Shown piece after piece: positions 1-64,000 of a stretch of DNA of 64,000 nucleotides. Every line of letters begins with the position of its first letter. Position 1 is the stretch's first letter. The DNA lies in the NCBI GenBank assembly GCA_902728285.1, contig CACVBU010000532.1, forward strand, positions 1,080,059 to 1,144,058, written 5' to 3'. The notes under the pieces were generated by a model. The model was not told where the DNA came from, searched no databases, and worked only from the letters and a program-made list of their open reading frames with translations. The stretch is from Clytia hemisphaerica (taxonomy: Eukaryota; Cnidaria; Hydrozoa; Leptothecata; Clytiidae). The position numbers and the translations under genes are program-made.

Positions 1-985
1 CTCACTTTCCATTGTTCATTTTGACATTTCGAACATCTCGGATAGACTCATAACCTTCAGGATTCAACTAAAATCTGGAAATCATTTGAAACTTTGTCAG
101 CGTTTACGCACCGACAATGCAACGTTCTCAAGAAGAGAAGGAACTCTTTTACAGCCAACTTTTGAAAGCGATAAAAAACAACAGTGATGACCATCTCATT
201 ATCCTCGGTGACTTCAACTCTCGTGTTTGTTCCGACTGATTGTTATGGCTGATTGTACTGAGAAAGCACGGTGTAGGTCGGATGAATTCCAATGGTCTAA
301 TGCTTCTAGACTTCTGTACTGAGAATGATCTCTCTGTTACTGGGTCTATGTTTCAGATGAAGAACTCTCTCAAAACCACATGGAGACATCCTAGGTCAAC
401 CACTAGCATCAACTTGATCATGTCCTTGCAAACCAACTTGCACGTCAATACATCGATGTAGTCAAGGTCAACCTCTCAGCTGACTGCTTCACGGACCACA
501 GACTGCTCACTTGTAAATGTTCGTTTTCCCTGAAGCGTAAAAAGAAAGGTAAAAAAACACCTACTAGACCATTTATCAAAGTTACGCGTGAAATGATTGA
601 ACAACTACATTAATATTTCGACCAACACCTGACTAACCTTCCTCAAGAATGGGATGATCTCAAGGAGTGCCTCCAAAAAGCTGCCACATTTGCATTTGGA
701 AAGAAACGAAAGCAACGGAATGATTGGTTCGATGAGAATGATGATCATCAAAGATCGTCACCAATACAAGAAAGAAATCCAACAACGAGTTCGACAGATA
801 AAAAACGCTTGGTTTATTAATAAAGCCATTCAGGCTGAAACTTTCCTTAATAAAAAACTTCTACGATACTTTGTGAATTGTATGGTCCAATATCAAAAAG
901 TACTCACCAAGTTCGTTCGAAAAACGGTACGCTCTTAACCACCGACAAGGAGATCAATGACCGTTGGACTGAACACTTCTCGGAT
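1..985 (+). mobile_element. RTE-type LINE, piece 1: endonuclease domain, truncated by window start
   Basis: This piece encodes the apurinic-type endonuclease of a non-LTR retrotransposon. From about 100 to 230 one frame reads SVYAPT, then LIILGDFNSRV with the GDFN catalytic signature at 207-218. A second frame continues with KHGVGRMNSNGLMLLDFC (about 264-318), and a third with the SADCFTDHRLL block near 475-510. These three blocks match, in order, the endonuclease of RTE-like elements that are often annotated as craniofacial development protein 2-like. Frameshifts near 100 and 240 and scattered stops show that it is dead. A basic linker follows (654-938) and the frame reaches LTTDKEINDRWTEHF before the CR1-like LINE interrupts it at 985. 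The start lies outside the window. The RTE clade is inferred from motif wording only. Confidence 0.8.
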
Positions 986-1183
986 TTTTTTTTTATTTTT
1001 TTTATTTACTCTTTATTTTAAGTTGGGTAAAAACAATCTAGAAATTTACAAAGTAAGTTCTAATCCAATCCAACTGTCATAAAATCAAAACAAAAAATTT
1101 CTAAGAAAAATAGGAAAATATCATAATTAATTAATTAACATAATAATAACAATAATAATAAAATATAAAGCTATGTACAAATA

Positions 1184-4100
1184 TTACAAGTGCACGTGGG
1201 TACAATCCTTTAGAGCGCTTACAAAAGAGTCTAAATTTTCTTGAGATTTGACAGAAGATGGCCCGGGGGGGGGCACTTAGGCAAAAATAGGTACGGGGAC
1301 GTGCCGCTGGCCAGGGTACCTTTTTCAGTGTTGCAGAATTACTGACAGGGTATCTAAAATTGCAAAATCCTGATCTGACAGGGGCGCGATTTCATGATGT
1401 GTGTCTGACAGGGTCTGTTTTTGCTGTTTTTGCGTGTAGAGTTCTTTTGCAAATCGTTTTGACGCGGCGGTGAGCAGGCCCCTGCGAGGGTAAACAGTTT
1501 TTTGCAAATACTTATCGCACGGCCAACACAGGCGCTTTGCTGCTGTTGTCTCGCACCACACGCCCGCCATTGCGACCTCTTAAAGGGATCGAGGCTAATT
1601 TCAAAGATACCTCTATTGAACTATTTAGAATAAAAATGTTCAGCTGAATAGTGGTACTAACAACATTGTTTCCAGATTTTGATTCAGATTTTTTATTTTA
1701 ACTGTTATTTTTTGTTTCTTCCCATATCGTTGAGACATTCATTCCGCTGTAGGCTTAGAACAGCTGTAGAACAGAACAATACTCTCGACTCTTCTGTATA
1801 AGTCTCATTGACATCCTCTCGTCCTCTTTGTAAAAGCGTCGTTTTAAAGCTTACTTGCAAAATAGTCCTTTCAAACCTAGACTTCATCAGTTCTGATTTT
1901 GAGAACCTTACCGTGGGATCACATAAGATTCCGATTCCTGCTATAACATTCCACTTGCCACTTGAAAACAGATGATAGTTAGTTCCGACTAGTTGAAAAC
2001 AATGAAACAAGTTGGCCGATTACAAAAATAATCAAAACATTACTTCTTTTTTTGCATTTTATGATTTGCCAGCTTGGATTAATTCACTTTTTTCTGCCGG
2101 AATGCCCGGGAAAACTACCGGAATGATCCCGGAAAAGCGCCAGTAATGCTAGAGCGGGAATCGGAATTTTATGTGATCCTACGGTAATCCTGGAAACAGA
2201 TATCTGAAATTTATCTACGTTCATTATTACGTTTTTTGAAACTTTAGTGTTCTATTTGTTCTTGTACATCTATAATATTGTATGACCTTTCTAGCTTTGA
2301 AACACATTTTGTGGAAGTAGAGAGTGACGATTTTGAATAATATTAAAGATATGTTTACTTTGTAATTTCATAACTCTCGTCGTCGATTCTTTTGGTCGGT
2401 TTTCCAGGTATTGAGGTTTAATGTTTATGCAATGCTGTAGTTTATAGCCTGGAAATGTTGATATCACGTTATACTTTACGAAAAACGCGAAAAACGCGTA
2501 TAAAGAGTAGGTTTTTAACATAGAATCTGACAGGGTAGGTTTTTCAGGGTAGCATCTGACAGGGTATAGGCTTTCACAGTAAAATCTGACAGGGTAGGTT
2601 TTTCATCGAATTTTTCTTCTGACAGGGTCTATTTTTCATCAAATTTCATTTCTGACAGGATCGACTTTTGAAACTCCAGCGGCACGTCCCCGTCGGTCGT
2701 CAAGGTCAGTGCCCCCCCCGGGGAAGATGGTAATTTGTTCCAGGTAGAAACAGCTCTAAAATCGAATGTGTTTACTCCAAAGGCACTGTTGTATTTTTTA
2801 TATAAAGGGAGAGACAAGGTGTGACCAGAACGAAGATTATACTTTGATTGTAATGTGACAAATATACCATGCATTATGCGAGGTCCAAGTCCATGGATAG
2901 ATTTAAAGACTTCAGTAAGAAGAAGTTTTATGTTTCTTGCATGTACACTTATCGCATTACAATCAGTTAGTAAGGTATCATAGCTCGAGTTTTGATTATT
3001 CTTCAAAGCACAAAGTGCTCTGTGGTGGCATTTTTCAATCATGTTGCTACCCCCTTTACCACAGAACATCCAGACGAGTGGGCAATAGTCGAAAGGTGAC
3101 AAAATGTAAGAATTTACAAGAAGCTTTGTTTGGTCTTCAGATATAAAGTTTCTCATTCTTCGCAAAGCCCTAAGTTTTTGATTTGATTTTTTGCAGAGTT
3201 CGGTGACGTAAGGATTAAATGACATCTTGGTATCAATCTTTACACCAAGAAGTTTCACCACATCAACGCTCTTGATGTGGGTATTCTCAATAGACAGAGA
3301 GAGATTTGCGTTGAAAGTACCATGATAAATTAATTGAAATTTAGAGGGGTTAGCAACCATTGAGTTATGCTTAAACCAATCAAGAACAACACTCAGCTTA
3401 CGTAAGAGGTTTAAGTTGACCTCGTCAATGTTGGAACCTGATGTTGATAAAGTATTATCATCTGCAAAATTTGAAATTTCCTTGATAATATAAAATAGAT
3501 CATTAATAAAAATATTGAATAACAGAGGTCCTAAAATAGATTTTGGATACAACAGGGAGTAAACTGATTGGTCTATAATTGACTTTATCGGTTAGTGAGC
3601 CTTTTTTAAAACTCGGAATTATGTCTGCAAGTTTTAGCCTATCTGGAAAAGTTCCAGATACGACGCATTTGTTAAAACATGAAGTTAGGATATGGAGCAC
3701 AGATATGGGGAGGGGGGCCCAGATATTTGCAGCAATCTTAAGCACACGAGTCGGTATAGTCCCACTAACTGATTTTGATTTATTTAGACTTAAAATTGCT
3801 TTGAGGACATCAGATTGTTCAACCTGGGAGAAGTCAAACACCTCATCTGAGATTTTTTGAGAAATTATATTTTTGATGCTTGGATGTTCTTCGTATTTTT
3901 CCAGAGGGTTAGAATTTAGATTTGTGGTTTGACCTTCCCAGGCGGGGATTTCAAGTGTCTCAGTAATCCTATTAAAATATGAATTAAAAATATCGGCAAC
4001 CTTCTCATCAGATGTATGTAGTACATCATTTTCAAGCAATTGAACTTTTCCTTCAGCTTTGCAGTTTTTGTCTGAAAATTTTGTTTTGATAGCATCCCAG

Positions 4101-5140
4101 AAATGGTTAGACTTATGTGAATTTTTGCTGAAGAAAATTTTCTTTGCTTTTTTGTTTAGCTGAACGACCAAATTTCTCTGCCGCCTATAATTAGCCCAAT
4201 CCTCAGGTTTCGTAGTTTTTATTGCCAATGCCTTGAGATGTGAGCGTTTCATAATTTCCTTCCTGAGTTCTTTAGAAACATAGGGTTTATTATTAGCTCT
4301 GAGATATTTGGTTTTCAACGGTGCATGCCTATTCAAAATATTGTTAAAAATATTTTCAAATTGGTCATAGTTTTCAATAATATTACTAGAAATACACAAA
4401 TCCAATTCAAATAAGAACTGTTCTTGGTTGAAATTTTTATAATCTGGATATTTTACGATTTTTGGAGATAATTTTACATACGTTGTCTTTAGCATTGTAT
4501 AAATAAGTCTATGGAAATCGCTTAACCCTGTCTCTACTGTGCCTGTGTTTTTTATTGATTTTTTCGAGTTAGTCAAAATAAGGTCAATGCACGTTCCATT
4601 TATAGATTTAAAGCAGGTTTTTGAGTTCATGACATTAGCCATGTCATTTAGTTCAAGGAAACGTACCAGCTTAGGATCAGTAGGTTCAAGGTTAAAATCT
4701 CCAATGACGATGATGTTGTTATAGTCTACTTCATAGAAGTGTATTGCGTCAGATAAAGTATTAAAAAATAAATCTAAGTTTATTCTATCTGGCCTATATA
4801 TGTTAAAAACAAGCAGCTTATCTTTCCTGAGTCTTAGTTCTACCGGAAGAATGTGCAAAGAAGGGTCTAATTTGAAGCTTTTCAAGTGACGTGCAGGAAT
4901 GTCGCTTTCCACATAAGTTAAAAGTCCTCCACTATTTGAATTACAATCTATTCCTCCTTGAAAGTGATAGCCCTGAAGGTTAAAATCAGCACTTGGAAAA
5001 GACTCATCAAGTTTAGTTTCTGCTATAGTAATAACATCAAAAGTTTTTTCGACTAAAACTTGTAGATCAGTGAATTTATTTCTAATCGAGTTAATATTAA
5101 GATATGAGATAGATATATTAGAAGGATTTTTCAATTTCAA
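1184..5140 (-). pseudogene. CR1-like LINE ORF2 (endonuclease/reverse transcriptase), broken
   Basis: The N-terminal part (3503-5140) is an endonuclease. It begins ISYLNINSIRNKF, followed by the catalytic-type blocks ETKLDESF, GDFNLEPTD and LSDFHRLI. The linker leads to NYRPISLLPVVSK, the start of the RT fingers. The next block, in another frame from 3552 downward, is SILGPLLFNIFINDLF followed by FADDNTL, the RT catalytic motif. The palm segment between them, including AFDCLPHDLL and GVPQG as seen in the second copy near 40160-40330, is missing. The deletion of the RT core therefore lies at about 3545-3555 and also shifts the frame. The C-terminus runs to 2723, is interrupted by the TIR element, and resumes at 1261 with the frame intact to the stop at 1184. 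It cannot encode an active enzyme. Confidence 0.85.
1262..2722. mobile_element. 1461-bp TIR element with 8-bp target duplication (copy 1)
   Basis: The ends are inverted: CCCGGGGGGGGCACT on the left, and the mirror image AGTGCCCCCCCCGGG on the right. A further block of inverted homology (GGGGACGTGCCGCTGG) lies about 35-40 bases in on each side. GAAGATGG occurs directly outside both ends (1254-1261 and 2723-2730), an 8-bp target duplication. Removing the element closes the LINE ORF2 frame. The subterminal zones carry repeated CTGACAGGGT motifs (about 1343, 1375, 1405, 2527, 2557, 2587, 2618 and 2652), all in the same orientation. No transposase is visible, so it is non-autonomous. An 8-bp duplication is typical of hAT, P and a few other superfamilies, but the G-run terminus is not a canonical hAT end, so I leave it unclassified. 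Confidence 0.8.
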
Positions 5141-5371
5141 TTATCTTACATGTACCATATCAGTGTCATCAATGCCAACATTATCAGAGGATAAACAAAC
5201 CATTTCATTAGCTTCATTCTGGTTTTCAGATTCTCAGCAACAATTTTCAGAAATGAAGAATTTTAAATTTTGAGCAAGTTTTGATATTCCGTTACCATTC
5301 AAATGTAACTTCTTTTTAGACAACATATTTTTACCAATATTATCGTGGTTTATCAAGTGTAAATTAAACTT

Positions 5372-5983
5372 TTAGCAGAATTTAGACAATATATCATTTT
5401 TGAGTTTGACTTCGTCTTTCATATTTTTGGTGGCATTTTTATCATCTCGCACAATGACGTTCGAAATGATCAGTTCAGTGTTGGGGCTAATTTCCATAAC
5501 CAGGTCTCGAATTCGTTCAAAATTTTTTACAGTGTCACAGCCAGACGTAATGTCATTAGTTCCGACATGGAGAATTAAATACTTTGGTTTCTTTTTAATA
5601 AGAATTGACTTTAAGTAGTCAAGCATATCATCAGTATCAGCACCAGGAAAGCTACGAACAAGAGTTCGGGTGGATTTCGTCGACACGCCATTACCAACAA
5701 TGTTATTTAGCATACTATCACCACAGATCACATTTTCATTTCGAACTTTCTCCGATTTCGCTTTTGACTGAGTGTCTAATTTTTCTGATACTTTCACTGT
5801 TTTCTGTGAATCATCCTTTAACTGCTTCAAACTCGATTTTTTCTGTGTGTTAGAGATATAAGTGTTGCGTTGTTTTGTTCGTACTTTTTCTAATTGATCT
5901 GTTACACTTAAGTCTTTCAGAGGGTCATCGTATAAATTTAAACTTTTGTCAAAAGGAATGAATATCGAAACTGATGCAGACAT
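5372..5983 (-). pseudogene. CR1-like LINE ORF1 with SGNH/GDSL esterase domain, 5'-truncated
   Basis: This encodes about 200 residues. A lysine-rich, probably nucleic-acid-binding stretch covers residues 25-85. It is followed by an SGNH-hydrolase-like fold with VICGDSML (the catalytic Ser block) and LILHVGTNDI (the Asn/Gly block). CR1-clade elements are known to carry esterase-type ORF1 proteins, which supports the clade call. The first ATG lies at the insertion junction, so the true N-terminus has been lost. ORF1 sits 231 bases upstream of the ORF2 reading frame on the same strand. The frame is open through the visible domain, but a terminal HxxD catalytic block is not evident before the stop. 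Confidence 0.75.
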
Positions 5984-6553
5984 GGAAGTTCTAAATGAAA
6001 TCGATCAAATGCCAATTGACAAATCACTCGATGAACCATTAAGGAGATATAGTTTGATAAAGCGATTGAAAATATGAAGTCAGGAAAAGTCCAGAACCAG
6101 ACGGTATCCTACCAGAAACTATCAAGTATGGAGGAAACGCTTTGAAAAACTACCTTCTAACTTTCTTCAACCTATTCTGGATTACAGAAGTTCTACCGTC
6201 AGACCTCATTAACCCAAACATCACGATTCTGTTCAAGATAGGAGACCGTAGTCAATGTGGGAATTATCGAGGGATCTCGCTTCTAAGTGTTGTCGGAAAG
6301 TTTCTTGCCGATATGATTTTGCAAAGACTGATTTCTCTTGAACGTAGAGTTTACCCTGATTCACAAAAAGGCTATCGTGAAGGTCGTGGTACGATCGATT
6401 GAATTTTCACAGTGAGGCAAATTATGGAGAAAAGCAGGGAACAACATCGAGATTTATACATTGCTTTTATAGACTTCACCGAGGCTTTTGATAAGTTCAA
6501 CCGTCAATCTTGGGAAAGATCGATTGTCCACCTGGTTTGATAAAGCTCATCAA
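5973..6553 (+). mobile_element. RTE-type LINE, piece 2: reverse transcriptase fingers/palm
   Basis: This piece continues the element left at 985. It reads DMEVLNEIDQMP, then RT block NPNITILFKIGDRSQCGNYRGISLLSVVGK (about 6208-6303), then the GYREGRGTID block. A further frame reads YIAFIDFTEAFDKFNRQSW (about 6458-6512), matching the FxDFxxAFD motif of RTE-like reverse transcriptases. A stop at about 6400 and frame changes show decay. The last bases before the CACTA-like insertion encode CPPGLIKLI, which continues exactly at 13325 with KLLYTDVKARLIVDGN. Confidence 0.8.
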
Positions 6554-6579
6554 CACTGGGCGAAATCTTGTCTTTCCAT

Positions 6580-7230
6580 TTTCGAAAGATGTTGAGAAGA
6601 TCAACTTTCAACAAATTTCCAAAATTTTCGAAAGATGAAGTTTCAAATTTGTTGAAAGATATTGGAAGCTCATCTTTCGATGTCTTTCGACTTTTAAGAA
6701 GATGAACTTCTCTATTTTTCCAAGATTTGGAAAGACGAACTTACAAGTTTGTTGAATTTTGTTGAAAATTCATCTTCCAATAACTTTCATTTTTTCGAAA
6801 GACGAACTTCTCTGTATTTCAAAAGTTTTGAAATATGAACTTTCAATTTTTCAAAAAGATGTCGAAAAGTCGTTTATCGACGTCTTTCAACTTTTCGAAA
6901 GATGAACTTCTCTGTATTTCAAAAGTTTTGAAATATGAACTTTCAATTTTTCAAAAAGATGTCGAAAAGTCGTTTATCGATGTCTTTCAACTTTTCGAAA
7001 GATGAACTTCTCTGTATTTCAAAAGTTTCGAAATTTGAACTTTCATTTTTTTTAAAAGATCGTATTTATCGACGTCTTTTAAAACTTTTCGAAACGAAAG
7101 ACGAACTACGAACTTCTCTGTCTTTCAAAAGTTTCGAAATAGAAACTTTCAATTTTTCAAAAAGATGTCTAAAACTCGTATATCGACGTCTTCCAATTTT
7201 TCGAAAGGCGAACTTTTACACTTTTACGTT
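6580..7230. repeat. Left subterminal tandem repeats, ~100-bp period
   Basis: The phrase GAACTTCTCTGTATTTC recurs at about 6803, 6904, 7004 and (diverged) 7108, giving a period close to 100 bases. The intervening bases carry GATGTCGAAAAGTCG and TATCGAYGTCTTTC. Within CACTA elements such arrays usually serve as transposase-binding regions. That role is inferred here from position only. Confidence 0.8.
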
Positions 7231-7910
7231 TAATGTTTAATATTTTCTAAATACACGCTTTTTTATAGGAACAATTTTAAAAGAACGCGAGTTTGGGGCG
7301 AGTTTGCTGATTTTAATGGGTTTTAATAGATTTTAAGCCATTTTAATTTCTTAAGGAAAAAAAATAATCGTAAGAACATTTTAAGGCTAAAAACCTCGAA
7401 AAATTAAGAACAGTCCAGACAGCCCAGCCTGAGCCAAAATTTTCTGGTTCTTCTTATAAAAAAAGCAAAAATTTCGACGCTCGTATTTCAACGTCTTCAA
7501 CTCCTCAAGAAACTTCTCTTTTTCCATGTTGCTGAAAAAGGAAGCGCCAAACGTCCGCACTGATGCATACCGGGGATCAAAAAGACTATTTGAAGCATAC
7601 TTTTTGACGTTTAAAACACAAGAATATACTAAAATATCTAAATTTCTTGTAAAATGAAATANGGAAACTTTATTCTAAAGATATGAAATGGGAATCAAAA
7701 GATGCTAAGGTGAGCTCCTTTTTATATATTTCTAATGATTGAAGTGTGGTATTTGTCTGTATGGACTATACAGACACATACACATAGCTGCACCGCAGCT
7801 TTTCAAAGCTATGGGCAGTTCCAGTTATATAGTCTGTTATAACCTCCAGTGGACGATGTGGATTTTCCACAACAATTTACTTTGGAAAAAGTTCAGGGTA
7901 TTAGCCTCCC

Positions 7911-9307
7911 AGGGGGAGGCACTTAGGCAAAATTGGGTATGTGTCGCTGCTGGGACAGGGTCCCATTTTTACGCGGTTGGCAGACGATATCATCCACCAG
8001 GATGCAAGTGAAATTTTTCAATCTGCGGACCTAGACGGGGGTTCGGTTATTATCAGTTTAGTTGGGTTGGAGCTCGAGAGTCACAATGTAAGGCCGAAGG
8101 CCTTCTTAGGGGCATCCGTACCCTGTGACCTAACTTAGGATCCCGTAGGGATCCTTGTAGGGGCATCGGTAGGGTTGGGAGCTTTCTTAATAAAGGTCTG
8201 TAAATTACACGCTATAAGTATTTGTGAATGACAGCTTCCCGTGTCTCGTGGCGCAGGGTTTAGGCATTGGGTTTGTAAACTGAGGTTGCTTGTATTTGGT
8301 GTTCGAGCCGGGCGGAGACCTATTTCCCGGTACGGCAAAATTTCAGAAAAATACTTAGAAAACAGTTAGAACACTAAAAAAAGTCAGAAAATCAGGAAGA
8401 AGATAGAAAGTAGAAATAGGGGAAATAAGAGGGGATGCATCCTGTGGTGTATCGTTTGCCAACCTTTTTACGATCTCCATAGTCTCAATGGCTTGCGTAC
8501 CAATTAAATCAGCAACATTTCAACAAATGAACTACGCCAGTCAGGCACATCCTGGCAATGAACGGGGGTGGAGCATTTGCATGGGTATTCGTCACCCGTG
8601 TAAATGAGTTGGGCGTCTTCAGGCTAAAGCGGAAAATGATATAAATGAACTTTCAATGAAAAGGGAAAAAGGAAGAAAAACTGGGAACTTTATTTTTTCG
8701 TTAAAAGGTTTCCCAATCTTCGAGACAAATTGACCCATGGAAAAATTTCATCTATGCAGTTCTTTGAAATGAAGCAAAATATTTCCAACCCGGTTCAATT
8801 AAACTGGGTATTCGGCGCTATTACGTCACTTTCGTTTTCGACCCCGTTCATTTGCCAATGGTCTCAAGTGAAAAATACGTCATTTGCCAGGATGTGCCTG
8901 ACTGTACGCAGCTCTGCTAGTAGTAGTACTCTGCCATTTTTGTTTTGATTTAATGTTGTATTTTAATGACCAAACAGCCAGGTCAATTATTCGAGGGCTA
9001 TGCATCATGTTAGCCTCCACTGATGCAAGTCAAGTTGCCCAATCTCACGGTATATGACAGGTTCCCGAAAATTTCGATTTTTGATTATTTTGGACAATCT
9101 TCAGGGCTGTTCAGGTTGGAAATCAGAAGATCTTTTAATTTTTCATCTACTTTTATTAATTTTTGCCACTTTTCAGGGTGAAAATGGGAAAAATTTTCAA
9201 TCTTTCCTTCTTCCAATTTTGCCAAAAATTCATATCTGACAGGGTCCACTTTTCAAACTCCAACGGCATATCCCTGTCGGCTGTCTAGATCAGTGCCCCA
9301 CCCCCCT
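7911..9307. mobile_element. TIR element with CTGACAGGGT motif (copy 2), nested in the CACTA-like element
   Basis: The left end, AGGGGGAGGCACTTAGGCAA, matches the inner left end of the element at 1262 (GGGGCACTTAGGCAA). The right part (about 9230-9307) repeats the other copy's pattern of CTGACAGGGT, then a CTCCAACGGCATATCCCTGTCGG-like stretch, then CAGTGCCCC and a C/G run. The interior differs from copy 1 and contains a tRNA-like sequence at 8243-8319. No clean target duplication was found, so the ends are approximate to a few bases. No transposase is seen. Confidence 0.65.
8243..8319 (+). tRNA. tRNA-like sequence or SINE head (degenerate)
   Basis: This 77-base block starts GTCTCG and ends GGAGAC, so five base pairs of an acceptor-like stem can form. 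TGGCGCAGGGTTTAGGC resembles a pol III A box, and GTGTTCGAGCC resembles a B box with the usual spacing. D and anticodon stems do not pair well and no anticodon can be assigned. It lies inside a transposon and lacks a clear A-rich tail. A tRNA-derived SINE head or relic is more likely than a working tRNA. Confidence 0.4.
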
Positions 9308-12300
9308 AGGCGAAAGCCTCCTTTTCAAAAGTTTTCCACCAAGGACGTTTTAATACTAATTTTTTTTCTATTATAATGTGTAATGTATATACAGGAATTC
9401 TTCTTGATAATCAACCAAGTAGGGGGTCAAGCAGCTAGTACAAGACATGTCATCTAAATAGATAAAAAGAATATAATCAGATGAAAATATTGGTCATTTA
9501 GACTTGAAATTTTTTCATCTTTAATAGGAGATAACAACATCTAGGAAATTTTTACATAATAAATTCTCTGGAAACCCGCACCGATTTAAGATTTTGTAAG
9601 GAAATCAATTCACATAACACACCACCAGGTACCAGCTGGTATGATTGTTTGTACTAACTGCTTGACCCCCCTGGAACCAAGTGTCACTTTTGTTTAACTA
9701 GTTGTTTTCCATTTTCAGGAATAAAATAAAAGTGGTTGGTTGGAATGCAAGCTGTCAGATCATTTTATTTTGGAAAATCTTATTCTGACTTCCTGTTAGA
9801 ATTAAAGAAATTTTGTCATTAACATGGTTGAAGTAAAAAATGATTAAATTAAACTCAACGGGAATATCAAATGATAACATAGCTGAAGGTGCCTTTTAGA
9901 CATATTTTAATCTAAAACAAAGAAATGTTGACGTTTTTGTTTTTGCTATGGAACTGAAAAAGATGACATGAATTTAAATAACATTTTTTAATAAGCACTC
10001 CAAATTTTTCTGGTCAGGCCTGGGTTACTTAGCATTCTGGTCCATTCTGAAAAATTGCTTGAATACCCCTAATATTATACCATATTTATGTGTATTGGTC
10101 AACGGGCTATAGTTGCCATGATTAGCAGTAAAAGCTGTTACTTTTCGCGATATTGAAGAAAAATTGACAAATTGAGGCCTCAGCCTTAGGCGCTGATTGC
10201 TTTATAAAATGTGTACGACAGGGAATTTTTAAATCTGATGGCAGCTTTATGTGTCAAATTTTCATAAACTTCATGTTTATAGGATACATTGAATGTGTGT
10301 CTACATTGAGCCATTGAAGTTTTGGGGATTTCATTGAAAATAGATTAATTTTATCCATTGAACAAGGAACAAAATACAACACGGTAAGTAATTTTTGTAA
10401 TATAACCCAGTAATACAAGACTATTGATGATACTATTCGATTCTGTTCCATTGTGCATCAAAAGAAGCTAAAATTTTGTTACAGTACACAAAGTCTTGAC
10501 CTAAGTTCAAAATATTTTTGAAAAATAGGTTTTGTAACCTTTTTAGAAACTCTTTAGAAATAGAACAATCTAATAATTGTCTCCTAAAGGGTCTTTCTAC
10601 ATAGTCTACTGAAAGCTGTAAAAATTAAATATTTTACAAACGCTTTTATTATCACGTTTTGTATGCCTGGATTTCTACTGATTCTATTTCTATTTGTTTA
10701 TTAGGTCTGACGTAAGGACAGTTACTGGCTGATTTTGAAATGCACTTGAAAAACGATGTGCAAACAAAAATGTATGTTGCTGCATGCAATCAGATATTTA
10801 TATGCTTCATGTGGAGTTCGTTTTCAACTTGAAAATAAATAACTTGGATATTTTCATTGTAATAATTGGTTGCTGAATGATAGAAGGTATTCTTGTACTC
10901 TTTAATGCTTAATTGTAAGAGTCAATCTGTACTATCTTCAAGGGATTGACAATACTGTACCATCACGTGTTGTATAGCACAATAACCTCAGTCTAATAAG
11001 TGAACAACTAAACTGAGGACTGGAGTGACATTGTGGGTCATATTTTTGGAAAATATCACCGTAATATAATTTTATAAGACCCCCTCCCATTTTATGGATT
11101 TTTCTGAAAAGTGCTTAAAACCTTCATTTTCGACTACTCTAGGTCCCAAGTATATTATAAATTATGATAAAATATTGCAAAATCTACTAAAAGTGGGGGT
11201 CTGAATAACAAGTTGGAGTTTAAAAAATTTTCGGTCTGGTTCAGATTTATGCTTCTTTTACTGTGTAGATTTTTCGTTGGATAATGTGTTTAAGGTTTGA
11301 AAATATTCTTCAAAAGCATTCAAAAATATCCCAGAATATGTCAAATTGAGAAAATGGGGAGACTATTGGTTTACCCCTGAAATTAATTTTGTCAAAATGT
11401 CGGAGTCCACAATTTAAAAAAAAAAAATTACAAAGTAGGTGGGACGTTTATTCAGACTAGGGCATTTTGGGAAAATCATCTTAATATCAGTTTTTAATAA
11501 TGACTTGTACTTTATGGTTTTTCTACCCTCCCCTATAATTGAGCACAAAAGAGTATATTTGGCATAGCTTTCATTATTCACAGTGTCATCTTTTTAGAGT
11601 GATTTGCATAATTTTTTACTTTATTATACAGTATTTTGATATTTTTCATATTTTTTACTTCGTTACTTTTTATATTTATAATACCGGCTACCCTCAGGCG
11701 CCCAAATCTTCCCTAAAACCCCACCGCCCATAATTTTGTTCCCCCATCCGCCCATTCAAGAAACTTTTTGACTTTTTTCTAGGAATTTTGACTTACCACT
11801 CGGATTCGAGAGTCTTGTTTTAATTATCAAAAAAATATTAGAAATAGTTTTGAAACACCCGGTATATAAGTTGAACCTTTTTGACGACGATGTGAGTAAT
11901 CAATTCCAGTTTCCCATTGAAAGTTTGCTCTCTCTCTCTCTAACTCGCAAAGGGATCACACAATTTTTTATACTTATGTATAAGGGTATTTTAAATAGTG
12001 CAATTTACACATTATGCTTGTTTTTTTGTGATTTAGGAGATTTAATTATTTGAAACTTTGTTAACTGAGGCTCAGCATATGCTTTATAGGCAATGTTTAA
12101 TTTTTCCAAGAGATTAGTCTGGATATGCTTGTTAGCAGTATGCTTATAAAAATGTCTATAATTTAGTAGAATTGATCTCCATTGTACAAACCATTCCCAA
12201 AGTATTTAACGAGGATTTCGCACTTACGTGAATGGAAATTTCAATGTATCCTTTAATGTCCTTTGAAGCCCTATGGCCAATCTATTCCTTGATAGGGACT

Positions 12301-12830
12301 AAGATTCTAAAAACTTATAATTTAGATTAGTTATTATATTATTGAAAATGAAATTAAATTATAGAAATTACACGCACGCGTTTATAAGAACCAGTAAATT
12401 CTTGCTCAGGCTGGGCTGTTCTTAATTTTTGCAATTTTTCAGGCTTTAATGTTCTTATGATGCTTTTAGCCGCTTAGTTTCTTTACTTAAGAATCAGTCA
12501 AAATCTATTGAAATTAGTCTTTTAATAATTTCTAAAAGCTGAGGCTCAGATTGTTCTTAATTGTTTTTAGGTTTTGGCCAAATTTCAGCCTCGTGTTCTA
12601 ATAAGATTGTTCTTATACAAAACGTGTAATTTGTCATTCAGAATTATTTTATTTAGACTACTTAATTTTTTAGCAAAAAGTCACTACTATTTTGTTTCAT
12701 ATTTTCTGTTTTCTATGCTTTGTAAATGTATGAATTGTTCGTTTTAATGTCACAAAAAGAATTTATCCGCACATAAACACAAACAAATTATTTAAAACAT
12801 CTCTCATTTACTTTTGACTTGTTAATGAAA
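9308..12830. other. Interior of the CACTA-like element, no gene recognised
   Basis: This is about 3.5 kb of AT-rich sequence with only short reading frames on both strands. I see no similarity to a transposase and no clear internal tandem repeats. From about 12370 to 12610 it carries the inverted copy of the segment at 7280-7470, marked by TTCTTAATTTTTG and GCTCAGGCTGGGCTGTTCTT. Confidence 0.5.
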
Positions 12831-13321
12831 GATTTCGAAAAAAGCAAAAATCATCTTCCAAAGTATTTAGAAAGTTTCGGAATATGAAATTTCAACATAT
12901 TAGGAATTAAGGAATTTAATTTTTCAAGCCTGTTTGAAAGTTTGAGAATGTGGTCTTTCAACTTTTTTGGAAAGTTGGGAAGACGATCTGGTCGAAAGAT
13001 GTTGAAAGGTAAGGTGCACAACTTCCCAATCCTTGTTGAAAGACCAACTTTAAAACCTGTCGATAGATGTCAGAATATGAAATTTCAACATATTAGGAAG
13101 TTGGGAATTTCATTTTCCCAGCCTGTTTGAAAGTTTGAGAAGGTCGTCTTTCAACTTTTTTGGGAAGATGGGAAGATGATCTGGTCGAAAGATGTTGAAA
13201 GGTAAGGTGCACATCTTTCCAATTTTTGTTGAAAGACCAACTTTCAACTCTGTCGAAAGGTGTGGAAATGTGAGCTTCCTACATCTTTCCGACGATTTGA
13301 AAGACATTATTTCGCCCAGTG
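12830..13321. repeat. Right subterminal repeats, ~193-bp period
   Basis: CTGGTCGAAAGATGTTGAAA recurs at 12988 and 13181, and GAAATTTCAACATATTAGGA at about 12887 and 13079, giving a period of about 193 bases. Together with the left array, this supports a single element with repeat-rich ends. Confidence 0.75.
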
Positions 13322-14265
13322 CAAGCTCCTATATACTGATGTCAAAGCTCGTTTGATCGTGGATGGTAATTTATCGAAACTGTTTGAATACAGCAGCGGT
13401 GTGAAACAGGGTTGCAAGCTTGCCCCAACTCTGTTTGATATATATGCAGCAGTTCCTCTCCTTGTTGCTTTCAAAGATGTCAAACACCGACGTTCAATCC
13501 TGACAAGATTTCGCACTGATGGAAAATTCTTTGACCTGAGGCGTTTGAAGGCTAAAACCAAAGTAATGTACGAATTTATTCGTGAGGCACAATATGCAGA
13601 TGACATCGCAGTGCTAAGCGACTCGGCCGAAGGTCTACAAGAACTACTCGACGCTTACAATGCTGCAGCCAAACGTTTTGGATTAAAGATCAATGCAGGC
13701 AAAACTGAAGTCATATGTATGGGTCCAGAAGTCATATGTATGGGTCACTCTTCTACGTCGATGAAGTCCCCTTAATACAAAATGTCGATCGTTTCAAGTA
13801 CCTTGGCAGCTTTGTCATCAAAGATTGTAAATTTCAAGTCGAGCTCACTTCACGCATCCAAGCAACATCCAGTGCTTTTGGTAGGCTTAGACACAGAGTC
13901 TTTGATAACCACAATTTGACAATCTCGACTAAAATCGCAGTGTACAAGCAATGTTTACTACCAATTCTTCTGTACGGGAGTGAGACTTGGACTCTTTACT
14001 CTTATTTACTCTTTGAAATTCGACAACTCCGTACCTTCCAACAACGTCACCTCCGTTCCATAATGAAAATCAAATGGGATGATTATGTAAGTATTGATCA
14101 GAGCTTATGTTGAAGATATTGAAGTTTTACTGGCAAAAAGTCGTTTGAGATGTTAGAGAAGTAAAAATGATTTTGTTTGGAGAGCTTGAACATGGCTCAC
14201 GTTCTATTGGACAACAACTCTAAAAGAAAATCGATTTACTCGACTGGGCTTTAGTCCGATTTTTT
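13322..14265 (+). mobile_element. RTE-type LINE, piece 3: RT palm/thumb and C-terminus
   Basis: The frame resumes with KLLYTDVKARLIVDGN, then GVKQGCKLAPTLF (about 13402-13440) and the catalytic block QYADDIAVLSDSAEGLQ (about 13591-13640). A small tandem duplication (GAAGTCATATGTATGGGTCC, 13709-13745) shifts the frame. The thumb continues in another frame with FKYLGSFV, YGSETWTL and FQQRHLRSIMKIKW, all typical of RTE-like reverse transcriptases. The C-terminal ELEHGSRS segment and RLGFSPIF end near 14265. With pieces 1 and 2 it accounts for about 2.5 kb of one dead element. Confidence 0.85.
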
Positions 14266-15354
14266 AAATTCTCATTCTTTTCCCACTATTTCCATCTTCT
14301 TCTTTGAACTGTAAAATGTGTGTGAGAGCCACAGGGTTGGATAGTGGTGATCCAATCCCAGTTCCTTCCCTTCTAGTATGCTTTCTACAACGTTGTTCCA
14401 GAAACGTGTCAAAGGTATGGCAACTTTGTCTTGTAGAAAGTATACTTCTTTTCTCATTTTTATTTTAGTTTCTTCGGCTGGTTCCGTGGATTTTAAGTTT
14501 TAGTTTGTTTTATATTATTGCGCGCGTTTTATACTTTCACTAAAGCCCACAAAATACATATTTTTATATTCTTTTATCTGTGGTGGTGTCTAATTAACAC
14601 TGCTTGGCCTACCAACACAACCCTATTTCCATCATATAGGAGGATATTTTCACAAATGGCCGAAATCCTGTGTAGGTCGCGAAAACTGAGGAACACATAA
14701 TGTGTTTTCTTGAAATATTTTTTGACTCATATTGAGTTACTTCTTTCCATCTTAACTCATATTGAGTTGCTTTCTTCTGTTTCTTCCTTATAGTCATTTT
14801 AGATCACTAGCTTTGCATTGATGGATTTCTATGTCATCATATTTTCCTTTTCAACTCCAACCTGATTGATTTTCTGTGAATGTTCATTCTAGATTTTTGT
14901 TGTATTTGTATTGTCTTTTTGTTTTGTGGGTTTTGTCTTTAGTGTTTCCATTTTCAGTAGTTGAAGGTATGGTGAAGAGATCTGACCTCAAGGAGAGCAA
15001 GTGTTGAAAATGCTAAATAAAATAAATATATATCACAATAGGCAGACACTGTCCTGATATGAAACGTGTGTAGAGGCGTATTTAGGGTAGGTCAAGTAGG
15101 TCAAGTGACATAGTTCCCAGAAATTGAAAAATATGAAAAATTGTGAAACAGACTTTTTATTTCTTTTAGTGATACATGTCTTGGGTATCAACTTTATCAA
15201 TTTTATGCTTGCGACAGTTAAAATTTAGACTAACATTTATCTCCGAATTAGCAAAATTTCTGAAAAAATCGGGGTAATAGCTATGAGGCTACGTACAGCT
15301 TCTCTGTCGAGTTTATAAAAAAACAACACTGAATTCACATTTCCTAGCTTATCT
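14266..15354. other. Intergenic, no feature recognised
   Basis: This is AT-rich non-coding sequence. Two ACTCATATTGAGTT half-palindromes occur near 14725-14770. I see no coding exon, RNA gene or bounded repeat. Confidence 0.4.
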
Positions 15355-15360
15355 CTTTCA

Positions 15361-17064
15361 GGGGGGGGGGGGTTTTCAGGGGTCTTAAATACCGACAAAA
15401 TTTTGGGTCAAATACCGTAATACCGTCGGTGAAGGAAGCCTAATACCGATACCGATATTATATTTATTTATTTTTTCGAAAATAATGAACTTTCAGTTAT
15501 CAAATCTATTGTGTAGTAACAAATTAGAAACTGTACAAACAAGTCTTGTACTTTATGAGGCCCCCCAGTCAACCCTCAATTCAGGTATTCACTCACAAAT
15601 TTTTGTCAATTCACGTATTCACGCGCGAAAAAAAACCATTTTCACGTCCACGCCCCAATTTTGCTTTTACATCTTTGGTTAAACGATTGTGACCTTATTG
15701 GGCTAAATTTAACCTTTTCATGGTCTCTTTTAAGCAGATTGACCTATTCTTATACCAAACACTTTCGCCAATATATAAAGTTTTTTGCTAGTTTTGTGAC
15801 CTTATTCTCGATATCGTCGACTTTTTAAGGCCTCTTTTACAGCTATTTGAGCTTTCATAAAGCAAGATTTTAGGTCTGCCGCGCCAAAGTTACTTGCTTG
15901 TTACGGGAGGCAAATGCAAAATTAAGCCTTTCCCCCAATAATTTCTTCCTCGCCGAATGTCTTTTATATTGAGAATTAATTTAATTGGCCCAAACCTCGA
16001 TGGTTCGGGCCAATCATGGTCTGCGAAGTCGTAGACTTCAACACAGGCTTCACAGAGGTGGTGCTGTGGTGCAACTAGAGGACGCAAATTCTAAAGTTTA
16101 ACCCCCCCTACCAGAGGGAAGAAAATAAATGGGAAATAAGAACTCGAGCGAAGCGAGCGCGAAAATTTTCGACAATTTTCGCTCGCCTTTGTTATTGAAA
16201 AACGGCCTTAATACGCTATAATATAGCCAAGTATGCCTTGTTTGGTCACACAATTTTTGATTTTATTTAACACTTACCATTTGTTGGCAAAAATATGGTA
16301 CGGCGAGCGACGTACCTGCCGTACCCGGTGCGGCGTTCCAAGAGTTTCGCCCAAGAAAAAATTTAAATTTTAGAATGCCTAGATTGCTTGAAAACGCATC
16401 ATGTGCATCATGATGTGAATTATGTTTTAATCGTTCGATGCTGCACAAGATGTTTTTAGAACTACCTACTTTTACTAATTATTGAAGGAGTAAATACCGC
16501 CTTTGCTGTCTCTAGTTACTGGAGTACCAGTGTATTGTTTTGTAGTAGCAATATACGTGAATACTTATGGAGAGACGACCATATCATTTAGTGCTGACGG
16601 AGAAAATCTTATCTAGACTCATTTGTTGGATGCGTATTTGCATCACAAAAGTTGTCATTAAAAGAATGCGTATGCAGAAAAACAACGAAAATATTTGTTT
16701 AAATATCGTAAAGTTTTGCTTATTTAGAATAACCTCACCATGACAATAAGTCAATAGGACATCCAAAATTGTGCGAGCGAAGCGAGCAAGAAAATTTTAC
16801 TGGTTAAAATAGTGGAATAGACTTATCTTTTTTGAATTTTTTTTTGCATGAAATTCATGAAGAAACTAAAAGGTAAAAAGTTTCATACCGAAATACCGTT
16901 TTTTATTGATAAAAATATCGAAATACCGACAAAAAAACAGGCAATTTACCGATACCGGTAGAAAATGAAATACCGTAATCCCGTCGTTTTTTTCTCGTAA
17001 TACCGATTTACCGGGGGTAAAAAGGCCCAATACCGTCATACCGTAAAAGTGAAACCCCCCCCCC
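15361..17064 (+). mobile_element. G-run TIR element, left copy of an inverted pair (1704 bp)
   Basis: The left terminus is a run of G followed by TTTTCAGGGG, and the right terminus is GTGAAAC followed by a run of C. CTTTCA flanks both sides (15355-15360 and 17065-17070), a 6-bp target duplication. The interior is full of TACCG/CGGTAT repeats near both ends. It also contains a block related to the ATTCACGCA family (GAGGCCCCCCAG at about 15560) and CTAGATTGCTTGAAAACGC (about 16379). It has about 460 bases (about 15702-16165) that the right copy lacks. No transposase was recognised. Confidence 0.8.
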
Positions 17065-17299
17065 TTTCACAGTTTTTATTGAGAGAGAGAGAAGCTCAGT
17101 TTCCAGAGCTGAAGTTTGCTGAAGCGACCCAATTAACTTTTTAGTTTTGATCTGAAATTTTGTGAAACTCAAAGTGACTTTCACGTCTTAACTGATCTTA
17201 TTGGGCCTTATACCTTTAATCTTTGTGGATTGATCGCTAAGAATTGATCGTCAGGGTATTAAGCATCAGCACCAGTTGGCACTGCTGTAAGTTGAACTA

Positions 17300-17967
17300 A
17301 AGTCTATTCACGACAAGTGTGCACTCTTTTTTCATTTACCTATAACTTTTGATTGAATTCTTCAATCTTTATAAATTTGGTATCATTGGAAAGATATTAG
17401 TTAGTGGAACAATTTGAAATAAAAAAATCTTTAAAATAATTATAAAAATGAAGATGAAAATGAAGAAGAAAAAAATGAAGATCTTGTAGAAAAGTGCTAC
17501 AACTATCATTTTCACTGAAGTGAAACCTTGATTATCGAACGTCATCACTGTGAAAAAATTTCTCAAAAATAATCATTCAGTCAAAAGATATCAAACAAAG
17601 TTATAAGCTAATTGACGTCTAAAAACGCTGTTTTCTGCTGTTTTCTGCTGTTTTTTGGGGTCAATCACTTATTAACTTTGTATCATAACTTTGTATTGAA
17701 TAAATATTTTAGTGAAATTTCTTCACAGTGATGACCTCCAAAGATCAAAGAATCTCTCCAGTGAAAATGAAAGTTATAGCACTTTTCTACAAGATCTTCA
17801 TTTTTTTCTTCTTCATTTTCATCTTCATTTTTAGAATTCTTTTGAAGATTTTTTTATTTCAAATTGTTCCACTCACAAATATCTCTCCAACGATACCAAA
17901 TTTATAAAGATTGAAGAGTTCCTTCAAGTAAAAGAAAAAAGAGTGCACACTTATCGTGAATAGGCTT
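17300..17967. mobile_element. Foldback MITE, 668 bp, with arms of about 330 bases
   Basis: The ends are AAGTCTATTCACGA and TCGTGAATAGGCTT, flanked by TA on both sides (17298-17299 and 17968-17969). Nearly the whole element is an inverted repeat centred near 17640. The left arm carries GTGTGCACTC, AATCTTTATAAATTTGGTAT and an A/G-rich run, and the right arm mirrors all three. A TA duplication suggests a Tc1/mariner-type MITE. It lies between two opposite copies of the G-run element. Confidence 0.75.
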
Positions 17968-18156
17968 TAATAATAATTGTTATTTTTTAGCAAAAATGAA
18001 GCATTTTTCAAAGTATTTTAAAACTTTGTTTTTTACCTGCTTTATGGTTGTTGTTGTGAGCAAAAAAGAATATGTGAAATGATTTGACACCATTTAATTT
18101 ACTTCCTACGATTCCTATTCAATTCAAAACATAAAAAATAATTTTAGGGGTATAAA

Positions 18157-19394
18157 GGGTTCACTTTTACGGTATGACGGTATTGGGCCTTTTTACCACC
18201 GGTAAATCGGTATTACGAGAAAAAAACGACGGGATTACTGTATTTTATTTTCTACCGGTATCGGTAAATTGCCTGTTTTTTTGTCGGTATTTCGATATTT
18301 TTATCAATAAAAAACGGTATTTCGGTATAAAACTATTTACCTTTTAGTTTCTTCATGAGTTTCATGCAGAAAAATTTAAAAAAAAGATAAGTCTATTCCG
18401 CTATTTTAACCAATAAAATTTTCTTGCTCGTTTCGCTCGCACAATCTTGGATGTCCTATTGACTTTTTGTCATGATAAGGTTATTCAAAATAAGCAAAAC
18501 TTAACGATATCTAAACAAATATTTTCGTTATTTTTCTGCGGGTGCATTTTTTTTAATGACAACTTTTGTGATGCAAATACTGCATCCAACGAATGAGTCT
18601 AGATAAAATTTTCTCCGTCAGCACTAAATGTTATGGTCGTCTCTCCGTATTCACTTATATTACTACTACAATACAATACACTGATACTGCAGTGACTAGA
18701 GACAATAAAGGCAGTATTTACTCCTTCAATAATTAGTAAAAGTAGGTAGTTCTAAAAACATCTTGTGCAGCATCGAACGATTAAAAAATAATCCACATCA
18801 TGATGCACATGATGCGTTTTCAGGCAATCTAGGCATTCTAAATTTTAAATTTTTTCTTGGGCGAAACTCTTTGAACGCCGCACCGGGTACGGCAGGTACG
18901 TCGCTCGCCGTACCATATTTTTGCCAACAAATGGTCAGTGTTAAATAAAATCAAAAATTGTGTGACCAAACAAGGCATATTTGGCTAACAATAGCGTATT
19001 AAGGCCGTTTTTCAATATCAAAGGAGAGTGAAAATAGTCGAAAATTTTTAGCCCAATAAGGTCACAATCGTTTAACTAAAGATGTAAAAGCAAAATTGGT
19101 GCGTGAACGTGAAAATAGTTTTTTTCGCGCGTGAATACGTGAATTGGCAAAAATTTGTTCGTGAATACCTGAATTGAGGGTTGAATGGGGGGCCTCATAA
19201 AGTACAAGACTTGTTTGTACAGTTTCTAATTTGTTACTACACGATATATTTGATAACTGAAAATTCATTATTTTTGAAAAAAAAAAAATATATATTATCG
19301 GTATCGGTATTAGGCTTCCTTTACCGACGGTATTACGGTATTTGACCCAAAATTTTGTCGGTATGACGGTATCTAAGACCCCTGAAACCCCCCC
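18157..19394 (-). mobile_element. G-run TIR element, right copy of an inverted pair (1238 bp)
   Basis: This is the reverse complement of the element at 15361-17064, with an internal deletion. TATAAA flanks both sides (18151-18156 and 19395-19400), its own 6-bp target duplication, so it inserted independently. The deletion joins GGGCTAAA to AAATTTTCGAC at about 19042. The same CGGTAT-rich ends and the GAGGCCCCCCA-related block are present. Confidence 0.8.
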
Positions 19395-20134
19395 TATAAA
19401 TGCCTATAAACTCTACTATAACTCATCTATATTTCTTGTTTGGGGGAACGGACATTGCTCCACATCAGTATCTATTTTCTTACCACAAGCGGTTATTAAC
19501 TTAAAAAGGTAGTCAAAACGTGAGACAGGGATGTTTGTTGAATAAAAAATTTCTCAAAGTTTGCAAAGTACGAGTGCCATACAAACTACGTCCAACCAAA
19601 AGTGGAATATTGCATAGAATAACTCAGATAGCGATAAAATGAAAAATGATATGTAAGGAATATAGACTTTCCAAGAACCAGAATTACAACCACTCGGCTT
19701 CAAAATTTTGACCTACTTTGCAAAATTCCTAAATACGCCACTGAGTGTCTGATGGGAAACGAAAACACTTATGTAAAAATAAAACCTTTCTTTCCACCAT
19801 ACCTTTTTTGATATATTGTATCAACCATGCAAAAGCATCCATTCGCAACGCAAGTAATTACGGAAATGTGTTACGGTGTAGAACCATAAGGGGGATTGAA
19901 TCAGTAAAAAGAGGTAAGGTTTAGAACTATACAGTATACCAAAACATTTTCAATCGATCTTGATGGATTAGCAAGCAAAAAGCCAGCTTCTCATGGGACA
20001 TATCGACCGAAAGTGGATTCGAATAATGTTGTCATGCCATGAGAAGAATTTTGGAAAATTGTCATCATTTTACTTTATTGATAAAAATAAGAGCCAATTG
20101 ATTTATTCAAAATGATAGAATTTTCTAAACTTGT

Positions 20135-20488
20135 TTAAAAACTATTTACATTACTTCGCTCTTGACATTTAAAATACCTCAAAGATTTGCAAATATATCT
20201 TTCTCTCCACCTCCACAGGAAATTCAAAGTAGATTTGATGTTCGAAAGTTCATCTTTGTCAATATCGTTCGATATCTCATCGTTCTTTACTTCTCGATTT
20301 TTGTTCAGTTTACAACAGAATAATTTGGCTGTGATGCATTTGAATAGTTTATTTTGTGTATTAACATTCTGGTTATTGATGCAGATATCGTAAATAAAAT
20401 TACAACCTATTCCACAAGCATGAGTATTGTCGAGTATATAAAAGATAACGATGGTCAAAATAAGCAGTTTTTGTCGTTTTGGCTTCAT
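20135..20488 (-). CDS. Small secreted cysteine-rich protein
   Basis: This encodes 117 residues from the chosen ATG at 20488. An upstream in-frame ATG at 20512 would add eight residues, but the signal peptide fits the inner start better: basic MKPKRQK, then a hydrophobic LLILTIVIFYIL stretch, with likely cleavage after NTHA. The mature part begins CGIGC. Its cysteines are spaced C-x3-C-x6-C-x14-C-x6-CC, followed by an acidic segment and two more Cys near the C-terminus. A TATA-like GGATAAAAAGG on the minus strand lies about 60-70 bases upstream (20548-20560). No intron is needed. I do not recognise the family. The second small gene at 27448-27718 shares the cysteine spacing, so both may belong to one group of secreted peptides. 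The role is unknown. Confidence 0.55.
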   Translation of the reverse strand: MKPKRQKLLILTIVIFYILDNTHACGIGCNFIYDICINNQNVNTQNKLFKCITAKLFCCKLNKNREVKNDEISNDIDKDELSNIKSTLNFLWRWRERYICKSLRYFKCQERSNVNSF

Positions 20489-20560
20489 CGCTGAAATATT
20501 ACCACATTTCACAGTCGCTAGTTCGATTCCAGGAAAAAGTCCTCAAACCTTTTTATCCAA

Positions 20561-22416
20561 ATGGTAGCAATTTTATCAAAGTCGTTTATTTAGTTTGAAC
20601 TCTACAATTTTTTATCACGAAAAGACTAGCCTTGACAGCTTCTTAACACCAAGTACATCACAACACATCATTTCACCTTTTGACTATGTATTTATCCTCC
20701 TTCTTGTTACAAGTGCACTGTTTGTTTTTAAAGTATCTTGATATCCTTTTTGCATCACATCTATTTCGTTGCTCTGATGTGTTTGTTTATTTTTATACCA
20801 TCACTTAATAAAACGATCACTTTCCGGTTGCGAAAACGCAACTTCTCGTCGTTCATATAATATGAAGTGTTTACTGTAACCACGTCAACGACACGCTTTT
20901 TAGGCGGTGGTTGGTCACGGTTTGCGGAAGAGAAGAATTACACAAATAATAACGTGGACGAGATTTTAGACATTAGGTCCTCTGTCGGGGAAATTTGGGT
21001 ACTTTTCATCCTGAAATAATAACGACGAAATAATCCTGAGACTAGTAAAAAATCTCAAACTGACATTCTGATGATTTGAAATCTCAGATTTTCGCTCTGA
21101 ATTTCTCTTTTACCTGCCTATTCCTTGCAGGTTGACACCCCCTCTTTTTGCACCTAGTACCCCGCAGTACTAAGTGCATTTGACTATTGCCAGGCTGGCA
21201 CCACCCCCTCTTCTGCCCTGTTTAGCGGTCTTGAGTAGGCGAAACTCAAAGTAATCACTATTTGAAACATGTTAGTACCCTAGGCAGCCCTGGGGCTGAC
21301 ACTAACCTTGGTAATTTTTCTCTATTTGATTTATGATAAACACAAAGCCTAACATATATATGATACAAAGCTACAAGGCCCAACATTTAATGTCAAGTCT
21401 GCACAACATTATTTACGTCTAAAACCCCAGAAATAAAAAATATCACTTTTGCATTGTTTGACGAAAGACTGCGAGAAAAGCTTAAGAAGATATTGTAGTG
21501 ATGCACAACTTAATAAAAACAAAGAGCTGGCAATTTAACTGCACATAATTTTAAAACAAGCAATCTTTGAATGGAATTTAAGATTCAAGCTGATTTGGTG
21601 AGTCTGGAGAGTAAAACAAAGAAAGCTCCTACATTGAAAAAGGCTTATTGATTTGGATAAGACCAGCCTTTTTTACAATTAGTACCCTAAAGGTCAGTAA
21701 AGGTACCATTTAATTGACCTGAAATTTATAGCACACCACCCCTCATAGTAGTTAGTACCCTAAAAGTAGCATTTGATTAAGTTAAAATTTATATTACACC
21801 ACCCTTTACAGAACTGCAAATTCCAAAAATCAAATATGACCCACCACCACGGTACTAATCGTCATGCTGTCTGGTACCAACTGCATGACCCACCCTGCTA
21901 AAAATGTTTTTATATTTCGGTATTTTTCTTTATTCACTGTCTGAGTGACGTCATGAAGGAGTCGGGATATTTCGAATGAGAAGTATGATGATGGGATATA
22001 CATATTATTAACAATTAGCTCAAAAGATTCTGTCGGTTTACTCGAAAGGTGAGAGATCACTGTAGTTACCTGGTAAGGAGGAAATAGTAAAGTATTTTTT
22101 TCTCGGAAGAATTTCCCAATTATTTTTCCACTGCATAGTAGAGTCCCAATGGATTTGTGAAACCAGGGTTGTCCATTGAAATCTTTTTTATTGTACCTTT
22201 GGATGAATAACTAAAGTCAAACCTCTTTCCATTCAGAAACCGTTAAAAGAAACCCGAAATGAAGTTATAGACTGGTTTAGCGGTAAGTTCACATCTTATT
22301 TCTTCAATTGATTTTTTCTCAAATCAATATGAAACATATAAACATACAAATGCTTATAGCCCTGCAATACAACTGTCAATCATTTTTAAAAAAACTGATT
22401 GGATGATTAATGTCAC
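20561..22416. other. Intergenic, with short AGTACCCTAAA repeats
   Basis: No gene was recognised. From 21680 to 21810 two diverged units of about 78 bases repeat TTAGTACCCTAAA, CATTTRATT, AAATTTATA and ACACCACCC. A related TTAGTACCCTAGG occurs near 21270. The rest shows no clear structure. Confidence 0.4.
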
Positions 22417-22511
22417 GTGGCCGGTCAATATTTCTCCAAAGTGACCAGTTATGAAATTGACATCGTTAAAATGTCAATTACTTTTATTACTTTATTTTTG
22501 CAGGGCTATAA

Positions 22512-22656
22512 ATGGATTATCAACCCCAGAAGCCTGTTTCTCTTGCAAAATATCGACCGAGTTCGCGACGTATTGGAACGAGCGAAGCGAGGTCCAATAC
22601 GAGCGAACGAGGTCGATATTTTGCCAGAGAGACCGGCTTTTCGGTTAATAATCCAT
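22512..22656. repeat. 145-bp palindromic MITE-like hairpin next to the GPCR stop
   Basis: The left arm starts ATGGATTATCAACC and the right arm ends GGTTAATAATCCAT. The arms stay complementary (for example TTGCAAAATATCGACC against GGTCGATATTTTGCCA) up to a centre of GAACGAGCGAAGCGAGGTCC. The right end lies five bases from the GPCR stop codon, so the hairpin would be in its 3' untranslated region. No clear target duplication was found. Confidence 0.8.
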
Positions 22657-22661
22657 AAATA

Positions 22662-23714
22662 TTAAACTTTTCTTTCGTTCATGGGACTGGTAAAGGGTGA
22701 TGAAAATCCACTTTGCGAGTTCAAATATTGAACACCTTTCAATTCCACATTCCCTGAGTTTCTATACTTGTCAAATCTGCCAAAGAGTAATTTTTTATAA
22801 TATGTTTTGATGTCTTTGCTTCGTGACATATACACGATAGCATTCAGTCCTGAACATAAAACCATGGGTGAATGAAACAGGGGATAAAGAGTCCTTGCCA
22901 TGTAAAAATTTTGCGGATCTGAATCTCGATCACCGACAATGATGGCAAGAAAAGCATAGAAAATGATGATGGGTAGATAGCACAATGCATAAAGAATCGA
23001 GATTAAAGCTAATGTTTTGACTGCGCTTTGATGTCTACGTTTTCCTTTGCCCAACTCCGAAAACGAGTCCTTTCTCTTGAGACTTTTCTGTGAGAAAGAG
23101 TTAAGAAGGAAAATGATGGTGATTTCAATGGACGTTGTTATAGAGACAGCCCACCAATAGATATCTGCTAATACCTCACTGGTGAAGGCTGGATGGTGTA
23201 CGAAAAATGTCATCACTCCTTTACCAACCATATAGCCATTCCACACTAATAAGCAGTAAACGACCGTCCTTTGTGAGATCCTCAGTAATGGTTTTCGAAT
23301 GGCGAAATTTCTCAACATTGAAATTGCGAATAAAGTTCCCATGCCCATCGTGAACGAATATGTTGAAAAAGCTGTTCCGATTCCTTCAGCTGTACAAGTT
23401 CGATGTCCAGTTTTTGTGATGATAATGAAATATGGGGCTGTTATCAAACCAAAGACAGCATCGGTTAGAGCTAACCAAATGTAAAGTTTCTGAGGTAATG
23501 AGATGTGTTTGCTTGTCTTTCGGACGCCGATGATCAAGGCACAATTGCTGGAAATGATGAAGGCTGACACGAGAAGCATAAAAGCCTCCAAGGCGCCAAA
23601 ACCTATTTCATTTTGTGGTTGTTCTTCATTCTCTCCTCCTCCTAGTATTTTGTATGCTTCACTTTCATTTGAAAATCTGTTCATTAAGAACGGGAAGCAG
23701 TCGAACTTCACCAT
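22662..23714 (-). CDS. Rhodopsin-like (class A) G-protein-coupled receptor, orphan
   Basis: This is a single-exon 350-residue seven-transmembrane protein of the plasma membrane. The N-terminus has an NES glycosylation site (residue 16). Predicted helices are at about 41-64, 75-99, 109-133, 151-172, 184-205, 231-258 and 276-296. Class A landmarks are LALTDAVFG in TM2 (LAxxD), Cys107 at the start of TM3, Trp158 in TM4, CYLP (245-248) in place of CWxP in TM6, and LNAIVY (290-295) in place of NPxxY in TM7. The DRY motif is replaced by LRN (134-136). A basic third loop (SLKRKD, GKGKRRH) and a C-terminal tail rich in Ser suggest G-protein coupling and phosphorylation. Intronless, divergent orphan receptors of this kind are expanded in cnidarians. 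The ligand cannot be inferred. Confidence 0.9.
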   Translation of the reverse strand: MVKFDCFPFLMNRFSNESEAYKILGGGENEEQPQNEIGFGALEAFMLLVSAFIISSNCALIIGVRKTSKHISLPQKLYIWLALTDAVFGLITAPYFIIITKTGHRTCTAEGIGTAFSTYSFTMGMGTLFAISMLRNFAIRKPLLRISQRTVVYCLLVWNGYMVGKGVMTFFVHHPAFTSEVLADIYWWAVSITTSIEITIIFLLNSFSQKSLKRKDSFSELGKGKRRHQSAVKTLALISILYALCYLPIIIFYAFLAIIVGDRDSDPQNFYMARTLYPLFHSPMVLCSGLNAIVYMSRSKDIKTYYKKLLFGRFDKYRNSGNVELKGVQYLNSQSGFSSPFTSPMNERKV

Positions 23715-23729
23715 TCCTTACAAACGTGC

Positions 23730-26459
23730 ATGTGTTCATCCGTTTTTCAAACTTTGTGATTTTCTTCAGCTCAAAACGAACTTTTTTACACTTCTAATGA
23801 AATTGAATTATTGCGTCTGTTTGTTTGATCAACTCGATGGTTGTTTGAATTTTTATTTTTATTTGAAGAATTCTTTCGATGGAGAAAGAAGGGAAATCAT
23901 TTATCATTGACTTTCGAAAAAATTATTCAATAATATCACCCCAGGTTTATGGTTATTATACGTAAGCTTTTTTTCGACACAGTCAAAGGACTGAAAATTT
24001 TACGAAGACTGTGCTAATGAAATTTCCGAACATTATCAATTTTCTCTGTTTCTTTTTGGAAGAAGACTGTCTAGATGTTTCAATTTGATTACATTTTCAC
24101 TTCGTCTACTTTAGGTTTATTTTCGCAGAAGGAAGTTCACGAATTCACAGTTTTAGATATTCTTTTATTTTTGGCAAATCACTATTGTAGCAGGTGCACT
24201 GCAAGATATTTGTTACATAATGTTGTATCTATCTAAACTTTTAGCGGAAAAGCTCTTTCTATTTCCTCACTCTGCAAGGCATTATTAATCACAAGATTTG
24301 ATGTAATTGACTCATTTGATGTCTTGACTGTGCCACGCCAATGTCATCACTCTCTTATAACTAATGACTCATCAGATAATGGCTTTTTCCACTTGTGAGG
24401 TCGACTTAAATCCTTGTTTATGCTAGTGTTCTTCTAATTGATAAATCTAGAATCAATTGAACCAATTGAGGTCTTTAACATAAATGATTTGTTTTTCAGT
24501 TTTTGAAAAAATCGTACGAAAATTTGTGGCCAATCAGCATGTAACAATCGAGAGTAACGATGGGACCAAAAATTGTAATGTCATATTTCTCCGTATTGTG
24601 TTTGGTTTCAGACAGATTATTGAGAAGTCGTTTTGGATTGGTTTGTGATTGAAAATGCGGTCGAAATATTGTCCGCCGAAAGGTACTCATTTACGCATTA
24701 CTGAAATGGAGATTTGTTGTAAAATGCCTTATCTAATGGCCTATATCTAATTAGTGTTCGTATTGAAGGTCATTAAGATGCAGACAAGGCCTCGTTAAGC
24801 GTATCATCAATTTTAATACCTTAATGTTTCATTAATTGAGTACTTGATTTAAAACGGATTAACTCGTAAAATTAAATTTTAAAATCCTATAGGTTTCAGT
24901 TGCCACGTGTCCCTGATTTCTCCATTCTTAGTTGGTCACTACCTTGTTGAGCTGGTTCGTTTAATCAACTTAATCACTGATTTTACTCAAAATCTGAATT
25001 TAATTCATGACATTTAATTAAGGCTAACAGGAGTGCTCGTAACTTCTTCTTCTCAAACTCATACAAAATGTCGAAGAAATATTAGCAGCAGAGAGATGTC
25101 ATTTAAGTTGTCAATCTTTTGAATGATGGACGATGATGACTTGCCAAGGTGAACATTCCAGTGGAATTGCTTGAAATGAAACACAAAATGAGCGCTCCAT
25201 CATTCTCAAAAGAACTTGTCAATTAAAGCAATCGGAAGTTCTGATTTCACCTCCTTATTTATTCACAATTATCGCTCCTAAATTTGGACATTTTCCTTTA
25301 GATTTTTTCTTTTTTTCTCTTGAGGGAGAGCTTACTTTTCATTATTCCCATTGGAGGGTTTGAAACGACCCATATGTATGGTATGGCGATGTTGGTGATG
25401 TACGCTTGCCAAAGTTTGTTAAACAAATTGTTCCATTTGATAATCAGTAGAAGCGATTACATTGCAAAAACCTTCTGGTAAAAGTGTGGCTCTCTGGCAA
25501 AATGAAAAACTCTTGGAAATTTCATTTTTTAACACAACCCTTGTAATATTATTAAGTCCTTTGAAATTGGAGAAATTATGGTCTACCTTTCGGAGAATTA
25601 TTTCATTTATTGAAAAGTGGAATAAAGAAAGGTAATGCTCCATGGCACCGTCATCCCTCAATCTTTAACCAAGAAGAACTATTTTTGAAACATTTAGTTT
25701 TTTTTCCAAAAATTCTATTTTAAATTGTCTCGAAATGGATTTTAAAAGAATACTTTCAGCACGTCAACTTTAACCATTTCCACGTTTTCCAACTATGGAA
25801 CACAACGTCATTTTACTCCGATATTTTGCTCCCTCAATTCAGCGCTGGTGCTTTTATCCCGTACAACATTTGAAGAACATTGACTTAAACAAGACTCAAA
25901 GAATTTTTTAGAAATATTTTCAATCATAAACAATAATGGTGTATTAAACTCCCTTGATTTTAAATTCTAATGCAAGGTATTTTCCTGTTTTTCATTTCAT
26001 TTCGTCAGTTTAGGATATCGAGGTTGACTTTTGAAAAGTCGAACATTTTCCGGTGTCGATCAAAGGGATGTTTAACATTCTTCGAACACTTTCATTTGAT
26101 CGCTCATTTCCTATCAGGTTGCACTTTTGTTCAGTTGTCTAATACGCCCCAACATTTTCATATTATCTTAGTTGTTAAAATGTTCAAAGTTCATTTGCTG
26201 AGAAATTATCTTTTCCAAAGAATTTCAAAAATCTTTAGCTAAGCTTCCGTTCAAAATATGCTTAACCTCTAGAGGATAGTTGCTTGGTGAAAGATTAAGA
26301 AATTCTTTCTTTTTCGCTATAAGCTAAGTATTATAATAGGACATACTCAGGAACTTGCGTTCAGGCAGTCATAAGGGTAAGTGGTTGGTCATTTGGCAAT
26401 AGGAGGGCAGTCGGGGTCTTCACTTAAAGGCTATACCTTCGAATAGTGGAAAAAGTAAC
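23730..26459. other. Intergenic, no feature recognised
   Basis: This is AT-rich sequence upstream of the GPCR. Short reading frames on both strands show no domain, splice pattern or hydrophobic leader that I can support, and I see no bounded repeat. Confidence 0.4.
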
Positions 26460-26489
26460 ATGCAATCACACGAAATCACACAAACCCAC

Positions 26490-26755
26490 TGGGAACCCTT
26501 CCCATTGGAAAAATGGGCCAAAATATCGTCACCAGTGGAAAATTATTCTCAAATTTTTGTCCCCGCTGAAAATAATCAGATAAGCAAATCCGCACTGAAA
26601 AATATTGTGCTATTTTTCTTATCCCCACTGAATTTTTTGGCTTGAAAACAATGGCCATAAAGAAAAAAAGGAATATCAATCCCATCGAGTTTTGGTTCGT
26701 TATTTTTACCCCCACTGGCTGATAAGATCCCACCGGGTCTGTGAGAAGGGGGTGT
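26490..26755 (-). repeat. CCCACTGGGAA...GGTCTGTGAGAAGG repeat, copy A
   Basis: This moderately repeated element of about 265 bases shares CCCATCGAGTTTTGGT, CCCCACTGGCTGATAAG and GGTCTGTGAGAAGGGGGTGT with reverse-oriented copies at about 31690-31952 and 62503-62704. The exact ends are uncertain and no coding capacity is seen. Outer sequences of CACTGGG and CCCACCGGG type suggest a MITE. Confidence 0.6.
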
Positions 26756-27447
26756 AAAATCTTTAGAAATGATAAATGTTGAATATTTTTCAATTTTATT
26801 ATTTGTCGACCAAAGAAAGTTAAGCACTAGTTTGTCTCCCGGTTCAGCCTTCCACTTTTTTCTTACCACTTTAGCCCTTCCCCAGTCACACCCTTCCAAT
26901 ATCCAGATAATAACGCGTTGGAATTCTAAGAAATCGTTACAAAATAAAAGATTGAAATATTCTTTTGTCCTTTCTAATATTTCATTGGACGTTATTCAAG
27001 AGCAGGCGTTGTGTTAGTGCCAACTTCTTCATAACGAGAATAGGTTGTTTTTAAATCTTTGGAAGCTAAAGGGAGAATAAATGTCACCAAAAACGATGCA
27101 AAAGGTCATCTTCACACTCCATTTAACAGTTACTTTGAAAATAACATTTGAGCTACTGCATCATTTTTCCTAGTGGATAAACAAATAGACTATGGAAGGA
27201 CCTGGTTTCAATTATCTCTTTTAACGAGAACAGGGACAAGAATAAAAAAAAAGTTTAATGTGTTTAAATTTCCCTAAAATATAGGTCGTCCATCTTTTAA
27301 AAAGTATTACTTCTAAATATTCGAATAAAGTGTCTTTATTTACAAGAGCTGATTCTGTCAATACTATAATTTAAAATTTTATACAAAAAAACTAAAATAC
27401 TGAGTTTGGTTTTCCTTTTTATGGTGAATAATGTCTGTGTCCAATTA

Positions 27448-27718
27448 TTTCAATGCTGAACATTTGAGCAAGCAAGTAGTTTTCGAAGCTGTGCAGATGA
27501 TCTGTTCTTCCCTGATCTTCTTCATCGATGCAATATCATTGCAAAGTCTATGTTTAAACCGACAAACATCATGACAATTACGTTGTCGTAATGTAATAAA
27601 CGATTTGGGTCTTGTTTCCGATTGTATTTTCTTGGGTTTCAGTTGACGATTGGAAAGATATTTGCTTTCACAACTTGAAATCCCAAACAGAAATGCACAT
27701 ACCAAAACGATGACCAGA
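27448..27718 (-). CDS. Last exon of a small secreted cysteine-rich protein
   Basis: An acceptor (TTTCATTTAG) precedes the exon near 27719. The frame opens with a hydrophobic LLVIVLVCAFLFGISSC leader and ends at a stop at about 27445-27450. The mature part carries six cysteines spaced C-x3-C-x6-C-x15-C-x6-C-x3-C, a symmetric pattern compatible with two helices clamped by disulfides, with many Lys/Arg residues. The initiating Met must come from an upstream exon, which I could not place between 27730 and 28500. The spacing closely matches the protein at 20135-20488. Function is unknown. Confidence 0.45.
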
Positions 27719-27729
27719 AGATCTAAATG

Positions 27730-30700
27730 AAAAAAGAAACATTCGTAAACATCAAAGCTGAATGAGCCCCTAAAGTCTTATCCCCCAAAATCCTATTCTT
27801 CTATTTTGACATGAGTGACTAGTAGGTTCTGTATACCCACTAAGCATTCCATACAGCCAAAACATAAAATTGATCAATTCATTAGTTTATTTCTGATGAC
27901 ATCATTCATTTAGATTTTAATATTTGGGCTGGACTCGCTTATCCAAAAACTAAATGCTTATGAAATGCGTCCGAGCCTATTGCATTGAATTTAAAAGGTC
28001 TCCAGTATGCAAGAATTCAACGAAGCCATCTATCAAAGTAAAGTTGAAATCATCAAAATCATTTTCTAAACGAACCTTTCATGATTTTTGGATAATCAAA
28101 TTCAATTTGTTATGTGTGGTGAGTGTTTGTTCATCAAATCGTTCATTCAGTAATGACGAACAAACCTTTCTGAAATCACATTTAATGCTTTCACAAGATG
28201 TCAATCAAACAACCAAACAATACAAATTCCTCTGATTGTTCTGAAAGGCAAGCCGATATAAAAGTGCCTCTTCGACTATGATCTATCGGAATTAAGATAG
28301 CGACGACTGCTCAAACGCCTTCTACTAAATATATCTTCACAATCTAAATTTATCATTTGACTGTCCCATAGGACGACCACTTCAAAGATGAATTTTTGCG
28401 ATCATAAATCAATGCGCCTTGACAGAAGTGAGGTTATTTAGCAAACCTCAAACTTTGAACATCAATAAAATGTTTGAATGTAACTTATTCTGTTACAACC
28501 ACACTTGATTGGATATTACCCATTAGCGGATGTCAAAATGGCTTTTTCGGATGATTAATTTCATGACAAGGGATCTTGTGATGAACGTTAAATAATTTGC
28601 CTCGGAAATTAACGGTCCTTAAATCATCTTTGAAAAAATCGGGAAATATATTGGACCAAAGGATTAATAATGACTGTTATATTGAACAATATCTTTGAGA
28701 ACTCAAAATATACAACATAATAGTTCGGAGAAATTACTTAATATACACCCAACATCTTTGTTCAAAAAGTTTTATAAAGAAAGGATTGTACGTTTAGTTT
28801 TGTAGAGCGGAAAGAGCGTCGAATGGTACAAGTCATTGTTTTGACGTGACACAACAGTACAATACTGACATTTGACATTGTTAAAATCGAACCCAGCCCC
28901 TTTGTGAAGTTAAGATTGGCATACCTGGTAGTATACAGCCAATGAATGTAGGAAGGATTTGATATCCTGTTCACTTGTCACGTGGAAGGGCATCAAATAT
29001 TTCAATTCTAAGTAAAGTATTGCATTTGATTGAAAAGGGAAATCTAATAATTGACCATCTTTTTTCCTTTTTTTTTAAAGAATAGTTGATTCATCATCCA
29101 AAGTACTCTTCCTTAGATATTGTCAACTACAAATTTAGAGTTTTGTTGAAGAAAGAATTGTATCAAATTATGTTGGCACGCGCATGGCATCCGCTCTCTA
29201 ATTTACCATTCATTTACTTTGCCGTCCATTCATTTGCTAATTTCTTTCCAGTCACCAACTTACTCCTCATTTACTGCCCACCCCTTTAATTTTTGTTAGT
29301 ATAGGTTTTTGGGTTTTAGATAATAATTCATGTGCGTATTGCCCTATTTTTGTTGGTCAATCATTCCCAATCACTCAACCCAAGCTGTCCTTCAAGCGTT
29401 CAAGTTTATTGATTTATGAATATCACATTGATTCTGGTGAAGGAAGGCGATTCTTTTGAGACATATTGAATCATGAGAATGGAATTTGTGAATGGTAGGA
29501 GTGTAAGGATGTTGCGCAATGTAGTTTTCGTTTTAATGAGATTCCGCTCAAATGTTGTCCCGTTAATGCACTTCTTGATGTTTTTTTAAGTACGCGGTAA
29601 ATTAAAACTTTTTTTTCTCCTTCCATAACGAAAAAATTGTGTATGGTATTTTAACCGGTCTTTAATTGATATGTTTCTTTAACAACAATGGTATAATTTC
29701 CGTGAACAATCTTTTATCATCTATTAAATTTTACTTAATTTAATAAAAAACCCAGGCGTCGTTATCCTGTCGAAAATCATGGTACCGCAAACTTTTAGAA
29801 AAAATAAAACTACTTCAGCCAATAAAGTTTTTACGAAACTAGACCAGGTTTAAAAACAATTTCAGCTTGAATTTTCGATGAGAGCGATTAAAGGCAAAAT
29901 ATAACTTTGAAATCATTTTGAAACAACACAATACAAAATATTGAAAAAATTCTTAAGCACCTCTCTAGATTTTTCAGAGATTTTAAAATATGAAATTGTG
30001 ACCTAGCGCACAAAAATATCGATTTTATCACAATCTAAATTCAATTTAATTTTCTGCAGTATAGAAGTTTGATATTTCTGACAGCCCATATGTTGCAGGG
30101 AAATTACGGCAGCCCATTGGTTTTACATGAGCACGTATCGGTCAGAGTGGTGTATGTTTGGGGTTTGAGTATTGATTTCACAGTTAATCGTTTTTAAATG
30201 AGTTGTCATCGATGACGAGCTTGTTGTTTACTTCTTAATCATTGAATTAGTAGGCACATAGAATGTAGAATATTGGCATTGGTATTGCGACAATTTCCTT
30301 GAGCCATTCATAGACGTTGATGATGAGATGCGAGGGTTTTTAATTACACATTTTAGTATCTTAATGAAAGGCCAAATTCTGATTTGCAAAATAATCGTGG
30401 GTGGATCTCATATCATGTGGCTATCTCCAAAACCGTGGTTCTTAGAGTAAAATTTTGACGGGGATTAAACAAACATAAATTAGTGCGCTGTTGTTGAACA
30501 ACTATGATTGTAAAAATTAAAAACACTAAAGATTGTTTGTGAAGATTGTTTGCGAAGATTGCATTTTGTGAAATTAGTCCTGAAATTCCTGTCCTGATGT
30601 GTCAAGGAAGAAAAATTGAGGAATGCAAGCCTTAAAACTAAAATTTTGCTGACGTCAGCCCTTACCAAGTATAATACTCTTTGTAAAAAACATCACAGCT

Positions 30701-31395
30701 TTTATCTGAAAATGTTGGAAACAAAAGGGCAAATTACGACGTCATTAATGACAAAAAACGAGAAAACGGGCTTTTTTATTTGAAGCATCGCCGGATTTTG
30801 TACAAAAAAAACAGTAATGAATGTGATTCTCAAGACTGAAGGTATCATTTATTATATTGTAGTCTTACTCTTTTACTCTTTTAGTGGATAAGCTGAGTTG
30901 GTCCATAAAGTTTGCACTTTATGAGTAAAATTCAAACCATTTTGTCTGCCTCAAAATACACTGCAGCGAAAACAAGCATGGCTTTAACTTTTGATAAAAT
31001 TTGAGTTTGACAGCTCGTTTTATATTATAGGGAAAAAAGGGAAAAATTCACTTTGCTTTTATCCGCATTTGAAAATCAGCTCCACAGGGATTTTTTGTTC
31101 TGGGAACATTGGGATTTCGATAGAAATTTTCATTCTCACTGTGGGAAGAAGTTCCATATTAGCAGAGGTGTTATTATCATAAAAAAATATTAGTCAGTAT
31201 CTTGAAGAACTGTCCTATTACTATTTTCACAGTAATTCTAAAACATGTGAATACTTTCCAAATTTGAAAAGTTACCTCTAATCGTTGCGTGGATAGAGCA
31301 GAAATCGAAAATGGGATTTTTTATATCTTCCTCGAGAATTTAAACACCTCTTTTTCACAGACCTGCTCCAGGGGATTAAGGCTATTTATTTCGTC
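27730..31395. other. Intergenic or intronic, no gene recognised
   Basis: I searched for the first exon of the small secreted protein and found none that I can defend. A TATA-like GATATAAAAG occurs on the plus strand at about 28254, but no convincing frame follows. The rest is AT-rich without evident repeats. Confidence 0.35.
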
Positions 31396-31531
31396 GACGT
31401 CATAAAAATTGAAATTCCAATAACTTTTGATAGAATCATCAAAATAATTTCAAATTTTCAACAAAGATGCATTTCAATGCAAATTTTCAAAAGATTTCAA
31501 AAGTTATTGGAATTTCAATTTTTATGACGTC
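31396..31531. repeat. 136-bp hairpin MITE-like inverted repeat with GACGTCAT ends
   Basis: The left arm is GACGTCATAAAAATTGAAAT, continuing CCAATAACTTTTGA. The right arm mirrors it and ends ATGACGTC. The centre lies near 31463. The right end forms TGACGTCA, a perfect CRE-type palindrome. That could be fortuitous. Confidence 0.75.
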
Positions 31532-31689
31532 ATCAAAATAGCGCAAAATTGAGAATTTTTGCGAATTACGCAAAATATCAAAATAAAAAAAACATCTGCC
31601 TAGACTGAATCTTATTCTACTTAGATATACGCTTCGTTTAAGCCCAAAATGAGCTTCTGAAAATGATTTGTAACGTTGCAAGAATTTTG

Positions 31690-31952
31690 ATCTCCAATGA
31701 CCCGCCTTATTCCCCTGGAGTGGTAGGATTTTCAGTCAGTGGGTGTACAAATAACGGACCAAAACTCGATGGGGTTTTATGGCCGGGGATTTTGAAATCT
31801 ATTGTTTTCGAGCCAGAAAAGTCGGTGGGGACGGAAAAAATAGCACACTATTTTGCAGTGAAGATTTGTGTATAATTTTCCCCTGGGGACGATATTTTGG
31901 CTAATTTTCCCAGTGGGAAGGGGTCACAGTGGGTCTGTGAGAAGGGGTGTAT
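31690..31952 (+). repeat. CCCACTGGGAA...GGTCTGTGAGAAGG repeat, copy B
   Basis: This is in the opposite orientation to copy A. It contains CAGTGGGTGTACAAATAACG, CCAAAACTCGATGGG and GGGGACGATATTTTGGC. GGGTCTGTGAGAAGGGGTGT also occurs here at the right end, so this copy seems to have both ends terminating in related G/C-rich blocks. Confidence 0.6.
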
Positions 31953-31959
31953 TTAACTT

Positions 31960-34125
31960 CTATCAAATTGTGATTTTGAAATCTTAAGGATTTGTGCTAA
32001 GCATTTAATTTAAAAGAAAAGGCGAGAAAATCGGTCAAATTCTTAGAGAAGGCTTGATGAGAGTATTTAGATATTAGATGTACATGAGAACTTAATTAAA
32101 GTAGAAATTTTTATGGAAAACCCACGGAAAAACCTAAGATGGAATAATTTGGTCATTACTCTATTCGCATCAAACTCAAATTAATTTATTTTCAAATTTT
32201 GAAATTAGAGGACTTCATGGTGTGAATTACATTTTTTATTAACCTTCTTTGGTCTGAAAAGGTCTGTAATATATGGCCCTAATCTTATGGTAGATCATCC
32301 ATTCAGCACACACCACGCACTGTTCTAAAAGGATATGTTGAATGTGATGATCTGACTTGGTTGTCCAGCCAATACATAAAAAATTTGCTTTGCTCTAATA
32401 CAGTATTTATGTTTGTGATTGGCGTATGATTTTGGTCTGATTGCGTTGCTTCAGCCAACCAACACTTTCACTAAATCCAAATCTGGATGAAAATCAACAA
32501 ATCGATCCGCTAACCTGTGTTCCTTTACAGAGCCATGACCAAGATGACATGCGCGGAATAATCAGGATCTGTTTGCATATTAACATAGCCTGTAAATCCA
32601 TAGAACAAAATCCAAAAGCTTTGTTTATGGGTAATTTTGCGTGATGCATGAATAGCTTTATATGAATAGAATTTTCGAGACGCTGCACCTCTTTTTAGAT
32701 GAAAGCATTGTGAAAAATCTTACCCTAAATATTTAACTCTGAGATCTAAATCTATTGGATAGACGAAGAATAAAGACACCTACCTGTTTTCATGGATGTA
32801 TATTTCTTCATTATGCCAAATGTAACAAAATCAACCTTCAAGCACAAACTAAGTTGATTAAAATAAACAACACCTCACAAGCCGTCTATCTTCTATCTTC
32901 CTTGTTTGAGAGAATTTTTGTTAATAAATTGCATCAGTGATTATAAAATACTGGTAGAGGAAATCACCCTTAATGCTTCTTGATCACCGGTCTGAGTTTT
33001 CATCAACCTCGCAAAGACTTCACTTTTAACTTTCGTCCACTTTTCCTCTTTCTCTTTCTCCCGCTAAGCTTCCAATTTTATACATTCCGCAAAATAATTC
33101 TCGTGGTCAAACTACTCAAGTTATTTTTTTAAGTTAGTGTAAATATCCGCGTGCAACCAGGGCTCAGTGAAGGTCATCTTTACTCCACTTTTTTAATAAA
33201 AAATAAACACGCAATTTGATGCACCTTTTCTATGAAGAGAAATTATGCGAATTTTCGGTGAAGTTTGTCATGGTGAAGACCAGTGTCGGTTGAAATTCAT
33301 TTCCTTCCTTGTGGTGCTTCGTGCGTCTGAAACGTTTTATTGCCTTTACGCTTATACTTTTACTCACTCACAAAGAATGTGCATGGAGTTTATTGCCCCA
33401 CACGTCTTTGTCATAACAGCTCATGTGTTCTACCATCTTGAAACTTTGATTTTAAGGATATCTTTTAGTGCTTGAGTGAAAGTAATTTGCTCTATTATTC
33501 TATGGAGGGTACTATATCTTTTACAGTGAAATTTGCTGACTAATAGAATTACAAATTATTATAATCGCAATAAAATTTGATTTAAGACCATGAGTAATTC
33601 TTAAAACCTCGACATTCAATTAAGTGGGTGGTGGCTTCAGGTCAATGCAAATTATTTGATTCTAAATGTGGTCGAGGAAGCTTTACGCCTATCTCGTTAG
33701 CAATGTTGGTATTGTAGGCGCCACACAATGAAAATATGATGCGGTATTTCGCTTTACCTCAACATTCAATTCGAAACAAGTGCAAAAATTCGCTCTAAAA
33801 GCAGCAATCGGCAAACGTTTCGAAGCAAGAGTATCTGACCTACAGAGTCAGGAAAGGGCTAACTGTTTAATTAAGGGCTAACTGAGTTAACTAACTAACC
33901 TTTCTTCTTTTTTGAGCAACATTTAGCTCGAGTTACATCTCCAGACACATCATCCTAATATTTTGTTTACTTTAACAAATTATCCACCAATTGGAAATAT
34001 TGATTCTAAATCTAAAATGTAAATTAATGATCGGTTTAGACTCAACAGAAGTTGCAGGTGCTTTAAATGGTTTATTCGTGACCTGGGAAATAGAAAACGC
34101 CAATAACACTTTCAACATTTTAGTC
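31960..34125. other. Intergenic, no gene recognised
   Basis: There are short frames only. The 3' end of the broken PAN-like paralogue begins at 34126 on the minus strand. I see no additional exon or bounded repeat here. Confidence 0.4.
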
Positions 34126-34456
34126 TCAGCAAAACTTTAGAAAAACCAACACACAATGTTTTCCTGTATTGTTATCTTCGAACTTCTTAAACAAATTCTG
34201 TTTGCTCCCAACTCTCATCTCTTGACCCTTCTCCACCACCAAAGGCTCGTCTCGTGTCAACGGCAACTCCTCGTCATTTTGGAAAGCACCCGGTATCTTG
34301 AATTTGAATGATGAAATTGAGTTTCCAATGTTTGGGAAGATGATCTGATCGCTTGCATCGGTCACTGCGGTTAAAGTTTCGTCTTCTCGATAGCTTGTAT
34401 GGTGACAACCCCAATTACTCAAGCCTTGACCTCCATTGTAAACTGGGGAACAATTG

Positions 34457-34494
34457 ATGCCACCGGAGGCATGTTATGCCACCGGAGGCATGTT
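34457..34494 (-). repeat. 19-bp tandem duplication causing a frameshift
   Basis: Two exact adjacent copies of ATGCCACCGGAGGCATGTT lie within exon B of paralogue 3. The other two paralogues have a single unit at the homologous place. It could be real or an assembly/read artefact. Confidence 0.9.
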
Positions 34495-34640
34495 GGAGTT
34501 TGATAGAGTTGATTTTCCCTTTTAGTGGGATTGTGAATGAAGCATATTGATTGTTCTTCGCTTCGAAACAGATCGGTGTTAATGTGGGTGGTATAAATGG
34601 AGCTAAAAATGAAACTTTAATTTAGCAATGTAAGATATTA

Positions 34641-34804
34641 CTGTCTCGAACTTCTATTATTCGAATTTTTCTGTAATTCGAATTTAATTCTGGAACCCCG
34701 TCAAAAGGAAGCCCTCGTAAAATACTCTATACAATTCGAATACTTCTCTTATTCGAACAAGTTAGACTTCTCTCATTCGACTTCGAATTAGCGAGAGTAA
34801 ACTG
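34641..34804. repeat. Pogo/mariner-like MITE in the intron of paralogue 3
   Basis: TA flanks both ends (34639-34640 and 34805-34806). The left end reads CTGTCTCGAACTTC and the right end, read inward, CAGTTTACTCTCGCTAATTC. ATTCGAA repeats occur inside. The TIR similarity is weak beyond the first bases, so the class is tentative. Confidence 0.45.
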
Positions 34805-35314
34805 TATCAAACAAAGTAAGCCTTCGAAGCCGCAAAAAGTTCTCTTCTGAGTTTATGCCAGGGTCGTTTAACAGCCATATTCAATATTCATGAATGACAA
34901 GCCGTCACAGTGACCTGATGAGGACAATCACTTCCTTAACCTTTCAATAAGTACACACACTTAATGTAGTTGTATTAAAGGGCAAATGACGAACGTCTTA
35001 CTTTGATAACATTGAACATTTGAAGGATTTCCACTTGCTTCAGATTCTTCTTTTACACAGTTTGAAGTCGTACATTGACAATTTTCATCTTCAATAATGG
35101 TGTTCATAGATCTTCTTTTCCCACAACGTAATAACCATTCGGTGGGTGATTTCGTTCGAAAAACTTCTCCTTCTTTTGTATAACTTTGTGATGGGATGAG
35201 GAATTTTTGGTAAATATTGTACCCTTTACAACTTTTACAAAATAAAATGGCACTTGATATTGAAAATATTATTCCAATAACACACTTCATGCTTGCCATT
35301 CTTGAACTTTTCAA

Positions 35315-36223
35315 ACATAGCTGAAATTATTATCAAGGGTTTTATTTTTAAACTGGTCTGGTTTTTCTCCTCGAATTTCTGTTTTTCCTTTTCATTTTAT
35401 CGTCTTTAACGAGCTCTTTTAATTGTAAATGATTTCGCAAATTGAGATTCACATTAAGAGGAGGTCTGTAATTAAGAAATATCAGCTTCATGTAACATAA
35501 TATATTCGAATCTTTTCTACATTTTGAAAATAAATAAACCAGCTGCGCTGGAGAGTCAGCCCAAAAGGCTAAGGCGACAAGTACAAATAAAAGATCAAGC
35601 CTTGGAGAGCGCACAGTGAAATTCGTCCAAATCAGAGGTCGGTAGAGCAAATTTATCTCGCCTAAGGGAATTAGAATGAAATAATTTTATCATTCTTTGC
35701 TCTTTCTAATAGCTTTCACATGCCAAGAGGGCACTATGGCGAGCTGACCTCGGACCTTACCGGAACTAAAAAGGTGGAAAAAAGGATAATTTTTGTGAAT
35801 TTTACGACTCTTTTTTCGGACATATTTGACAAAATTTCGATCTTTCTAGGGGCAAAAAGTTGACTGAAATTTAAGTTTCTGATTTTTCCCCTACAAGGAC
35901 TGCCAGGTTCCATAAAGGCATTCTTAAGGACTGTACATACCCTTTCCCTCGCCTAGGTACCCCCTCCCCCCAATTGTTGTTCGTAACGCTCTATTCAGGG
36001 GCCCGTTAATGGGCCTTATTGTACAATGACAAAACCCAGATAGAAGAAATAGTCTACATAACGGGAGTACAGCATCATTATTCGAAGAGAAGAACAATTT
36101 CTTTAAAAATCGCTTTCTTTATTTATTAGCTCTATTCATTACAAAACAAAAGTATCTTTAATTAATTGAAAAACAAAACGAAAAAAATATTTTAAAAAAA
36201 TTCTTTATTTTATACCTGTCTTT
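35315..36223. other. Spacer between paralogues 3 and 2, no gene recognised
   Basis: A single short frame on the minus strand (35348-35650) has no recognisable domain. CCTAAGGGAA and CCCCTCCCCCC patches hint at transposon debris, but I could not bound an element. Confidence 0.35.
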
Positions 36224-36229
36224 TTATAT

Positions 36230-36563
36230 GAGGCCCCCCAGCGGTTTGCGTGAATGCACGAATTAAAAAAAATGCGTGAATGCGTAAATTGAAAAAACAC
36301 TCTTTTTGAAAAAATCCACTCTTTGATTGCGTGAATGCGCGAATCTAGGCTATTTTGAGCGTGAATACTTGAATTTTCCCTTTTTTCCACCGAGTATGTG
36401 CAGTGGTCCCGATTTTCCAATGAATCCCCGATTTTTCCCAAAAAATTTCCGATTTTCTGAAAAATCGGGTTATGCGTGAAACTCGAGGAAAATTTGCGTA
36501 AATGCGCAAATTTCGAAAAAGAAATTGCGCGATTGCGTGAATTGAGGGTCCGCTGGGGGGCTC
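36230..36563. mobile_element. ATTCACGCA-family TIR element, 334 bp, 6-bp target duplication
   Basis: The ends are GAGGCCCCCCAGCGG and its inverse CCGCTGGGGGGCTC. TTATAT flanks both sides (36224-36229 and 36564-36569). Inside are repeated GCGTGAATGCG units, the reverse complement of the CGCATTCACGC units in the larger copy at 56719-58320. Fragments of the element's interior also appear in the G-run elements at 15361-19394. No coding capacity is seen. Confidence 0.8.
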
Positions 36564-36936
36564 TTATATGTTATACCAACGACTACTTTTCTCATCTATT
36601 TTTACGAACAAAAATTATTTAATTATTTTCGCGCTAAGTAATCCCAATAAATTGTTTCCCGAAAATAATCCGAAATCGGAATTAAAACTTGAATCCAAAT
36701 CCTCGGTGGATGGAAAAAATGGTCGAACCGATTTGAAGAGTCACCGGGGCTGACTAATAATAGCTTCAAAATATATAGAATTATTTGAAATTCTGTTGAA
36801 CATGCTTTATTGACTGTAGAGCTGTCATTGGGAAAACGTTGAACTTTCAAAGTCATATCATCTGGGTATCTTTTTCAAAAGAAGGTAACACGTGGCAATG
36901 TTCTTGTTGTATTCCTGTAGTTTGTCGTTAAATACA

Positions 36937-38413
36937 TCAGCAAAATTTAACAGAAACACTGATACAATGTTCACCAGAATTATCCCGCTCATGCAATTTG
37001 AATAAGTCCTCAGTGTGCCATACTCTCAACTCATCACCTCTCTGAACTTCCACAGGTTTCTGTGGCTTCAATGTCAATTCATTTGCATTGATGTGTGTAC
37101 CTTGCATGTGAATATAGTGAACTCTCCCGTTCACTGTTGGAAAAAGAACTTCATTTTTGTTATTAGTGATGACTGTAAAAATTTGATCCGATACATGGGA
37201 TGCGTGGTCACATCCCCAAAAACTTTTACCATAGCTACCCGACCCTGTGCCACATTCTATCCCTCCAGAAAGGTGATGCAATTGAACATACTTGACGTCT
37301 CCGTTATATGGTATTTTGAAAGGGGCGTACTTGCTGTTTTTACCTTGGTAACAGATTGGTGTGGTTGTGATTGGGCTTACCGGACCTGCATTGAAATGTA
37401 TAATATACTGGTTTAACACGACTATACTATTATTTGGTTATTTGAGCTAAGGGTGGAAAACTTGTAGTCTAGCAAGCTAGACGACTAATTTATACATAGT
37501 AGAAATAAAGCAAAAAGTAATGAATGGAACAATTTTAGTCGTCTAGAAACCTTTGTGCACTAACTCTAAACAAAAGAAAAGTTTCAATATTGCAATTATA
37601 ATTTTTTCCTGCTCAAAATAATTCTTGAGAAGAAAGAATATGTGTGGATTTGTGTATTGAAAGTTTTTCATTTGAGTTGATTTCGTTTTGAGAGTTTGTT
37701 GTTGCTTGATAAATTGTTTTCTCGCTACGCAAGTTTCTGCGTAGCTAGGCCCGGTATCTATAAGGCTGGAACACCGGATTCTTCCAGTCGTTTATACAAA
37801 CTAAATCCCGTATTATTATTATTAGTATTGGTATTATTAGTATTACACGCATTATAAACGACTCCAGTCTAGAAAACTTGTTAATTTCTAATAAACGCAG
37901 AGGCGTGAAATACTGATGAAGTTGTTTTGTTTTTCATTTTTGTAGAATTCGTTCCTTGTTGGTGTTATTGACCCTCAAAAATTTATGATTAACTGCATCA
38001 GATATTGAAATAAGCAGATAGGTTGATTTCTTTTATTTAGCTGGTGTAGAAAAAACAGATTTTTTTGAAAGGCTATTTAATGAATAAAGAGGTATTTATA
38101 TATAGATAATAGATTTTTACTTACTTAGGTAGCATTCTACCATCGACGTCGTTTCATTGCTCGCCGCTCGATTCGCCAAACAGTCCGTCGTTGTACATTG
38201 ACAATGTTCATCTTCAATAATGGTGTTTATACATTTTCTTTTAGCACAACGTAATAAACATTCGGTGGGTGATTTCGTTCGGAAAACTTCTCCTTCTTTT
38301 GTATAACTTTGTGATGGGATGAGGAATTTTTGGTAAAAATTGTATTCTTCACAGGAAAAAGTATAGTAAAGTAAAACGAGCAGGATTCTGTTAAGTAACA
38401 TAATAACATTCAA
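36937..38413 (-). CDS. PAN-like/WGC-domain secreted protein, paralogue 2
   Basis: There are two exons: 38125-38413 (289 bases, ending CTAA|GTAAGT, phase 1) and 36937-37385 (449 bases, after TTTCAATGCAG). The joined frame is 246 codons (245 residues). Residues 1-20 are a signal peptide (MLLNRILLVLLYYTFSC region). Next is a PAN/apple-like segment with TECLLRCAKRKCINTIIEDE and a CQC pair. Exon B supplies a roughly 145-residue domain with ICYQG near its start, the blocks SGGIEC and FWGCDH, then ITNNKNE, and it ends GEHCISVSVKFC. I do not recognise this domain by name. The even cysteines suggest an extracellular disulfide-bonded fold. Paralogues lie on both sides in the same orientation, so the array arose by tandem duplication. 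The identity of partner or ligand is unknown. Confidence 0.8.
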
Positions 38414-39092
38414 CTAAAACTTCGATTCCATCTAACTCCTGTCTTTCAAAATAACGGAAATGTTCCATATTATCTTAACACGAAATGAAATATTGAACTT
38501 TATGCCCCGTTTTAAACTAATATTCGCGTCTTCTTCCAAGTCAAAATATGAGAATATAGAGAAAATGAAAATGATTTTTGAGTTAACCGCCTTTAAGTGC
38601 CAATGTCGTATATATCAGACATGGGCTATGTAGAAGGGCGAAGCTTAATGGTAAGTCCTTGATAATGATATCGTTGAAGCCTCCTGTAATGCCCAGTTTG
38701 AGTAAGAAATCGTCATTTTTGGTCTAACTCGTAGGAATCGGATTGGGCTCATGGCCAAGCAAAATAAAAATCAAAAGTGAGTCTTTTCAGCGAGATTTTA
38801 AGCTAAAGAAAGTCAAAAAAATGCAAAAATTTGACAAAAATCCACTTTTTTAAGATTTTGACCGTTTTTTGATCATTTTTGGTCAACGAGTGATCCATGA
38901 ACCTCCAAATTTGGCCCTGATTAACTTGATTCTGTCCTCCAGCGAATTAGTTTGAAGTTTTACCACTCGGCACCTTTCTATCATTCAGTCAGGTCCGCGC
39001 AGCAGGACAGTTTTTCTAGTTAACGGTGAGTACTAGCTGAATTTTGAACATTTTATATGACCCATACTTCCCCTCCCTCATGTCATGTTTTT
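38414..39092. other. Spacer upstream of paralogue 2, no feature recognised
   Basis: This is AT-rich non-coding sequence with no promoter element that I can defend. Confidence 0.35.
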
Positions 39093-39119
39093 GGACCTAC
39101 CTGGATGTCCTATAAATTA

Positions 39120-40440
39120 TTTTATTATTTTCATTTATTCTTTATTTAGAGTTGGGTACTAAAAAATCTAGATTTTACAAATGAATGTAAAGTCTTATTA
39201 AATCCAAAAAACTAAAAAAAACTAAATATTAATTTATAAAGTTTAAAAACACATTAAAAGTAGAATGAACCATATTTCTAAATGCAACCTTTACCGGTGT
39301 ATATAGGAGAAACAGATTTCAGAGCAGCCTTAAAAGATTTTAGTGAATCTAGGTTCTTAATATTGGATGGTGATTTGTTCCAGGTAGAGACTGCTCTGAA
39401 ATCGAAAGTATTTACAGCAAAAACACTATCAAATTTTTCATATAATGGTAAAGCTAACGTATGACCAGAACGTATAGGGTATAAGCAGATTGTCCTGTAT
39501 TGAAAATATCATGCATAATGCTAGGTCCGATGTGCTGGATTGACTTGAAAACTTCAACGGACAGAAGTTTTAGATTGCGTGCATGAATAGTCTCTACATT
39601 ACAATCTGCTAGTAAGTCGTCATAACTAACACCACTACTGTTTTTAATAGCACGGAGTGCTCTGTAGTGGCATTTGTCTATAAGGTTGCTTCCCCCTTTA
39701 CCACAAAACAGTAATTATAAAAGGTGACAAGATATAAGAGTTTACAAGAATCTTAGTTTGATCATCAGACAGAAAGTTTCTCACCTTACGAAGAGCCCTT
39801 AATTTTTGGTTGGATTGTTTAAAGAGCTCAGTCACGTGGGGAAGAAGAGAGATCTTATCTTCGATTTTGAGCCCTAGAAGTTTCACAACCTCAACATTAT
39901 TTAGGACAATATCCTTGATTTTCAAAGAGAGATTTTAGTTAAATGTTCCCGGGTTCGAAGGGTTAGCAACCATAGAGGTATCCTAAAACCACTCTAATAG
40001 AATTTTCAATTGGTTTAATAAATTTCTATTTACATCGTCAATACTCGAGCCAGTAGAGGATAAAGTATTGTCATCGGCAAAGTTTGAGATTTCTTGAATA
40101 ATGTAAAATAAATCATTAATGAATATGTTGAATAATAAAGGACCTAAAATAGATCCCTGGGGAACACCTAAGAAAATATCAAGCCAATAACTAAGATGTG
40201 AACTTATACGAACACGGTGCTTTCTATTGCTAAGGTAACTGTGCATGAGTTTAAGGCTGTCATTTCCGAGGCCATACGTTGAAAGTTTGGCTAACAAGAG
40301 GTCGTGAGGTAAGCAATCAAAGGCTTTCGATAAGTCAATTAGAACAGCACCCGCTTTTTTATTATCAGCAAGAGCATTTTGCCAATTTCCTGGCAGCAAT
40401 TTTAAGCACTTGAGTCGGTATAATTCGCTATATTATAATT
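39120..40440 (-). mobile_element. CR1-like LINE, second copy, 5'-truncated and internally deleted
   Basis: It carries the same 3' tail as the copy at 986 (TTTATTCTTTATTTAGAGTTGGGTA on the plus strand, shown in part). The reverse-transcriptase core is partly open: KKAGAVLIDLSKAFDCLPHD, then GVPQGSILGPLLF and the catalytic FADDNTL (39983-40399). The thumb continues in other frames to about 39283, where the ORF2 stop lies. At about 40395-40430 the sequence jumps straight to a block equivalent to 3727-3760 of copy 1, so a segment between fingers and palm is missing. It is inactive. The RT palm kept here is what the first copy has lost. Confidence 0.85.
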
Positions 40441-40446
40441 AATCTG

Positions 40447-40691
40447 CGTTCGTTCGTTCGTTCGTTCGTTCGTTCGTTCGTTCGTTCGTTCGTTCGTTCG
40501 TTCGTTCGTTCGTTCGTTCGTTCGTTCGTTCGTTCGTTCGTTCGTTCGTTCGTTCGTTCGTTCGTTCGTTCGTTCGTTTCGTTCGTTCGTTCGTTCGTTC
40601 GTTCGTTCGTTCGTTCGTTCGTTCGTTCGTTCGTTCGTTCGTTCGTTCGTTCGTTCGTTCGTTCTTTCTTTCTTTGGCTCGTTCGTTCTTT

Positions 40692-40722
<31 letters not shown>

Positions 40723-40726
40723 TCGT
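40447..40726. repeat. (CGTT)n microsatellite, about 280 bp
   Basis: An almost uninterrupted CGTT/AACG repeat, with a single phase slip near 40578 and an impure stretch at 40662-40695 (CTTTCTTT, GGCTCG). The open frames of Asn-Glu-Arg-Thr repeats on the minus strand are an artefact of this run. Confidence 0.95.
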
Positions 40727-40838
40727 CTGTTACCAACTTTTCTCAGGATTGAATCATAGGAATCTTTTGATTTTTTCTTAGCTAAATTATTATTTTTTAT
40801 TATTGGAGTGTGGAATGTTAGGTATGAGGTTATAAATA

Positions 40839-41925
40839 TCAGCAAAATTTGACAAGGACGTGAACACAGTGGGTACCAGGGTTATCTCCGTCAGCAGAAT
40901 CATATAAATCTTCAGTGTTCCAAATACGAAATTCTTCGCCCTTCTGAACTGCCACTGGCGACGAAGGAGTGAAAACAATCTCATCTGAATCAATATGTGT
41001 ACCTGGTATTGTGAATTTTATTACTCCCTGGCTAATCGGGGGAAAAACTGGTATATTTTGATTGTTTGTGATGAGTGTCAAGATATCAGTTGAAGTAAAA
41101 ACATAATGATGACAACCCCAATAACTTGCACCAGAACTTCCTATGTCTTCCGAACACTCGATCCCACCTGAGACATGTTGGAGTTTAATGTCCTTGACTT
41201 TTCCTTTGTGTGGTATAGTGAATGAAGCATATTGGTTGTTTCGTCCTTTGTAACAAATCGGTCCTGCTGTCACCGGCAACAGCGGAGCTATAATAGGAAG
41301 TTACAATAAGGTGATTCTCACTGGCTCTTTACTTTAAAAATAGAATTTTAAGCTTATAAAATCAGTTAGAAAACAACAAACCGAATCTGACTATTTTACC
41401 ACTTCGACCTAGCTGACATCCTAAGGTTTTGCCTGTACCAGACGACCACGGCTTTTTCCTCGACATCGTGATCAAAAACTCGTGTGTTGGGATAGAGATA
41501 GGCTACCCGAGGTTGAACTGTTGGCAATAAAGCGTATTTCCGTAATACAAATTAATCAGCAAGTATATTTCAAAAGAAGACTGTGACGACCCATGGAATA
41601 TAAATTGCTTTGAAAGGTGAAACGAACATCATTGCCACTCACATTCATAGCATTCGACCATTGACGTCGTTTCATTGCTCGCCGCTCGATTCGCCAGACA
41701 GTCCGTCGTTGTACATTGACAATTTTCATCTTCAATAATGGTGTTCATACATTTTCTTTTCCCACAACGTAATAAACATTCGGTTTGTGATTTCGTTCGA
41801 AAAACTTCTTCTTCTTTTGTATAACTTTGTGATGGGATGAGGTATTTTTGATAAAGATGACATTTAATCGCATCCAAGAATAAGACAATGAATAAGAATA
41901 TGAAGCGAGCATCTTTTACAAACAT
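40839..41925 (-). CDS. PAN-like/WGC-domain secreted protein, paralogue 1
   Basis: There are two exons: 41643-41925 (283 bases, ending GAAT|GTGAGT, phase 1) and 40839-41287 (449 bases, after CTATTATAG). The frame is 244 codons (243 residues). A signal peptide (FIFLFIVLFLDAIKC) precedes a PAN/apple-like segment with TECLLRCGKRKCMNTIIEDE, CQC and a final VECYE. Exon B encodes ICYKGRNNQYASFTIP, SGGIEC, YWGCHH, ITNNQN, IPGTHIDSDE, GEEFRIWNTEDLY and the terminal HCVHVLVKFC. All cysteines conserved in paralogue 2 are present. Exon B has the same length in paralogues 1 and 2, which points to purifying constraint. The (CGTT)n run begins about 110 bases beyond the stop. Function is unknown; the product is secreted, judging by its leader. 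Confidence 0.8.
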
Positions 41926-43319
41926 CCCTAAAATGAAGATAATCCCTTTTTTTTTTCTCTCGAAAAAAATAATCTCTTAAAAATTTCGAAATTTTTACTT
42001 TAATCGAATTTTGAGATCGCTTCTCTTGGATTCGTTCAAACGAAAATTCATTGAAAAGGTTGATTAGAATCCGATAATTTGAACTTCTTTTTCTATGAAA
42101 ATTATAAAGAAGGTGCCATTTTCATTTGATGTCTTTAAAATAGTTACTGTAATGCTGTTAATTGGCTTGTTACTATTTTGCCCTGAGAAACCTATTTCCT
42201 TCGGATCAAATTTCCCCAAAATAGAAAATGTTTTATTAAATGTCTCTTCAAACAATCAAAACAAAAATTTTCCAAACATGGCTCACAAGTTGATTTATAA
42301 GGGTCACAGGTGACCCGTGCAAGTTGTGAATTTGCATGATGGAAAAAATATACACCTTTAGTCTAAATTCTTTTACACAGCATAAAAAATCTAAACAACT
42401 TTTACCTTGCACTTTTAGGGATTTAGTCCTCATACGCAGTTTGAGAAAACTTGATGACCCCATACACCAGTTATTATTCTTGATAGCTTAAATTTTTAGC
42501 TCTTCCCTTCATAGCATCTTGAATACAGCATGTTCCCAAGAATCTAGAAAACTGCAATACTTGTATTTTTGATAGTTTTGTTCAACTTGAAAACATTTCT
42601 TGCTGGGCCAGATAAATTTGATAAAAAAAAGTGAAAACTAGAAATTTAATTTCATTCATTTCTTGAAGTTTCTTTGACGTTTTGAATTTTTTTTACTATA
42701 CTTTTTACTATACATGGTGCAAAGAAGACACCGAAACGTCAAAAATGAATAAAAATAGAATTTCTAGTTTCAAATATTTATATATTTGTATATATAAATT
42801 TAAATATTTATATTTATTATACAAATATTTTGTTTATGCTAGATGTCATGGCGATTAATTTTTTTTTTAATGTCTAGTTAACCAGAAGGATCTTTTAGGA
42901 AGAGGGTTATTTCACAGTTTGTTGAGGAGCCCTTTTTTTCATCCGCAGTTGCGGGATTTTAGTCCACTTTCGAAGACGGTAATCACGGCCTTTATTCTGT
43001 AAAATTAGTATAGTCTGAATTACTGACCTCTAGAAAACCGCCTGTAGTATAGAAAGTAGTTTTCAGTCGATATATGGCTACAGGTAGCAAATTTCTGGAC
43101 GAAAAGGAAATACCGCTTAATCTAAAAAAAGACGGACTGCGGAAGCCTTTGACCCTCCCTCATTTTTATGAAGGACTAGTCCAATATGAGCAATTATTTT
43201 GAATTGAAGCAAATTTTAAGATTGCCCATTTAAGTAAAATCCCCTAATACGATAAACTCGACGTACTCGAGACCATGATATATCGAACGCAAAGAAGACG
43301 TAGAGCAGACATAATTCAT
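41926..43319. other. Spacer, repeat debris only
   Basis: No gene was recognised. A block around 43010-43140 (CAAATTTCTGGACGAAAAGG and flanks) recurs in diverged form at about 59350-59390, so it is probably an old repeat. A run of TATATAAATTTAAATATTTATAT near 42770-42830 is simple AT-rich sequence. Confidence 0.4.
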
Positions 43320-46228
43320 TTTATTTGTAATTTTTTATTATACTACAGATATTACAAAATAGTTAAGATTTGTTAAAAAATATAATTATAAGATATGTGT
43401 GACTATCTGGGTGGTGTTGGGTGTATTCTTTGATAAGCGTTGCCTGAAAAAAAAGAAAATCATGATTTAATTTTCAGACTCCCAATTTTAAGAATCATTT
43501 TCTTTTGAAGTTAATGACACTTCGAATTTATGAACACAATGAAAATAATCAGGTCAAAAAATGAGGAAGAACTGTATCATACTGTAAATGTCACGTGCTG
43601 TGGAGAACAACAAGAACTCATTTTCTTTCTTTTTAGACGAGAACAAGCGAGTGATAACAAGACAGTAGCGTACTCACCGATTGGTTTATTCAGCAGTGTA
43701 TAAGAAGGTATTTTCATTGTCTTCGTGTTCTACTGGTTGTTGTTCGTAATATTGATAGTTAGCGAATTCTTTTTCGGGGTCTTCTACTTCAAAGTTATCT
43801 TCAGGGATGACGGCTTCTGGATATTGCTCTACATCTAATTCTCGTTTTGGTCTTTGAATTCCACTTCTGACGTCAGTAGAGGCAAGAGCGTGTCCTGGGA
43901 ATCCCATAGTAGTAAACCCAGGGTGCGTGACTGGATGACCGTATGGAGTTGAGTGGCCACCATATCCTGGTGCGTCGACTGGTCCTGCTCCGACTGGGCC
44001 TGCGGGTCCAGCACCAGGGCCACCGAAGCCAAATTGACGTTTGTTAATAACAGATTTTTTGAAATGTTCTGGGATAGTTGCTGGACCTAAGTGACCCGTG
44101 AAAGTTGATGCAAGACCTCCCATACCACCTGTTTGGAATCCAAGTCGGTAGTTATCTCCACTGGCATATCCATAACCAACATGAACGGTTTGTTTCTTGG
44201 TGATATGATCACGTTGCTCTTTCTTAGTGGTTTTCTCCTCCTTTTTGCTATCTTTGGCTTTCACCCCTTTGGATCCTTCAACTTTCGATTTGATCCAAGG
44301 GAATCCCCATCCCCATTGGCCAAGACCAGTGCCAGGGTAACCATGGAAATAAGGCCATCCATAACCACCATAATGACCAATGGGTACACAGAAACGTTTG
44401 GTATGTTTCTTACCGTCTTTACTGACCATATCTCTGCAATGGAAAGCCATGGGTGGAGCTTGTTGTAAGACACTGGATCGACCCCATCCACCGCCACATC
44501 CACCTCCGCAGCCACCGCCGCCGCCGCCGCCGCCATAACCACCACCGTATCCTCCATCTCCATAACCACCGCCGCCGCCTCCCATGCCACCGCCTCCATA
44601 TCCTCCGTGATGGCCAATTCCTTCGTGACCACCATATCCATGCTCGTGTTCGTGCTCATGTTCATGATGGCCTTCATGGTGACCGTGTCCTTGGTGACCG
44701 TGGTGACCGCCTCCTTCTTCTTCTCCCCATTCATGCACGAAACCATGGTGATGTCCGTGATGGTGGTGACCATGTTCGTGTTCATGATGACCGTGATGGT
44801 GACCGTGTCCTTCGTGTCCCTCTTCGTGTCCCTCTTCGTGACCTTCTTCACCGCAACCACCACCGTATGGTGATCTTTTGCAGAGATCAGATCGTTTGTT
44901 GCCCGTATCTTCTCCCTCTTCCGCTTCTTCGTCAGATTGGTCCTGGTTTTCTTCATTGGCTCCGTCATCCTCTTCACTAGTGTTTCCTTCTTCGCTGCTT
45001 TCTGCTGGCTCCTCTTCGCCTTCCATTGAAGGGACCTCAGTTTTTTTGGTCAGTTCTGTTTTTGAAGAACTGTCTTCTTCTTCTGGCTTTTTAGATTCTT
45101 CTTTTTCTTCTTGACTCTCTTTTTCTTGATTGTCATCAGCTTCGTCGTCTTGGTTGTCGCCTTCGTCGGGAATATCATCAGCTTTCGTGATGGCATCTTT
45201 GCCGACTGCTTCGTCGCTCTACAGATTAATAATAATGAGGTCTAACCAAAATGCAAAGAAACTATACTCTATTGAAGTTAGTCACAACCTGTGACGTGTC
45301 AGCGTCATCATATACCAACAGTTTAGGTGGAAAATGTCTTCTGAAAATCAATGTCTACGCGTTTCTAAAATACTTCTACCTGGTATCATTATAACAGACG
45401 GGATAACAACCTTAAATTATTTAGCAAATCAAAAACCATGACTTAGAAGGAGGATGCTGCTCGAAATTAACTACGGAAGAAAATTTTACCTCTCCTTCAG
45501 GAGCTTCATCTTCTTCTTTGACTTCTTCTTCGATCAAATTTCTTTTGCTGCCACTTCCACTCCCTGATTCTATAGAAAGAAAAATGAAAAATTATACCTT
45601 ATAGGCAGTAATAGAACGCGCAAGTATTATGCTTTAATTTCAATAAATCTTTATCACGCATTGGATAAAATGTTTATGAGTTTCTACGTGTATGAGACCA
45701 GGTGTTTGTGAATGACACCGTGAATTTTTAAAGATACCGACTATTGGTTTAAAATCATCATTATGAACCTTGAGCCATCACCGCTCATATTGCTACTAAG
45801 GACTAAGGGAAACAAAGGTTGTACAAATACTTGCATTACTACTGATATACTGGGAGGTTTAGCGAATACAAAATGATTACGAAGTGGTATTTTCGCATCA
45901 TTTTGGCCATTTAATTCTCCAAAGGTTTTATTCACGCGAAATAAGGAGAATAGCCAATGAAGTTTGGTTCGTTTGTATTATTTCAACTGGATCTTTGAAT
46001 GGTGTCGCTTAGAGATAATCGGGGAAGCTTATCAGATGACTGACCTCAGGAAAGTGATGACATACCTTCGGCTGTGGTTTCTTCTTCATTCTCCAATTCA
46101 TCTCCTGCATCTTCTTCGTTGATTCTCACTTCCAAAAGTTCATCATTCTCCTCACCACGTGCGATGGGAAAACTGTACACGTGGTCTAGTGCCAGTCCCA
46201 ATAATAAGAAATATAACAATATCCTCAT
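43320..46228 (-). CDS. Secreted acidic Gly/His-rich protein, three coding exons
   Basis: The coding exons are 46066-46228, 45491-45570 and 43686-45218, with phases 1 and 0. Together they give 592 codons (591 residues). Exon 1 holds a signal peptide (MRILLYFLLLGLALDHVYS) and a Glu-rich propeptide-like start. Exon 2 has a short GSGSGSKR stretch, then Glu-rich sequence. Exon 3 continues strongly acidic, then RSPYGGGCGEEGHEEGH, a long His/Gly/Glu segment, Gly/Tyr repeats, CGGGCGGG, a Cys pair in FHCRDM and RFCVPIG, a Lys-rich stretch and Pro/Gly-rich sequence before an acidic tail. Several dibasic sites (KR) occur. A 3' UTR intron starts 8 bases after the stop (43678|GTGAGT), resuming at 43443, with AATAAA near 43320. 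Metal or mineral binding in an extracellular matrix is plausible from composition, but it is inference. Confidence 0.8.
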
Positions 46229-46670
46229 TGTTTGTTTTTATTACCCCCAATTATCAAGAAAAAATATAAATTTTATCCTTTATGAGGGTAAACTTTTTTT
46301 CTAATTCGAAGTTTTTTTTGTTTCATTAATTAATGCTGAAGAAAACGTTTGTTTCACCTGCAGTTTCATAGCACGCTCAATTAACCCTCATATTCTGTAT
46401 GGTTGCTATGGTAACCAAAATTCTTTTGAGTGGAGGTTACAGACAAAACGAAAGTTCTTGTCTTCGAACATTCGAACGGACTAAACAAAAGAGATGTTTA
46501 GACAAACAAAGGTGCTCTCGTGAAATTATTCGACTCTCGAACTGTGAAGAGGCAGTCAAACCACTGTTTTATTTATTGTACTTAAATCATTATTTAAGCA
46601 ATATGAGAAGGATGATACATGTTTTTTATAAGAACATAACGCTTCGATGGCCAAAATGTTAAGAACAATA

Positions 46671-46948
46671 CTCTTAGGTGCCAAATAAACGCCCCCCCCC
46701 CGCTTGTTAATTTTTCGAAAATGTTCCAACCCCCCGGACCTTATTAGGACCCCCCCCCCGTTTATTAATTTTTAAGAATATTTTCAGTTGGCTTAAAGAA
46801 GTCCCCTTATTTTGCTCCAAAAAGCCTGATTTTAGCCTATATTTACCTTATTTTTGGGTTTTCATAAGTACAATTTCCAACCCCCGGCAATTAGGCCCCC
46901 CCCGTTTATTCGAACCCCCCCCCCCCCCGTTTATTTGGCACCTAAGAG
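46671..46948. mobile_element. 278-bp MITE with poly-C ends and TA duplication
   Basis: The left end is CTCTTAGGTGCCAAATAAAC followed by a C run. The right end is the exact inverse: a C run, GTTTATTTGGCACCTAAGAG. TA flanks both sides (46669-46670 and 46949-46950). The interior contains further C-runs next to GTTTATT, giving weak internal copies of the end. It lies about 440 bases upstream of the Gly/His-rich gene and beyond the last exon of the large mosaic gene. Confidence 0.75.
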
Positions 46949-47224
46949 TAAGCTACAGACTCTAAAACATCCGATTTCCTAGGAAAATGGACAAAAATAG
47001 TCGCAAAATGATGAAAATAAGAATATGTTAAGAACATTTTTAGGCTTAAAACTCAAAAAGGTTAAGAACATCCGAACGCTTTAAAGAATTTGGATGCTCT
47101 TATAAAACGCCAGATAAAACACAACAATTTCAGAATAGTACCTTTCTTTTTATCTTTTTTAAAATGATTAGTTTGAAGAAAAAAGAATATTCCAATATTT
47201 TCGTGCATGTACTATGCATCCTTA

Positions 47225-48073
47225 TTAGACAAAAGAAATGCGACCAGTAACTTGAGTGGGTCCTCGTCCATAACTGCTCATTTGTTGGGTGACCCAAGAC
47301 TTCTTCGTCTTTCCTTTGTACCCGACAATGACGTACGACGAACGATATTGACGTTGGAAAGGGCGCTTACCACCGATCGCTTCCAATGCTTTCTGACAAT
47401 CAGACGTAAACGCCAAAGTGGCCTCGTCCTGGTAGGCTCCAAGCACGATGGTGCTATAAATTGAAAGTCAAAATAACTAATGTCATTCAAAAAACATACC
47501 TTTTAAAACTGAGTATGTAAACCAGTCAGGTGCAAATTAAAACGTTCGCTTATTGCTCAAAGTTTTTATTGGCAACTGTGATTATTTTCCGAATTTTACC
47601 TGGTAAGGAATGTTTTCAGCTTGAAATGATATGATATCTTAGATCTTTTTATGATTACTTTTAAGCTGAATTACAAATTGGGTTTCAACAGGATGTAGAT
47701 GTACTAACCCATCATTTAGACTGTTGGTCCACTTTAAAGCATTGGTGCATTCATTTCTGTAATAGTGCCAATCGAATGACGCGCTTCCCACAATGGTACC
47801 TTCAATAAAACAAAAAAAGATTTTCGATGAGAACATATAAGACCAGCTCACGATCATTTTAGAATGCATAATGCCAAGAGTGATCATGCAAACCGGTGTC
47901 AAATTGCTCCGCAGATACTTTCTTACCTCTGCTACCATCGATTGCGACGAAATTGATTCCTCTTCTTTGTTTACTGTAATCTTTCCCTTCCACTTTGATG
48001 GTGGAGATACCACATCCACTGGTTTTCCCTGGATCGCCACAACCTTCTGAACGGATCTCGTATTTGATGCCAT
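47225..48073 (-). CDS. Exons 13-15 of the mosaic gene: FAM3/ILEI-type C-terminal domain
   Basis: The exons are 47927-48073, 47709-47799 and 47225-47453 (stop at 47225-47227). The protein reads KYEIRSEGCGD, ISTIKVEGKDYSKQRRGINF, VAIDGSRG, then LGAYQDEATLAF, ALEAIGG and YRSSYVIVGYKGK, ending GRISFV. In order, these fit the interleukin-like EMT inducer (FAM3/PANDER) fold. The blocks are the strand with V.VNG, the RGxNxVxID block, the DEA block and the second strand with S.V..GYKG. Such domains occur in secreted signalling proteins and some lectin-like or glycan-modifying enzymes. An extra Cys-containing insert (YYRNECTNALKW) sits in exon 14. Confidence 0.7.
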
Positions 48074-51000
48074 CTGTAGTGATCATTTAAAAGGAAAATG
48101 TAAACTTTAACAAAGTTGTCGGACCAATAAGAAATAAATAAAGAATGAACAAATAAGATGGCATTTCCAAGGCAACGGAAAAGAAAGTATTGCTGCCCTC
48201 TATAGAGTGTGAAGGTATGGTCAAATTTCCCCTTACGAAATTTATTCCCTTATGATTTCCCCCCGGCTTGTTTTTTTTTCACAAAAAGGTAAAACATTAC
48301 CTCTATTATAATCATTTATCTTACCAAAATTGCAATCTTTGACATCAGTTAGGCCTTGTCGTTTCCCATTTGAACTCGGACATTTAATACAATCCTGACT
48401 TTCCAAAGAAGGTTGGTAGGTTCCTGATGGGCATTGTGTGCAAGGTGCAAGACCGTTCTTTGAGTATGTTCCAGGATGACAAATCGCTGAAACGGTTAAT
48501 GAATAAGCTGATGAAGAGGTCAACTTCAGGAAAGAACCTTTGTGACCTAATAAATGTGACTAAATGGGCGATTACAAGAGTGTTTGAATATTGAAATTAG
48601 ACCTTTTTCTTAGGGCAACAATTTGATGGTAGACAAGAAGTGGGGCCGTTACCTTTGCATCTATGGAAATCCGATGATAAAGTCCCTTTGGTTGTTTCAC
48701 CTTGCGGACAATTTTCACAAGACAATGCACCTTCTCTGTTTTGAAAAAATCCTGGTTGACAAACTGTACATTTCTTTGTTTCACTCTGATAGAACGTTCC
48801 ACTGGGACATTGCACTGTAAAAGAAGATGAAAAAAATGAAACCAAATACTGTATTCACTTTCGAGATCTCGAATGTTTCGAGACATTTATTCATTCAGAA
48901 AAGTCCCAAATTTTGAGGATTTTAAGGAAAAGGCTTTGCTAAGTAAATAACTGTAAATCTACAAAAACCGTTCTCATTGAACTTACAGCACTTGATGGTT
49001 CCATTCACAGATTGGAGTTCAGAACCTTGTTTGCATGAGATGGAAGGTTTTTGTGAGTTCACTTTCACACTGTTGTCTTTCAATACTTTGACCGCTGTGC
49101 TTGTCACCTGAATTCAAATAGTAAGAGAATTACGTCTGTTGTTATGCACTAACTCTTTTATCTGAAGATATTACCGATTCTGGATTCAACGTCGTCCCAG
49201 TGTATCCTAGGCTTTATTTTCGTCATTTGAAAGACGCCAAAGAAGATTATCTGGCGCTATCAGCAAGCATTGAAAATCTGATTAAACGCTGTAAACGAGG
49301 CTGTTCTCGATCAACAGTTCACATACCAGACTAGAAGACATAGGAGAAAAGGGAAGTAGAAATGATACCTTTTGAACAATTGCTGTCTTTTGAAGTTCCA
49401 ACGCCTGTGTCAACGTGTTCAACTGCTTAAGATTGTCTTTATCGAGAACTCCTTGATTCAATGTCTTGCGAACAGATATGGAGAACTTGATGACCATCTG
49501 ATCTTTACTATTGGTGCTTCTCTTTGTCTTCTTGGAACAATACACAACAGCATTCTCCACATCACATTGTTGTTGTTGTGAGCAGAATGCTGCTCCCCAA
49601 ATGAAATCTTTCTTCAACGTTGCTACAAAATCACGCTTCAACTTTTCCATAGAGGCTTGGTCTGAACATTTGCCACTGAAGATTTGCATATCTAGCGCCA
49701 CGCTGTTTGGTGACTTGCCCACTAAAGACAGAAATTTTGTGAACATATATGATAGCTAACAATGTTTATTACACATTTTTTCATTATAAGAAACTCAAAC
49801 TTTCGCGTCAGGGTTGAGGTTGCTTAGTATTCTAGCTCATTTTGTGAAAAAGTATCCTTGATATTATACCATGTTTATGCTTATTGGGTCAAGAGTAACC
49901 TGAATGACCAAGCTGTAAATTGCTTTGTATTTTGATGTTTTCAATAGCTTGGTCTACCTAGATGCTTGTAAACCCGGGGCCGGTAAATTTTTAGCTTTTA
50001 TTGAATTATTAAATCGACAAAGTACGCATGCGCTGTCTCCGATTTTAGAATATAAATCGATTTAGGATTTAGGAAGACTGAAGGAAACCAGGAACGTCTA
50101 AAAGAAAAAAAAGTTTACAGCTTAGATATCCAGGCTAGGCCTGCCATGGTTAACTTATACTTTACGAGATAGTGAAAAAAAATGGCTAATCTGAGCCCTT
50201 TAGCCTTACCAATACAAGCTGGTTATTTATATAAAAAATGTGTAATATAAGATAAAATATCTTCAAACTAAACTATTAAACCTCTCGTCTTGATGTGTCT
50301 ATAGGCTGCTAAAATCTTTTATACACTATTGTGATTATAAACCAAAGATAAATTATATGCGAAGGAGTTAATGCGAACACTTAGGAATCTACACTTGGCT
50401 TTAAACCCGAGAAAATCATCAGAGATACCTGAGCAGTCTGGCCACATAGGATCTCCTCTATTGATAGGAACCATATGAGAGTGTACCAAGTTGTCAAAGT
50501 TGAAAACACTTGCACCTTGCCACGCTCCATCCATCGAACACACATACAAATTGTACACTTTGGCAATGTTTGCACCCTCCAGAAACCATGAACCTTTTTG
50601 ACAAGCTGCAGTACAAATGAAAGCTTCAACTTTCCCGTTGTTCTTAATGTTGCATGTGGCGGAACCATGCTTGGGTGGCGCATCCACTGGGCATTTCAAC
50701 ACTAGAAAATTAATTAGTTAAAAGTTTCGATGGCCCTCACATGTTCATCAGAAACATAGTAAAACCTGTTTTTAGGTAATATAACCCAGGATGAATTATT
50801 TTGAAAAGACACTCTATTGCCTTTCTTTTAATTTTTCTTTGCTACCTAACTTTGACAATAACGAATGCCATGTTTTTTATTTACTTACTTTGGAGCTCGA
50901 ATGTCATGGTGCAGTTTTCAGTATTGGATGATTTATCTCTGGCTTTGATATCAACACTGTGTTTCCCTTGGTAGAACTTAGTTCCATTCACCACCGAAGG

Positions 51001-54000
51001 GATGAAGACCAACTCGTTGTCAGCCTCTACATTGTCTGTGAAGCGTGGCATGGGCCAAAATACTTGGTGTGGGAATAACCCTGTTTTGATGATTCGATGT
51101 TTTTTGGGGCAATATGTTACAACTGGTGCCTCGTGATCTAAAAATGGGTTTGAGGGTTTAAAATAGGAAATCGTTTCATTTCTAAAGCCTTGTCAACATC
51201 TTGAAGATTCAAAATTATTGCTACCGGTAATAAAAAGTATGAACAGTATAAAAGAAGTGAGAACATATTGTGCTGGTGGCAGTCTTACATCTTTACTAGT
51301 TAAAATTCCAATGACTTCTTTTCATCTCGGTAAAATAACTTGCTAAACCTAAGCCTTAAGACGGTCCTGACTAACAAAACCTATAACCAAACGCTGTAAT
51401 GATATTCAAAAATGTCTACCTTTGACGATGAATTTCCGTTTGCATTTATTGGTGTTTCCAACAGCATCAGTAGCAGTGTAAGTAACTTCAACTGGATGGT
51501 GAACGAACACTTTCAGTGGTGATGGATGACTTGTGGTGATTGTCACTGGAAAACCTGAATTATCGGTTGCCGTCGCATTGGGGAATGAGATGATGGAGTA
51601 ATTGGTGCCTGGCTTGTTGTTGACGGTTGGAATTGGCAATTTAGGACATGTTATCGTCGGTGGCTCAGAATCTAAAAATATGGTGCCATAATGAGTGAAA
51701 AACAAAGTCAGACGAGCGAAGTTCAGTGGAAATAGTGTATTTTGAATATCTTGGTTTCTTATCATAACATGTAATTGGAATACTTTCCAGGAGAAATTGT
51801 TAAATTCTACGATAAATTTCGATAGAATGGTTTGCAATGACAAGTTTTGTTGTATCTTACCTTTACAATACCCTAGTTTTCCTGTCCATTTTCCTGATCC
51901 GTGACACGTGACATGGTTTTGACCAATTAGCTTGTAGCCTTTCTTACAGTCAATGCGACAGACAGATGTACATGAGCTGTCTACTCCATTGCATGCTTTG
52001 TCGAGGTGGATGGAGTTTGGTGATAACTTGATTGCTGGACATTTGATCACTGGAAATATATTCGAAGACGTAAGATATAGTGGAGTCTCTTTATCTCGAA
52101 CCTCTATAACTTAAATGTCTCCTTAACTCGAACAAATCGCGTGTCCGAGTTATGGAGACTCCGCTGTACTACCATAGATCAAAAGTTTATAGTTTGCCAT
52201 ATTTTAACACCCGAAATTTTTGTTTTGATTTGGCTCATATGTACTGCTGACTTCTCGGAAACTCACAATTTGATGTTCGCTAAATGATAAGAATCAGAGA
52301 GACATTTATAAGGTAACTATGATGAAGATACAACATCGAGTCAAAGTTGTCAACCTTTTTTTCTATACTCGTTCTTGGTAGGTGGGCAATCTTTTCCTAC
52401 ACCATTGCAGCTCTTGTAAGCCTCAATATATTTGATTTTGAAATCATATGTTTTGGTCCTCTTCTCATTCGGGCAGCTTCCCGTCCATGTGTCGATATTC
52501 CAAGATGTCCAACTTCTCTCTGTGCATTCCTTCGTCGGACATTTACCTGAATGTAGAAAGCTTATTCGGTTAAAAGAAGGCTTCTTTGAGATTGTCAAAA
52601 CAGATAGATCTTGACATAGCTTTCTCACACTTTTTGATTGAATCAAACGCTTATTCGTTTCAAAAATATTTTGAAAATTCCTTCTTCAAGAAGCGCAGAC
52701 TATGAAACAACAGACCAACTAAAACTAACAAATAATTGTTTTTAAAAGTCGAATCGACGAAAATTTTATCTTACAGAAAGTTCTTGTATCAGTGATTCTT
52801 GGTGGTCGACAATCAGGATCGATGCCAAAGCAAGCCACTTCTCCTTTCTTCTGTTCTTTCATAACGTAAGTGTATGAAGGCTTTTTGTCTTGGTGTCGTG
52901 TTTGGTCTTTACATTGTCCATTACCGACTGCTGGTGTCCACGAACTCCATGGTGCTACTGGACAACTACTGGCTTTTCTGCAATTACCTACAAATCATGA
53001 AAAGTATAGGAGGCATGATTTAACTGGATTTCCTGAAATGTCTTTTAAAGTGGAGAGAATTTACCTACAGATTAAAAAACAGTATTCCATGTATGAGAAG
53101 TTGATATTTAAAATAATCATTATCATAATACGCTTAAATCCGAACTCTCTCATTCTTAGTCTGAATCGCAGACCTCTACAAAACCTCTGGTAGTATAGGT
53201 CTGCTTAATGATCTACCAAACGCTTTCCGATTCGTTTTTTTTTTAATTCGATGTATTTTACAGAATCTTAGCGAGTAAATAATTTTATTGACATTGATGT
53301 GCGCGCAAAGACGACCGTTTCGAACGTTTTCAATAGAATGTTTACATTCGAAATTCGAATCCAAGACCAGAAAAACAAAACAGAAATAAAGATAAAAAAC
53401 AATCTGATGCGCGCATTTTGTACAGTCTGTAGATTTATTTTTCACTTTTGCTTTTATAAGATATCTGGTCTGTAAATTTATCCTTCAGCTCTTCGGTCGA
53501 AGCTCAAAAATACAAATATGAACAAAAGAAAACAACCAAAAACACTCCAATCTCTTCAAAAGGCAGAAGCAGCCACCGACCTAAAATTTGCAAATATCTG
53601 TTCTGATTTGCCAGCTGGAAGGATTTCCCCGAAATTAAGAACAGTTCCTCGTTTTCCAGGGGAGAAATTTTTACTTCAAAACAGTTATATTTTTCCAGCT
53701 AGGGGGTAAAAAAACTTCCGGAACAGGTACGAAATTACCAGGCGATTGATTTTTTTATGCGAGTTAAAGGCAATAGCGCTATACTTATAGTAGGGGTCGG
53801 ATTTGATGGTACTTCCATGGTATACTCTGAAATACATGCTGATGTCAGCCCGAAAGCTGATTGGCTTAACCGACAATTATACGCGGTTTAAGAGTATAGC
53901 TAAAACTTTGTTATGTTTTCAACAGTAAACGAAAGTGAATGAAGACAAAATGTAAACAAAAAGATTGCAAAGAAGTTTTCGAATATATTCACAATAGAAT

Positions 54001-57000
54001 GTCTTCATTTAAAAAAATAGAAACACTCGATTTCATTCAAAAGAAAAATACATTCCTTTTTTTCTTTCAGTTTTATGTAAGTCTTTTTGTGTTGTTGTTG
54101 AACATTATAGTAAACTAGCCGTCCCGGCGTCGTCCGAGACGACTTCTTACTCCTTTTAATACACTCGCTTCGCTCGCTTTTCTATTTTTCAGAAACTTGT
54201 AGGGATTTGTATACAAATGTACTTATTTTGCGAGAAGAAATGTTCTTAAATTTAGGCCTTTTTCGTAAAAATTGATGTTTAAAATTTTTAAGGGGACACT
54301 AAAATTAATGCACATTAAAAAATATGGTGAAAGTATTTTTAGTTGAATTTTGATTTTTCTTCTCCTTAGGGAGTGGTCAGAAAGTATCTACTAGGGGGGA
54401 GTGGAGGATATTTTGAAAAATCCCAAAATACTTTCGCACCCCCTCCCCTAAACTGGAAAAAAAATTCGAACCGCCCCTCATAAGGCCCAATATTTTTTCG
54501 CACCCCCCCCCCACTAGAAAAATTTTTACGCAAAAAAAGAATTCATACAGATGCGGTACAAAGAGTATTATTTGTTTGTATGACAGTTTTTATGTCAAAA
54601 TTAGGTAAGGGAGATAGTTTAGCCCTGTAAAGTTGAGTATAGTCCTTTAGGAGATCTACCATTTTGATTGACGTTTACACCACGGGATTTTTTCCGTCGA
54701 TTTCCATGGTTACGACGGAATTTCTCTGAAGTAAACAAAATAAAAAAACCCGTGGTGTAAACGTCAATCAAAATGGTAGATCTCCTATAGGAATAGTCCT
54801 GGGTTAAAATAAGAATCAACGAGTTATTTTCTCTGAGTTTCCCAAAGTTTTGGGAGAAAATTACGGCTTATTTTCCCTGATACATAATCTCCCTACATTA
54901 CAGAGGCATTACTCAATTACTCAAAATATTGAAAATTTTGAAGATCAGGTACTCGAGACCCTAAAATACAAGCTATTCTGTTGTTAAAAGGAGTCTGAGA
55001 AATGAAATTCTCTGAGTTTGAAATTTCCCTATAAACCTATATTTTCAGGTTTTCCAGGGTCTGTCAAAGCTCTGTGTATATAATTTATAAGATATTAGTA
55101 GAGACTAAGGAGGCACAACCATGGTTTGCGCCGACGGGAAGAAATGTCGATGTTTTTCACCACCATTTTAGCTTAAAGACACTTTGTTTTGACAAATTTC
55201 TTTCTAAAAAGTACTTTTTCAAACCACTCTGATGAGCTGTGAAAGCCACTAATCTACTTCCCTCATTTAGCTCAATGCTACAAACCAAAAGGGCAAGGCG
55301 ATGATGCCCAAATAATGTTAGTATGACATGTACATATATGAAATAAAATAAATTCTGAGTTGTCGGCCGTCAGGCCGAAAAATTTTTGAAATTTTGAAAC
55401 GTAAAACTATGAAATTAGACCTTCCTACATTTTCTCTTGAGGTGCCCAAAAGATTGGAACCCCCCCTCTCAACCCTCAAAAAAAATTTGAAACCCCCCCT
55501 AAACCCGCGAAAAAAATTTGGAACCCCCCACCCCCCTAGAATCCTCCACCCCCCCCCCTAGTAGATCTTTCTGACCACTCCTTATTAAATTGTATAAATT
55601 TGTCATAATTTTTTTTGTTGAAAACCTTCAAAACAATACTGTTCTGACTCGCTAAAAATACTAATGGCAAATATTGGGTGAAAATTGAGTTTAAAAATTT
55701 CTCGCGAGAAATCGGTCATACTTAAACGTGCTTTTTTTTGGGTTTTTGGGAGAGGAAAGACTATTATTTTCCTCACGCAAGGATGAAGATAAAAAACAAA
55801 CAGAAATTCAAATTCAGTATTAGAGGTACTTGGCAACACCGATCACTCCAAAGACCACAGTGCTTTACGGTGGAATATAAAGAGTGCCTTTTTTCAATAC
55901 CTCTTAACAGAGTCAACAATTATTTAACAATTAAACTCAATGCGTAAGTAAAAGCGTTTTCATTTTGCTATCTCAATAGAACAAAAAATAGCAAACATTG
56001 ATTAAAAAATTTCATAATTGAATTGGGAATAAGCATCAACTTTTTTCATATTGTCAAGTCCATTAAATTGAAATGTTTTTATCAGAGTATCAAAAGAAGG
56101 GAAATGTCATCGGAGCTTTACTAATCTCAAGGGTAATCATAAATATGATGTCTTTTTGAAAACTCAAATTTTATCTTCGACGTATTCCCATGTGAATCAA
56201 AATTATTTCATAACCGACATAAACTTTTTTTTTAAAAACTATAAATTATGCTGATAGTGCTATTGCACAGTCAGTTGTGTTTCTCCATCAAGGAGAAATG
56301 TGCTCTCTTGAATGGAAGTGCACTTGGCGAATAGAATTGAATATACAATCAAAAAGGCGCGAAAAAAATTGCCGTGTATTTAAAAATCGCTAGCGAAAAA
56401 GCCTCATGCGAGAATGGGAGAGTTCCGATTTAAGCGTATTATAATATAGATTATATAGATTATATTCACTTTTTTGAATATATTTTTTGGAATTAAGTCA
56501 CTTTTGGTTTTTGTTATGATCCAGCACTCCTAAATACTCCTCCGTATGGGTGTTTGTGCCAATGCTAGATCAGCATTTAATAAATATACCATGCGTCGTT
56601 CCCTTTAACTGTTCTTATTACCAGGGCTGACAAAATCTTATAAGAACAGATCGCTAAATTCCAGCTTGACTGAAGGACTTTTAAGAACAGAAACTTAATT
56701 TCCCAGCTAACAGTTTAAGAGGCCCCCCCCAGCGGACCCAAATTTCACGCATTCACGCAAAAAATTTTCGCAATTCACGCATTCACGCAAGTTTTTCTCG
56801 AAATTCACGCAAACCCAATTTTTTGGAAAATCGGGGAAATTTTCGGAAAAAATCGGGGAAAATCTCAAAAATAGAGGTGTTGCACATTTCGCTAAGTTAC
56901 GTAATTTACGTAATTTCCGCCATTATTGAGTAAAACGTTCGATTTGCATAAAAAAGTATGACAAAGGCTGTACTCGGATATTATTCGACCGGATCTGGTC

Positions 57001-60000
57001 TATGCACCTTGAGAAAAAAACTAACTCAGTAGTGATTTTTTCCTGAGACCTGACTATAAAACACCGTGGTTTTTGTTTTTTAGCGTCATAAGAAGCCCCC
57101 AAATAGAAAGCGTTGCGTAATTTTTCAACTTTAATTACATGCCATCATGCAAAATATTTGATTCTTCTAACTTGTCACGATCATTTGGAAAAGGTAAAGC
57201 TTCTGCAGTTAACGTATCGCGATAGTAAGTGAAAAGATATGCACCGCAGGCGAATTTTTGTACATAAAATAGCTTAAACATTATCAAAAATAGGTCAAAC
57301 AAACTCGAGGATGACACTATGATGCTTAGCTCAGGGGTAAGGAGGCGCAACCATGGTTTACGCAGAGAGGAAATTTTTGCATTTTTGTCACTCGCGTTTG
57401 GCTAAAAATGCTCTCTTTAACACCATTGAAAAAGAATGTAGTCTAAATTCGTTAGGCAAGGTACGATCGCTTGATAGCTTGTAAAATAAGGTAAAAGAAT
57501 GAACATTTGTTGCGAGCAAAGCGATCAAAAAAATTTAAAAAGAAAGGTTTTAATCAGGGCCCGCGAATTAATTTCCTAACGTGGAGGGGCCGAAAACATA
57601 GTGACTAAGGAGGCGCAACCATGTTTTACGCCGACAGGAGAAAATTTCTATTTCAACCCTCTGACGTGCTTAAATACGACTCCATTTCAGACTAATTTTA
57701 CCAAGAAATCAGGTTAAACGATATTCTACATCATGGGTAAAAATTTCTTTGAAATAAATTTCTTTTAATTTGCAAAAACGTGGTGAAGTCATGGCTGCCT
57801 CCTGCCCCCAGTGGCTCTAGCCCTGGCTGGCCCTGGCCCTGGCTGGCCCTGACCCTGGATCACTCATCATGCATAACCATGGTTTTATCTTAAACAAACA
57901 CTTTCAAGGGGGCAAATTAGAGTTATTTAAGATTCGAGGGCCAATACATGTTTGGCATGAGCGAAAAAATCTGGAAATTTAAGGTGTCTAGATTGCTAGA
58001 AAGCGCATCTAAATCATGAATCGTTATATAAAATAGAGAATTTGAAAGTTGCTGATTTTTTTGTGCACCTTCACCTGGCATCCCTTGTATTCGGGATAGG
58101 TGCGCACCTTGGGGTTTTCTACAAACTGTGAAAAGGAAAAATTCACGCGTGCACGCAAAAAACAGGGCAGATTCACGCATTCACGCAATGGAAATATGGA
58201 TTTTCACGTTCACGCAAGTTTTTTCAATTCACGCATTCACGCAATTTTTTTTCGATTTTCACGCATTCACGCAACCAAAAAAGCCCATTCACGCATTCAC
58301 GCAAACCGCTGGGGGGCCCCGTTTAAATATCTGTGCGAACAGATCAACAATTTCCAGATGTTCTACTTAGATGGAGAATTTTGAGCTGCCACTCAAGGCA
58401 ACCACATTCAGAAGGAAAAGAACAGATATTTTAAGAAAGATTTTTTGACTTTTTTGAAATTCCCTCAGAACAGGTAGGAAATTCTTAAACACCTTATTTT
58501 TTGGATATCAAACTATATTTTCATAAGAACAGATCATATTTTTCCAGCTGGTCCCAATCTTCAATAGAACAGATCATAATTTTCCAGCTGGTGTCCCAAT
58601 CTTTAGTAGAACAGACCACTTTTTTCCAGCAGACTTTTTTCTTTAGTTCGCTAAGAACAGACCACCATATCCAGCTGGAACGTGCCTTCAAAACAGATAT
58701 TTTGAAGTCCCCCTTCGGTGAATGCTTTCGAAAAGGATTGAAGCTAAGTACATGAAAAAGATAAACACAAAGGCCACACAATATCGAAAAGTGAAATGCC
58801 AAAGCTGAAGAAACGTTTTTTGTTTGTTTTAACATTTAACAAGGGAACAACAACACTCCCTTTTGTAGAATCATAAAGAAGTAATGTCAGAAATATTCAA
58901 TATGACCCCCAAAATGTACTGTATAAACATAACTAGAATACCTTGAAATGATCTACAATATATCTGTAGAACTGACAAAACAATTATCTGGAGCCAAAGT
59001 GATCAAAGAATCCCCAGTGTGGTTATAAATTATACACTCATACAAGTCCAAATTCAAGCATCAAAATGTAGTTTTATGAAGCAAAATTTTGTTGATGCAC
59101 ACAGAAGATACATCAGGGCACTTAAATTCAATTTAAATTTAATTTCTAATCTTTTACAAAATCTCCACATTAAACAAGAAAGGAGGAAGAAAAATAAGCA
59201 AACTTCCTTCCGCCTACTTTTTTTCGAAATCTAAATATATTTTCCAATCTATGATTCGATGCCTCACAGAAAATGTAAACATTACGTAATGTTATATTTG
59301 TAGACACTCGTCAGCTAAAAATGTCTTTAGCCGTATATCGGCTAAAGGCGGGAAATCTCTGGACAAAGGAAATATCGCTTATTAAGCATCATCTATAAGG
59401 AGCACGAGTCCGTTAGTGGATGCCAGCAGCCTATCTCATTCTTGCATAAAGCTTTTTCGTTAGCGATTTTTTCTCGAACTCTTTTTCGCGCCTTTTCTGT
59501 ATTTGGTCTTTCAATTGGTCAATTTTCAGCCTTAAAATGAAAACCGTGAAAACATGTATTTTTTCGTTCCTTTTTTCTAATCTTATTTTTTGAACATTTT
59601 CAAGAGCGCTTTGAAATTTAACACTCATTTTCTTTTTCTTTTTCATTTTCAAATAACTTTCAAAGCCACCCACGAATGTCCACCCACCATCGCTAGCCAC
59701 GATGGCTGAACAACTCCTAGCATAAGGATTATTCTTGTAAAATTATAGTTTTAGTCTATTAAAATATGCCAGTTTCGATTCGGTTTGCTTTCAAAATAAC
59801 TCCTTTTTTAACTTTCTTGCAAAATCAACTTGGTGAAAGGGTGAAAGTAGCAAAAAATTAATTTAGACAATTTTCTTGAAACATTTTATCTTATGTAATT
59901 TTTTCCTTGGAAAATACAAGAAATTGTCTTGGCCGATTTTCCTTTAAAAATACAAGAATTTGCTTTAGGTTGTTTCTATTACCAAAAAAAGAAAATGTAT

Positions 60001-62292
60001 TTTGTCTAATTTTCCTTGGAAACTACAAGACATACATAATTTTCCTTGGAAAATGCAGGAAACTGCGTTTTATAATCAATGTTCCAATCAATATGCAAGA
60101 AAATATTGTAGTTTTTTTTTCCTTGGAAAATACAAGAAATCATTTACACATCTCTCATAAGGAAGAAATACATTTGATGTCTCAATAATGACAGCGAGCG
60201 AAGCGAGCTTGATTATCATTGTAAAGAGTCATCTCAAGAGACGATTCCAGGACGGCTAATTGAAATATTAATATTAGTAGATCAAATTGCCACCGAAACT
60301 ATGTAAACAAAAAGCTGAAAGACTTCAGGATATAACTTACACATGGTTCGATCTTCTGAGTTGTAACTTCCATTGCATTGGCCTTTTACTCCACTACAAC
60401 TTCCATATCTTTCCACATATCTTGCTCTGTCTTTCTCAGCTCGTCTACGATGTTGTTTTCCACAGGTCCCTTGTGTTATTGAACCTGTCCAAGCTCCCCA
60501 ACTAGCCCACCAACAATTCGTGACCTCTCTGCATGAACCTACAATCGAAAAGAATTAAGAGTTTGCAAAAGTAAAGATTCAAGAGGCGTTATGTTATAGA
60601 TTTCCACAGAGTTTGTCCTTTTTGTCTCACTTTGAACAATTCAGCTCCTTGCTATTTTTCAAAATTTATTTTCTTTTTTTTTATCTACGATGTGTTCTGA
60701 AATTTAGGATATGAAACTTACATTACATCAAACAGAACTTTTACAGTTTTACAGTTGACTCTTTTTCCTCAAAAGCTTTGTGCTTTTGAAACACGAAATT
60801 AGTAACATTTAATTTTTGCCCTTATTAAAGATAAAATGAAGACGAGTGAAAATAGCTTGGTAAAGTGTTGTCCTTGTAACAGAAAACACTTCAGCTCCAT
60901 TTCATCTCCTTTCACTGTAGAATATCTTTTCCATAGCTTCATGAAAAGTTACACTCCCTAAATGGTTTTTAATATTTTTTTCATCTCCCCAAGGAGATTT
61001 TGATGTAAGGAAGAAATGAAAAGTGCGTTTCTGGAATCAGCAAGGTTCAAAATATCTTTGACCAAAAGTCAATTTCATTTTATAGTGAAAACGGATAAAA
61101 AGATCATTCTTTCTTCTTCATCTTTTATTTTCGTTTTTCAAATTTTGGAGAATTTCTTTCATGAAAATTATAGTGCGTGGTAATATTTCATCAGCAATTC
61201 CAATTTTATCGTAATCGGAGCATGAGCTGATAATTCGAATGGTGTTTAGTCAGGGTAATTTCTAAGTCTCAACAAAACCCACTTACACGCTGTTCTCGTT
61301 TTATCAACTTCCCTACATCTTGTACTTCTGCAACTCCCCACTTTCATTTTAGGTATATTGATGTGAACCACTTTATTGATTTGTTTGATGCATTTCCCTT
61401 CAGGGATGACGGTAGGCTGGTAACCAGCGTAACGGGCCTGGCAACGTATCTCCACACATGGTTTCGGAAACCACACAGCCAATGAAAATTCAGGAATCAA
61501 TAAAGTAAGTAACAAGTGAAAATATTTCATTTCGCTATCATCGATGTTACCTTTCTTCAATTGAAATTAAATTCTTAAACCTTTACTTTTCGGGTTGAAA
61601 AACAAACAGTAATAATTCTTCTGTTGCCTAGTTTTCTTTTTCTCTCATTAAAATTTTCGCGTCTTATCTGCTAACTTGACCTTTTGCTTGGTCTGAGGCT
61701 TGTTAATGGCTTCCAAAATTTCCACTTGCTAGTGTTTTTACAAATTAGTAAAGATGGCTACCATTGTCGACCAATCAACGGATACTCATTTTTGAAAACG
61801 CCTTCAGCGAGCTATGCAAGATTTGATTTCCCCACTGATGATCTGTGTAAAAGTTCAGGCCCAGGAACTGGCTCACCTTATCGGGACCAGTTATCTTAGC
61901 ATGGTGAAATGAGGTTAACTGAAGGTCTAAGCGGCTAACTTTTTCACTGTGGCACAGAAAACAATCGGGAAAATGTTAGCGGGAAGACACGAAAAAATGG
62001 GGTACTACTTACATTTTAGTCGTTCTCGATTGACTTCATTACAAAGAGTATTTTTACAGCCTCCTGACTTCACAGTATGTTTCATGCTGTAAATTACTTC
62101 ATCCACTTGTGTGATGCATTGTCCTGTGGGTGGCGCTGTGGTCGGTTTATACGAACCCTTATATCTTGCAGTGCAGTGAAATTCTATGCAAAAGTTTTTA
62201 ACAAATGAAAAATGGAGAACTATAATTAACAATGGTAGGTAGGTGCTTCTATACCGTGCCATTGCTGTAGTTTTTCTTGAAATTAACTCCAA
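47225..62292 (-). CDS. Large secreted extracellular mosaic protein: TSP1-sushi-HYR-ephrin-like-FAM3
   Basis: I joined fifteen coding segments with matching phases: a leader exon (62013-62292, or alternatively 61287-61560), 60341-60538, 52775-52987, 52355-52546, 51861-52049, 51420-51671, 50889-51137, 50393-50701, 49369-49721, 48987-49107, 48653-48814, 48325-48486, 47927-48073, 47709-47799 and 47225-47453. Totals are 3147 or 3141 bases, so 1048 or 1046 residues. Most junctions are phase 1, as usual for shuffled extracellular modules. Order: signal peptide and Cys leader domain, three TSP1-like, sushi, two HYR, sushi-like, a domain of unknown type, two ephrin-receptor-like Cys modules, FAM3/ILEI-type end. 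No transmembrane segment follows the leader, so it is probably a secreted matrix or defence protein. The 3' donor of exon 52355-52546 is weak (GTTGAC) and that of 50393-50701 is GTAGAT. I know no named protein with this order. Confidence 0.8.
48325..48814 (-). CDS. Exons 11-12: two ephrin-receptor-like Cys modules
   Basis: The exons are 48653-48814 and 48325-48486, both 162 bases. The first reads CPSGTFYQSETKKCTVCQPG, then FFQNREGALSCENCPQGETT. The second reads CHPGTYSKNGLAPCTQCPSG, then TYQPSLESQDCIKCPSSNGK. The CxxGxY/F...CxxCxxGxxQ...CxxCP pattern is that of the ephrin-receptor-like (GCC2/GCC3) module, found for instance in SVEP1-like proteins. Equal exon lengths and phases point to exon duplication. 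Confidence 0.8.
48987..49721 (-). CDS. Exons 9-10: module of unknown type
   Basis: The exons are 49369-49721 and 48987-49107, joined in phase 0, the only phase-0 junction in the gene. About 157 residues are encoded: SPNSVALDMQIFSGKCSDQA, a KLKRDFVATLKKDF helix-like stretch, QQQQCDVENAVVYC, VIKFSISVRKTL and a Gln/Leu-rich helix. I do not recognise the fold. SVEP1-like proteins also have an unassigned stretch between HYR and ephrin-like modules, which may be comparable. Confidence 0.65.
50393..50701 (-). CDS. Exon 8: sushi-like module
   Basis: The encoded segment opens LKCPVDAPPKHGSATCNIKN, continues with ICTAACQKGSWF and VCSMDGAWQG, and ends DCSGISDDFLGFKAK. Cys and Trp placement is sushi-like (C, C, C, ...CxxDGxWxG...C). 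A phase-1 donor (AAGT|GTAGAT) is chosen because it alone keeps the downstream frame. An in-frame read-through to a stop at 50319 would give a truncated protein if the donor is unused. Confidence 0.65.
50889..51671 (-). CDS. Exons 6-7: two HYR domains
   Basis: Exon 51420-51671 encodes SEPPTITCPKLPIPTVNN, FPNATATDNSGFPVTIT, HHPVEVTYTATDAVGNTNKC and FIVK, a complete HYR (hyalin repeat) domain of Ig-like fold. Exon 50889-51137 encodes a diverged second one: EAPVVTYCPKKHRIIKTG, FTDNVEADNELVF, and IKARDKSSNTENCTMTFEL. HYR domains often pair with sushi modules and mediate adhesion. Confidence 0.85.
51861..52049 (-). CDS. Exon 5: sushi/CCP module
   Basis: This exon encodes one CCP module: IKCPAIKLSPNSIHLDKACN, CRIDCKKGYKLIGQNHVTCH and SGKWTGKLGYCK. 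The four-cysteine frame with GYKLIG and the W of GKWTG is standard for complement control modules. Donor CAAAG|GTAAGA style ends keep phase 1. Confidence 0.85.
52355..52987 (-). CDS. Exons 3-4: two TSP1-like modules
   Basis: Exon 52775-52987 encodes CPVAPWSSWTPAVGNGQCKD, then QTRHQ and two further Cys, a recognisable thrombospondin type 1 repeat with the WSSW motif. Exon 52355-52546 encodes CTERSWTSWNIDTWTGSCPN, then EKRTKTY and CNGVGKDCPP, a more diverged one. WxxW motifs are the usual sites of C-mannosylation. Confidence 0.75.
54369..55581. mobile_element. Harbinger-like 1.2-kb TIR element in intron 2
   Basis: The left end is GGGAGTGGTCAGAAAG, followed by TCTACTAGGGGGG. The right end is the inverse (CTGACCACTCC preceded by CCCCCTAGTAGATCTTT). 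TTA flanks both sides (54366-54368 and 55582-55584). A TTA/TAA duplication with a GG start is typical of PIF/Harbinger. The interior is C-rich near both ends and hosts a second MITE (54650-54785). No transposase is seen. Confidence 0.75.
54650..54785. mobile_element. 136-bp mariner-type MITE nested in the Harbinger-like element
   Basis: The ends are GGAGATCTACCATTTTGATT, continuing GACGTTTACACCACGGG, and their exact inverse. TA flanks both sides (54648-54649 and 54786-54787). The two arms of 38 bases are identical, suggesting a recent insertion. Confidence 0.85.
56719..58320. mobile_element. ATTCACGCA-family TIR element, 1.6 kb, 6-bp target duplication
   Basis: The ends are GAGGCCCCCCCCAGCGG and CCGCTGGGGGGCCCC. 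GTTTAA flanks both sides (56713-56718 and 58321-58326). Near both ends are arrays of ATTCACGCATTCACGCAA (56752-56815 and about 58140-58310), all in the same orientation. Inside, two copies of TAAGGAGGCGCAACCATG (about 57340 and 57606) recur, and a variant lies outside at about 55110. No transposase was recognised. A 334-bp relative is at 36230-36563. Confidence 0.8.
58400..58700. repeat. AGAACAGATC...TTTCCAGCTGG degenerate tandem repeats
   Basis: About five diverged units of roughly 50 bases each hold AGAACAGA (CAGATCATAATTTTCCAGCT in the clearest units) and end CAGCTGG, followed by TCCCAATCTT. Related single units occur at 53590-53705 and 56610-56720, all within intron 2. Confidence 0.7.
59893..60150. 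repeat. TTTTCCTTGGAAAATACAAG degenerate tandem repeats
   Basis: About six units hold CCTTGGAAAATACAAGAAAT or variants. TTTTCCTTGGAAAA is itself a palindrome. The spacing varies from about 40 to 80 bases. They lie in intron 2 of the mosaic gene, just upstream of exon 2. Confidence 0.75.
60341..60538 (-). CDS. Exon 2: first TSP1-like module
   Basis: The encoded segment begins SCREVTNCWWASWGAWTGS, then CGKQHRRRAEKDRA, CSGVKGQC and ends near DRTM. WASWGAW followed by CGxQxRRR is the TSP1 signature, here with a divergent second half. Phase 1 at both ends; the T left by either leader exon completes a Cys codon. Confidence 0.75.
61287..61560 (-). CDS. Alternative leader exon 1b of the mosaic gene
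   Basis: A signal peptide starting at the ATG at 61530 (MKYFHLLLTLLIPEFSLA; an upstream in-frame ATG lies at 61560) is followed by KPCVEIRCQARYAGYQPTVI, GKCIKQINKVV and CRSTRCREVDKTRTAC. The exon ends GCGT|GTAAGT in phase 1. The Cys domain aligns throughout with the one in exon 1a, giving the shared pattern CxExxCxARY, PTxxPxGxCIxQ, CxxTxCxEV and RxxC. It has its own leader, so it cannot be an internal exon after 1a. Confidence 0.75.
61561..62012. other. Interval between the two leader exons
   Basis: No exon was found. If leader 1b is used, its promoter must lie here. I see no clear TATA or initiator motif. Confidence 0.4.
62013..62292 (-). CDS. Alternative leader exon 1a of the mosaic gene
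   Basis: A signal peptide from the ATG at 62292 or 62262 (MARYRSTYLPLLIIVLHFSF) is followed by CIEFHCTARYKGSYKPTTAP, PTGQCITQVDEV and CKNTLCNEVNRERLKC. The exon ends AAAT|GTAAGT in phase 1, matching exon 2. It duplicates exon 1b about 730 bases away. The two are probably alternative first exons of one gene. The Cys domain is not one that I can name. Confidence 0.75.
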
Positions 62293-62502
62293 TTCTTTTT
62301 CACGTTTCGATTTTTGAAAGAGATACTTGGAAAAGTAAACAGTAATCGAGTTTTGGTTTATTCACTGACAAGCTGTTCAATTTCTTTTTCATAAAGATTT
62401 TTTCTTTGACCAATACACTTTAAATAACCAGACCCTTTTTCTGTTTATATACCGACTCATACTTTTTCAGGAGTACTAGAAATTATGATAAAAAAACACT
62501 CC

Positions 62503-62704
62503 AAAACACCCCCTCCTCACAGACCTGGCAGGACTTTTTCAGCCAGTGGGGGTCAAAACAACGGACTGAAACTCGATGGGGATTGGTATTCCCATATTTT
62601 TAATGACCGGGGATTTAAGTTTATTTGTTTTCAAGTCAGAAAATTAGTGGGGACAAAAATTGGAATATAATTTTCCACCGGGGACGATACTTTGGCCGAT
62701 TTTT
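62503..62704 (+). repeat. CCCACTGGGAA...GGTCTGTGAGAAGG repeat, copy C
   Basis: It carries ACACCCCCTCCTCACAGACC, CCAGTGGGGGTCAAAAC, ACTCGATGGGGATTGG and GGGGACGATACTTTGGCCGA, as in the copies at 26490 and 31690. It ends where a GGACCTACC hairpin repeat begins. Confidence 0.6.
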
Positions 62705-64000
62705 GGACCTACCCCGGTGGGGTGGAGGTCCTATAAATTAACCCATGTTCGATAGTTAGTTAGTTAGTTAGTTACCAGCTTTTCTCGAGATTGGCTCATT
62801 AGTTTTTTCTGATTTTTGGCACAAAGGTGCATGACCATAAACCCTCGAATGTGACGGAGCCCGATTTTCGAAAAAAAAATTTTTGGGCAAATTTGGGCCA
62901 AAAAACGGCTTAAAAACGGGTTTCTTGGACTCTGTGAAAAATTGGATCATTAATTTTTTCTGATTTTTAGCATGAAAGTAGGGTACAATCATAGTTAAAG
63001 GATGGCTCAAGCAGATTTTTGCCGAAAATTTTTTTTGGCTCAAAAAGCGCATTTTTATCTATAAGAACCACTTTTAATAAGAATACATTAATGTTCTTAG
63101 CCATATTATTATTATTTTTGGACCTACCTCCGGGTGCCCCGGTGGAGGTCCTATAAATTAACACATGTCCGTTCGTTCGTCCGTCCGTCTGTTACCAGCT
63201 TTTCTCAGGATTGGCTCATTAGTTTTTTCTGATTTTTTGCACAATGATGCAAAATGGCAATGCCCAGAACGTGACGGAGCCCGATTTTTGAGAAAAAATT
63301 TATTTGGGCAAATTTGGGCCAAAAACTACCTAAAAATAGGGTTTTTTGGACTTTGTGCAAAATCCTGTCATTACTTTTTCCTGATTTTTTGTACAAAGAT
63401 GGAGGGCAAGATTCTCTAAAGAATGGCTGAAATGGTTTTTCCCGGAAAATTCTTATTCGCCTTAAAAAACGGATTTTCGTATTTTGGGGGAAATTCCCTT
63501 TAACCAAATAAGAAAATATAGCTTTTAACAATGTTGACTCATTATTTTTTTCTGATTTTTTGCACAATTATGCAAAATGGCAATGCCTAAAATGTGTCGG
63601 AGCCCGATTTTCGAAAAAAAATATATTTGGGCAAATTTGGGCCAAAAACTGCCTAAAAATAGGGTTTTTTGGACTTCGTGCAAAATCCTGTCATTACTTT
63701 TTTCTGATTTTTTGTTCAAAGATGGAGGGCAAGATTCTCTAAAGAATGGCTGATGTGGTTTTTCCCGGAAAATTCTTTTTCGCCTTAAAAAACGGATTTT
63801 CGTATTTTGGGGAAATCCCCTTTAACCAGATAAGAAAATATAGCCCTATCTCAAAGTTGACTCATCATTTTTTTCTGATTTTTTGCACAATGATGCAAAA
63901 TGGTAATGCCTAAAATGTGACGGAGCCAGATTTTCGAAAAAAAATATATTTGGGCAAATTTGGACCAAAAACTGCCTTAAATAGGGTTTTTTGGACTTTG
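62705..64000. repeat. Hairpin head plus ~323-bp tandem repeats, running off the window
   Basis: Two heads, GGACCTACC...GGTGGAGGTCC (hairpins at 62705 and 63120), are each followed by TATAAATTAAC, a tetranucleotide run (GTTA at 62756; CGTT/CCGT at 63170) and CTGTTACCAGCTTTTCTC. After the second head, units of about 323 bases repeat, with the anchor GTGACGGAGC or its variant at 63271, 63595 and 63917; a first diverged unit has it at 62851. Unit landmarks are TTTTTTCTGATTTTTTGCAC, ATTTGGGCAAATTTGGGCC and GGAGGGCAAGATTCTC. No protein is encoded. Confidence 0.85.

What the first reader, a model, noticed from the sequence alone, without database searches (positions are those of the whole stretch)
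47225..62292. Previously unnamed extracellular mosaic ending in a FAM3/ILEI-type domain
TSP1 x3, sushi, HYR x2, sushi-like, an unassigned module, ephrin-like x2 and FAM3/ILEI-type domain. I know SVEP1-like proteins with sushi, HYR and ephrin-like modules in a similar order, but not with TSP1 in front and FAM3 at the end. FAM3 domains are in cytokine-like proteins, so this could be a matrix-anchored signal.
Basis: partly seen in the sequence, partly recalled or inferred. Interest (0 to 1): 0.75.

Follow-up and report, generated by a model that had tools for sequence, protein, structure and literature searches.

The report
Polydom-core jellyfish protein, FAM3 tail
This is a real jellyfish gene for a probably secreted protein whose middle is the core of the known extracellular protein Polydom (SVEP1), fitted with thrombospondin-like repeats in front and a possibly sugar-binding FAM3-type domain at the end: a new variant of a known family rather than a new kind of protein.

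Summary
Fifteen minus-strand exons (62262-47225) splice into one 1026-aa open frame. With another first exon (61530-61287) the 1024-aa product is identical to a database protein named SVEP1-like [Clytia (P0001), on a contig of the same length as the window's. Pfam confirms Ephrin_rec_like x2, ILEI/FAM3 (67.3 bits, cut-off 27), HYR x2 and Sushi; TSP1 is only weakly supported. Six database proteins share the chain from TSR-like module 2 to ILEI. Nematostella proteins with this core but no vWFA or pentraxin, some with TSR, are in print (PMC12549020); the text I searched does not mention ILEI or FAM3. New points: FAM3 sugar-site residues are kept; module X bears a convertase-type loop site in 5 of 9 proteins and a weaker one here, in line with the reported cutting of Polydom; two homologous first exons. 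Best reading: secreted Polydom-core adhesion protein, perhaps cut, with a lectin-like tail. Signalling is unproven.

The parts
62013..62262 (-).
   Evidence: Open frame and GTAAGT donor; homologous to E1b (mature-module score 123, best of 1000 shuffles 20). Not in P0001.
61287..61530 (-). Exon E1b: alternative first exon, probable signal peptide plus the same module; used by the database protein
   Evidence: Chain with E1b identical to P0001; GTAAGT donor in the same phase.
60341..60538 (-). Exon E2: TSR-like module 1
   Evidence: Identical in P0001; cysteine and tryptophan pattern shared by the 13 modules aligned.
52775..52987 (-). Exon E3: TSR-like module 2
   Evidence: Identical in P0001; 68 of 71 residues shared with paralogue P0002.
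52355..52546 (-). Exon E4: TSR-like module 3 (donor GTTGACAA, supported by P0001)
51861..52049 (-). Exon E5: sushi (CCP) module 1
   Evidence: Pfam Sushi 1.8e-4; start of the SVEP1 alignment.
51420..51671 (-). Exon E6: HYR module 1
   Evidence: Pfam HYR, 2 stretches.
50889..51137 (-). Exon E7: HYR module 2
   Evidence: Pfam HYR, 2 stretches.
50429..50701 (-). Exon E8: sushi-like module 2, ends WPDCS like the SVEP1-like proteins (WPDCA/S)
   Evidence: Collinear alignment with SVEP1-like proteins.
49369..49721 (-).
   Evidence: hhalign with SVEP1-like X 8.7e-9; low-confidence models; basic-site scan.
48987..49107 (-). Exon E10: end of module X up to the first ephrin-like module
   Evidence: Identical in P0001; inside the SVEP1 alignment.
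48653..48814 (-). Exon E11: ephrin-receptor-like module 1
   Evidence: Pfam PF07699, best stretch.
48325..48486 (-). Exon E12: ephrin-receptor-like module 2
   Evidence: Pfam PF07699, second stretch; SVEP1 alignment.
47927..48073 (-). Exon E13: ILEI/FAM3-type domain, first part
   Evidence: Pfam PF15711 residues 909-998; PDB FAM3A 1.4e-8.
47709..47799 (-). Exon E14: ILEI/FAM3-type domain, second part
47225..47453 (-). Exon E15: ILEI/FAM3-type domain, last part, stop

Best explanation
One Clytia gene makes a probably secreted, cysteine-rich extracellular protein built on the Polydom/SVEP1 core (sushi-HYR-HYR-sushi-X-Eph-Eph). The vWFA, EGF and pentraxin parts are absent; TSR-like modules stand in front and a FAM3/ILEI-type domain closes it. 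Proposed working (inferred): it is exported by a signal peptide from one of two alternative first exons; a proprotein convertase may cut it in the basic loop of module X into an N-terminal TSR-sushi-HYR part and a C-terminal Eph-ILEI part, which may stay together; the TSR and HYR side holds matrix or cell surface and the ILEI domain binds sugar (GlcNAc-type), so the protein tethers glycan-bearing cells or matrix, as an adhesion or epithelial-remodelling protein. Shown: gene structure, domains other than TSR, conservation in six database proteins, homology to the SVEP1 core, conserved sugar-site residues. Inferred: export, cutting, binding, place and role.
For: Single gene. Domains; best fold matches FAM3B 1.8e-8, FAM3C and POMGnT1 stem 1.1e-7. 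SVEP1 core: 3 of 3 SVEP1-like proteins compared align collinearly, 565-602 columns, E 4e-46 to 4e-62; module X by itself 8.7e-9. Family: six database proteins share the chain from TSR-like module 2 on; P0002 lies on contig C500 of the same genome. Sugar site: R, D and R are invariant in 13 of 13 ILEI domains aligned and are R, D, R in the printed FAM3A, B and C alignments; PMC9802357 (abstract and passages) reports GlcNAc binding by FAM3C and worm Fam3L2 and names POMGnT1 R129, D179, R207. Cutting: RX[KR]R occurs once, and only in the X loop, in 5 of 9 proteins; Polydom is cut into 115-kD and 270-kD parts on secretion (PMC10281526, passages). No membrane-like stretch past the N-terminus (best 19-residue hydropathy 0.81 beyond residue 40).
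Against: The window's own loop has only KTKR, not RX[KR]R, and that looser pattern occurs three more times in the protein; P0004 has KKKR there and one other; P0005 and P0006 lack the site. The Polydom cut site was not located in what I could read (not held). TSR assignment is weak. Models are of low confidence (mean pLDDT 63 and 67). A Hydra mesoglea proteome paper says TSR proteins were not found there, and its text has no sushi, SVEP1 or polydom (PMC6079037, passage search). Sugar binding is carried over from other proteins.
Confidence: 0.6

Rival explanations
1. Matrix-bound signal: the protein stores a FAM3-type ligand in the matrix, and cutting in module X frees the Eph-ILEI part, which acts on a receptor.
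For: The basic loop lies between the N-terminal modules and Eph-ILEI. FAM3 members are described as signalling molecules (PMC9802357, abstract).
Against: No receptor known here. ILEI domains also stand repeated in other cnidarian mosaics with WSC and F5/8C-type (P0144) or PA14-type (P0145) Pfam domains, which suits binding modules better. Cysteines inside X could keep the halves together (inference).
Confidence: 0.15
2. Recognition factor of innate immunity: sushi, TSR and a lectin-like domain bind microbes or foreign cells.
For: PMC12549020 (section 8 part 1) cites the Hydractinia Polydom as an i-cell factor potentially involved in innate immunity; sugar-site residues conserved; many places in this genome match the Polydom core.
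Against: No expression or challenge data here. Cysteines and many other columns are invariant among the seven aligned sequences; no selection analysis was made.
Confidence: 0.2
3. Two genes wrongly read as one, the ILEI end belonging to a neighbour.
For: Only that no RNA reads could be seen; database proteins may be gene predictions.
Against: Same order through ILEI in six database proteins, one on a 3688-base contig with no room for introns; phases fit at every junction.
Confidence: 0.02

Closest known systems
Polydom-like and Polydom-related proteins of Nematostella (PMC12549020; section 8 part 1 read, passages; figures not held)
   Same: Sushi-HYR-ephrin-type core, no vWFA, no pentraxin; some carry TSR at an end
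   Different: The four Polydom-like ones share EGF modules; the EGF-less Polydom-related one is core only. ILEI, FAM3 and interleukin have 0 hits in the text, and the legend of its Figure 4E lists no such domain. The window gene has no EGF match and ends in ILEI.
Polydom / SVEP1
   Same: Collinear sushi-HYR-HYR-sushi-X-Eph-Eph, 25-29% identity over 565-602 columns; basic loop in X in 3 of 3 SVEP1-like proteins
   Different: No vWFA, EGF or pentraxin match and no sushi array; TSR-like modules and ILEI instead
FAM3 / ILEI proteins and the POMGnT1 stem domain
   Same: ILEI domain by profile, PDB sequence and fold; R, D, R positions
   Different: There a small secreted protein or an enzyme stem; here the last module of a large mosaic
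Coral ILEI mosaics P0144 (Montipora) and P0145 (Dendronephthya)
   Same: ILEI, 31-42% identity to the window's
   Different: Three and two ILEI near the front, with WSC, F5/8C, EGF or PA14-type Pfam domains listed; no sushi, HYR or ephrin-like family listed

Membership tests
Polydom-like (cnidarian, sense of PMC12549020) | Sushi-HYR-ephrin-type core | tested here: met
   Pfam; collinear SVEP1 alignment
Polydom-like (cnidarian, sense of PMC12549020) | No vWFA, no pentraxin | tested here: met
   Neither family scores at E up to 1 in the 1026-aa protein
Polydom-like (cnidarian, sense of PMC12549020) | EGF-like modules (absent only in the Polydom-related protein) | tested here: not met
   No EGF family at E up to 1. 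So it is not filed under the four Polydom-like proteins, but as a variant on the same core
Polydom/SVEP1 proper | N-terminal vWFA and central pentraxin | tested here: not met
FAM3/ILEI domain | PF15711 above its gathering score | tested here: met
   67.3 bits against 27
FAM3/ILEI domain | FAM3/POMGnT1-stem fold | tested here: met
   Top Foldseek rows FAM3B, FAM3C, POMGnT1; model mean pLDDT 63
FAM3 cytokine-like proteins | Small secreted protein (recalled size, single domain) | tested here: not met
   Here a 1026-aa mosaic
FAM3 cytokine-like proteins | Acts as a signal | not testable with these tools
   Needs assays
Thrombospondin type 1 repeat | Profile match | tested here: inconclusive
   Whole protein and TSR piece: no hit at E up to 1. 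Per module: TSP1_spondin 2 of 13 (best 0.0046), TSP_1 1 of 13 (0.01). PDB: only hit F-spondin TSR, E 0.79. 13 of the 16 modules in P0001-P0006 were given
Thrombospondin type 1 repeat | Tryptophans, arginines and cysteines in order (pattern recalled) | tested here: inconclusive
   Invariant C, C, C, W, W, C, R, Y, C, C, R, C in 13 of 13 modules aligned; not compared column by column with known TSRs except F-spondin
SEA domain (module X) | SEA fold with cleavage loop between strands 2 and 3 (recalled) | tested here: inconclusive

The most novel reading that the evidence does not exclude
A cnidarian branch built on the Polydom core is a convertase-cut, two-part adhesion system: a TSR-HYR anchor made with either of two interchangeable N-termini, and an Eph-ILEI part with a GlcNAc-type lectin site that can be released or presented. 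Module X, without a Pfam name, would be a conserved processing domain of Polydoms from cnidarians to mammals, and FAM3-type domains would have been matrix lectins before they became cytokine-like.
Probability: 0.3. Interest if true: 0.6.

Novelty: new variant of a known kind. Interest (0 to 1): 0.42.

Why it matters
It puts a FAM3-type domain in a large extracellular protein of a cnidarian, whereas one paper derives the FAM3 family from a POMGnT1-like gene early in the chordate line (PMC9802357, discussion passage); coral and Clytia ILEI mosaics give that question an outgroup. It also points to module X as a candidate cutting place of Polydom, which in mammals binds integrin alpha9beta1 and Tie1 (PMC10281526, passages).

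Tried and rejected
Two-gene reading: rejected. E1a and E1b spliced in series: not favoured; it would put the second hydrophobic start inside the protein, and P0001 starts at E1b. E1 module as a fourth TSR: hhalign E 0.0057 but probability 6%, left open. Module X as a named family: of 6 members scanned, only scattered one-member matches, best 0.021; no PDB sequence at E up to 1; fold only a common arrangement. A PDB search with A4 told nothing on X because whole proteins filled the profile. The search with A1 was swamped by HYR proteins: 621 hits, best 120 listed, none beyond P0001-P0005 listing PF15711. Canonical SVEP1 in this genome: query P0149 (32 of 487 candidates scored) gave mostly EGF; C566 and C777 match EGF and, up to query residue 1362-1363, part of what follows, but no core in the 30 kb and 5.9 kb fetched; C654 and C38 carry N-side, core or EGF-side Polydom pieces, not assembled further. 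The full chain outside hydrozoans was not found, which limit candidates by length and shared words. Species names of P0004-P0006 were cut off and P0003 has none; calling P0005 and P0006 Hydra-like is my inference. Literature, an open-licence library only, ten searches: 'ILEI domain' in 0 papers; FAM3 with other terms of this gene listed 3 papers, all with 0 FAM3; of 10 papers with two of PANDER, cnidarian, ILEI, none held cnidarian. So I know of no paper joining FAM3/ILEI to a Polydom core, on these searches. RGD at 594 of P0001 is not kept in P0002-P0006.

Full report
What was checked. I read the sequence, placed exons at GT...AG sites and spliced them. One frame of 1026 aa stays open. Introns are phase 1 except E9/E10 (phase 0) and E14/E15 (phase 2). 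The longest, between E2 and E3, is about 7.35 kb.

One gene, known to the databases. A search of the spliced protein gave 29 proteins at E up to 0.001. Six (P0001-P0006) were fetched and aligned; the other 23 were not fetched then and, by their listed Pfam domains, are mostly HYR proteins. P0001 (1024 aa, name cut after SVEP1-like [Clytia) is identical to the chain built with E1b; its contig length, 1,506,789, equals that of the contig holding the window. The species Clytia hemisphaerica is inferred from the cut name. P0002 and P0003 begin at TSR-like module 2 and have two ILEI domains; P0004, P0005 and P0006 cover the whole chain and are 45, 41 and 39% identical to the window protein. Names of P0004-P0006 were cut before the organism, so that they are hydrozoan is an inference. 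P0003 packs 1029 aa into a 3688-base contig, as a transcript would.

Two first exons. Their mature modules score 123 against a best of 20 in 1000 shuffles. Over 78 aligned codons, differences are 38, 30 and 43 at positions 1, 2 and 3: a mild excess at position 3, so constraint is suggested, not proven. They look like duplicated alternative first exons. Whether E1a is used is unknown.

Domains. Pfam: ephrin-like x2, ILEI, HYR x2 and sushi, all over their cut-offs. ILEI hits FAM3A at 1.4e-8 and, more weakly, FAM3C, FAM3B, TMEM2 and POMGnT1 (0.0063) in PDB sequences; the model's best fold matches are FAM3B, FAM3C and the POMGnT1 stem (mean pLDDT 63). The TSR-like modules are divergent: nothing in the whole-protein scan or in the TSR piece, weak TSP1_spondin and TSP_1 matches in 2 and 1 of 13 modules, and F-spondin as the only PDB hit at E 0.79. 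I gave 13 of the 16 modules in P0001-P0006; twelve columns are invariant in them, seven of these cysteines and two tryptophans. I take them as divergent TSRs, without proof.

The core is Polydom. With the C-terminal half of P0004 as query, 19 proteins came back. Three named or built like SVEP1 (P0146, P0148, P0149) were compared: the window protein aligns collinearly at 25-29% over 565-602 columns, E 4e-46 to 4e-62, from sushi 1 or within it to the second ephrin-like module. Module X alone matches between the P0001-P0006 set and the three SVEP1-like proteins (hhalign 8.7e-9 over 77 columns). PMC12549020 (section 8 part 1 read; passages; figures not held) describes an expanded Polydom family in Nematostella: four shorter Polydom-like sequences lack vWFA and pentraxin, share EGF-sushi-HYR-ephrin-type parts and bear ends such as TSR or Ig-like; a Polydom-related protein lacks EGF. 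So TSR with a Polydom core is in print. FAM3, ILEI and interleukin do not occur in that text, nor ILEI in the legend's domain list.

Family in the genome. PF15711 finds 12 places in the genome, the window's own included. C500 holds the paralogue P0002, the contig lengths agreeing at 576,036. A Polydom-core query finds 44 places (86 of 132 candidates scored), many of them single modules; C654 and C38 carry further Polydom-type pieces. P0001 as a genome query did not complete, so the family was not counted.

Sugar site. PMC9802357 (abstract and passages) reports that FAM3C, FAM3A and the worm Fam3L2 domain bind GlcNAc and that POMGnT1 R129, D179 and R207 make the site. In 13 of 13 ILEI domains (the window's, seven from P0002-P0006, three from P0144, two from P0145) the R, D and R positions, 909, 960 and 988 of the window protein, are invariant, and FAM3A, B and C show R, D, R in the printed alignments. 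The POMGnT1 alignment itself was not printed, so its numbering is matched by motif. The coral proteins carry two or three ILEI domains together with WSC, F5/8C or PA14-type domains. I read this as favouring a binding role over a cytokine role.

Verdict. The gene and its FAM3-type end are real and shared by six database proteins. It stands on the Polydom core but fails the EGF feature of the four Polydom-like proteins and the vWFA and pentraxin features of Polydom, and it ends in ILEI: a new variant of a known kind. Function is inferred: secreted adhesion or remodelling protein with a lectin-like tail, perhaps cut in module X.

Noticed in passing
window 52770-53003; C500 paralogue: Exon E3 (TSR-like module 2) with 16 and 5 flanking bases is 94.4% identical in DNA to the paralogue on C500 over 234 bases; the other matched exons reach 70-76% and no other collinear intron match was found. 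68 of 71 residues are shared against 43-69% in the other exons. Looks like recent exon conversion or transfer.
   Followed up: partly
G000 C500 near 543034-543239 (in L012): The paralogue's TSR1 exon is split between two frames in this assembly, which may explain why its model P0002 starts at TSR2; could be an assembly error.
   Followed up: partly
window 34129-41976, minus: Repeated pieces of an unnamed gene family (LIPSQSYTKE...CLLRCGK and SGGI.C...WGCHH or WGCDH stretches); five pieces scanned, no Pfam match at E up to 0.01.
   Followed up: no
window 43689-46237, minus: Very acidic, then His/Gly-rich open frame of 510 aa with KR pairs, with an acidic piece upstream that starts like a signal peptide; the 510-aa frame has no Pfam match at E up to 0.01.
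   Followed up: no
window 22665-23717, minus: Open frame of a rhodopsin-type receptor, 7tm_1 1.8e-10.
   Followed up: no
window 3506-5140 minus; 13233-13772 plus: Retrotransposon-type pieces: endonuclease and reverse transcriptase.
   Followed up: no
window 40447-40726; 63211-63998: CGTT repeat of about 70 copies and a 323-base tandem repeat.
   Followed up: no
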